From the IMG/VR virus record IMGVR_UViG_3300020189_000039, positions 1 to 34,480 of that record: a DNA stretch of 34,480 bases. One strand, 5' to 3'. Made by a program: the position numbers and the translations under genes. Positions 1-34,480 of this stretch are shown here, one piece after another; position 1 is the stretch's first letter, and each line of letters begins with the position of its first letter. The notes under the pieces were generated by a model. It was not told the origin of the DNA. It was given only the letters and a program-made list of their open reading frames with translations, and did no database searches. This stretch comes from a virus.

Positions 1-1515
1 ATGGGCCCGGCGCACATGGCGGTAGACGGCGACTACATCTACGCCGTGGACCGTTCCGGATCGGTCCTCATGTACTCGCATGATGCGGGTGCCACATGGG
101 GTTCAACGTCCACCGGTTCAAGTTACGTGTACGCTGATGTCCGCGTTGATCGTCTCACGCACGACGTTTATGTCCTCGTTGATAATCCGTCTGTATTCTG
201 GTTCAAGAGCACCGATCGTGGCGTGACGCTCAGTTCCGCGAACTCGACCGGAAAGTCCGTGTTCTACTCGGTTGGTGCGATGACATCGGACGGAACAAAC
301 CTGTACTTCTACATGGCTGGCAGCGGAGCCAACCTTGAGCGAATCGATCTCGGCGGTGGCGCTGCTCTTACTCAGACCGTGACTGCCTCATCTGATTCTC
401 AAGGCCGTTCACTTGCGGCTGACAACTGCGGCAACGTCGTTTCAGGTCACAAAGATGGCGCTGACCTGTACTTCCAGTACTCCACGGACTCTGGATCAAC
501 GTTCAGCGCTCAGGAACTGGTGGTCACTGCCGGTGATCGGGCGAACGCTTCAATCAACGAAACCAACGGCGACGTCATGTTCTTGTATGAAAAAAGCGGC
601 GACATCTTCCTTTCCACCTATGACGGTCTTCTTACCGGCGGCTCAAATTGCTACGTCGCCTCATTCTCGTTGACCGCGATTGAGTTTGATGCTGCTGGTG
701 AGACGAATGACATTGTGATTGAGAACACCAGTGGTTCTGACATTACGGTGGACAGCATTTCGATCACTGGCACGGATTTCACGATCTCAGAGGATTGTGG
801 TGCGACAATTCCTGCTGGTGCTTCTTGTACGATTTCAGTGACTGGTGAGAATCAAGCGGACGAAACGTTGACGATTTCATTGAATGGTACGGCTCGTCAG
901 GTGCCTGTGTCGATGGGCGCGATCGCTGAGTCAACCCCGGCCCCTTCTCCCGCCCCCGCCCCGTCTCCTTCACCTGCCCCCGCTCCCGCCCCATCTGAGC
1001 CAGCGGCTCCTCGAGTGCCAGGGCCTGTACCGCCATGGCCATGGGCGACTGTGATCGGCGATTCCGTATTGCTCGAGTGGGATGTTCCTTGGCAGGACGG
1101 TAACGGTCCGATCACCAACTACAGAGTTCGCAGTATCCCAGACGGCGGAACGTGCACAACTACAGAGCTTTCCTGCACAATCACAGGGCTCGCTCCCGGT
1201 GTCGAGTACACGTTCGCCGTATCGGCGCAGAACAGTGAAGGCTGGGGTCCCGAAGAGTTTAGTCAGGTTGCTGTCATGGTAGGCGAGACAACAGAAACTC
1301 TTCCAGAGACCCCTGTAACAGAGCCGGTACCAGCGCCGGAGACAGAAACACCACAGCCAGACGAGACAGTCTCTGCACCGACGCCTGAGGCCTCTGAGCC
1401 GGCAGTGGCGCCCACGCTGCCAGTAACTGGCGGTTCTCCTCTGGGATCAATCGCGCTGTATTCTGCGTTTGTTATCGCTGGCGCTGCAACAGTGATCGCG
1501 ACTAAGAGAAGATAA
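1..1515 (+). CDS. LPXTG cell-wall-anchored surface protein with FnIII domain, probably 5'-partial
   Basis: The reading frame is open from the first base, so the first ATG may be internal; no signal peptide is visible, although sortase substrates need one, so the true start probably lies upstream. Residues 1-210 have aspartate-rich repeats of the BNR/sialidase type (for example SHDAGATW, STDSGSTF). Residues about 220-305 resemble an immunoglobulin-like choice-of-anchor domain. A Pro/Ala/Ser linker covers about 312-340, a fibronectin type III domain about 342-425, and a second Pro/Glu/Thr linker follows. The C-terminus is a complete sorting signal: LPVTG at 473-477, a hydrophobic segment, and a KRR tail. 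From family knowledge, sortase would cleave between T and G and link the protein to peptidoglycan. It could be a host gene at a prophage edge or a phage moron; the sequence does not decide. Sure of the sorting signal, less of the N-terminal fold. Confidence 0.8.
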   Translation: MGPAHMAVDGDYIYAVDRSGSVLMYSHDAGATWGSTSTGSSYVYADVRVDRLTHDVYVLVDNPSVFWFKSTDRGVTLSSANSTGKSVFYSVGAMTSDGTNLYFYMAGSGANLERIDLGGGAALTQTVTASSDSQGRSLAADNCGNVVSGHKDGADLYFQYSTDSGSTFSAQELVVTAGDRANASINETNGDVMFLYEKSGDIFLSTYDGLLTGGSNCYVASFSLTAIEFDAAGETNDIVIENTSGSDITVDSISITGTDFTISEDCGATIPAGASCTISVTGENQADETLTISLNGTARQVPVSMGAIAESTPAPSPAPAPSPSPAPAPAPSEPAAPRVPGPVPPWPWATVIGDSVLLEWDVPWQDGNGPITNYRVRSIPDGGTCTTTELSCTITGLAPGVEYTFAVSAQNSEGWGPEEFSQVAVMVGETTETLPETPVTEPVPAPETETPQPDETVSAPTPEASEPAVAPTLPVTGGSPLGSIALYSAFVIAGAATVIATKRR

Positions 1516-1549
1516 GTTTCAACTATTCTCGTCTAAGTCTTACATAGAT

Positions 1550-1576
1550 TTACACAAGCGTGTAATAATACGTCTC
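1550..1576 (+). promoter_or_regulatory. Dyad operator and candidate leaderless promoter
   Basis: A perfect 6-4-6 inverted repeat (TTACAC, AAGC, GTGTAA) lies at 1550-1565 and runs into a -10-like TAATAA/TAATAC at 1563-1571, which ends about 6-8 bases before the ATG at 1577. No Shine-Dalgarno is visible. This fits a leaderless transcript with an operator over its -10, possibly autoregulation by the downstream HTH protein. Inferred from spacing only. Confidence 0.4.
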
Positions 1577-2065
1577 ATGTCAAGCACAGACCAAGACCGA
1601 CTAGTAGAAGAGTACGCCAAGCGTATTCAGCCGATTCTCGCTTCTGCGCAGAAAGCGTACGGAAGACGCGATCAGGATACACCTGCTCACGTGAACAGCA
1701 GACAGTACACGCAGCTTCTCGTTGAGTTTACTTCTAAGGGTGGAAGTCTTCAGCGTCTTGCTAGGCGTCTTAGTGTTTCGTACTCTGGCATGCGTCGTCG
1801 AGTAACTACGTCGGACGTTCCTCCTTTGAAGACCCCTCGAAAGAGCCAGGGACAGATTGAGTACTCAACTGTCTCGAGTGCCGCTGATCGCGTGCGTAAC
1901 GCAAAGAGACAAGGCACTTCCGGATATCACGCGCAGCTCTACGAGGAGTTTAATAACGGTATCCCAATGAATCTGCTTGCTCGAGAGCTCGGGATTTCAA
2001 ATGCTGCGCCCTTGTACTACGGAGTGCAGTCTCACTATAAGCGTTCTCTTCATTCTGCTTCATGA
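1577..2065 (+). CDS. Small protein with two tandem helix-turn-helix-like repeats
   Basis: I do not recognise the family. The 162-residue protein holds two related segments, residues 44-77 and 118-151. Each has an acidic/aromatic lead (LLVEF, LYEEF), then an HTH-like core (LARRLSVSYSGMRRRV and LARELGISNAAPLYYGV). This looks like an internal duplication of a DNA-binding helix-turn-helix, with a basic linker between. The ATG at 1577 has no Shine-Dalgarno and sits just after a -10-like element, consistent with leaderless translation. The stop overlaps the next ATG (ATGA at 2062-2065), so the two are translationally coupled. A transcription regulator is the most likely role. Confidence 0.7.
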   Translation: MSSTDQDRLVEEYAKRIQPILASAQKAYGRRDQDTPAHVNSRQYTQLLVEFTSKGGSLQRLARRLSVSYSGMRRRVTTSDVPPLKTPRKSQGQIEYSTVSSAADRVRNAKRQGTSGYHAQLYEEFNNGIPMNLLARELGISNAAPLYYGVQSHYKRSLHSAS

Positions 2066-2220
2066 CCCCTGAGGAGCTCGAGGACGAAGACTACCCCTAT
2101 GAGGATTCGTTAGAGTTTTTCGCTGACATCATCGATCAGGGCGCTTTTCACGTCACGCTCACGTCACAATACCTTCGGGATCTGGCAGAGGAGATAAGAT
2201 CTCTTCGGGAGAATAACTGA
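2062..2220 (+). CDS. Small acidic hypothetical protein (52 aa)
   Basis: This short frame opens at an ATG that overlaps the stop of the tandem-HTH gene in the ATGA arrangement, which is strong evidence for translational coupling. The product begins MTPEELEDEDYPYED and ends EEIRSLRENN. It is strongly acidic at the N-terminus and probably helical at the C-terminus. There is no Cys cluster or membrane segment. I do not recognise it; small acidic phage proteins of this kind sometimes act as modulators or DNA mimics, but nothing here shows that. Confidence 0.6.
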   Translation: MTPEELEDEDYPYEDSLEFFADIIDQGAFHVTLTSQYLRDLAEEIRSLRENN

Positions 2221-2232
2221 AAGAGATCACGA

Positions 2233-2442
2233 ATGCGACACGAACGCTCGCTGTACACAACCGTCTATGGTGCCGTGTATGACAGAATCAGCGACAAGTA
2301 CCCAGCGGATAAGAAAGTTGTAGCTGCGAAAAAGATCACAGACACCCTGTGGGAGCTTTCATACGACTGCCACAGCACGCTTGAGTCTGTGTCAATTGAA
2401 GAAGACTTTTACACTATTGCTAGCGACGTGTTGAATCTTTAG
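2233..2442 (+). CDS. Small hypothetical protein (69 aa)
   Basis: The product starts MRHERSLYTTVYGAVYDRI and ends IASDVLNL. It follows the 52-residue gene by 12 bases on the same strand, with only a weak AAAGAG-type ribosome site, so it probably belongs to the same operon. The sequence looks mixed alpha/beta and soluble, with a single Cys. Its 3' end overlaps the 3' end of the convergent Wbl gene by 23 bases. I do not recognise the family. Its reality rests on its place in the operon and ordinary codon use. Confidence 0.6.
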   Translation: MRHERSLYTTVYGAVYDRISDKYPADKKVVAAKKITDTLWELSYDCHSTLESVSIEEDFYTIASDVLNL

Positions 2443-2755
2443 TCTTCTCGAGAAGCTTCTGCTCCTCAATCCCAAAGCGCCGATGAGGCTTGCTTTGTCG
2501 AATGTAGATCGCGTTTTGTCGCATGTACCCGGCTAGAAACCGATCGTCTTCGTTTTCTCCACCCCAGACACCGATTTCAGCGTTCTCTCTCGCGTACTCA
2601 CGACACGGTTCAATGACGGGGCATTGGCTGCATATTTGTTTTGCAATTGTCTCGCGCTTTACTTTAGAGCGAGGTACTTCTTTTTTCGATCCCTGAGAAT
2701 AGAAGTACTCTGTCATGCCGCGACATGCGGCGTCATTTATCCATTCAAATGACAA
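2420..2755 (-). CDS. WhiB-like (Wbl) iron-sulfur transcription factor
   Basis: Wbl proteins bind a [4Fe-4S] cluster through four cysteines and act with the principal sigma factor in actinobacteria and their phages. All hallmarks are visible: Cys11, then C42-x2-C45 and Cys51 (motif CSQCPVIEPC), followed by the GVWGG turn at residues 62-66 and a basic C-terminal tail (KPHRR). The 111-residue length is normal. The chosen start is a TTG at 2755, with GGGGAG about five bases upstream. It is probably the last gene of a minus-strand block. Actinophage Wbl proteins can act against host Wbl regulators; that role here is inference. Essentially certain for the family. Confidence 0.93.
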   Translation of the reverse strand: MSFEWINDAACRGMTEYFYSQGSKKEVPRSKVKRETIAKQICSQCPVIEPCREYARENAEIGVWGGENEDDRFLAGYMRQNAIYIRQSKPHRRFGIEEQKLLEKTKDSTRR

Positions 2756-2770
2756 TGTTTCTCCCCGAAA

Positions 2771-2794
2771 GTTGTCAGTTGTCAGTTGTCAGTT
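2771..2794. repeat. 7-bp tandem repeat between wbl and the membrane protein gene
   Basis: The unit GTTGTCA is repeated three times plus a partial GTT. On the minus strand it reads TGACAAC and starts at the stop codon of the small membrane protein gene, just upstream of the ribosome site of the Wbl gene. It may be slippage-prone; its function is unknown. Confidence 0.8.
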
Positions 2795-3028
2795 ATTCTT
2801 TTTGTCGACCTTTTGGAAGACTTCGTTGATTTCCTCAGTCGTGAGAACGCCGTCGTCCATGTAGGCTCTTGCGAGTCCCTCAACAACAAACGCGACTCCA
2901 CCAATTCCGGCCATAAGCACGGCCTTGACGAGAGGGACGTCAACAATAGCTCCTGCACCGACGACACTCAATCCTGTTGCTGCAAACGTTGCGACGATTC
3001 TGAAGCTGATTTGTTTCATCATTTCCAT
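2789..3028 (-). CDS. Small two-helix membrane protein, holin-like
   Basis: The 79-residue product has two predicted membrane segments (about 9-29 and 32-50) rich in Ala, Val and Gly, joined by a short turn. A soluble tail has an EF-hand-like acidic loop (MDDGVLTTEE at 57-66) and ends in lysines and asparagines. The size and layout fit small phage holins or membrane anchors, but it lies away from the endolysin, so a holin role is only a guess. AGGGAG lies upstream; the ATG at 3028 and two nearby in-frame ATGs are all possible starts. It is likely cotranscribed with the Wbl gene. Confidence 0.7.
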   Translation of the reverse strand: MEMMKQISFRIVATFAATGLSVVGAGAIVDVPLVKAVLMAGIGGVAFVVEGLARAYMDDGVLTTEEINEVFQKVDKKNN

Positions 3029-3085
3029 GGAAGAGTCTCCCTGTTATAGCCCTCTCCCAAGGACATGATTATTCTAAACCATGTT

Positions 3086-5137
3086 TCAGGCGTTCTCCTT
3101 GACAAACTTGATTTCACACGAATCTGTTGTACAGTAGCTTTCACCAATTGCGTCTGCTGCCATTCCTCCGTACACTCCCGTGAAGTCAATCGGGAACAGC
3201 GCCTTTGACGCCTCGAGATACTCGTTCTCGTCAATCTGCGTGTATGGCATCTGCGGATACACGAAGTTCCCCTGTGGGAGGAATGAAACAGTCTTGAGTT
3301 GCCCGTCATACATGTGAAGCACTGTTCCGATTTGGTCTTTTTCTTCTTCGGCGTCAAATGAAATTGTCACTGACACCGAGTTATCCGACCAGTATCTTTG
3401 AGCAGTCGACGCGAGAGACATCTTCTCGAAGATCGTGACGTCCTTCTCTGATCTCGTGGCATCTGATTTGATCGGAAAGAACACAACCGATGTCGTGTCT
3501 GGTGATTCTGACGCCGGCTCGACTCTGTAGTTCGCCATGCGAAACAGTGGGAGCATCGGATCGTCGTTTGAGAAGCGAATCGCTCTCAAGAAGAATTTGC
3601 CACCCGGCGTCCAGTGAACACCGGGTGACTCGCCGGCGAGAATTGACACAGTCCCAGACGGCTTAACAGTCGTTGTCTTAATCGACTCACGAACACCAAG
3701 CCATTCGGAATAGATGTTGTCGTAATTCTTCACCGTGGCGTATCCTTGGTCCATCCAGTCACGTAGAACTGGCAGACCATGCACGTCTGCGAAGTTTGCA
3801 ACGCCAGACATCGATGTTCCGATCCGTCTGTTTCGTTGCATGATTGCGTTTGTCTCCTCCCAGTGAGTCGGAAGAAGAGTAACGGTCTTAGCGTACAGGT
3901 ACGCGAACTTGAGAGTGCGTCGGTAGTCCTCGAGTGACTCGTGACGGTTGAGATATGTCTCGACGAGCGTGCACATCTCGTATGACTCAAGTGACTGCTC
4001 GGCGCACGGATTGTAACCAGCGACCCTGTGATCCTTATTGTTCGGCGGGTCAATGAGACGCCCATACTTGCGGCTCATATCCAGCCAGATCACGCCAGGC
4101 TCGCCGTTCAGTGAGATGCCGTCTACAATACTTGACAGGTCTTCTCCAACGGACGTAGCGACGGAGTTGTTAGACATCCAGCCCCAGCCTGGCGCCTTCG
4201 GATCATACGAGTTTCTTTCTGGATACACCTCAGAGTTCTTCAGGTTAAGGAAGTTCTCATCATCAAGTCGACCAAGAAGAAGCTCAGCAGAGCGACGAAC
4301 GTTTCCAGAGACAACGCAAACTCCAATGAGATTTCCGATGTCGGCGATATCGGTCCGTGTTAGTGACTCTCCATCACGACCGTCGAAGAGCTTACGAATA
4401 TGATCGTGAAGCTTCTCGAGAGGCTGATGCCCAGCGGCTGTTCCACCGAACGTGCGAATTGGCTCGCCTGCGGGGCGAACGAGCGAGTAGTCAAACGTGA
4501 TCGTGTTTTGATCAGCCTTGAGGTACGAGTTGAGCAGAAGCGTCATTGACTCGACCCAACCTTCACGAGTGTCTGGCACCTCGTACTCGTAGTAGTTGTC
4601 GCTTGGCTTGTAGATCGTGAATTCCTTGTCAGCGCCTAGGTCATCGAATCCGACGCCAACGCCGAGCATCGATGCCTCCATAAGAAACGCAAAAGGCTTC
4701 GCTGGATTGTTCTTGCTCATCTCAGCAGTCGAGACAAACGCGCAGTTCTGAAGCGCGGCCGAGTTACGATGCTCGTTGACAAGTGGCGTGCCCATGACCC
4801 AAAGCCCACGACCAGGTGGCGTCCACTTTAGATTGAAAAGACGATCGTACGCTTCCTTAGCACTTGCCTGCGCCTTGCTGTCGTTCCACGGCAGACGGTT
4901 TGTCTTGCAATGGTCTTTTTGAAGCGAGTACATCCCGTTGATGCAGCGTTCGCAGACGTCAGCCCATGTCTCCTTCGTGCCGTCTTCCTTAAGACGCGAA
5001 TATGTGCGAAGGAATGTGATTTCTCCGACGGAATTTCCCGCGGCGTCGGTGTACCCAAACGGCGGCTTCTTATCTCTGTACTCAGCTACAAAGTCGTCAG
5101 AAAGATGAAAAGAGAGATAAGAAGACACAGCGATCAC
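3086..5137 (-). CDS. nrdJ: Adenosylcobalamin-dependent (class II) ribonucleoside-triphosphate reductase
   Basis: Reduces ribonucleotides to deoxyribonucleotides using coenzyme B12, supplying precursors for phage DNA synthesis without a second subunit or oxygen. It resembles the monomeric Lactobacillus-type enzyme. Visible residues include Cys132 (LQNCAFVST) and Cys389 (YEMCTLVETY), the expected disulfide pair; the thiyl-radical loop NPCAE with Cys378 and Glu380; and a C-terminal CTTDSC pair (Cys669, Cys674) for re-reduction. At 683 residues it is somewhat shorter than the roughly 740 of the type enzyme. The first start is a GTG at 5137; a GTG three codons on (5128) follows GGGGTGATC, a good Shine-Dalgarno, and may be the true start. 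A TATAAT lies upstream. The host must make or import cobalamin. Confidence 0.93.
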   Translation of the reverse strand: MIAVSSYLSFHLSDDFVAEYRDKKPPFGYTDAAGNSVGEITFLRTYSRLKEDGTKETWADVCERCINGMYSLQKDHCKTNRLPWNDSKAQASAKEAYDRLFNLKWTPPGRGLWVMGTPLVNEHRNSAALQNCAFVSTAEMSKNNPAKPFAFLMEASMLGVGVGFDDLGADKEFTIYKPSDNYYEYEVPDTREGWVESMTLLLNSYLKADQNTITFDYSLVRPAGEPIRTFGGTAAGHQPLEKLHDHIRKLFDGRDGESLTRTDIADIGNLIGVCVVSGNVRRSAELLLGRLDDENFLNLKNSEVYPERNSYDPKAPGWGWMSNNSVATSVGEDLSSIVDGISLNGEPGVIWLDMSRKYGRLIDPPNNKDHRVAGYNPCAEQSLESYEMCTLVETYLNRHESLEDYRRTLKFAYLYAKTVTLLPTHWEETNAIMQRNRRIGTSMSGVANFADVHGLPVLRDWMDQGYATVKNYDNIYSEWLGVRESIKTTTVKPSGTVSILAGESPGVHWTPGGKFFLRAIRFSNDDPMLPLFRMANYRVEPASESPDTTSVVFFPIKSDATRSEKDVTIFEKMSLASTAQRYWSDNSVSVTISFDAEEEKDQIGTVLHMYDGQLKTVSFLPQGNFVYPQMPYTQIDENEYLEASKALFPIDFTGVYGGMAADAIGESYCTTDSCEIKFVKENA

Positions 5138-5165
5138 CCCGCGGATGTAGTTGATTGGTATAGGA

Positions 5166-5171
5166 ATTATA
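5166..5171 (-). promoter_or_regulatory. Candidate -10 element for nrdJ
   Basis: A perfect TATAAT on the minus strand lies in the 54-base gap between the DUF3039 gene and nrdJ, about 29 bases before the GTG. No convincing -35 is visible, which is common in actinobacterial promoters. It could give nrdJ its own transcript. Confidence 0.35.
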
Positions 5172-5191
5172 GCTCAAGTAGGCTGCTTCTA

Positions 5192-5434
5192 CTAAGACAG
5201 AAAAAGCGTCTTGTAGAGCTCGGCGCATCTCGGGCAGATCGGAAAGTTGTCGGGATCCCTGGACGGTACCCAGATCTTTCCACAGAGCGCTACAATCGGA
5301 AGACCATTCACAAGTGCTTCTGTGATTTGATCCTTCTGAGCGTAGTGCGCGAACTTATCGTGGTCGCCCTCTTCGTATTCGTATTCAACAATAGGGACGC
5401 TCTCTAATTCGACTTCTAGTTCTACTTCTGACAT
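5192..5434 (-). CDS. DUF3039-family small zinc-ribbon-like protein
   Basis: The core DHDKFAHYAQKDQI, then VALCGKIWVPSRDP and FPICPRCAELY matches my recollection of the DUF3039 family, widespread in actinobacteria and of unknown function. The cysteines (LCGK and CPRC) could bind zinc. The open frame extends upstream to 5503, but that part overlaps the glycosylase gene and is Arg-rich and unconserved in look, so I chose the internal ATG at 5434 (80 residues, MSEVELEVELE). This leaves a 13-base overlap with the glycosylase gene. It is sandwiched between DNA repair and nucleotide metabolism genes. Presence in a phage suggests capture from an actinobacterial host. Confidence 0.8.
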   Translation of the reverse strand: MSEVELEVELESVPIVEYEYEEGDHDKFAHYAQKDQITEALVNGLPIVALCGKIWVPSRDPDNFPICPRCAELYKTLFLS

Positions 5435-6222
5435 GTCGAACACCAGTACAGTTTGCGGCCGTCTACGTCGCCGATTTGCACCTCGCTGGAGCAGACCCTG
5501 CACGGTAGCCCATGTCTTTTGTAGACGTAAGAGTATTGAGTGTACTTAGAATCTGAAAGCTCTTCGTTGCTCAGATGATTGACGTGCACGGTGCGAATCA
5601 TCCCGTCTGTCGCTCCGTCTCCCATCAGCACTGATGCTCTTTCCCAGATGTTTTCAATCGTCTTCTCCGGCACATCGCATCCTCGAGTCTCTGGATTCAG
5701 ATTCTCAAGAAAGAGAAGCTCGGCTCGGTAGACGTTTCCGATGCCAGCGATGATCGACTGATTCATTAATAGTGACGCGATGCTTTTCTTGCTCGAGCGG
5801 ATCTTATCGACAACCGCCTGAGACATCGGCTCGTCGTGAAGTGGATCGTCTCCAAGCTTTGCAGTTTTCTCCAACATCTGCTCCGTTGTCAGATACTCGC
5901 ATTTCGTCGGGCCAACGAGCTCTGATACAAAGATTTCGTTTTCTAAGCGAAGTCTCGCAGACGGTCGCGGCTGCCCGCCTCGGTTTCTACGAATGTTGAA
6001 CCACCCGTAGAGGCCGAGGTGAATGTGAACAATCTCGTCACGTTCTTCGAAGTGGAAGAACAGGTGCTTGCCGTGCGTCGTAGTACCGAGAAGTGTTCTT
6101 CCGTTGATGGACGCCGCGCCGTCTGCGAATCTGCCTTGCGGGCTCGTCGCTACCACCGGCAGTCCTTGAAAACAGTTTTCATGGACGTTGGCGAAATAGC
6201 GAATCGAGTGTCCCTCCGGCAT
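5422..6222 (-). CDS. nei: Fpg/Nei-family DNA glycosylase/AP lyase (endonuclease VIII-like)
   Basis: Removes oxidised bases and cuts the abasic site. The N-terminus MPEGH gives the catalytic Pro2 and Glu3; Lys52 (THGKHLF) fits the conserved hairpin lysine. IAGIGNVYRAELLF is the helix-two-turn-helix region. The C-terminal finger has C241-x2-C244 and C261-x2-C264, with Arg256 in its turn. MPEGH rather than MPELP points to the Nei/Nei2 branch common in actinobacteria. The 266-residue length is normal. No Shine-Dalgarno is seen; a TATAGT ends seven bases before the ATG, suggesting a leaderless message. It heads the minus-strand block leading to DUF3039 and nrdJ. It may repair phage DNA or support virion DNA integrity. 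Confidence 0.9.
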   Translation of the reverse strand: MPEGHSIRYFANVHENCFQGLPVVATSPQGRFADGAASINGRTLLGTTTHGKHLFFHFEERDEIVHIHLGLYGWFNIRRNRGGQPRPSARLRLENEIFVSELVGPTKCEYLTTEQMLEKTAKLGDDPLHDEPMSQAVVDKIRSSKKSIASLLMNQSIIAGIGNVYRAELLFLENLNPETRGCDVPEKTIENIWERASVLMGDGATDGMIRTVHVNHLSNEELSDSKYTQYSYVYKRHGLPCRVCSSEVQIGDVDGRKLYWCSTCQK

Positions 6223-6229
6223 TGATGTG

Positions 6230-6240
6230 ACTATACACTA
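6230..6240 (-). promoter_or_regulatory. Candidate leaderless promoter (TAGTGTATAGT) for the glycosylase operon
   Basis: On the minus strand TATAGT is preceded by TAGTG and followed by seven bases and then the ATG, which places the expected transcription start on the start codon. The same GTG-(G)-TATAGT string recurs upstream of the transglycosylase and primase genes. Confidence 0.45.
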
Positions 6241-6339
6241 AGGACGCGCGAAAGTTACGACCGACCCGTACATCTTTAAGTATTTTTCGCTCTCAGCAGT
6301 CACCTAGCCGAGTAGCTCTCAGATGTACTTATTTGGTGA

Positions 6340-6366
6340 ATGACACCCAGAAGAATAGACTATAAT
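6340..6366 (+). promoter_or_regulatory. Candidate promoter of the lysis cassette
   Basis: A perfect TATAAT at 6361-6366 has an ATGACA (five of six to consensus) at 6340-6345, though the 15-base spacer is short. It lies in the divergent gap between the glycosylase gene and the first lysis gene, about 38 bases before that ATG. Confidence 0.45.
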
Positions 6367-6403
6367 GATATTTAGAGCTCTACGTCTGAGAGGTGACGCC
6401 CAC

Positions 6404-6640
6404 ATGGACAACTATAAAGACAAAACCATGTACATCCTTGCAATCGGCGTGATGTTGGCGATTCTTGTCGCCATCGTTGGAGATTACGCAGTTGCCGCGA
6501 TCGAGACTCAAACAACCGAAGAAGCTGTCGAGGTTTCATCGGACGTTATGACGCTTGTTCAAACCGCCCTAGGTGGCGTCATTGGCATCCTCGGAGGATA
6601 CTTTGGCGCTAAGGGCTCGTCTAAGAAAGAAGAAGAGTGA
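6404..6640 (+). CDS. Putative holin (two membrane segments)
   Basis: The 78-residue protein has membrane segments at about 9-33 and 48-70, the second Gly-rich (GGVIGILGGYFG), and a charged tail GSSKKEEE. Two segments, small size, a charged C-terminus and a position directly before the endolysin are the usual signature of a phage holin, which opens the membrane at lysis. The frame extends upstream to 6365, but the ATG at 6404 follows GAGAGGTGA at good spacing, so I chose it. Its TGA overlaps the endolysin ATG (TGATG), so the two are coupled. Role inferred from context and topology. Confidence 0.75.
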   Translation: MDNYKDKTMYILAIGVMLAILVAIVGDYAVAAIETQTTEEAVEVSSDVMTLVQTALGGVIGILGGYFGAKGSSKKEEE

Positions 6641-7671
6641 TGGCCCGCCCATACACAGGATTTGACGTAATTGCCGGTGGAAAGCGCGCTGGCATGGAGA
6701 CACTTCTTAGTCTCTTAAGCGCGCACTTTGGTCTTTGGAATAACGGCAGTTTTGGTGTTCGTAAGAAGAGAGGCAAGTCCTCGTATTCAGTGCATGCGAC
6801 TGGCCGCGCGGCCGATCTTTCTTGGAGAGGTGCTCCGTATCGCGGGCCCGGCAACTACGAGGCCGCCTGTAAGATGATGGACTTTGTTGTCGCCCACGCC
6901 GATGCTCTTCACATCGAGGCGGTGTTTGACTACTACCCAGCGCCCCACGGCCGCGGATGGAAGTGTGACCGTGCCGCGTGGCAGGTCTATGACAAGCCCG
7001 CGTTCAGCGGCGCTCCTGGCGGCGACTGGGTGCACATTGAAATCTCGAATGACAAGGCAGATGACCCGGCCTATTACACTGAGATCATGCGGCAGCTTCT
7101 CGGCGAGCCACCTGTTGCTGTAAAGCCCGCCCCGGCGGCTAAGACACGTAAGGCGCCTCCCGGCAAGAAGCCGTGGCTCCAGGTTGGATCAAAGGGCAAC
7201 GAGGTTAAGGCCATGCAGAAGATCGTTGGCGCCGAGCCAGTCGATGGTAGCTTCGGGCCGAAGACTGAGGCGAAGGTCAAGGAGTGGCAGGCCGAGCACG
7301 ATCAACACGTTGACGGTATCTGGGGTCCCGGTTCTGACAAGCACGCTAAGAATTGCACCTGCAAGCCCGCTGACGCAAAGGCCGAAGACGCTACTCCCTC
7401 GGAGGTCACGACCAAGAAGGCTGCTACTAAGCCCGCTAAGAAGCCCGCGGCTACTGCCACAAAGGCCTCTCGACCATACCCGGGCGCCCCAATTCGCAAA
7501 GGCTCAACTGGTCCGAACGTGAAACTTGTTCAAGGAGTTGTTGGCACAGAGCTCGTCGACGGTCAGTTCGGTAGCAAGACGCTCGCGGCTGTTAAGAAAT
7601 GGCAGAGCGAAAACGGGCAGTTGGCTGACGGAATCGTTGGTCCCAAGACTTGGGCGGCGATGTTCGGCTGA
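6640..7671 (+). CDS. Endolysin: M15-type peptidase with two peptidoglycan-binding domains
   Basis: The N-terminal domain (about 1-150) has the zinc peptidase signature of the VanY/M15 group: SVHATGRAAD supplies His52 and Asp59, and DWVH supplies Asp129 and His132. The expected role is cleaving stem peptides in the cell wall. Two PG_binding_1 repeats follow, about 174-232 (KPWLQVGSKGNEV through DGIWGPGSD) and about 282-343 (IRKGSTGPNVKLV through DGIVGPKTW). Each carries the V-D-G-x-F/W-G pattern, and an Ala/Lys-rich linker joins them. I chose the ATG at 6640, coupled by TGATG to the holin stop; a GTG at 6637 is also in frame. The Lys/Ala linker resembles those of other actinophage lysins. Confidence 0.88.
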   Translation: MARPYTGFDVIAGGKRAGMETLLSLLSAHFGLWNNGSFGVRKKRGKSSYSVHATGRAADLSWRGAPYRGPGNYEAACKMMDFVVAHADALHIEAVFDYYPAPHGRGWKCDRAAWQVYDKPAFSGAPGGDWVHIEISNDKADDPAYYTEIMRQLLGEPPVAVKPAPAAKTRKAPPGKKPWLQVGSKGNEVKAMQKIVGAEPVDGSFGPKTEAKVKEWQAEHDQHVDGIWGPGSDKHAKNCTCKPADAKAEDATPSEVTTKKAATKPAKKPAATATKASRPYPGAPIRKGSTGPNVKLVQGVVGTELVDGQFGSKTLAAVKKWQSENGQLADGIVGPKTWAAMFG

Positions 7672-7709
7672 CGCCAGCATCTTCTCTCCACAAAGATAAA
7701 GGTGCAGCC

Positions 7710-7910
7710 ATGGAAGCAGTTATTGTAGCCCTAATAACAGTGGTTGGTGGAGTTCTTGTAGCTCTCATTCAAAAGACAAGAAATGAAAATACAAGAGATC
7801 ACGCCATTGTAGCAAAGTCTTTGGATAGAATAGAAGACAAGATCGACCATCACATAGTTGATCATGCGACAGGTAAGTTCTCCTCAAAAGGAAAAGAAAA
7901 GGCAACCTGA
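7710..7910 (+). CDS. Second holin-like protein (one membrane segment, 66 aa)
   Basis: The frame runs from 7650, but the ATG at 7710 has AAAGGTG upstream and avoids overlap with the endolysin, so I chose it. Residues 2-20 (EAVIVALITVVGGVLVALI) form one membrane helix. The rest is charged and likely coiled coil (RIEDKIDHHIVDH), with a Lys-rich end. Single-helix proteins of this shape just after endolysins are common second holins or holin regulators in actinophages. Function inferred from topology and position. Confidence 0.68.
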   Translation: MEAVIVALITVVGGVLVALIQKTRNENTRDHAIVAKSLDRIEDKIDHHIVDHATGKFSSKGKEKAT

Positions 7911-7912
7911 CA

Positions 7913-8116
7913 TTGGGCAAGCAGAAGAAGGCTAAGGCCGCTACTGGCACACGAACCCGAGTAAATCCGCTCACTGGTCAAGTCGAGCAGGTCACTGGCA
8001 CTAAGGCCGGGAGAAAACGTCAACGACTCCCGCTAGATCATCCCCTGCGTACACACGTTGTCGCCGAAAAGAAAGGCAAGAAACGGTCTAAGCCGTTGTT
8101 CGACGACGACGAGTAA
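7913..8116 (+). CDS. Small basic hypothetical protein (67 aa)
   Basis: The frame opens at a TTG, two bases after the previous stop, with a purine-rich AAAAGGAAAAG upstream. The product is very basic over its first 60 residues (MGKQKKAKAATGTRTRV, GRKRQRLPLDH, KKGKKRSK) and ends in DDDE. It may bind nucleic acid or the cell envelope, but I do not recognise it. The Lys/Arg codon choice matches the neighbours. The non-ATG start and lack of a known family keep confidence moderate. It is the last gene before the terminator. Confidence 0.55.
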   Translation: MGKQKKAKAATGTRTRVNPLTGQVEQVTGTKAGRKRQRLPLDHPLRTHVVAEKKGKKRSKPLFDDDE

Positions 8117-8289
8117 GGTCTAGTGACGTACGACACACTGTAACCCGCGTTAGAGAAGGAGGTTTCTTATCAAGCGACGAGGTAAGCAGAGTGAGCGTAG
8201 CGTCACCTAACAAGGCCTAACGCTACCTTAGGGGGATGATCCCGCCGTTTCGGAGGTGAGCGGCGGGCATCTCCCTCTTTAGAGGCAGA
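8117..8289 (+). other. Structured non-coding gap with an orphan ribosome site
   Basis: This gap lies between convergent operons. It has a strong AAGGAGGT at 8156-8163 with no ATG, GTG or TTG at useful spacing; six bases on is an ATC that would open a 13-codon frame. A 7-bp inverted repeat (GTAGCGT at 8197-8203, ACGCTAC at 8220-8226) precedes the terminator hairpin, whose loop carries a second GGAGGTGAG. It may encode a small RNA or a leader peptide with an odd start. Confidence 0.35.
8231..8280. terminator. Bidirectional hairpin terminator
   Basis: CCCGCCG (8241-8247) pairs perfectly with CGGCGGG (8261-8267). Beyond a two-base bulge, GGGGGATG pairs with CATCTCCC (one G-U). The loop is 13 bases. 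A short CTCTTT follows on the plus strand. It sits between convergent genes ending at 8116 and 8290, the expected place for a shared terminator. Confidence 0.75.
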
Positions 8290-8928
8290 TTACTTTGAAA
8301 AGCCCCACGGCGACCAGCCAGAGTTGTTGCGGATCGCCAATGCGGCGCGAAGATTTGTCTCGGCGTCATACAACTCGTCGCAATGATCAAGAACCCCTTG
8401 CGCTTGTAGCCAGCCGCCAGGCCAGTAGCGGGTTGGCTTGCACCAGAACTGGTTGATCTGCGTCAGCCCATTGCTACCGCCCATAGGGTCATCGGGGTTG
8501 TGCTGCTCGGGGCGGCAACGTGACTCGCGGTATATAGTATAAGACAGCTTGGGAAGCTGATCTTCTGACCACCCGACCTCTCGGGCCAGATCCATCCACT
8601 CGTCGCATCTCCAGTCTGGAGAATTTGATCTGTACGGCGGTAGAGGATCTGGCTCCCACGCTGGCATTTGCTGGCGACGTTCATCCCCATATGACATAGG
8701 TGGTCGAATCTCAACCGAGCGCACAGGTGTAGGCGCTTCCTCTTCCTCCGCCGCCTCATCATTCATAGGGACGCTCGGAAAATCGTGTCTCAGCATCCTA
8801 CGGTAGTCCTCGCTGTCGGCGAACTCTGCCGCCTCTCGTGCCTCGACGATTTCCTCGAGCGTAGAGATTCCGACCAGCGCGACCGCCGCTAAACTTAGTA
8901 GAGGTAGTAGTGAACCGTTCTGTTTCAT
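8290..8928 (-). CDS. Membrane-anchored lytic transglycosylase (SLT-like)
   Basis: A hydrophobic N-terminus (about 5-22, LLPLLSLAAVALVGIS) looks like a signal anchor. An acidic and proline-rich stalk (about 25-105) leads to a catalytic domain. YRESRC holds the likely catalytic Glu135, followed by GSNGLTQIN (151-159) and ETNLRAALAI...GWSPWGF (190-210), the usual order in goose-type/SLT transglycosylases that cleave the glycan backbone. Four or more cysteines may form disulfides, fitting an exported enzyme. GAGAGGAG gives a good ribosome site. It complements the peptidase endolysin encoded convergently across the shared terminator, giving two cell-wall bond specificities. It could serve lysis, DNA entry or host wall remodelling. 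Confidence 0.85.
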   Translation of the reverse strand: MKQNGSLLPLLSLAAVALVGISTLEEIVEAREAAEFADSEDYRRMLRHDFPSVPMNDEAAEEEEAPTPVRSVEIRPPMSYGDERRQQMPAWEPDPLPPYRSNSPDWRCDEWMDLAREVGWSEDQLPKLSYTIYRESRCRPEQHNPDDPMGGSNGLTQINQFWCKPTRYWPGGWLQAQGVLDHCDELYDAETNLRAALAIRNNSGWSPWGFSK

Positions 8929-8974
8929 TTGGTGCTCCTCTCATCCCGGGAGAGTGTAGGGAGAAGTATGAGCT

Positions 8975-8984
8975 ACTATACCAC
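8975..8984 (-). promoter_or_regulatory. Candidate -10 (GTGGTATAGT) for the transglycosylase gene
   Basis: On the minus strand TGG-TATAGT forms an extended -10, about 46 bases before the ATG at 8928. It resembles the GTGTATAGT elements at 6230-6240 and 13584-13592. No -35 is evident. Confidence 0.4.
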
Positions 8985-9044
8985 AAAGATTTCACTTAGA
9001 TTACATCAACGACCACTTAGACGCAAAGTCCCTGGTCAGATGGC

Positions 9045-9851
9045 CTAAATCTTTTTGCGTTTGTCACGCCACATGCGGTACGTGTTCGCTCTGCGGTCTC
9101 CGTTCCATGGTTTCCATGGCCCACAGTAGTGAACGATTACCGGTTTGATCTCAGCCGGGTCCCAGTCATAAGATTTCGTGTTCTTCACGTACGGATTGTC
9201 TGGCATGAGGTAGAAGTTGTAAATCAGAGGCAGCTCGTCCCAGTCGTAGTGAAGAGCGAGAAACAGCGCGTCCTGCGCGCCGTTAAGAAGCTCATCCGAC
9301 CTCTCTTTGACGATCTTCTTCAATTTTGCTGTCACGCCGGTTTTTCTCCAGCGCTCGAGGTTCACAATCATCACGCCAGTGCTGAAGTATCTGCCTGGTG
9401 TTCCGAGAAGCCTCTCTGCCTCGTTTGGCTGATTCTGATCTACCACGGCGATCGTCTGCTCTGGCTCGATACTCAAAAAGTCGGGAAACCGCCTCATGAT
9501 CAAAATGTCAATATCTAGGTAGTACGCGTATTTGATGTGTTTTGGCAGAGCCTCGTTCAGAAGACACTTTGCGTACTGAAATGCAGAAATGTCAGGCTCG
9601 TCCGGGTCCTGCCAAAACCTCTTTAACTCATCTACGTGCTTCATAGGCAGAACTGACGTTCTCATGTCAATTCCGTATTTTTCTGCAACATCGCCGATCT
9701 TGTCGATGTTCTTTACCTTCGTCCCGCCCTCAAAGATGACGTAGATTGGCACCTTGCCATCACAGGCCTCCCACGCATCAACAAGAGCGACAGGTAGGTA
9801 GTCAATGTACATATCGTCGGTGATAAAGACGATTGCTTTGTCATTTTTCAT
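9045..9851 (-). CDS. GT8-like glycosyltransferase
   Basis: Transfers a sugar from a nucleotide donor; the acceptor is unknown. Numbered from the ATG at 9851, the protein has AIVFITDDMY near the start for nucleotide binding. The metal-binding DxD is in YLDIDIL (Asp113, Asp115), the GT8 segment YFSTGVMIVNLERW lies at 155-168, and NGAQDALF (190-197) and a C-terminal HYCGPWKPW (241-249) follow. This order is typical of glycogenin/LgtC-like family 8 enzymes. The frame extends ten codons upstream to 9881, but those codons carry the GGAAGAAGAGGA ribosome site, so I chose 9851. It may glycosylate the virion, its fibres or host wall polymers; the context does not say. Confidence 0.85.
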   Translation of the reverse strand: MKNDKAIVFITDDMYIDYLPVALVDAWEACDGKVPIYVIFEGGTKVKNIDKIGDVAEKYGIDMRTSVLPMKHVDELKRFWQDPDEPDISAFQYAKCLLNEALPKHIKYAYYLDIDILIMRRFPDFLSIEPEQTIAVVDQNQPNEAERLLGTPGRYFSTGVMIVNLERWRKTGVTAKLKKIVKERSDELLNGAQDALFLALHYDWDELPLIYNFYLMPDNPYVKNTKSYDWDPAEIKPVIVHYCGPWKPWNGDRRANTYRMWRDKRKKI

Positions 9852-9965
9852 AGTTTCGTCCTCTTCTTCCTTTTCTATCATAAGGACGGCTGAAAATCGG
9901 CACTTTTGACCATTTTAGGCCATATCATTGGTATAAGTCCGTATGACCCTTGCTTTTCATGGCTT

Positions 9966-10032
9966 TGTGTTACACAGGCTCAGAAATCAAGGGTATGATA
10001 GGGTTAGAACATACACCTTTAACCAAAAAGGT
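9966..10032 (+). promoter_or_regulatory. Dyads and possible promoter upstream of the serine recombinase
   Basis: The 216-base gap between the glycosyltransferase and recombinase starts holds an 11-bp palindrome TGTGTTACACA (9966-9976), a -10-like TATGAT (9994-9999), and a perfect 6-6-6 inverted repeat ACCTTT/AAAGGT (10015-10032). These may be operator or recombinase-binding sites. No clear -35 was found. Confidence 0.35.
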
Positions 10033-10067
10033 TTACATCTCACATTGTACAAAGTGCCGTGACTTCC

Positions 10068-10784
10068 ATGAAAGATAAGGACCTCGCTTTACTATACGCT
10101 CGGGTCTCAACCAGCATCCAGGCGTCAGACGGTATCTCATTGGACGCGCAAGAGCGTGATCTTGTTCGAGCAGCGGAACTTGCCGGGTTCACACGATATG
10201 AGATCCTCCGCGAAGAGGGTCGCTCAGGCAAGTCGATCTCCGGCCGGCCGGTTTTGAAAGAAGCTCTAGAGCGACTTGACGCTGGCACCGCCGGCGCACT
10301 CTTTGTCACTAGAATTGACAGACTTGCTCGATCAACAAAGGACTTTCTCAGCATAATCGACAGAGCCAGTAAATTTGACTGGAGAGTAGTTCTTCTCGAC
10401 CTCAACCTTGACACGTCTACGTACCAGGGACGTTTTGTCGTCACGATAATGAGCGCGCTAGCAGAAATGGAACGCGCGATCATCGCCGAGCGCCAGAAGG
10501 ACGTTCATCGTGATCGACGAGAGAAAGGTATCGTCTGGGGTGTTGACAAAGGTCCAAAGCGAATTATCTCAGATAGCACGCTTGAAACAATCGACCAACT
10601 TCGATCTACTGGCATGTCGTATCATAAGATTGCACAGAAGCTCAACACAGACGGTGTAGAAACTCCGTTTGAAAAGACCTGGCACGCATCATCTGTACGC
10701 CGAGCTTATCTTCTTGAAGAAAAAATATCGGGGCCGGGAGAGCTGCCCGTCAGCCAAGAGCAGCTCAATCCCGACCCCGAATGA
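10068..10784 (+). CDS. Serine recombinase (resolvase/invertase family)
   Basis: The N-terminal resolvase domain is clear: LLYARVSTSIQ supplies the catalytic serine (Ser14 from the ATG at 10068), followed by GRSGKSISGRP, LFVTRIDRLARST and the FVVTIMSALAEMERAIIAERQ helix typical of the family. A C-terminal recombinase-type HTH region follows (STGMSYHKIAQKLNTDGVETP). At 238 residues it is a small resolvase/invertase or a minimal integrase, not a large serine integrase. A GTG at 10059 is an alternative start; neither has a good ribosome site. Copies of ATTGTAC flank the gene and may be its sites. It could resolve or integrate the phage, or shuffle nearby fibre genes. Confidence 0.88.
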   Translation: MKDKDLALLYARVSTSIQASDGISLDAQERDLVRAAELAGFTRYEILREEGRSGKSISGRPVLKEALERLDAGTAGALFVTRIDRLARSTKDFLSIIDRASKFDWRVVLLDLNLDTSTYQGRFVVTIMSALAEMERAIIAERQKDVHRDRREKGIVWGVDKGPKRIISDSTLETIDQLRSTGMSYHKIAQKLNTDGVETPFEKTWHASSVRRAYLLEEKISGPGELPVSQEQLNPDPE

Positions 10785-10816
10785 CGTCGCTCTCTCCCAA
10801 AGCGTCGTCGATCTGT

Positions 10817-10833
10817 GTACAATTACATTGTAC
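10817..10833. repeat. 17-bp inverted repeat between convergent genes
   Basis: GTACAAT and ATTGTAC are separated by TAC, giving a perfect 7-3-7 dyad between the recombinase stop and the primase stop. The core ATTGTACA also occurs at 10044-10051, before the recombinase start. It may be a recombinase site or a weak hairpin between convergent transcripts. Confidence 0.6.
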
Positions 10834-10853
10834 CATAATCCTATTGGTAAATG

Positions 10854-13475
10854 TTATCTCGCGAATCTTGTAGCAACGGACCAATCAACCTCAGTCGAGG
10901 CGACCGTTCGTGGCATTAGCATCATTCCAAGAATCTCGGCTCTAGAACCGAAGCCGTTGATCTCGATCCCACGCTCTGACAACTTACGTTGAAACGCGAT
11001 CTGAGTCATCGGCTTCTCGCCTCGTTCCTCACTCCAGACTCGGTAAATTGCGTACAGCGACTTAATTGGCACTGAACCGCCTTCGGTCTCCTTAGTCTCT
11101 TCAAGGAGAAAGAATCCGATACGATCTTCGTTCTTGCGGTAGATGTCAGCAGCTTCTGTGACAGCCTTACACCAACCAAGAGAGTCTCTTGCGCTCGACC
11201 CAAGAAGTTTGATCGCGCCTTCAACAGCCCACGACAGCACAGCCGGCAGCGCGCCTTCTGGGTCGAAGATGTAGTGCTTCAAATCAGGGTCCGGGTTCTC
11301 AGGGACTTTTGTCAGAGGCACTGGTCTGATGCGTCTCCACATCGCGTCATCGGTGATGACTGGTCTGTGGTTTGTAGTGACCCAAAGCTTTGCACGCGAC
11401 TGGAACGTGAATGGCTTTTCTCCAGGAGAGCGAGCCGAGATCTCAGAAGAACCGGTGAGCTTCTTGACTGAGTTTTCTTTCATTCTCTCAGTTTCAGGGA
11501 GCTCGTCAACCCAAACAAGACGACGACCGCGAAGCTCTGCCCAGTGATACAGATCTGATCCGTGCGCCTGTCCGTCACCCTGCGCAAGAATGCTCGAGTC
11601 AAGTGGCCACGCGTATTGTGACGTTCCCATCGCTTTCACAAGCGCTTCGACAAGAGTGTTCTTACCAGAGCCTGGAGGTCCGTACACTAAGAACATGATG
11701 TCGTGAGTACGAAGACCTGTCAACGAGTATCCGGCAGCTTTTTGCAACCACTCTTGAAGTTCCTTGTCGCCGCCTGTAGCAAAGTCAAGGAATTGCTCCC
11801 AGCGAATATTCCGAATCCCCGGGTTGTACGCAACTGGCGCACGTCTCGTGATGTAGAGATCTGGTCGACCGCGAAGAAGCTCGCCCGTTCTCAGGTCGAT
11901 GACACCGTTCGCTACTCCAAGAAGAGTTTCGTCACTGTCCCATGACTCGACTGGGATGAGAATTCTTGGGTCGGAGTTGGCGCTTTCAATCGCGCCGCTG
12001 ATACGAGCGTTTGACTTTGCCTGTTGCGCCCAGCGAATTACCTCAGACTGTTTGTCAGCATCGTCGAGGTAGTGCGTCACCTCGCTAGCGATGATCGGCG
12101 CAAGCTTCTTAGACAGCTCGCGCATCTCAAGATTTTCTGCGTCTGGCTTCCAGTATCCGCCGTCCCAGTGGAACCAGCCTAGTCCCGGAGTGTACCGAAT
12201 AGCAGCACCAAACGAATCCACGAGACGTCGTCCATTGCCAGTATCTGAGAGGGTACGCTTTCCAGGCTCCCCGCCTTCCCCTGCCCCAAGCGCGTCAGGG
12301 TCTTGTGGTACGTCGATATTTGAGATGCTAGACGCGTCGGCAATCGAATCGCCGTCTTTAATGGCACTGTATACACTGCCAGAGATAGTGCCAGGTAGAT
12401 GTACGTCATCAGCAGAGGGAGCACTCGAGCTTTTCTGCGTTGCCGATTCTTTCTTATCTCCAACGCTCGCACGACTCTCCTCCTGCGATTTATTTGCCCA
12501 TTCCTGTAGACCCGGCCAAAGCTTTTCAGTCTTAGGGTTGTTGACAACAAAATCAATAGCGCGACGCACGTGCATAAGAAGTCCGCCGGAGCCCTCGAGC
12601 TCAAGTGGTGGCCGCACCTTCTCTGCGTTGAAACGAATCATCATTGTTTCAACAGCCAAACGACCGGCTTCAGTATTTACTGGAAACTTGTTCGCAAGAG
12701 CGCACGCCATAGCGTAGATATCTACAGCGCGCGATCCTTCGTCGATACCTTCGTCAAGAAGGCGATCAACATCTACTCTCTCACCGGCAAACTCTAGCCC
12801 GTCAAGAAAACCCCACTCGCCCTCAGCAAGTGCTGTCTCCAATCTCTTCGACCTCTTGCGAAGAGATGCAAGTAGTTCTTCAGGCGCCTCTGCTATTTCA
12901 ATTTCCCATGGAGCCTTGCCCGGCGCCCAGTCGTAGCACACTCCAGAGAAGTGACGAGACGGTGCGATAAGCACATAGCCATTGTGCTTGATATCAATTC
13001 CACCAAGCCCAGACTTTTTTAGATTGCCAACAAGTCCTTCGGACTGATCGCACTTGTAGAAGAGATGTCGGCCACGAACTGAGCGCCCGTTCATAGAGTA
13101 CTCGCCAGTGATCGCCTCTACCGTCGGAGGAAGCGCTCCATCGACCAGAGCTTCAAACTTCTCAAACGAGTCAGGTCCACCAGAGCGAGGGTCGATGTCG
13201 ATAACAAAGAAACCGCTTGGCTTGCAAAAGACGCTGACGTTATTCTGCGGTGACTTTGTCCACCACTCGTCTACTATGGAGACGTCGCTCGTCGCATGAA
13301 GATTCCACTCCGGAATGCTCGGATGCTTTCCGACGTCTTTTGGCTCAGGGTGTGTGCCGCCGCACGTGCATCGGCCGTTGTCAATGCCATAGCATGGCAT
13401 GACGTGCCAACCCTGCGCGGCGTACCACGAGGCTGCCGGCCCAAGACGGCCCTCTGCGTCTGCCCACGTGCTCAC
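10854..13475 (-). CDS. Primase-polymerase/SF3 helicase fusion (D5-like replication protein)
   Basis: Likely primes and unwinds DNA for phage replication. The N-terminal Prim-Pol domain has a possible zinc cluster (CYGIDNGRCTCGG, 28-40), the catalytic VIDIDPR (Asp93, Asp95) and RGRHLFYK with His137. A low-complexity Ser/Asp linker covers about 328-405. The C-terminal D5/SF3 part has Walker A GPPGSGKNT (599-607), Walker B RLVWVDEL (652-659), motif C KLWVTTNHRP (696-705) and an arginine finger region WRRIRPVP (713-720). The GTG at 13475 has no strong ribosome site. The 873-residue length fits phage fusions of this kind. It is transcribed away from the HTH/phosphoesterase pair across a control region. 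Confidence 0.92.
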   Translation of the reverse strand: MSTWADAEGRLGPAASWYAAQGWHVMPCYGIDNGRCTCGGTHPEPKDVGKHPSIPEWNLHATSDVSIVDEWWTKSPQNNVSVFCKPSGFFVIDIDPRSGGPDSFEKFEALVDGALPPTVEAITGEYSMNGRSVRGRHLFYKCDQSEGLVGNLKKSGLGGIDIKHNGYVLIAPSRHFSGVCYDWAPGKAPWEIEIAEAPEELLASLRKRSKRLETALAEGEWGFLDGLEFAGERVDVDRLLDEGIDEGSRAVDIYAMACALANKFPVNTEAGRLAVETMMIRFNAEKVRPPLELEGSGGLLMHVRRAIDFVVNNPKTEKLWPGLQEWANKSQEESRASVGDKKESATQKSSSAPSADDVHLPGTISGSVYSAIKDGDSIADASSISNIDVPQDPDALGAGEGGEPGKRTLSDTGNGRRLVDSFGAAIRYTPGLGWFHWDGGYWKPDAENLEMRELSKKLAPIIASEVTHYLDDADKQSEVIRWAQQAKSNARISGAIESANSDPRILIPVESWDSDETLLGVANGVIDLRTGELLRGRPDLYITRRAPVAYNPGIRNIRWEQFLDFATGGDKELQEWLQKAAGYSLTGLRTHDIMFLVYGPPGSGKNTLVEALVKAMGTSQYAWPLDSSILAQGDGQAHGSDLYHWAELRGRRLVWVDELPETERMKENSVKKLTGSSEISARSPGEKPFTFQSRAKLWVTTNHRPVITDDAMWRRIRPVPLTKVPENPDPDLKHYIFDPEGALPAVLSWAVEGAIKLLGSSARDSLGWCKAVTEAADIYRKNEDRIGFFLLEETKETEGGSVPIKSLYAIYRVWSEERGEKPMTQIAFQRKLSERGIEINGFGSRAEILGMMLMPRTVASTEVDWSVATRFAR

Positions 13476-13547
13476 TGCGGGCGTACGATTCTGTTTAGTG
13501 AGAGATCAAATGACTTACACATTCCCTGCGACGACAAGATGTTGTTA

Positions 13548-13711
13548 GAAGACTGACGGTCTTCGGTGGCTGACTGCTTGGACACTATACACATTTCTTC
13601 GACTCAAGACCTGACGAACTCAAAAAAGTGGGAATACTTCTAACTATATCACAGTGTGTGCAGAGAGATTGTGATATTGTTCTGTACATCATTTAGTACA
13701 TAGTGCTAAAT
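13548..13711. promoter_or_regulatory. Divergent control region with three dyads
   Basis: This gap between the primase and the small HTH gene holds several elements. GAAGAC-5-GTCTTC is at 13548-13564. A minus-strand GTGTATAGT is at 13584-13592. ATATCACA and TGTGATAT, 16 bases apart, are at 13646-13677. A 21-bp near-palindrome is at 13691-13711, with arms ATTTAGTAC and GTGCTAAAT around ATA and one mismatch. The last has the size and symmetry of a phage repressor operator. Confidence 0.55.
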
Positions 13712-13737
13712 AGTCAGCACCTTCAGCGAGGTAGTAC

Positions 13738-13986
13738 ATGGGAAAGCTTTTTGATGAGATACAGGAGTCTAACGTCGTGAAAGGAAGCAAGTCACGAATA
13801 GTAGAAATCCTAGATCATCTCGATAAGACAGACAGAAAAGATCTTATTGAGGCGCTAAATGATCATAGCATACCGGCATCAAACATTTCAAGAGCAATGG
13901 CAAAACGCGGGCACAAACTTGCTGTGCACGTCATTACCCGCTATCGACGCGGAGAATTGGTGACAAAGATCGATGAGTCTCTCTGA
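13738..13986 (+). CDS. Small HTH-like DNA-binding protein
   Basis: The 82-residue product has a leading helical part (GSKSRIVEILDHLDKTDRKDL). An HTH-like stretch at 44-72 follows, in which SIPASNISRAMAKRGHKL would supply the two helices, and VITRYRRGEL lies downstream. I recognise the general pattern from small actinophage proteins of unknown role, not an exact family. GAGGTA lies at good spacing before the ATG. It overlaps the phosphoesterase gene by 14 bases, so the two are probably coupled. The 21-bp dyad just upstream could be its own operator. Confidence 0.72.
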   Translation: MGKLFDEIQESNVVKGSKSRIVEILDHLDKTDRKDLIEALNDHSIPASNISRAMAKRGHKLAVHVITRYRRGELVTKIDESL

Positions 13987-14989
13987 CGATATCAACGCCG
14001 AAGACGAAATTATCGAGCTTCGAAAAGCTCTGAAAAGAGCGCAGCAAGCCGAGTACAAGGCAAAGCGAAAGAGCGAAGAGATCGTCGAGGCCGTGTACAG
14101 AGCCGCGAAGGACTCTGCAACTGCTGTAGGCCGCGGGTCTAAGTACGCTGTAAGCGCGCCACCAAAGGATAGTAGAAAGTCTCGAGCAGAGGTTGCACTT
14201 GTGCACGCGACAGACTGGCAAAACGGTAAGAAGACAGTGAGCTACGGAATGGCGACGTGCGCTCAAAGAATGGAGCAGTTCGCAGAAAAGGTCCTCGAGC
14301 TCACGACTCTACAAAGAACTCATCACCCAGTGAAGGAATGTGTTCTTATGTTTGGCGGCGACATGGTCGAAGGCATCACGATCTTCCCGGGCCAGGCCTG
14401 GGAGGTTGAAGCGCATCTTTTTGAGCAACTCTTCGAAACAGTTGCAATTGAAGAATCATTAGTAAGAACTTTAGCGGGTTTCTTTGAGAAGGTTCACGTT
14501 GTCTGCGAATACGGAAACCACGGGCGTCTAGGCCGCCGCGGCGAGCTGCCGGCCGGCGACAATATTGACGCTATGACGTATCGGATCGCCCAAGACAGAA
14601 CTAAGGATCTGAAAAATGTGACATGGCAGATGTCTGGTGACTGGTTTCAGATCGTCGAGATTGGTAACTATCGCGCGCTTCTAGTGCATGGCGACGAGAT
14701 CAAATCATTCGGTGGCAATACACCAGCCTTCGGTATTCTGAGAAAGGCCAACGCGTGGGCAACTGGCGTCATCGACGAATTCCAAGATGTCTACATGGGC
14801 CACTGGCATACTCCAATGTCGTTGACAATGTCAAATGGTGGACGGGTATTCGTGTCAGGTTCACCAGAATCTCACAACGAGTACGCCAGAGAATTTGTCG
14901 CAGCAGTTGGAAAGCCGTCTCAGCGGCTTCATTTTGTTGACCCAGACAAGGCTAGGGTTACCGCAGAATACGTTGTGTGGCTTGATTGA
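13973..14989 (+). CDS. Calcineurin-like metallophosphoesterase with N-terminal coiled coil
   Basis: Expected to hydrolyse phosphodiesters, in a nuclease or nucleotide role, using two metals. Residues 8-45 look like a charged coiled coil. The metal motifs follow in order: HATDWQNGK (Asp81), FGGDMVEG (Asp130), CEYGNHGR (Asn182, His183), LLVHGDEI (His239) and YMGHWHTP (His277, His279). The first motif reads D-x-Q where the common form is D-x-H, so Gln83 replaces a metal ligand; a few phage relatives appear to do the same, as far as I recall. The gene starts inside the small HTH gene. An Mre11/SbcD-like role in DNA processing is possible but not shown. Confidence 0.85.
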   Translation: MSLSDDINAEDEIIELRKALKRAQQAEYKAKRKSEEIVEAVYRAAKDSATAVGRGSKYAVSAPPKDSRKSRAEVALVHATDWQNGKKTVSYGMATCAQRMEQFAEKVLELTTLQRTHHPVKECVLMFGGDMVEGITIFPGQAWEVEAHLFEQLFETVAIEESLVRTLAGFFEKVHVVCEYGNHGRLGRRGELPAGDNIDAMTYRIAQDRTKDLKNVTWQMSGDWFQIVEIGNYRALLVHGDEIKSFGGNTPAFGILRKANAWATGVIDEFQDVYMGHWHTPMSLTMSNGGRVFVSGSPESHNEYAREFVAAVGKPSQRLHFVDPDKARVTAEYVVWLD

Positions 14990-15063
14990 TAAGCAGTTTT
15001 TCTTTCTCGCAGCTTGACGCCTTTGATAGGATATCTAAGGACACCTAGACCTGGAGAAACGAT

Positions 15064-15807
15064 GTGGCCTGGCCAGCAGACGTACTTACTAGAACTGTCA
15101 CAGGCACGTATCTAACTGGTGTCGGGTCTGCGGCACGCGGGCGCGTGACATTCACGCCGACGACACGAGTTGTCGATATTGAAGATTCTATAGTTATAGA
15201 AGACTCTCTAACTGCCGTACTAAACTCAAATGGCTCCTTTAGCATAGATCTTCCGACCACAGACAATGATGCATTAGTACCTAGCAACTGGACTTACGAA
15301 GTTCAGGTTCGTCTTTTTGGTGTAAAGCCAAGAAAATTCTATGCGTATCTGCCATATGGCGACGGATCTTCTGTTGATCTAAACACAGATATAAGTGGCG
15401 ACGAAGGTTACACTCCAGGTGGATCAAGTTCTACTTCAGGTCTTAGAGGCCCGGTGGGGCCAAGAGGCCCAGGGATAGTCACGGGCTCTGGCGCTCCATC
15501 AAATCTTGTAGGTTTCGACGACGATATCTACATTGACACAACTACGGGAGATCTGTACGGCCCTAAGGCGGACGGATCTTGGCCCCCTACGCCGCTGTAC
15601 AGTCCCGGGGATACGAGAAGGCACATTCATTCGCAGATATCTCCATCTTCTACTTGGACAATTACACACGATCTTAGCGGCTACCCTGCTGTAAGTGTAG
15701 TGGACACTGCCGGCACACTCGTTTATGGCGAAATAAGTTATAGTAGTACTACAGAAGTGGTCGTTTCTTTTAGCGCACCATTTGCCGGTTACGCGTACCT
15801 CACATAG
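15064..15807 (+). CDS. Minor tail/fibre protein with collagen-like triplets
   Basis: The N-terminal part (about 1-110) looks like a beta-rich attachment domain (VTGTYLTGVGSAARGRVTF). A linker contains four collagen-like triplets, GLR-GPV-GPR-GPG, at residues 126-137. A module with YIDTTTGDLYGPKADGSW follows. The C-terminus (about 185-247) has the pattern STWTITHDLSGYP, then GEISYSSTTEVVVSFSAPFAGYAYL, seen in tail-tip and receptor-binding proteins. The start is a GTG at 15064, following GGAGAAAC; the ATG two bases earlier opens only a short frame. It begins the fibre locus and may link the fibres to the baseplate. Confidence 0.75.
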   Translation: MAWPADVLTRTVTGTYLTGVGSAARGRVTFTPTTRVVDIEDSIVIEDSLTAVLNSNGSFSIDLPTTDNDALVPSNWTYEVQVRLFGVKPRKFYAYLPYGDGSSVDLNTDISGDEGYTPGGSSSTSGLRGPVGPRGPGIVTGSGAPSNLVGFDDDIYIDTTTGDLYGPKADGSWPPTPLYSPGDTRRHIHSQISPSSTWTITHDLSGYPAVSVVDTAGTLVYGEISYSSTTEVVVSFSAPFAGYAYLT

Positions 15808-15823
15808 CCAATAGGAGCCTGGA

Positions 15824-17365
15824 ATGGCTAATCAATTCCTTACAAGTATTGACCTCAATCAGAATCAGATTATTGATGGTCGTTTTGAGGTTCTTGCTTC
15901 TGCGCCAGGCGCTGGTGTATCCTACGAGGGTAGAATCTACTACGATTCCACGCTAGACGCCCTTCGAGTCTACGCAGACGGCGCCTGGGTGTCGTTGATT
16001 CATAACGTATCTTCCACTACAACGCAGCTCAATGCTTCGACAAGTGGAAATACAATAGATCTCAGCCTAGACGCTTCTTCTTCAAATATTGCCGACTACT
16101 TAGTACTTCGCGACGGGTCAGGTAACTTTGCCGCCGGAACAATCACCGCGACGTTCAGCGGCAACCTCACTGGAAATGTCACCGGTCAAGTATCGGATAT
16201 CAGCAATCACGATACCGGCGATCTTACTGAAGGATCCAATCTTTACTTTACAGACGCTAGAGTAATTGCCGCAATTGCAGCAAACACTGGCGATCTTGAC
16301 GTCAACAATCAGAAAATAACAAATCTTGCAACACCGACAAACGCGTCGGATGCTGCAACAAAAGGATACGTTGACGGTGTAAGCCAGGGGCTAGACGTTA
16401 AGCAGTCTGTACGTGTAGCTACAACCGGCGCTCTTAGCATCACAACAGATCTCGAGGCTGGAGATTCTGTCGACAACATTACTCTTGTCGCTGGCGACAG
16501 AGTTCTTGTTAAGAACCAGGCATCAGGCGCAGAAAACGGTATCTACGTTGTTCAGGCCTCAGGCGCTGCCGTCCGCGCAGATGACGCGAACTCAAACGAT
16601 GACGTAACCGCTGGGATGTTCACCTTCGTTGAAGAAGGCGATACGTACGCTGACACCGGCTGGGTTCTTACAACTAACGAGACAATCACTCTTGGGACTA
16701 CCGCTCTTGCGTTTGCTCAATTCTCAGGAGCTGGCACATACACTGCTGGTCCTGGTCTTGATCTTACGGGCGGCGACTTCAGTGTCAACGTTGATGACTC
16801 GACTATCGAGATTGTCACTGACACGCTTCAAGTCAAGGCAGCCGGCATTGACGAGAGTCATCTCAACGCTTCAGTCGCCGGCGACGGTCTAACTGGCGGC
16901 GGCGGCTCGGCTCTTGCTGTTGGTGGAACGGCGAACAGAATCACTGTCACAGCTGATGCCGTAGACATTGCATCTACGTATGTTGGACAGTCGAGCATTA
17001 CGACACTCGGAACTATTGCGACCGGTACCTGGGAGGCCACAGACGTTGCCGTTGCTCACGGCGGTACCGGAGCAAGTACTGCCGCAGATGCTCGCGACAA
17101 TTTAGCTGACACCTCGACGAGCGGGCTAACAACAAGTACTCCAACTCTTGCCAGAATTTCTGCGCAGACAATTGGAGACGGTTCAAACGTTTCGTACACA
17201 GTCCAGCACAACTTCGGAACAAAAGACGTCGTAGTGCAAGTGTACGAGATTGCAAATGACCAAACAGTCTTTGCCGACGTTGATAGAAACTCAATCAACG
17301 ACGTTGTTATTACATTTGCTTCAGCACCGGCTACTAACACGTACCGCGTAGTTGTAACTGGCTAA
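15824..17365 (+). CDS. Tail fibre protein (513 aa)
   Basis: The start MANQFLTSIDLNQNQIIDGRFEVLAS is typical of phage fibre N-termini. A short display module (YYDSTLDALRVYADGAWVSL) comes next. The TFSGNLTGNVTGQVSDISNHDTGDL stretch and the YFTDARVIAAIA segment are common in phage fibre repeats. NLATPTNASDAATKGYVD marks a shaft-type repeat, and the C-terminus (about 445-513) ends in TVQHNFGTKDVVVQVYEI...YRVVVTG, a likely tip domain. Acidic, Thr/Gly/Asp-rich composition fits a trimeric beta-helical fibre. The VSDISNHD(T/L)GDL motif recurs in the next gene. The ATG follows AGGAGCC-type ribosome bases. Confidence 0.85.
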   Translation: MANQFLTSIDLNQNQIIDGRFEVLASAPGAGVSYEGRIYYDSTLDALRVYADGAWVSLIHNVSSTTTQLNASTSGNTIDLSLDASSSNIADYLVLRDGSGNFAAGTITATFSGNLTGNVTGQVSDISNHDTGDLTEGSNLYFTDARVIAAIAANTGDLDVNNQKITNLATPTNASDAATKGYVDGVSQGLDVKQSVRVATTGALSITTDLEAGDSVDNITLVAGDRVLVKNQASGAENGIYVVQASGAAVRADDANSNDDVTAGMFTFVEEGDTYADTGWVLTTNETITLGTTALAFAQFSGAGTYTAGPGLDLTGGDFSVNVDDSTIEIVTDTLQVKAAGIDESHLNASVAGDGLTGGGGSALAVGGTANRITVTADAVDIASTYVGQSSITTLGTIATGTWEATDVAVAHGGTGASTAADARDNLADTSTSGLTTSTPTLARISAQTIGDGSNVSYTVQHNFGTKDVVVQVYEIANDQTVFADVDRNSINDVVITFASAPATNTYRVVVTG

Positions 17366-17369
17366 CATA

Positions 17370-17393
17370 TAAGGGTCGAGGCCCTTACGGAGG
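17370..17393 (+). promoter_or_regulatory. Stem-loop directly before a ribosome binding site
   Basis: A perfect 6-6-6 inverted repeat (TAAGGG, TCGAGG, CCCTTA; 17370-17387) is followed at once by the GGAGG (17389-17393) that serves the GTG at 17403. No T-run follows, so it is not a classical terminator. It may protect the message or expose the ribosome site. Confidence 0.5.
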
Positions 17394-17402
17394 AACTGAG
17401 TC

Positions 17403-20400
17403 GTGGCTCAGAAATTTACCACCCCTATCACGATACGTGATTTATCTTCAGCGTCCTCCGACTCAATAGCGGTATCTCTTAGTGGCGACACAAACGATCG
17501 TTTTAAGATCGAAGCCGGTGGTAGAATTGTCTGGGGCACTGGATCTTCTGCCGGAGATGTAAACCTCTACAGAGACGCATCAAACGCTCTAAAGACTGAC
17601 GACACGTTCGAAGCTGCGGCTGGCGTAATTACTCTTACTACAGCCGGAACTCCAACAGCGACAATTGCAGATGGCGCACTTGCTGTTGACACGACAAACG
17701 ACATCCTGTACTTTAGATCTGGCAGCTCGTGGGTTCAGGTGTCAGGAACTGGCACAGACCACGGAACATTAGCAGGTCTTGGCGACGACGATCACACAAT
17801 TTATTTGCTGGCTGACGGCACAAGGACAGCCACAGAATTAACAATTTCTGGCGATCTTACAGTAGACACTGACACTCTCTACGTAGACAGCGCGAACAAC
17901 CGTGTCGGTATTGGAACAACAACACCAACAGTCGCATTAGACGTAACTGGCAATGCGTTTATCTCACAAGACGCAGAAGTTGACGGTATACTAACTGCGA
18001 ATCACATCCATGGCAATATCGCCGGCTCAGTCTATATACACGTCAAGAATACGTCGGGTTCGACTATAGCTGCTGGAACACCTGTCTATGCTACAGGTTC
18101 TGTTGGTGCATCCGGAGCAACTGAGGTTTCACCTTCGGATGCTTCAACGTCTTCAACAATGCCAGCACTTGGCATCACACAAGTAGCCCTTGCAAACAAC
18201 GCTGAAGGACATGCTACTGTTCTGGGTGTAGTTGGAGGCCTGAACACCAGCGCATACGCGGTGAATACCACACTGTACGTAGCGCCAGGCGGCGGACTAA
18301 CATCCACACGTCCAACGTCTTCTTCCGATCTGGTTCAGGCGATTGCAAGAGTAGTCAGAACAGATTCTTCAACGGGTGAGCTACTTGTTCTTGGTGCAGG
18401 TAGAACAAACGACATCCCGAACGATATCACTTTGGGTACGGACACAATCGGCGACTATGTTGAGTCTCTTGTAGCCGGCACTGGAATAACTCTCAGCAAC
18501 AACAGCGGCGAAGGCGCAACTCCAACCATAGAAATAGGTCAAGCCGTCGGCACGACTGATAGTGTCACATTTAGCGACGTCACTGTTAGCGGCAACCTTA
18601 CTGTCAGCGGCAGCACCACGACAGTAGACACCGCTACTCTTTCTGTAGAAGATCCACTGATTATCTTAGCGAGCGGAAACAACACCGCTGACGTTGTAGA
18701 CATCGGTTTTTATGGTCTCTACGACACAAGCGGATCACAAGATCTCTACGCCGGTCTTTTCCGAGACGCAACCGACGGAAAGTTCAAACTATTTAAAGAT
18801 TCACAGAGCGCGCCGACGAGTACAGTCGACACTGGAGCTTCCGGCTACTCCGTGGCAGATCTTGTAGCGAATGTTGAAGGAAATCTTACAGGAACCGCAG
18901 ACTCTGCGAACACTCTTTCCACATCAAGAACTATCAGTCTATCTGGCGATGTCGTCGGGTCGGTGTCATTTGACGGTTCGGCAAACGTTTCAATATCAAC
19001 AACTATTCAGGCAGACTCCGTAGCCTTAGGTACTGACACCACAGGCGATTACGTGGAGTCGCTGGTTGCCGGGACCGGAGTGTCGCTACTCAACAACACT
19101 GGAGAGGGCGCGACACCAACGATCTACATCGGTCAGGATGTTGGGACGGGTGCGAGTGTCACCTTCGGACATGTTTCCGCAGATCTAACTGGAAGCATCA
19201 CTGGTGATGTTTACGCAAGCAACGGAACATCCAAAGTTTTAGACAACGGAACCAACGGCACTGACGCAACGTTTATCGGTGCAGTAACCGGAACTGTATC
19301 GGACATTTCTAACCACGACCTCGGCGATCTCGGCGACGTTAACTTCACAATCGTCACCCCAGCACAAGGCGATGTCGTTTATTACGACGGCGCAGAATGG
19401 GTCAACTTCCCGTTGTCCATCGGGGATGTTGGTGGCGTCAACTTCACAACCAGTCCGACAACCGGCGACTTCCTAAAGTTCAATGGAACAGATTGGGTCC
19501 CGGACGCGATCGATCTCGGTACCGACACCACCGGTGACTACGTAGAAAGCCTTGTCGCGGGCACGGGTGTCACTCTTTCAAATAACACTGGCGAAGGTGC
19601 GACGCCAACTGTGGCAATTGGGCAGGCTGTTGCAGCTTCGGACGACGTCACGTTCAACACAGTCACTGGCACAAATGGGGTAGTCACTCTCACTACAGCA
19701 GGCACTCCAACCGCGACAATTGCTGACGGCGCGATCGCAGTTGACACTACAAACGATCTTCTATACTTTAGATCTGGGTCGACCTGGCAGCAAGTTACCG
19801 GCGGCGGTGGCGCTTCTGTAACTGTCTCAGACGGAGCGCCATCGTCACCGTCTTCAGGCGATCTGTGGTACGAGTCCGACACCGGCTCCATGTTCGTCTA
19901 CTACGACGACGGTGACACTCAGCAGTGGGTTGAGGTCGGTGGCTCAAGTGTTGTAGCGATGACAGTTTCAGACACTCCACCGTCTACGCCAAGCAATGGC
20001 GACATGTGGTTTGAGTCTGACACCGGAAAAACGTATGTTTACTACACTGACGGAACGTCAAGTCAATGGGTCGAGGTTGGCGCCGCCGCGAGCGCGGCAG
20101 CGTACGTAGAAGTCTCAGACACAGCACCCTCTGCTCCTGATAACGGCACGCTGTGGTACGACTCCACTACTAGCGCTCTTCTCGTCTACTACAACGACGG
20201 AAGTTCAGCGCAATGGATCGAGGTCATTGGCGACAGCGTTGTTGCGATGACAACATCTGATACGGCGCCTAGCAGCCCCACGAACGGCGATCTTTGGTTT
20301 GAATCAGACACCGGCAGAACGTATCTCTACTACGACGACGGAACGTCGGGTCAGTGGGTCGAGGTTGGCGCCGCGGGTGGAGTTGCGTCGACCGTAGCAA

Positions 20401-20699
20401 CATCGCAGCCAGCGACCGCGAATACTGGCGACATTTGGTACGACTCAGACGATGCCGAATTGTTTATCTACAACGGATCAACGTGGGTGTCTGCTGGAGG
20501 CGGCGCGTCGGTTACCGTTAGCGACACTGACCCGGCTGGACCGTCCGAAGGCGACATGTGGTTTGAGTCTGACACGGGTCGTCTTCTAGTGTATTATGAT
20601 AGCTCTTGGGTCGAGGTTGGCGGCACTGGAAGCGTCAATCCAACGATTACCAGTAGCAGCACAGATGCTGCGATTCTTTTGATGGAGATTGGACCGTAA
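17403..20699 (+). CDS. Large repetitive tail fibre protein (1098 aa)
   Basis: The longest fibre in the window. The first part resembles the 513-residue fibre. A 40-residue repeat beginning LGTDT-x-GDYVESLVAGTG occurs three times (residues 344-383, 542-581, 705-744). The module containing TTAGTPTATIADGA...YFRSGS occurs twice, near 78 and 760. From residue 808 to about 1074, six copies of a display module follow (consensus SDTAPSSPTNGDLWFESDTG, then YYDDGTS-x-QWVEVG). The C-terminus is short (TSSSTDAAILLMEIGP). The GTG at 17403 has GGAGG upstream. The stop overlaps the next ATG (TAATG). It is likely a long trimeric shaft with many stacked beta modules. Confidence 0.85.
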   Translation: MAQKFTTPITIRDLSSASSDSIAVSLSGDTNDRFKIEAGGRIVWGTGSSAGDVNLYRDASNALKTDDTFEAAAGVITLTTAGTPTATIADGALAVDTTNDILYFRSGSSWVQVSGTGTDHGTLAGLGDDDHTIYLLADGTRTATELTISGDLTVDTDTLYVDSANNRVGIGTTTPTVALDVTGNAFISQDAEVDGILTANHIHGNIAGSVYIHVKNTSGSTIAAGTPVYATGSVGASGATEVSPSDASTSSTMPALGITQVALANNAEGHATVLGVVGGLNTSAYAVNTTLYVAPGGGLTSTRPTSSSDLVQAIARVVRTDSSTGELLVLGAGRTNDIPNDITLGTDTIGDYVESLVAGTGITLSNNSGEGATPTIEIGQAVGTTDSVTFSDVTVSGNLTVSGSTTTVDTATLSVEDPLIILASGNNTADVVDIGFYGLYDTSGSQDLYAGLFRDATDGKFKLFKDSQSAPTSTVDTGASGYSVADLVANVEGNLTGTADSANTLSTSRTISLSGDVVGSVSFDGSANVSISTTIQADSVALGTDTTGDYVESLVAGTGVSLLNNTGEGATPTIYIGQDVGTGASVTFGHVSADLTGSITGDVYASNGTSKVLDNGTNGTDATFIGAVTGTVSDISNHDLGDLGDVNFTIVTPAQGDVVYYDGAEWVNFPLSIGDVGGVNFTTSPTTGDFLKFNGTDWVPDAIDLGTDTTGDYVESLVAGTGVTLSNNTGEGATPTVAIGQAVAASDDVTFNTVTGTNGVVTLTTAGTPTATIADGAIAVDTTNDLLYFRSGSTWQQVTGGGGASVTVSDGAPSSPSSGDLWYESDTGSMFVYYDDGDTQQWVEVGGSSVVAMTVSDTPPSTPSNGDMWFESDTGKTYVYYTDGTSSQWVEVGAAASAAAYVEVSDTAPSAPDNGTLWYDSTTSALLVYYNDGSSAQWIEVIGDSVVAMTTSDTAPSSPTNGDLWFESDTGRTYLYYDDGTSGQWVEVGAAGGVASTVATSQPATANTGDIWYDSDDAELFIYNGSTWVSAGGGASVTVSDTDPAGPSEGDMWFESDTGRLLVYYDSSWVEVGGTGSVNPTITSSSTDAAILLMEIGP
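18432..19634 (+). repeat. Three protein repeats with strong synonymous divergence
   Basis: Copies at 18432-18551, 19026-19145 and 19515-19634 encode nearly the same 40 residues (LGTDT-x-GDYVESLVAGTG..., ending IGQ), yet their DNA differs at many third positions. Confidence 0.85.
19824..20623 (+). repeat. Six tandem display modules inside the large fibre gene
   Basis: Each module reads roughly VSDTAPSSP-x-NGDLW(F/Y)ESDTG, followed by YYDDGTSQWVEVG and a short Gly/Ala linker. The fifth copy is shorter and more divergent (YDSDDAELFIYNGSTW). The same module appears singly in the genes at 21031, 30506 and 32573. Confidence 0.85.
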
Positions 20700-21031
20700 T
20701 GGCAGTAGGAGATCGCACCGAAGGTAGACTTATTGGTCCGTCAGCAGTAGGAACTTCTGACACCACTCTTGGTACTGTCCCAGCAAGTCGCCTTTGGGTA
20801 GTTAAGCAAATCATGATCACGAACACAAATGGTGTTGACGCGTGGGTGACGATCGCTATTGGCTCCACTGGTACAGCGAGTAACGCGATTTTCTATCAAC
20901 TACCTGTTGCTGCTAACGATACTGTTATTTTCGACACTGCTTTAGTAATCACTGCCGCGGAAACTTTACGAGCTGTTGCTGATCGCACTGGTGTGAATAT
21001 CACTGGTGTTGGCTGGGTGAAGGAAGTCTGA
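20699..21031 (+). CDS. Small structural protein, first of a three-member family (110 aa)
   Basis: The 110-residue product has a core of alternating beta strands (TVPASRLWVVKQIMITNTNGVDAW, then AANDTVIFDTALVITAAETLRAVAD). The proteins at 27788 and 31158 show the same plan: an early V(S/V)SSI-like strand, a NEHY/AIFYQ segment, then an A-x-DTV strand and a hydrophobic end. This looks like a small fibre-associated or capping protein found near phage tail genes; the exact role is unknown. The ATG overlaps the previous stop (TAATG), and its own stop overlaps the next start (TGATG). Confidence 0.75.
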   Translation: MAVGDRTEGRLIGPSAVGTSDTTLGTVPASRLWVVKQIMITNTNGVDAWVTIAIGSTGTASNAIFYQLPVAANDTVIFDTALVITAAETLRAVADRTGVNITGVGWVKEV

Positions 21032-21918
21032 TGGCTATTGACGCTGCTTTGGGGCGTCTTGGGATTAGGCCCGGGGTATGCACTAGTTCAACGCGCCCCG
21101 CGAACCCCTTTGAGGGTCAGGTTATTTACGAGACTGATACGAATAACATTCGTTTCTGGTCTGGTTCTGCGTGGGAAAGCAATAAGGGCGGGATCGTTTC
21201 TTCTTCTGCTCCTACTGGGGCGGCTGCTGGGGATATTTGGTATGACTCTGATGACGGTCGTGCCTATATTTATTATGATGATGGTTCTTCTCAACAGTGG
21301 GTTGAGTTTGGTGCTCCTCCGTCTGGTTCTTCTATCACTCTGGCCTCTTACGCTGATTCAGCGGCCAGAGATGCCGCAATAACTTCTCCGACAGAAGCAG
21401 ATTTGGTCTACCTACAAGACACAAACGCTATTCAGTTCTACGATGGATCGTCTTGGAAAGGTATCAGCAAGATGACAAAAGTTGCAGCATTTACGAGTTC
21501 TGGTACTTGGACGGTGCCTGCTGGTGTGACGTATGCGGTCGCCCATATCCGTGGCGGAGGCGGCGGTACTACAAGCGGGACTACGGCGACGCAAGGTGAC
21601 GGCGGCGACTCGTCGGTGGCGTTCGCCGGTGGCACCGTCACCGCCGAAGGCGGTGGTGGAATCCTCATCGTGGGCCAGAATACCTACTACGGACACGCTG
21701 CCGGACCGCCTAATAGTGGGCAAGGCGCAACAGGCACAGCCGGAGCCAACGCCTACTCATCCGGCGGCAAGGGCGCAGACGGTGCCTACATCGTGGCCGG
21801 TGACACCGTGACACCTGCCGCCAGCATCGCCGTGACTGTGGGTGCTGGTGGCACCGCAGGGACCGTCGGAGCCGCTGGTGGTTCTGGCTACGTGTGGATC
21901 GAATATCAGGAGTCGTGA
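21031..21918 (+). CDS. Glycine-rich tail fibre protein (295 aa)
   Basis: The N-terminus RLGIRPGVCTSSTRPANPFEGQ opens the PGVC-type display module that is also in the genes at 23140, 24288 and 34270. A second display module follows (SSSAPTGAAAGDIWYDSDDG...QQWVEFG). A linker (LYDTNAIQFYDGSSW type, near 120-140) leads to TSSGTWTVPAGVTYAVAHIRGGGGG and a Gly-rich domain to the end (GGTAGTVGAAGGSGYVWIEY). Its C-terminus differs from the six core glycine-rich fibres, lacking their closing module. It is coupled to both neighbours by TGATG overlaps. Confidence 0.8.
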   Translation: MAIDAALGRLGIRPGVCTSSTRPANPFEGQVIYETDTNNIRFWSGSAWESNKGGIVSSSAPTGAAAGDIWYDSDDGRAYIYYDDGSSQQWVEFGAPPSGSSITLASYADSAARDAAITSPTEADLVYLQDTNAIQFYDGSSWKGISKMTKVAAFTSSGTWTVPAGVTYAVAHIRGGGGGTTSGTTATQGDGGDSSVAFAGGTVTAEGGGGILIVGQNTYYGHAAGPPNSGQGATGTAGANAYSSGGKGADGAYIVAGDTVTPAASIAVTVGAGGTAGTVGAAGGSGYVWIEYQES

Positions 21919-22205
21919 TGAGTGAACGTGTCGTAGCCGTGCTAGACGGCAGCGTCGTCGCGAACGTGGTCGTTGTTGGTGCCGACTGGGTGGCCCCTGC
22001 CGATGGGTCGATGGTCGAGTACACGACCGGCTACCCGGCTGCTATCGGCTGGGAGTACGACGGCACAGGGTTCATCCCACCTCAGCCGTACCCGTCGTGG
22101 GTGCTCACCGACTATGTGTGGGAAGCACCTGTCGCTTTGCCTGATGACGGCCAGTCGTATGTTTGGGATGAGACGACGGTTAGTTGGCAGGTGGTGAGTA
22201 ACTAA
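21918..22205 (+). CDS. Small fibre-locus protein, PPQP-SWVL family (95 aa)
   Basis: The open frame reaches back to 21894, but the ATG at 21918 overlaps the previous TGA (TGATG), so I chose it. The second half reads IGWEYDGTGFIPPQPYPSWVLTDYVWEAPVALPDDGQSYVWDETTVSW, clearly related to the 127-residue protein at 30108, which carries a longer middle part. Relatives are common near fibre genes of aquatic phages, by my recollection, with no assigned function. The aromatic and proline content suggests a small virion or assembly protein. The N-terminus MSERVVAVLDGSVVANVVVVG corresponds to MAHYAFLDENNIVTEVIVG there. Confidence 0.75.
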   Translation: MSERVVAVLDGSVVANVVVVGADWVAPADGSMVEYTTGYPAAIGWEYDGTGFIPPQPYPSWVLTDYVWEAPVALPDDGQSYVWDETTVSWQVVSN

Positions 22206-23140
22206 TGCCTTTATCTTTCCCTGACGCCCCCTCAGTAAACGATACCTATACCGTAGGTGATCTGACTTATACGTGGAACGGAACTGTCTGGCGTGTAAGT
22301 GCAAAGCAAATCTCTATTGACTATCTTGTTGTTGCTGGTGGGGGCGCTGGAGGTAAGGGTGCAGGCGCTCAGTCCACTGCTATTGGTGGTTCCGGTGGTG
22401 GCGGTGCAGGCGGTATGAAGACTGGGACAACGCCCTGTATTGTCGGCAGCAATTATCTTGTAACGGTTGGTGCTGGTGGAAGTATTGGTGCAGCATCTAG
22501 GGACAGCGGTAATAACGGGACTTCTAGTGTATTTAGTGTTGCTTACGTTTATGGCGGCGGTGGTGGTGGCGGAGGTCATATTCTGGCTGGCATTGACGGT
22601 GGTTCTGGAGGTGGCTCGGCCTGTGATAACGCTGGTGCAGGTAGTCCAGTATCTGGTCAAGGAAATAGCGGTGGCAATGGCGGCGGCACCAACGGCGGCG
22701 GAGCAGGTGGTGGCGGAGCGGGTGCTGTAGGAGGTAACGGGGCATCTAGCGCTACTGGGACAGGTGGAGATGGCGGTAACGGTGTAGCGTCGTCCATAAC
22801 AGGCTCTTCTGTTTACTATGCTGGCGGTGGTGGTGGCGGAGGTGGCCTGAACGGTTCTGTCGGAGGTTCTGGTGGACTTGGCGGCGGCGGTGATGCTCAC
22901 GGTGGTGGGGGCGGATCTGCTACAGCCGGTACTGCCAATACTGGTGGTGGCGGAGGCGCAGGTTCTGACGGCGCTGGCGGTGCTGTTGCCGGAGCAGGTG
23001 GTTCTGGTGTTGTGATTATCAGGTTCCCTACCGCGTCTGGCTCTCCAACCGTATCTGCTGGGCTAACTTCTTCTTCTACAACTGATGGTACTGATACCGT
23101 GGTGACGTTTACGGCGGGAACTGGGACGGTGACTTGGTAA
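22205..23140 (+). CDS. Glycine-rich fibre protein, array member 1 (311 aa)
   Basis: The N-terminal cap (MPLSFPDAPSVNDTYTVGDLTYTWNGTVW) is shared with genes at 27553, 30506 and 32573. IDYLVVAGGGAGG opens a long glycine-rich domain with many GGGG blocks, containing the conserved SSITGSSVYYAGGGGG segment. GSGVVIIRFP then leads to the closing module SAGLTSSSTTDG...FTAGTGTVTW. Poly-glycine fibre domains of this type are known to form lattice-like receptor-binding tips in other phages. It overlaps both neighbours by TAATG. Member of a six-protein family in this window. Confidence 0.85.
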   Translation: MPLSFPDAPSVNDTYTVGDLTYTWNGTVWRVSAKQISIDYLVVAGGGAGGKGAGAQSTAIGGSGGGGAGGMKTGTTPCIVGSNYLVTVGAGGSIGAASRDSGNNGTSSVFSVAYVYGGGGGGGGHILAGIDGGSGGGSACDNAGAGSPVSGQGNSGGNGGGTNGGGAGGGGAGAVGGNGASSATGTGGDGGNGVASSITGSSVYYAGGGGGGGGLNGSVGGSGGLGGGGDAHGGGGGSATAGTANTGGGGGAGSDGAGGAVAGAGGSGVVIIRFPTASGSPTVSAGLTSSSTTDGTDTVVTFTAGTGTVTW

Positions 23141-24297
23141 TGGCTGTTTCTTCTACTTCTTCAGGTTCTCTTAAAACAGGGGTATGTCTTTCAACAGACC
23201 GCCCAGATAACCCGTTCACCGGACAAGTCATCTTTGAAACCGATACCGGCAAAGTGTTTGTGTGGGCCGGATCAACATGGGTAAACATTGGTGATACGTC
23301 TGGTGAAGGTGTGCAGTTGCCTTCTGGTACTACCGCCGAGCGCCCCTCGTCTCCTACTGCCGGTCAGATGAGATTCAATGAGACGACCGGTGAACCTGAG
23401 TATTATCACTCCGCTGCTGGATGGTTGAAGTTTAGGAGCGCTCCAGAACTTACCGTATCGTATCTGGTAATTGCTGGCGGCGGCGGTGGTGGTGGTGCCA
23501 TTCGTGGCGGCGGTGCTGGTGCTGGCGGCTACCGAAACTCGTACGCCTCCGAAACCTCCGGCGGTCTTAGTAGCGGTGAAACACCCCTCACCCTCTCCTA
23601 TAAGACTTCTTATTCGATTACTGTTGGTGCAGGCGGTAACTCTGGCGCATACAGTGCCAGCAATGGGGCAGTTGCTGGGACAAACGGAAGCGACTCTAGT
23701 TTTTCTGGCATTACTTCCACAGGTGGCGGTGGTGGTGCTGCCAGTGATAGTCCGGGTACAGGTAGGAGCGCTGGTGCTGGCGGTTCTGGTGGCGGTGGTT
23801 GGTACGGGTCTAACTCGCCCCCTGGTGCTGGTACAGCAAATCAGGGTTTCGGGGGTGGTTCTGGTGGCAACAGCCCTCCCTATGGCGGCGGTGGCGGCGG
23901 TGCCGGTCAGGCTGGCCGAGCCTACAATGATGGATCTGATCCAAACGGTGGCGGCGACGGTCTTGAGTCGTCTATTACTGGGTCAGCAGTTTACCGTGCC
24001 GGTGGCGGTTCTTCTTCAGATTACACTGTGGCATCTAACAGGCCCGGAGGTCTAGGTGGCGGCGGCGTAGGAACAAACCTTACTGGCGTTACGCCTCCAG
24101 TAGCCACCGCCAACGGTACTGCGAATACTGGTGGCGGCGGCGGTGCTTCTGGTAATGGTGGATCAGGTACTGTGATTCTCCGGTACGACGGTCCAGCCCC
24201 CACAGTTTCTGCTGGGTTGACGTACACGATTTCAAATGTGGGTTCCGATAAAGTTATAGAATTCACCGCTGGAACAGGAACAGTATCATGGGGCTAA
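23140..24297 (+). CDS. Glycine-rich fibre protein, array member 2 (385 aa)
   Basis: The ATG at 23140 overlaps the previous stop (TAATG). The PGVC-like display module (TGVCLSTDRPDNPFTGQVIFETDTG) comes first. QLPSGTTAERPSSPTAGQMRFNETTGEPEYY follows, almost the same as in the gene at 32573. SYLVIAGGGGGGG opens the glycine-rich body, with a SSITGSAVYRAGGG segment. GSGTVILRYD leads to the closing module (SAGLTYTISNVGSDKVIEFTAGTGTVSWG). The 3' end overlaps the following gene by ten bases within the ATGGGGCTAA junction, which is repeated near the end of the window. Confidence 0.85.
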   Translation: MAVSSTSSGSLKTGVCLSTDRPDNPFTGQVIFETDTGKVFVWAGSTWVNIGDTSGEGVQLPSGTTAERPSSPTAGQMRFNETTGEPEYYHSAAGWLKFRSAPELTVSYLVIAGGGGGGGAIRGGGAGAGGYRNSYASETSGGLSSGETPLTLSYKTSYSITVGAGGNSGAYSASNGAVAGTNGSDSSFSGITSTGGGGGAASDSPGTGRSAGAGGSGGGGWYGSNSPPGAGTANQGFGGGSGGNSPPYGGGGGGAGQAGRAYNDGSDPNGGGDGLESSITGSAVYRAGGGSSSDYTVASNRPGGLGGGGVGTNLTGVTPPVATANGTANTGGGGGASGNGGSGTVILRYDGPAPTVSAGLTYTISNVGSDKVIEFTAGTGTVSWG

Positions 24298-24498
24298 GTA
24301 ACTCTGTACCGAACAGTATTCTCCAGCCGGGAGTCTGCACCTCAACAACCCGTCCTGCTTTGCCATACGAGGGGCAGGTCATCTTTGAGACCGACACCAA
24401 CTACACGTACGTCTATGATGGTAGTGCGTGGCGGATCTACATTGGTTCTGCGGGCACCCCGATCTTCCTGAACGGTCAAACGATCTCCACGGATTACA
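24268..24498 (+). repeat. Long direct repeat, copy A
   Basis: Matches 34250-34480 at 224 of 231 positions by direct comparison. It covers the last codons of a glycine-rich fibre gene and the first 70 or so codons of the next gene. The repeat probably extends beyond the window end. Confidence 0.95.
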
Positions 24499-24599
24499 CG
24501 ATCCCGTCAGGATACAATGGTGTTTCTGCTGGCCCCATTACTATTGCTGATGGAGTAACAGTAACAGTGTCTTCTGGTAGTGAGTGGAGTATCGTATGA
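24288..24599 (+). CDS. Small display-module protein (103 aa), copy A
   Basis: Starts inside the end of the previous gene. MGLSNSVPNSILQPGVCTS opens the display module (TRPALPYEGQVIFETDT, YVYDGSAWRIY). A tail then has TPIFLNGQTISTDYTI, and DGVTVTVSSGSEWSIV ends the protein. The end resembles the tail of proteins built around a carbohydrate-binding-like beta strand set, but I cannot name a family. The near-identical second copy at 34270 shows only silent changes in the visible part. ATGA at 24596-24599 couples it to the next gene. It is probably a small fibre tip or connector. Confidence 0.8.
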   Translation: MGLSNSVPNSILQPGVCTSTTRPALPYEGQVIFETDTNYTYVYDGSAWRIYIGSAGTPIFLNGQTISTDYTIPSGYNGVSAGPITIADGVTVTVSSGSEWSIV

Positions 24600-25114
24600 G
24601 TAGGTTAACGGTCGGGTCTATTGAGGGTTTGACAGAGAACAGTAATGTTATTTCTGTCCCTACCGGTCATACGTTGAACGCTGTTGACGGGTTACAGATC
24701 GGGGGGACAGCGGTCGGCAAGTGGGTGGACTATTCCGGCTCACAGACGTTCAACGCGAATCTTACTGTCGGGAACGGCACGATTCAGAGTTACTACGCCG
24801 TCGTGAACGATGTCGTTTTTTGGCGTGGAGAGTTCACTCTCGGAAGCACCTCGGCAGTTGGCGGAACGATCGACGTAGTAGCCCCGATAACCCCGATCGG
24901 CGGAACCGGCGAACAATGGCCGGGGGTGTGCCGAGCGGGTATTAGCAGTGTTTTTTATCCCGGGTTCCCGCTCCAAGTCGGCGTAAGTTTTCGGATGACA
25001 AGAATCCAAGAAACCGGGGGAACCGCCCGAACCGGCGATTATGCGCCGACTTTACCCGCTACTTGGGGACCCGGTGACACCTTCCAATGGTGGATCACTT
25101 ATCAGGCGGCATGA
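24596..25114 (+). CDS. Fibre-locus structural protein with lectin-like look (172 aa)
   Basis: The frame extends upstream to 24584, but the ATG at 24596 overlaps the previous TGA (ATGA). The N-terminus MSRLTVGSIEGLTENSNVI resembles the short domain that leads many phage fibre tips (TVGSI-x-GL). A beta-rich domain follows: VGKWVDYSGSQTFNANLTVGN, then YYAVVNDVVFWRGEFTLGS and a C-terminus GDTFQWWITYQA. Tip or receptor-binding function is plausible. Base composition is more GC-rich than the genes further right. No catalytic motif was seen. Confidence 0.75.
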   Translation: MSRLTVGSIEGLTENSNVISVPTGHTLNAVDGLQIGGTAVGKWVDYSGSQTFNANLTVGNGTIQSYYAVVNDVVFWRGEFTLGSTSAVGGTIDVVAPITPIGGTGEQWPGVCRAGISSVFYPGFPLQVGVSFRMTRIQETGGTARTGDYAPTLPATWGPGDTFQWWITYQAA

Positions 25115-25353
25115 TGACAATTCAACTCACCCTCACCCCATACGCCACAGTTGCCGACGCACCCGACGAGCATTGGGTCACCGAAATGCGGTTTGAGCGG
25201 AACCTGTTGCTTGCCAAATCGGACTGGACCCAGACCGCTGACGACCCAACCGGCAAAGCCGCAGAATGGGCTGCCTACCGTCAGCAGTTACGGGACTTCC
25301 CGTCTACTTGGACTCCCGCCCCCACTGCCGAGTTTCCGGAGGCCCCCCAGTGA
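25111..25353 (+). CDS. Tail fibre assembly-like small protein (80 aa)
   Basis: I chose the ATG at 25111, which overlaps the previous TGA (ATGA); the next ATG (25114) is an alternative. The protein reads MMTIQLTLTPYATVADAPDE, then EMRFERNLLLAKSDWTQTAD and KAAEWAAYRQQLRDFPSTW. The WxxYRQxLRDxPxxW ending, with a preceding DWTQ, is the mark of phage tail-fibre assembly or chaperone proteins. It is likely to act on a neighbouring fibre. It overlaps the next gene in a GTGA arrangement. Confidence 0.75.
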   Translation: MMTIQLTLTPYATVADAPDEHWVTEMRFERNLLLAKSDWTQTADDPTGKAAEWAAYRQQLRDFPSTWTPAPTAEFPEAPQ

Positions 25354-25940
25354 GTACCTTAAGGTTTAATACTTGGCAGAATACAGGGGGCACGGAAGCC
25401 GCTACCGCCAGCGAGGTTTCAGCATACTCGTTTACCGAGTCGGGGTTAAAGCCAATATCCTCCGCCACGTTCACCGCCGCCTCAGCAGTTTCGTTTCCAT
25501 CGGGAACATTTACGACAGACTATACAAAGTATCATGTTGTATTTACGTGTAGATGCAGCGTCTCTGGGGCGACACTCGGCGTACAAGCAAATGCGTCTGG
25601 TTCGCCGCTTACAGGGTCAAACTACTACGGGTTTACTCATCAAGTAAGACTAAATACTAGTGTAGTAAACACGGCAGCAACGAGTCATTCTCTAATGGCC
25701 TTAAACGCATCAAGCGCGCTGCAACTCCAATGCGCGTTTGCTATAGATGTTATCGATCCGGCAAACGCTTCCAATAAGACCGCATGGCATGGAACTTATT
25801 TTGGACACAACACGAGTTCCCAGTACGACACCGGCGCTACAGGTTGTGGGCTTAATATTACTGACTCATGTGACGGCTTTACAATGACGCCATCAACCGG
25901 AACAATTACAGGAGAATACAGTGTCTACGCCTATGTCTGA
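25350..25940 (+). CDS. Fibre-locus structural protein, STLRFNTW family (196 aa)
   Basis: The open frame reaches back to 25266, but the GTG at 25350 overlaps the previous stop (GTGA) and gives a start STLRFNTWQNTGGTEA. This matches the start of the gene at 26148 (ASILRFDNWENSLGTE). The middle is a beta-rich, Thr/Ser-rich domain (SSATFTAASAVSFPSG, YHVVFTCRCSVSGATLG, STSSQYD) that looks like a lectin-like tip, ending GTITGEYSVYAYV. Such proteins are common in aquatic phage fibre regions. The 3' end overlaps the following small gene by 20 bases. Confidence 0.75.
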   Translation: MSTLRFNTWQNTGGTEAATASEVSAYSFTESGLKPISSATFTAASAVSFPSGTFTTDYTKYHVVFTCRCSVSGATLGVQANASGSPLTGSNYYGFTHQVRLNTSVVNTAATSHSLMALNASSALQLQCAFAIDVIDPANASNKTAWHGTYFGHNTSSQYDTGATGCGLNITDSCDGFTMTPSTGTITGEYSVYAYV

Positions 25941-26148
25941 TCGCCCAACTATTAGCATCGGCAATGAGACAAGGCCGATGACGGATAAAGAATTGGAAAA
26001 CTACAATATTACGATTGTCGGCTTGCAGGAACAAGCCGCTGTTGCTGCTGCCGAGGCTGCTGCTAAACAATCCGCTATCGACAAACTTGCGGCTCTCGGC
26101 CTTTCGGTGGATGAAATCCGGGCCGCGTTCGGTTTGGAGGGTAACTAA
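25921..26148 (+). CDS. Small assembly-chaperone-like protein (75 aa)
   Basis: A GTG at 25921 follows AGGAG at six bases, so I kept it; the ATG at 25933 is an alternative. The product begins MSTPMSDRPTISIGNETRP and has an alanine-rich coiled-coil segment (EQAAVAAAEAAAKQSAIDKL). It ends AALGLSVDEIRAAFGLEGN, a pattern common in small phage tail chaperones. No further assignment is possible. Its stop overlaps the next ATG (TAATG). Confidence 0.7.
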   Translation: MSTPMSDRPTISIGNETRPMTDKELENYNITIVGLQEQAAVAAAEAAAKQSAIDKLAALGLSVDEIRAAFGLEGN

Positions 26149-26627
26149 TGGCTTCTATTCTTCGTTTTGATAACTGGGAAAACTCTCTAGGAACAGAAGG
26201 TCCCAAACTTGATCTTTCCGGTAACCTTTCTGCAACACTCAAAGCACCATATGAATCATGGTCAATCGCCGCCTATGCTGCAACTGGAACAGCAGATGTA
26301 GATGTGGCAACATCGTCTGCTCACTACTGGACATCTGATGCGGCAGCAAACTGGACCATGAATTTCCGTGGCGATAGTGGTACGTCGCTGAATTCGCTTC
26401 TTGCAAGCAACCAATCCGTCACCGTCGTAGTTCTAGTAACAAACGGTGCAACGCCCTACTACCCGACCGCTTTTACCGTTGACGGAACATCTGTAACACC
26501 GGAATGGTCAGGTGGGTCGGCACCATCGTCGGGAAATGCTAGCAGCATTGATTCCTATCTTTTCACAATTATTAAAACCGCTGATGCCACGTTCACGGTT
26601 CTTGCTCAGCAGGTTCAGTTTGCGTGA
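26148..26627 (+). CDS. Fibre-locus structural protein (159 aa)
   Basis: MASILRFDNWENSLGTEGPKLDLSG starts the protein, like the STLRFNTW gene before. The body, about 40-150, has VDVATSSAHYWTSDAAANWTMNF, GTSLNSLLASNQSVTVVVLVTNG and SYLFTIIKTADATFTVLAQQVQF. The AANWTxNFRGD and TVLAQQVQF segments recur in many phage fibre proteins, by my recollection, and suggest a small lectin-like fold. Function is uncertain. This is the last tightly overlapped gene before the next glycine-rich fibre, which follows after nine bases. Confidence 0.72.
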   Translation: MASILRFDNWENSLGTEGPKLDLSGNLSATLKAPYESWSIAAYAATGTADVDVATSSAHYWTSDAAANWTMNFRGDSGTSLNSLLASNQSVTVVVLVTNGATPYYPTAFTVDGTSVTPEWSGGSAPSSGNASSIDSYLFTIIKTADATFTVLAQQVQFA

Positions 26628-26636
26628 GGTTAACTG

Positions 26637-27506
26637 ATGCCTATTTTGAGTGCTGTTTCTTCACCGGCTAGAGGTGTTGGTAGATTTAAGTTTGGTTCTG
26701 GACCGCCTCCATCTTTTACCTATCTTGTTATTGCTGGTGGAGGTGGTGGTGGTCAAGGTAAGTTTGCTGGCGGCGGTGGTGCTGGCGGATATGTTGAAGG
26801 AACTTTATCTGCGTCATCTCAGATGTCTATAACTGTTGGCGGCGGCGGTCCTGTTTTTACTACTGGATCTAATTCTTCTATAGATTCATCTGTTGTTGCC
26901 TACGGTGGAGGTAGGGGCGGTGATTATGGAAGTAGTTCTACGATTGGAACTGGCGGCAACGGAGGGTCCGGTGCCGGTGGTGGAGGCATAAACACGACAT
27001 CTGCTGCATGGCCAGCTGGCTCAGCAACACAAACATCACCCACTGGGGGGACTGGTTATGGGAACAATGGTGGTACCGGATGGCACAACTATGGAACATA
27101 TGCTGTTGGCGGTGGTGGTGGCGGTGCCGGTCAAGTGGGTGGAAATAGAAGTGGCTCCACTGCTGGAAAAGGTGGAAACGGACGTGCATCCTCAATAACA
27201 GGAGCGTCTGTTACTTATGCTGGTGGTGGTGGTGGCGCCGGAGGAGACACAGGTTTCGGTAATACTGGTGGGTCTGGCGGCGGTGGAACTGGGGCTACAG
27301 AAAACAACGGTGCCACGAGTGGTGGAGAAAATCTTGGTGGCGGTGGCGGAGGTAAGGCTTCAGGTGGATCTGGTGTAGTCATAATAAGTTTTGATTCTGC
27401 TTACGATGCCCCAACAATTCCTGCTGGTATTGTTTATGAGGAAATAATTTCAGGATCAAATAGGATTATCAAATTTAAGTCTGGAACTGGCAATATCAGT
27501 TGGTAA
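26637..27506 (+). CDS. Glycine-rich fibre protein, array member 3 (289 aa)
   Basis: A short lead (MPILSAVSSPARGVGRFKFGSGPP) replaces the usual cap. TYLVIAGGGGGGQGKFAGGGGAGGY then opens the glycine-rich body, and SSITGASVTYAGGGG marks the conserved SSITGS segment. SGVVIISFDS leads to a closing module PAGIVYEEIISGSNRIIKFKSGTGNISW. Codons are more T/A-rich than in member 1. The ATG follows AGGTTAACTG. It ends before an AT-rich gap carrying TATA-like elements. Confidence 0.85.
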   Translation: MPILSAVSSPARGVGRFKFGSGPPPSFTYLVIAGGGGGGQGKFAGGGGAGGYVEGTLSASSQMSITVGGGGPVFTTGSNSSIDSSVVAYGGGRGGDYGSSSTIGTGGNGGSGAGGGGINTTSAAWPAGSATQTSPTGGTGYGNNGGTGWHNYGTYAVGGGGGGAGQVGGNRSGSTAGKGGNGRASSITGASVTYAGGGGGAGGDTGFGNTGGSGGGGTGATENNGATSGGENLGGGGGGKASGGSGVVIISFDSAYDAPTIPAGIVYEEIISGSNRIIKFKSGTGNISW

Positions 27507-27552
27507 GACTTAAATAAATGTTACTATAAAATATATTATCTGGAGGTTTTAT
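27507..27552 (+). promoter_or_regulatory. AT-rich gap with TATA-like promoter candidate and strong ribosome site
   Basis: TATAAA at 27525-27530 and TATTAT at 27534-27539 lie before a GGAGG (27542-27546), seven bases from the ATG at 27553. It is one of few real gaps in the fibre locus and could start a new transcript. No -35 was fixed. Confidence 0.3.
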
Positions 27553-27786
27553 ATGGCAATCAATTTTCCTGACAGCCCAAACAATAATGATACTATAACA
27601 ATACAAGGTGTTACTTGGGTGTGGAATGGTACATATTGGAAGCGTATTGTTGGCGGCGTGACAGATGTTATACCATCTTTAACTGTAGATAATGATTTGA
27701 CAGTTGGCGGAAATGTGAATGTTTCTGGTACTATAACAGGTGTAGAAGATAAATCACCTATGATTATGTTATTGATGGGAGTGTAA
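27553..27786 (+). CDS. Cap-domain fibre protein (77 aa)
   Basis: The protein begins with the cap also found in genes at 22205, 30506 and 32573: MAINFPDSPNNNDTITIQGVTWVWNGTYW. A shaft-like TVDNDLTVGGNVNVSGTITG follows, and it ends DKSPMIMLLMGV. At 77 residues it is a short version, cap plus one shaft segment, lacking the glycine-rich body. The last residues (LLMGV) resemble those of the 211-residue protein at 30506 (LLMGA), which is likewise followed by a 109-residue partner. It has a strong Shine-Dalgarno. It may be an assembly cap or connector. Confidence 0.75.
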   Translation: MAINFPDSPNNNDTITIQGVTWVWNGTYWKRIVGGVTDVIPSLTVDNDLTVGGNVNVSGTITGVEDKSPMIMLLMGV

Positions 27787-27787
27787 T

Positions 27788-28117
27788 ATGGCTTCAAGCT
27801 ATAAACTTTTAGGGCAAGTGGCACCCACCGCCACCACTACAACAACATTATATACTTGTCCTTCAGCTACAGAAAGTGTTATTTCTACTATTTCTATTTG
27901 TAATAGAGGAAGTTCTGCTACAACATATCGTCTTTCCGCAAGGCCTTCAGCTAGCAGTTTAGCTAATGAACATTATATAGCTTATGATTCTGCTATTGAT
28001 GCTAATGATACCGTTTTAGTTACGGCTGGTTTTGCTTTGGCGGCGGATCATATTATTGAAGTTTATGGCGGTAATGGTGATCTTTCTTTTGTTGCTTTTG
28101 GTATGGAGATAACGTGA
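27788..28117 (+). CDS. Small structural protein, second of three-member family (109 aa)
   Basis: MASSYKLLGQVAPTATTTTTLYTCPSATESVI is followed by STISICNRGSSATTYRLSARP, then LANEHYIAYDSAIDANDTVLVTAGFAL. The plan and many residues match the gene at 31158 and, more loosely, 20699. It starts one base after the previous stop and ends one base before the glycine-rich fibre gene. The repeated order cap protein - 109-residue protein - glycine-rich fibre occurs twice (27553-29495 and 30506-32395), suggesting that the trio is a functional unit. Codons are T-rich. Confidence 0.78.
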   Translation: MASSYKLLGQVAPTATTTTTLYTCPSATESVISTISICNRGSSATTYRLSARPSASSLANEHYIAYDSAIDANDTVLVTAGFALAADHIIEVYGGNGDLSFVAFGMEIT

Positions 28118-28118
28118 T

Positions 28119-29495
28119 ATGGCGTTATTTAAGTTGTCTGATGGCGGCTGGTCTAAGTCTAGAACACCGTTTAAGTCTAACTATCTAGGTTCTGGTCCTT
28201 CAGCTTTTTCTGATTCCACGCTTGCTACTATTACTTATGGTGAAAGTTTTTCTGATCAGGTAGTTGCTAATGCTCCTGCTGGGTCTCGTGCCACAAGATA
28301 TAATATTACTTCTGGTTCTTTGCCATCTGGTTTAGTTTTGGATAGTAGAACTGGTGTTGTTTCTGGTACTTCTGATGCTAGTGAGTCGTATGCTTTTACT
28401 GTGACTGCTTCTAATCCTAATGGTTCTGTTTCTGAGTCGTATACTGGGGCTACTGCTGATGCTCCTACTTGGTCGGTGAATACTTTGGGTGATTTTACTG
28501 ATACAGTATCGTATTCGGATAGTGTTTCTGCTACTGCAAGGCCTGCCGCAACGTATAGTGTATCTGCTGGTTCTTTGCCTCCTGGTATATCTTTAAATAC
28601 TTCTAATGGTACTCTCAGCGGGGCACCGTCTGGTGCAGGGAATGCTTTTTCTTTTACGATTACTGCAACAAATATTGCTGGTTCTGTTAGTCAAGATTTT
28701 AGTGGAAATATACTACAAAATTCACCTGATTTTGTTTATTACTTAGTTGTTGCTGGCGGTGGCAATTCTGGTAGCGGAAACTTTGCTGGCGGTGGTGGTG
28801 CTGGCGGTTACAGATCGTCTTGGGCTGGAGCAAGTGGAACAGAGTTATCTGGCAGAAATACGGCAGTTGAATCACCCTTTACACCGGTAAAAGACACCGC
28901 ATATACCGTCACTGTTGGTGGAGGTGGAAGTAATAGCACGTTTGCCAGCATTACCTCAACAAGAGGTGGTTACGGAAACGGTGCTGGTGCTGGTGGTTCA
29001 GGCGGTTCTGGCGGCGGTGCCGGTGACGATCTAAATAACTATGGTCAACCGGGGGGTTCGGGTACGGCGGGACAAGGTTTCAATGGTCAGGGTTCGTGGG
29101 ATAACAGTGGTGGTGCTGGCGGTGGCGCTAGCGGAAATGGGAATTTGCATGGCGGCCCCGGACTAACTTCTACTATTACTGGTTCTTCTGTAACCATTGC
29201 CGGTGGCGGAGGTGGTTCACGTTCATATGCCACTCCAGGTGATGGACGCAACGGCGGCGGTAACGGTGGGCAGTGGAATGGCCGCAATGCTTCCAGTGGT
29301 AGTGCTAATACTGGTGGTGGTGCTGGTGGCGGTTCAAGGTCGCAAGCTACTTATGGTGGATCTGGTGTTGTGGTTCTTAGATTTCCTGATGTTTTCAACC
29401 CGGCTATATCTGCGGGTTTGACGTATAGTAGTACTAATGTTGATTCTGACACCGTATTGCGATTTACTGGAGGAACTGGTACAATTACTTGGTAA
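28119..29495 (+). CDS. Glycine-rich fibre protein with two Ig-like domains, array member 4 (458 aa)
   Basis: After MALFKLSDGGWSKSRTPFKSN there are two tandem putative-Ig domains, about 35-110 and 115-195. Each has the ATYGESFSD/TVSYSDSVSA, then GSLP(S/P)G(L/I)-x-L-x(3)-G-x-(V/L)-SG(T/A)P pattern. YYLVVAGGGNSGSGNFAGGGGAGGY then starts the glycine-rich body, with SSITGS in the form TSTITGSSVTIAGGGGGS. SGVVVLRFP leads to the closing module SAGLTYSSTNVDSDTVLRFTGGTGTITW. The extra Ig-like domains make it longer than most members. The stop overlaps the next ATG (TAATG). Confidence 0.85.
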   Translation: MALFKLSDGGWSKSRTPFKSNYLGSGPSAFSDSTLATITYGESFSDQVVANAPAGSRATRYNITSGSLPSGLVLDSRTGVVSGTSDASESYAFTVTASNPNGSVSESYTGATADAPTWSVNTLGDFTDTVSYSDSVSATARPAATYSVSAGSLPPGISLNTSNGTLSGAPSGAGNAFSFTITATNIAGSVSQDFSGNILQNSPDFVYYLVVAGGGNSGSGNFAGGGGAGGYRSSWAGASGTELSGRNTAVESPFTPVKDTAYTVTVGGGGSNSTFASITSTRGGYGNGAGAGGSGGSGGGAGDDLNNYGQPGGSGTAGQGFNGQGSWDNSGGAGGGASGNGNLHGGPGLTSTITGSSVTIAGGGGGSRSYATPGDGRNGGGNGGQWNGRNASSGSANTGGGAGGGSRSQATYGGSGVVVLRFPDVFNPAISAGLTYSSTNVDSDTVLRFTGGTGTITW

Positions 29496-29989
29496 TGAGC
29501 ACAAATCCATTAACAGAGTCATATAAGACTATGAAATCAAATGTTCTTTCTGATAGTTTTCCTTGGTATACTCAGAATACAGGATGTGATGATTTTCAAT
29601 TTTTTTGCCATATAGTTGTTGGTCGCCCTGAGCGCAATGCTATGAAGCTGCCAGTTATACAGTCAGATATTGCTAATCTTTGCTGTGAAGTTGTTTCTCA
29701 AATCTGTGAGGCAAATAATAAAACTATAGAGTGTATTTACAGAATGGCGTTTAATCTAGTTCCTGCGTATAAAGATCATCCTATTTTTTCTAATCCACAT
29801 ATTGATCATGAATTTCCTCATACAAATCTTATTATTCATTTAACTGATGCTGGTGGAGCAACCGTAGTGGAAGGGGTTCGCTTTGAGGCAGAGGAAGATG
29901 GGGTGGTTTTTTTTCAAGGAGAGCACTTTATGGAATTCCCTAAGTCGAAAAATCGTGTAGTTCTTGTGACTACTTTTTTGGAAAGCTGA
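29495..29989 (+). CDS. 2-oxoglutarate/Fe(II)-dependent oxygenase (prolyl hydroxylase-like)
   Basis: The frame extends to a TTG at 29489, but the ATG at 29495 overlaps the previous TAA. Numbered from it, the facial triad is His102 and Asp104 (PHIDHEFPH) with distal His144 (FFQGEHFMEFP), and Arg154 (SKNRVVLVTTF) fits the 2OG-binding arginine. The double-stranded beta-helix strands around 110-160 are as expected. The enzyme would hydroxylate a protein side chain or similar substrate using O2 and 2-oxoglutarate. At 164 residues it is compact, like those in other aquatic phages. Its place among glycine-rich fibres and the collagen-like triplets at 15064 suggests fibre hydroxylation, which is inference. 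Confidence 0.82.
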   Translation: MSTNPLTESYKTMKSNVLSDSFPWYTQNTGCDDFQFFCHIVVGRPERNAMKLPVIQSDIANLCCEVVSQICEANNKTIECIYRMAFNLVPAYKDHPIFSNPHIDHEFPHTNLIIHLTDAGGATVVEGVRFEAEEDGVVFFQGEHFMEFPKSKNRVVLVTTFLES

Positions 29990-30059
29990 TGCTGTATCGT
30001 TAATAAATTTATTTTGGATGGTGATACTTTCAAGGCAAATAGTTTTTAAACACAAAATA

Positions 30060-30076
30060 TGCTATACTATATAGCA
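30060..30076. promoter_or_regulatory. 17-bp palindrome over a TATACT -10
   Basis: TGCTATA and TATAGCA flank CTA exactly. TATACT (30063-30068) sits within, so the dyad would cover a -10 box 30-odd bases before the ATG at 30108. It could be an operator for a promoter serving the downstream genes. The gap upstream (29990-30059) shows nothing else clear. Confidence 0.45.
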
Positions 30077-30107
30077 AAATGAACTTAAAAACAGTGAGGT
30101 ATACAAC

Positions 30108-30491
30108 ATGGCACATTATGCTTTTCTTGACGAAAACAATATAGTTACAGAAGTTATTGTTGGTCGTGACGAAGATGAAGTAGTGGACGGCATCTCAGAT
30201 TGGGAAGTGTATTACGGTGATTTTCGCGGCCAAACATGTAAAAGAACATCATACAACACACAAGGTGGACAGCACACAGGTGACGGTACACCCTTCCGCA
30301 AAAACTATGCTGGTATAGGTTATAGTTATGATGAGGGTCGTGATGCTTTTATTCCACCTCAACCATATGATTCATGGGTGTTGAATGAGGATACTTGTTT
30401 ATGGGATGCACCTGTAGCATATCCTGATGATGGTGAGGCATACACTTGGAATGAGGAAACTACTTCTTGGGATGCCCTACCTGCTGAATGA
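30108..30491 (+). CDS. MAHYAFLD-type fibre-locus protein (127 aa)
   Basis: The product begins MAHYAFLDENNIVTEVIVG and continues through TCKRTSYNTQGGQ, RKNYAGIGYSYDEGRDAFIPPQPYDSWVL and WDAPVAYPDDGEAYTWNEETTSWDALP. This is a recognisable small protein of aquatic phage fibre regions, without known function. The shorter 95-residue paralogue at 21918 lacks the middle (about residues 30-68) but keeps the IPPQP-YDSWVL core. A third, broken copy lies at 32397. GAGG lies eight to nine bases before the ATG. It opens a new gene group behind the palindromic promoter candidate. Confidence 0.85.
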   Translation: MAHYAFLDENNIVTEVIVGRDEDEVVDGISDWEVYYGDFRGQTCKRTSYNTQGGQHTGDGTPFRKNYAGIGYSYDEGRDAFIPPQPYDSWVLNEDTCLWDAPVAYPDDGEAYTWNEETTSWDALPAE

Positions 30492-30505
30492 TAGCTGGTT
30501 GATTT

Positions 30506-31141
30506 ATGGCGATTGATTTTCCGGCGACACCAAATGTAGGTGATGTTTATTCTGACGGCGGGCGTTCTTGGCGTTGGAATGGTTCAGGTTGGACTAGCAG
30601 AGGTGCACCTTCTCAAACTTTTACTACGTCTGATACTGCACCGGCTTCTCCTAATGTTGGTGATGTTTGGTTTAATTCTTCGTCTGGCATAACATACATT
30701 TATTATGATAGTGTGTGGGTAGAGATTGGTAATACGGCGGCGGTAACTTCTTTTATTGCTGACACGGATGCTGATACTACAATTAAAGCTGAGGAGTCTT
30801 CTGATGAAGATCGTTTACGATTCGATATTGCTGGTAATCAAGTTATGCTTATTGATCCCAGTGGTGTTAGTGTTGATGGGTCTGCTACTGTTAACTATTT
30901 ATTGTCTTCTGGTGATGTTGATGGTGCTACCATTAATGGATCTTATGTTGTTTCTTCTGGTCCTGTAGCTGGTCAGTTGGTTATTACTGGTACGAGTGCT
31001 GGTGAGCCTACTGATGTTGTTTCTGATGGCGGTATTTTGATTGATACTAATACTAATACTTTGTATTTTAGGTCTAATTCTGTTTGGCAGGCTGCTGGTC
31101 AGTCTGGTGGTTTAAGCCCGTTTTTGTTGATGGGCGCATAG
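30506..31141 (+). CDS. Cap plus display-module fibre protein (211 aa)
   Basis: The FP-x-TPN-x-GD cap (MAIDFPATPNVGDVYSDGG, then WRWNGSGW) is followed by one display module (TSDTAPASPNVGDVWFNSSSG...WVEIGNTAAVTSFIAD). A DTTIKAEESSDEDRLRFDI segment, also in the gene at 32573, and SVDGSATVNYLLSSGDVDGAT come next. The C-terminus has TNTLYFRSNSVWQAAGQSGG and ends LLMGA. Codons end mostly in T. It has no glycine-rich body. The arrangement with the next two genes repeats the trio seen at 27553-29495. Confidence 0.8.
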   Translation: MAIDFPATPNVGDVYSDGGRSWRWNGSGWTSRGAPSQTFTTSDTAPASPNVGDVWFNSSSGITYIYYDSVWVEIGNTAAVTSFIADTDADTTIKAEESSDEDRLRFDIAGNQVMLIDPSGVSVDGSATVNYLLSSGDVDGATINGSYVVSSGPVAGQLVITGTSAGEPTDVVSDGGILIDTNTNTLYFRSNSVWQAAGQSGGLSPFLLMGA

Positions 31142-31157
31142 TTTGTGAGGAGTTTTT

Positions 31158-31487
31158 ATGGCTACTAATTATAAGGTTTTAGGTCAGGTTGCGCCGTTGG
31201 CTACGACTGCAACGACTGTGTATACGGTGCCGTCTGCTACTCAAACGGTAGTTTCAAGTATTACGGTATGCAACCGTTCTGCAACAGACGGAACATTTCG
31301 TCTAGCAGTTCGACCTGATGGGGCAACGCTTGCTAACGAGCATTACGTTGTGTATGACACCGCTGTTTCTGGTAACGATACTGTTGTATTGGTCATGGGT
31401 TTAACGTTAGATGCAGGTGACATATTAGAAGGTTACGCTTCTTCTGCTGACATGTCATTTAATGTTTACGGGTCTGAGATTAGTTAA
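31158..31487 (+). CDS. Small structural protein, third of three-member family (109 aa)
   Basis: Sequence MATNYKVLGQVAPLATTATTVYTVPSATQTVVSSITVCNRSATDGTFRLAVRP, given here in outline, parallels the 109-residue gene at 27788 almost residue for residue in plan, including LANEHYVVYD and the NDTVVLV strand. It ends ADMSFNVYGSEIS where the other ends DLSFVAFGMEIT. AGGAG lies before the ATG. It ends just before a glycine-rich fibre start (TAATAATGG). Confidence 0.8.
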   Translation: MATNYKVLGQVAPLATTATTVYTVPSATQTVVSSITVCNRSATDGTFRLAVRPDGATLANEHYVVYDTAVSGNDTVVLVMGLTLDAGDILEGYASSADMSFNVYGSEIS

Positions 31488-31489
31488 TA

Positions 31490-32395
31490 ATGGCTGTTCT
31501 CTCCGTAAGAAACTCTGGACTTACCGGAGCAAGTTATAGAAGGCCGTCTCAAGCTAAAGGGCAAAGGCCTCTTGAAATTCAATACCTTGTTGTTGCCGGT
31601 GGCGGTGGTGGTGGTAAGGATGTTGGTAATGGTGGTGGAACAGGTGGAGGTGGTGCTGGTGGTTACAGAAGTTCCTATATGTCAGAGTCATCTGGCGGAG
31701 GTGGCTCGACCGAAGTAACTATCAGCGGTACTATAAATACAAACTATACAGTAACTGTTGGTGGCGGTGGAGCTTCAATGGCAAAGGGTTCAAATTCCAC
31801 TTTTGGTACTATTACTTCAATTGGTGGTGGGTTCGGTGGTGGTTATAGCGCTTCGCAGACAGGTGGTTCTGGCGGTTCTGGTGGTGGCGCTAACTACAAT
31901 GCTTCTGGTGGTGCGGGCACATCGAGTCAAGGATATGATGGTGGCAGTTCAGTTTATGGATCACCATACAATGGTGCAGGTGGCGGTGGCGCTGGAGCCG
32001 TAGGGACTTCTGGTGGCAATCCTGTAGGAGTTGGAGGTGTTGGCGTCTATTCTTCTATTACTGGTTCTAGCGTCCCCCGTGCCGGTGGTGGTGGTGGTGG
32101 TAATCGTGGTTCATCTAGCGGCGGTTCCGGTGGTGCAGGTGGGGGTGGTAGAGGTGCGGGGACTAGTTCCGGACCTGTTGGCGGTTCAGCAAATACCGGT
32201 GGTGGTGGTGGTGGTGCTGGACAAGGAACTACTACATTAAATGGTGCTGGTGGTGGATCTGGTGTAGTTATTCTTCGTTATCCTAGCGATTACACGATTA
32301 TTATTCCTGCAGGACTTACTGCTGCCACTGTAAGTGATGGTTCTGATAGGGTGACGACGGTTACTGCAGGCTCTGGCAATGTGTATTGGGTCTAA
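31490..32395 (+). CDS. Glycine-rich fibre protein, array member 5 (301 aa)
   Basis: A short basic lead (MAVLSVRNSGLTGASYRRP) precedes QYLVVAGGGGGGKDVGNGGGTGGGG. The glycine-rich body contains TITSIGGGFGGG and the SSITGSSVPRAGGGGGG segment. SGVVILRYP and the closing module PAGLTAATVSDGSDRVTTVTAGSGNVYW end the protein. It starts two bases after the previous stop. It is the third member of the second trio. A degenerate MAHYAFLD gene begins two bases after its stop, marking a deletion or decay point. Confidence 0.85.
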   Translation: MAVLSVRNSGLTGASYRRPSQAKGQRPLEIQYLVVAGGGGGGKDVGNGGGTGGGGAGGYRSSYMSESSGGGGSTEVTISGTINTNYTVTVGGGGASMAKGSNSTFGTITSIGGGFGGGYSASQTGGSGGSGGGANYNASGGAGTSSQGYDGGSSVYGSPYNGAGGGGAGAVGTSGGNPVGVGGVGVYSSITGSSVPRAGGGGGGNRGSSSGGSGGAGGGGRGAGTSSGPVGGSANTGGGGGGAGQGTTTLNGAGGGSGVVILRYPSDYTIIIPAGLTAATVSDGSDRVTTVTAGSGNVYWV

Positions 32396-32396
32396 T

Positions 32397-32423
32397 TTGG
32401 CTCACTACGCATTTCTTGACTAA
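32397..32423 (+). pseudogene. Remnant of a MAHYAFLD-type gene
   Basis: TTG GCT CAC TAC, then GCA TTT CTT GAC TAA, reads (M)AHYAFLD-stop, identical to the first eight residues of the protein at 30108. A change of GAA to TAA would account for the stop, and the ATG is TTG. Nothing recognisable of the protein follows, so the rest is deleted or decayed. Confidence 0.7.
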
Positions 32424-32572
32424 AGAATTTCTACATAATATATACATCTATAAAACTTTTATAGATGTATCAAACTCTTGTCATGTTATAGTTGATTTGC
32501 AGGCGGTTGTTTAACGTTTTTGTGGAATTATTTATTACTATTACTGTGTAGCATTGTTAAAATGGGTGTATT
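32424..32572 (+). promoter_or_regulatory. AT-rich gap with a perfect 14-bp inverted repeat
   Basis: Arms ATACATCTATAAAA (32442-32455) and its exact reverse complement (32457-32470) flank a single C, giving a 29-base dyad. The rest of the gap is AT-rich and carries several TATA-like stretches before the ATG at 32573. GGGTG is the only ribosome-like site. The dyad may be a hairpin, operator or crossover site. Confidence 0.6.
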
Positions 32573-34279
32573 ATGGCAATAAGTTTTCCGGCAAATCCTA
32601 ATGAAAATGATAGTTTTACTTCTAATGGTAAAACTTGGGTTTGGTCTGGCGGCAGATGGAAAATAGTAGGTGCCTCTAACCGTGGTTTAAGCTTAGAAAT
32701 TTCTGACGTCGCACCATCTAACCCTGTTCAAGGTGATATGTGGTATGAATCTGATTCTGGTAGAACATACACATATTATGATAATGTTTGGATAGAGCTG
32801 GGTAATACCTCTGCTGTCTATTCTTTTATTGCTGATGATGATACTGATACTTTAATTCAAGTAGAGGAATCCGCGGATGAAGATGTTATCAGGTTTGATG
32901 TTGGCGGCGTAGAGAAAGCTGTCTTGGATTCTTCTGGTTTAAGTATTACTGGTGACATAGAGGTTTCTGGTTCTTATGTCGGGTTAAGTTCTGATTCTGT
33001 CAGGGACGCTGACAATGATACTAAGGTTGAGGTTGAAGTCACTGCTGACAGTGACGCTATCAGGTTTACTACTGCGTCTACTCCTAGGTTTGAGGTGACT
33101 TCTGCTGGTCATATTATTCCTTCTGAAGATGTAACTTATGATTTAGGTTCTTCTAGTTACAGGTTTCGTGATCTATACTTGTCTGGTAATACTATTGATT
33201 TGGGTGGGGCAACAATTTCTTATGATGGAACAAATCTTCATATGGGTGCAATCAAGATGGATCCCTCTGGGACTGGTGCTAACATGATGCCGTCTGGCAC
33301 TACCGCTGAACGTCCTGTTTCTCCGACTGCTGGAATGTTTAGATTTAACGAGACGACAGGTGAGCCGGAATGGTATTCACCCGCTGCTGGGTGGTTGAGT
33401 TTTAGGGAGTCCCCGTTTATTCTTGCCTATCTTGCTGTTGCTGGTGGCGGTGGTGGTGGAGCCGGTATATCGGGCGATACCGGTGGTGGCGGAGGCGCTG
33501 GAGCTGTAATACATAAAACGCTTCTTACTGGCACAAAAGGGACATATACTGTAACCATTGGTTCTGGTGGCAGCGGAGGTGCTGCGAACACCGGTAATCG
33601 CGGATCTACCGGCAACGATACCACTATTGTTTTTCCAGATACATTTACTCTCACTGCTAAGGGCGGCGGCGGTGGCGCTTCGTCGGGGGGTGCTGCAACC
33701 TCTGGAGGATCTGGCGGCGGTGGTACGCGAGAGGCAGTAAATTATCAGTCTGGAGCTAGCGCTGTAACTACAAACTCTGTCCCCAGCGGTGCAAATGTTT
33801 ATGGCAATGATGGCGGCGACGGTGCGCCGGGAGCCGCTGGCGGCGGTGGTGGCGCTGGTGAGGCAGGTGTCACCGATGGTGTTGGCGATGGTGGAGATGG
33901 TGTTCAGATAAACATTGATGGCAACAACTACTACTGGGGTGGCGGCGGGGGAGGCGCTATTGAAGGTGAAGGTGGACTCGGCGGAGGCGGAGGAGGAGGA
34001 AGACTCGGTGCCGGTGGCGGTAATGCAATCAACTCGGGTCAAACACCGACAGGAGATGATGGCGGGGCAGGGGGCACAAACACCGGCGGTGGCGGTGGTG
34101 GGGGTGTCAACCCAGAAGATGCCGGTGGCAACGGTGGCTCCGGTATTGTTATTTTTCTCTACAATAATTCAGATCTACCCACGATTTCTGCTGGTCTAAC
34201 GTACACAACTTTCGCAGTTGGCGGCAGCACTACCGCTGCGACTATTACTGCTGGAACAGGAACAGTATCATGGGCCTAA
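32573..34279 (+). CDS. Long composite glycine-rich fibre protein, array member 6 (568 aa)
   Basis: It combines most modules of the locus: the cap (MAISFPANPNENDSFTSNGK, WVWSGGRW), a display module (SDVAPSNPVQGDMWYESDSG...WIELGNTSAVYSF), and a DEDVIRFDVGG segment. A shaft with VTYDLGSSSYRFRDLYLSG and the SGTTAERPVSPTAG/FNETTGEPEWY module shared with the gene at 23140 follow. A glycine-rich body begins at LAYLAVAGGGGGG; a C-terminal GIVIFLYN strand and a closing module SAGLTYTTFAVGG...TAGTGTVSWA end it. The last ten bases overlap the next gene, as at 24288. Early codons are T-rich; the 3' part is richer in GC, a sign of mosaic assembly. Confidence 0.85.
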   Translation: MAISFPANPNENDSFTSNGKTWVWSGGRWKIVGASNRGLSLEISDVAPSNPVQGDMWYESDSGRTYTYYDNVWIELGNTSAVYSFIADDDTDTLIQVEESADEDVIRFDVGGVEKAVLDSSGLSITGDIEVSGSYVGLSSDSVRDADNDTKVEVEVTADSDAIRFTTASTPRFEVTSAGHIIPSEDVTYDLGSSSYRFRDLYLSGNTIDLGGATISYDGTNLHMGAIKMDPSGTGANMMPSGTTAERPVSPTAGMFRFNETTGEPEWYSPAAGWLSFRESPFILAYLAVAGGGGGGAGISGDTGGGGGAGAVIHKTLLTGTKGTYTVTIGSGGSGGAANTGNRGSTGNDTTIVFPDTFTLTAKGGGGGASSGGAATSGGSGGGGTREAVNYQSGASAVTTNSVPSGANVYGNDGGDGAPGAAGGGGGAGEAGVTDGVGDGGDGVQINIDGNNYYWGGGGGGAIEGEGGLGGGGGGGRLGAGGGNAINSGQTPTGDDGGAGGTNTGGGGGGGVNPEDAGGNGGSGIVIFLYNNSDLPTISAGLTYTTFAVGGSTTAATITAGTGTVSWA

Positions 34280-34480
34280 GTAACTCTGTACCGAACAGTA
34301 TTCTCCAGCCGGGAGTCTGCACCTCAACAACCCGTCCTGCTTTGCCATATGAGGGGCAGGTCATCTTTGAGACCGACACCAACTACACGTACGTCTATGA
34401 TGGTAGTGCGTGGCGGATCTACATTGGTTCTGCGGGCACCCCGATCTTCCTCAATGGTCAAACAATCTCCACGGACTATA
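34250..34480 (+). repeat. Long direct repeat, copy B (runs off the window)
   Basis: Second copy of 24268-24498, offset by 9982 bases. The seven visible differences are all in third codon positions of the small display-module gene; one of them also changes the last residue of the overlapping fibre gene (Gly to Ala). Confidence 0.95.
34270..34480 (+). CDS. Small display-module protein, copy B (3'-partial)
   Basis: The first 70 codons are visible: MGLSNSVPNSILQPGVCTS, TRPALPYEGQVIFETDT, YVYDGSAWRIY and NGQTISTDY are the same as in the gene at 24288. The protein is unchanged, and all seven nucleotide differences are silent in this frame. The start lies inside the end of the composite fibre gene, exactly as in copy A. 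The frame is still open at the last base of the window. Whether the downstream genes (24596 onward) are also duplicated cannot be seen. Confidence 0.9.
   Translation, partial: MGLSNSVPNSILQPGVCTSTTRPALPYEGQVIFETDTNYTYVYDGSAWRIYIGSAGTPIFLNGQTISTDY

Follow-up and report, generated by a model that had tools for sequence, protein, structure and literature searches.

Cyanophages carry many 2OG oxygenases, and the roles put forward for them in the accessible parts of the literature include DNA repair and 2OG depletion. DNA repair is proposed in PMC2984593, PMC3037559, and PMC9146016, modulation of 2OG in PMC3037559, decoration of metabolites or of the capsule in PMC7824862, and protection from antibiotics by a halogenase in PMC9964418. 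Protein modification appears among the general roles listed in PMC9602691 and PMC9964418, and EGLN3-like folds are described as widespread in marine phages (PMC12774648), again as far as the accessible text of these sources goes. In the part of the open literature covered by our searches, we found no proposal that such enzymes modify fibres. One of their families, PHROG 274 (T4-GC 100), is labelled "DNA endonuclease V" or "denV"; in their accessible text, one source reports no denV homologue in any cyanophage (PMC2984593) and another lists denV in 13 genomes (PMC3037559). A member of this family lies among tail fibre genes in the contig of a freshwater phage analysed here (IMGVR_UViG_3300020189_000039), all 34,480 nucleotides of which we refer to as the window.

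The oxygenase and its family name

The open reading frame at 29495-29989 (+ strand) begins with ATG and encodes 164 aa; an alternative TTG start is located 6 nt upstream. The original prediction had called its product a 2OG-Fe(II) oxygenase with His102, Asp104, His144, and Arg154 as ligands. Numbered from the ATG at 29495, these are the exact positions of the HxD...H iron triad and of the distal Arg for 2OG by which the 2OG-Fe(II) superfamily is recognised. All four residues are conserved without exception in our alignment (A1; 16 of 16 sequences) and in a larger set of aligned relatives (82 of 82), where D104 lies inside the peptide pattern that retrieved most of the relatives and H102, H144, and R154 lie outside it. 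The AlphaFold2 model, built from an alignment of 41 sequences (mean pLDDT 94.8, pTM 0.90), has a double-stranded beta-helix fold, and its best match among solved structures is 6n1f (Z 15.5 over 153 residues, rmsd 2.5), followed by PiuC (Z 13.5), PHD2 (Z 13.3), AlkB (Z 12.8), and the Pseudomonas putida P4H (Z 12.6). The invariant ligands and the predicted fold support the assigned class, and we are highly confident that the protein functions as a 2OG oxygenase. Whether the substrate is protein or DNA is not distinguished by the fold search: the modelled structure matches prolyl hydroxylases (Z 12.2-13.3) about as well as it matches AlkB.

The PHROG 274 profile matches residues 4-162 (E 8.9e-25), and tblastn with the protein hits 54 phage records, all of cyanophages; its identity to relatives is 28-44%. 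Because of the profile match, the tblastn hits, and the pLDDT and pTM of the model, we do not regard the reading frame as a chance one. No Pfam family matched the window oxygenase itself at E<=1; PF13640 was matched in 8 of the 16 family members, at best with 6.3e-6. In a search of the PDB by sequence, the only hits below E 0.02 were designed proteins, none a 2OG oxygenase.

Many of the 54 tblastn records carry the "DNA endonuclease V" or "denV" label. We reject this identity: PF03013 (Pyr_excise, the Pfam family of DenV) matched none of the 16 family members at E<=1, and it matched a separate open reading frame in 5 of 10 cyanophages. To judge from these profile matches, the label looks wrong, a misnomer for a 2OG oxygenase that apparently propagates through phage annotation. 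The genome of P-RSM4 (NC_015283.1) illustrates this: its annotated denV, PRSM4_164 (136062-136577), is the 2OG oxygenase, whereas the true Pyr_excise gene, two genes before it, is annotated as "DNA binding protein" (PF03013 match at 134627-134920, within PRSM4_162). The same division of labels is probable for S-CAM1, S-WAM1, S-CAM9, and ACG-2014b, four genomes in which PF03013 likewise hits a different reading frame. Another label of this kind may be wrong too: a member of phrog_2954 ("ferrochelatase") beside the oxygenase of contig L180 (4418-5014) contains an HxD motif suggestive of a further 2OG oxygenase.

The fibre operon and its cassette

In sequence, the window resembles actinophages and does not come from a cyanophage: the primase that it encodes has 82% identity (67% coverage) to that of Actinomycetia phage DSL-LC01 and about 51% to those of Microbacterium phages. 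For window positions 13900-32500 there was no DNA match in the phage collection. Fibre genes form a cluster at 15064-34279, and those discussed here are on the + strand. Directly upstream of the oxygenase, a fibre gene (28119..29495) encodes a putative Ig domain (He_PIG, PF05345, 1.1e-18) and a Gly_rich_2 domain (PF21722, 3e-7). It is preceded by a gene for a 109-aa fibre-module protein (27788..28117), which has a counterpart at 72% identity in L180, a contig that also has the oxygenase. Downstream of the oxygenase is a gene of phrog_7759 (30108..30491, match 8.4e-42), a recurrent neighbour of Gly-rich fibres. The cluster is modular, since the set starting at 27553, 27788, and 28119 is repeated by a set starting at 30506, 31158, and 31490, and the oxygenase and phrog_7759 genes lie between the two. 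According to PHROG matches and module comparison, the repeated set consists of a fibre module with an N-terminal motif that we call DFP (30506..31141, the first gene), a second copy of the 109-aa protein gene (31158..31487), and a Gly-rich fibre gene (31490..32395, Gly_rich_2, 6.1e-11); a further Gly-rich fibre gene follows (32573..34279, Gly_rich_2, 4.8e-14). The predicted position of the oxygenase between fibre genes is therefore borne out. A regular-expression scan of the window fibres found only short Gly-rich stretches and no Pro-rich GXY or collagen-type repeat, and collagen was rejected as a substrate within the window. In the sister actinophage DSL-LC01, which does not have this oxygenase, a glycosyltransferase and a Trp halogenase are encoded near genes annotated as collagen-like (OQ999401.1, 101148-107690).

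The overlap of the oxygenase with the stop of the glycine-rich fibre gene was also predicted correctly: at the TAATG junction, the last A of the TAA stop of 28119-29495 is the first base of the oxygenase ATG. The translational coupling that was read into this overlap is another matter. On the one hand, the operon has four further 1-nt start/stop overlaps, at 20699, 21031, 22205, and 26148, so the TAATG junction is ordinary for it, a local habit that we reject as evidence of special coupling and that makes the overlap a weak argument. On the other hand, the linkage to fibres itself recurs in unlike phages. A GGAGG about 21 bases before the ATG is too distant for a usual ribosome site; it fits re-initiation without proving it. 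A sigma-70-like match lies just upstream (29457-29485); such matches in the region total 2, against 4.0 expected by chance, and we therefore claim no separate promoter for the oxygenase. The scan of the region around the gene found no terminator. The GC content of the oxygenase gene is 36.4%, compared with 51.0% for the window, 38.8% for the adjacent 109-aa gene, and 41.0% for the initial part of the fibre gene.

Close relatives of the window phage make the distal part of the cluster visible as a unit. Contig L262 is 99.8% identical to window positions 3985-23491 over 19,519 bases and then diverges, and the records of L262 (G005) and of contig L261 (G004) go on with other distal fibres (L343, L344). 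Neither record has a match to the oxygenase, which gives a near-identical phage without the fibre of 28119 and without the enzyme. The lack of a match in a third record (L260, G003, 14,725 bases) is uninformative, as it ends at window position 23264, before the position of the oxygenase. Three contigs quite unlike that of the window, L180-L182, share with it the 109-aa module (72%), the N-terminus of the fibre at 28119 (49-50%), and the oxygenase (42-43%). They are the only 3 of 240 loci fetched by three neighbour genes that have an oxygenase match, and they are nearly identical to one another; on sequence similarity, they represent one independent case of this fibre and the oxygenase being joined across phages. 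Comparison among these contigs shows the oxygenase coming and going with a particular fibre, inside an exchangeable tail-fibre cassette.

That two phages 99.8% identical over 19.5 kb (the window and L262) have wholly different distal fibre clusters is an observation in its own right. A direct repeat of at least 232 bases brackets a 10-kb block with the oxygenase; its copies (24265..24496 and 34247..34478, + strand, 97%) are 9,982 bases apart, and the contig ends two bases after the right one. Such a repeat could have a role in recombination; it is also a point at which an assembly can be interrupted or go wrong.

Genomic settings of the family

The fibre setting is a minority setting of the family. 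When 80 family loci were classed by matching text patterns to the names of their neighbours, 18 had gp44 and/or dam alongside and 5 had a Gly-rich open reading frame within 3 kb; the rest are beside a second 2OG-like gene (phrog_2696, 15 loci), phrog_605 (14), an exonuclease (8), or phrog_1574 (3), or are without a class (17). The gp44/dam context was also found in 4 of 12 regions from isolates, and of the 15 loci that come next in similarity (L351-L365), 13 lie outside fibre settings. On a phylogenetic tree (a quick search with SH-aLRT only, in which 13 of 55 rows have no context label), the fibre setting needs five changes, at least two of them forced by starred branches; therefore, members of this family have entered or left fibre neighbourhoods at least twice. 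The pairing of the window with L180 has a support of 91 and is not starred. Viral contigs searched with the single window protein yielded no relative. A search of genome contigs with another alignment (A3) addresses the HxDHxFPH[KT]N signature only, and it gave one pattern match and none confirmed by tblastn.

Besides the window, we identified seven fibre settings with this type of enzyme (L180-L182, L363/L364, L092, L065, L076/L078, L158, and Synechococcus phage Bellamy). In L180-L182, a Gly-rich fibre is accompanied by a phrog_7759-like gene, phrog_2954, a PF13640 enzyme, and the oxygenase (43%), with a Trp halogenase (PF04820, 6.3e-25) after it. L363 and L364 have the same gene order: a Gly_rich_2 fibre, the oxygenase, a PF13640 enzyme, a phrog_7759-like gene, and a Gly-rich fibre. 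In L065, a carbamoyltransferase (PF16861, 7.4e-60; 4346-5989) directly precedes the oxygenase between two long tail fibres, in L076/L078 the oxygenase is behind a Trp halogenase (phrog_2928, 3.5e-142), and in Bellamy it is directly behind a Gly-rich fibre. Loci with another 2OG gene near a phrog_7759 gene and without this enzyme include L103, L111, L112, L118, L137/L178, L143, and L144.

Counts of proximity point the same way, modestly, and are partly seeded from the same loci. The commonest Pfam family among open reading frames near phrog_7759 genes was PF13759 (6/150); PF13640 occurred in two of these and in 2/145 of those far from such genes. For Pfam 2OG families, the near-far contrast is weak (8/150 versus 2/145, p=0.058); it compares the first 150 of 199 near frames with a random 145 of 152 far ones, with a cut at 2.5 kb that both far hits barely exceed (2.65 and 2.79 kb). 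Our own 2OG profiles, several of whose seeds come from the same loci, gave 12/199 versus 2/152 (p=0.021). In 240 loci fetched by other genes, 11 of 19 2OG reading frames were within 1 kb of a Gly-rich one, compared with 190 of 625 other frames (p=0.013), some of the profile seeds again having been taken from the loci under test; in the same loci, the excess had p=0.05 within 3 kb, and there was none within 200 bases (2/19 versus 65/625). A rotation test pooled over nine related cyanophage genomes, one of ten having been dropped for lack of PF21722, placed 10 of 77 within 3 kb (3.1 expected, p=0.015) and 32 of 77 within 10 kb (9.0 expected); it was positive for the pool but not genome by genome, where p values were mostly 0.03-1. 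Across 50 records, taken mostly for fibre-neighbour genes, PF13640 was present in four, phrog_274 in five, and a Trp halogenase in two, and most had none. Judged by the gene neighbourhoods, the linkage of 2OG enzymes to Gly-rich fibres is more than one accident, as it involves several unlike phages and several 2OG families. In a relative of the window phage (L289, record G021), fourteen PF13640 matches occur in a row within 13 kb (50994-64025), and the record has no Gly-rich fibre match.

Possible substrates and known systems

Sequence and model establish the ligands, the predicted fold, and the location of the gene within the fibre operon. The statement that we rate most likely, although as a whole and with its substrate included we hold it tentatively, is that a PHROG 274 oxygenase in an exchangeable fibre cassette hydroxylates that fibre or another virion adhesin. 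H102, D104, and H144 would hold Fe(II) and R154 would hold 2OG; by analogy with the superfamily, O2 and 2OG would be bound and succinate and CO2 released. The oxygenase would be made together with the fibre from the same messenger, and O2 activation would lead to hydroxylation of side chains of that fibre, for which 28119-29495 is the candidate, or of a different adhesin of the virion, either while the protein is being synthesised in the host or afterwards. The hydroxylation may alter the stability, assembly, or binding of the modified protein. The original proposal that the enzyme modifies fibre proteins thus gains from the recurrent linkage to Gly-rich fibres and loses from the fact that the family is more often found in replication and other settings and that the fold is indifferent to substrate; it is better supported than before and unproven.

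Other substrates have to be weighed against this. The enzyme might act on a small molecule, either making a secondary metabolite or glycan decoration together with the halogenase, the carbamoyltransferase, and other 2OG enzymes, or burning 2-oxoglutarate to shift host nitrogen signalling. The halogenase and carbamoyltransferase of the islands do have small-molecule relatives, and in marine virus AG-345-E15 (L347, 5360-7110) a 2OG oxygenase precedes a Trp halogenase that shares 60% identity with the L180 halogenase. The genes beside that pair look like what we take to be sugar-nucleotide and glycosyltransferase genes. In the accessible text of the sources, decoration of a secondary metabolite or capsule is proposed for a cyanophage cluster (PMC7824862), as is 2OG modulation (PMC3037559). 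However, the window oxygenase has no adjoining halogenase or carbamoyltransferase, and the islands sit among fibre genes and change their enzyme content with the fibre, so we consider a small-molecule role unlikely. A host protein, such as one that acts in translation or in the envelope, would be a somewhat less probable target, hydroxylated to favour infection, with the fibre location reflecting late expression or a spot tolerant of insertions. The model does match P. putida P4H, for which one structure was determined together with EF-Tu, and cargo genes accumulate in the hypervariable fibre clusters; random cargo would not be expected to place several unrelated 2OG families beside Gly-rich fibres repeatedly.

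AlkB-like repair or base modification is suggested by relatives in the gp44-gp62-regA cluster, by the gp44/dam context (18/80 loci and 4/12 isolate regions), by the structural match to AlkB, and, in the accessible text, by the DNA repair role proposed in PMC2984593 and PMC3037559. However, the window copy belongs to a late fibre operon at a distance from the replication genes, the real DenV is encoded by a separate gene, and the family is spread over many settings, which leaves action on nucleic acid improbable, below a host protein in our ranking. The absence of the gene from a near-identical phage would suit a passenger without effect in the window phage, yet all catalytic ligands are intact and the fold is predicted with high confidence at only 28-44% identity to relatives; we regard this as very improbable.

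Hydroxylation of the fibre or another adhesin also has a wider form, which is of interest and which we consider possible rather than probable. Aquatic phages might carry exchangeable fibre-tailoring cassettes, in each of which a Gly-rich fibre is combined with a phrog_7759 protein and with at least one modifying enzyme that decorates the receptor-binding fibre, so that chemistry, in addition to sequence, would tune host range; the window would have the simplest, single-enzyme form. The cassette enzymes would include 2OG oxygenases of at least four families, a flavin Trp halogenase, and an O-carbamoyltransferase, in analogy to the tailoring of peptide natural products. If phages do modify their own fibres, hydroxylation, and perhaps halogenation, would join the ways in which a phage alters its adhesin, recombinant fibres would be without the modification, which would affect work with them, and a direct test by mass spectrometry would be possible on existing isolates, such as Bellamy.

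Among known systems, the closest are the PHROG 274/T4-GC 100 "denV" proteins of cyanophages, such as Bellamy gp55 and PRSM4_164 of P-RSM4, which are like the window oxygenase in having the same ligands and 28-36% identity to it over nearly the full length. All PHROG 274 isolates matched are cyanophages, some with copies in the replisome cluster, whereas the window is actinophage-like. The T4 DenV pyrimidine dimer glycosylase (PF03013) has only a database name in common with the family. Prolyl hydroxylases (PHD2/EGLN1 and bacterial P4H) resemble it in fold (Z 12.2-13.3) and in the pattern of ligands, with 12-14% identity among the matches listed. PiuC-type 2OG oxygenases have a similar fold at 10% identity (9ghl/9qn4, Z 13.3-13.5), but the window has no iron-uptake context. 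AlkB is likewise similar in fold at 10% identity (Z 12.8), with no repair genes near the window copy. In the cyanophage clusters of halogenase, carbamoyltransferase, and 2OG genes, the enzyme set overlaps with that seen here; in the accessible text of PMC7824862 these are metabolite or capsule enzymes, whereas here they are found among tail fibres.
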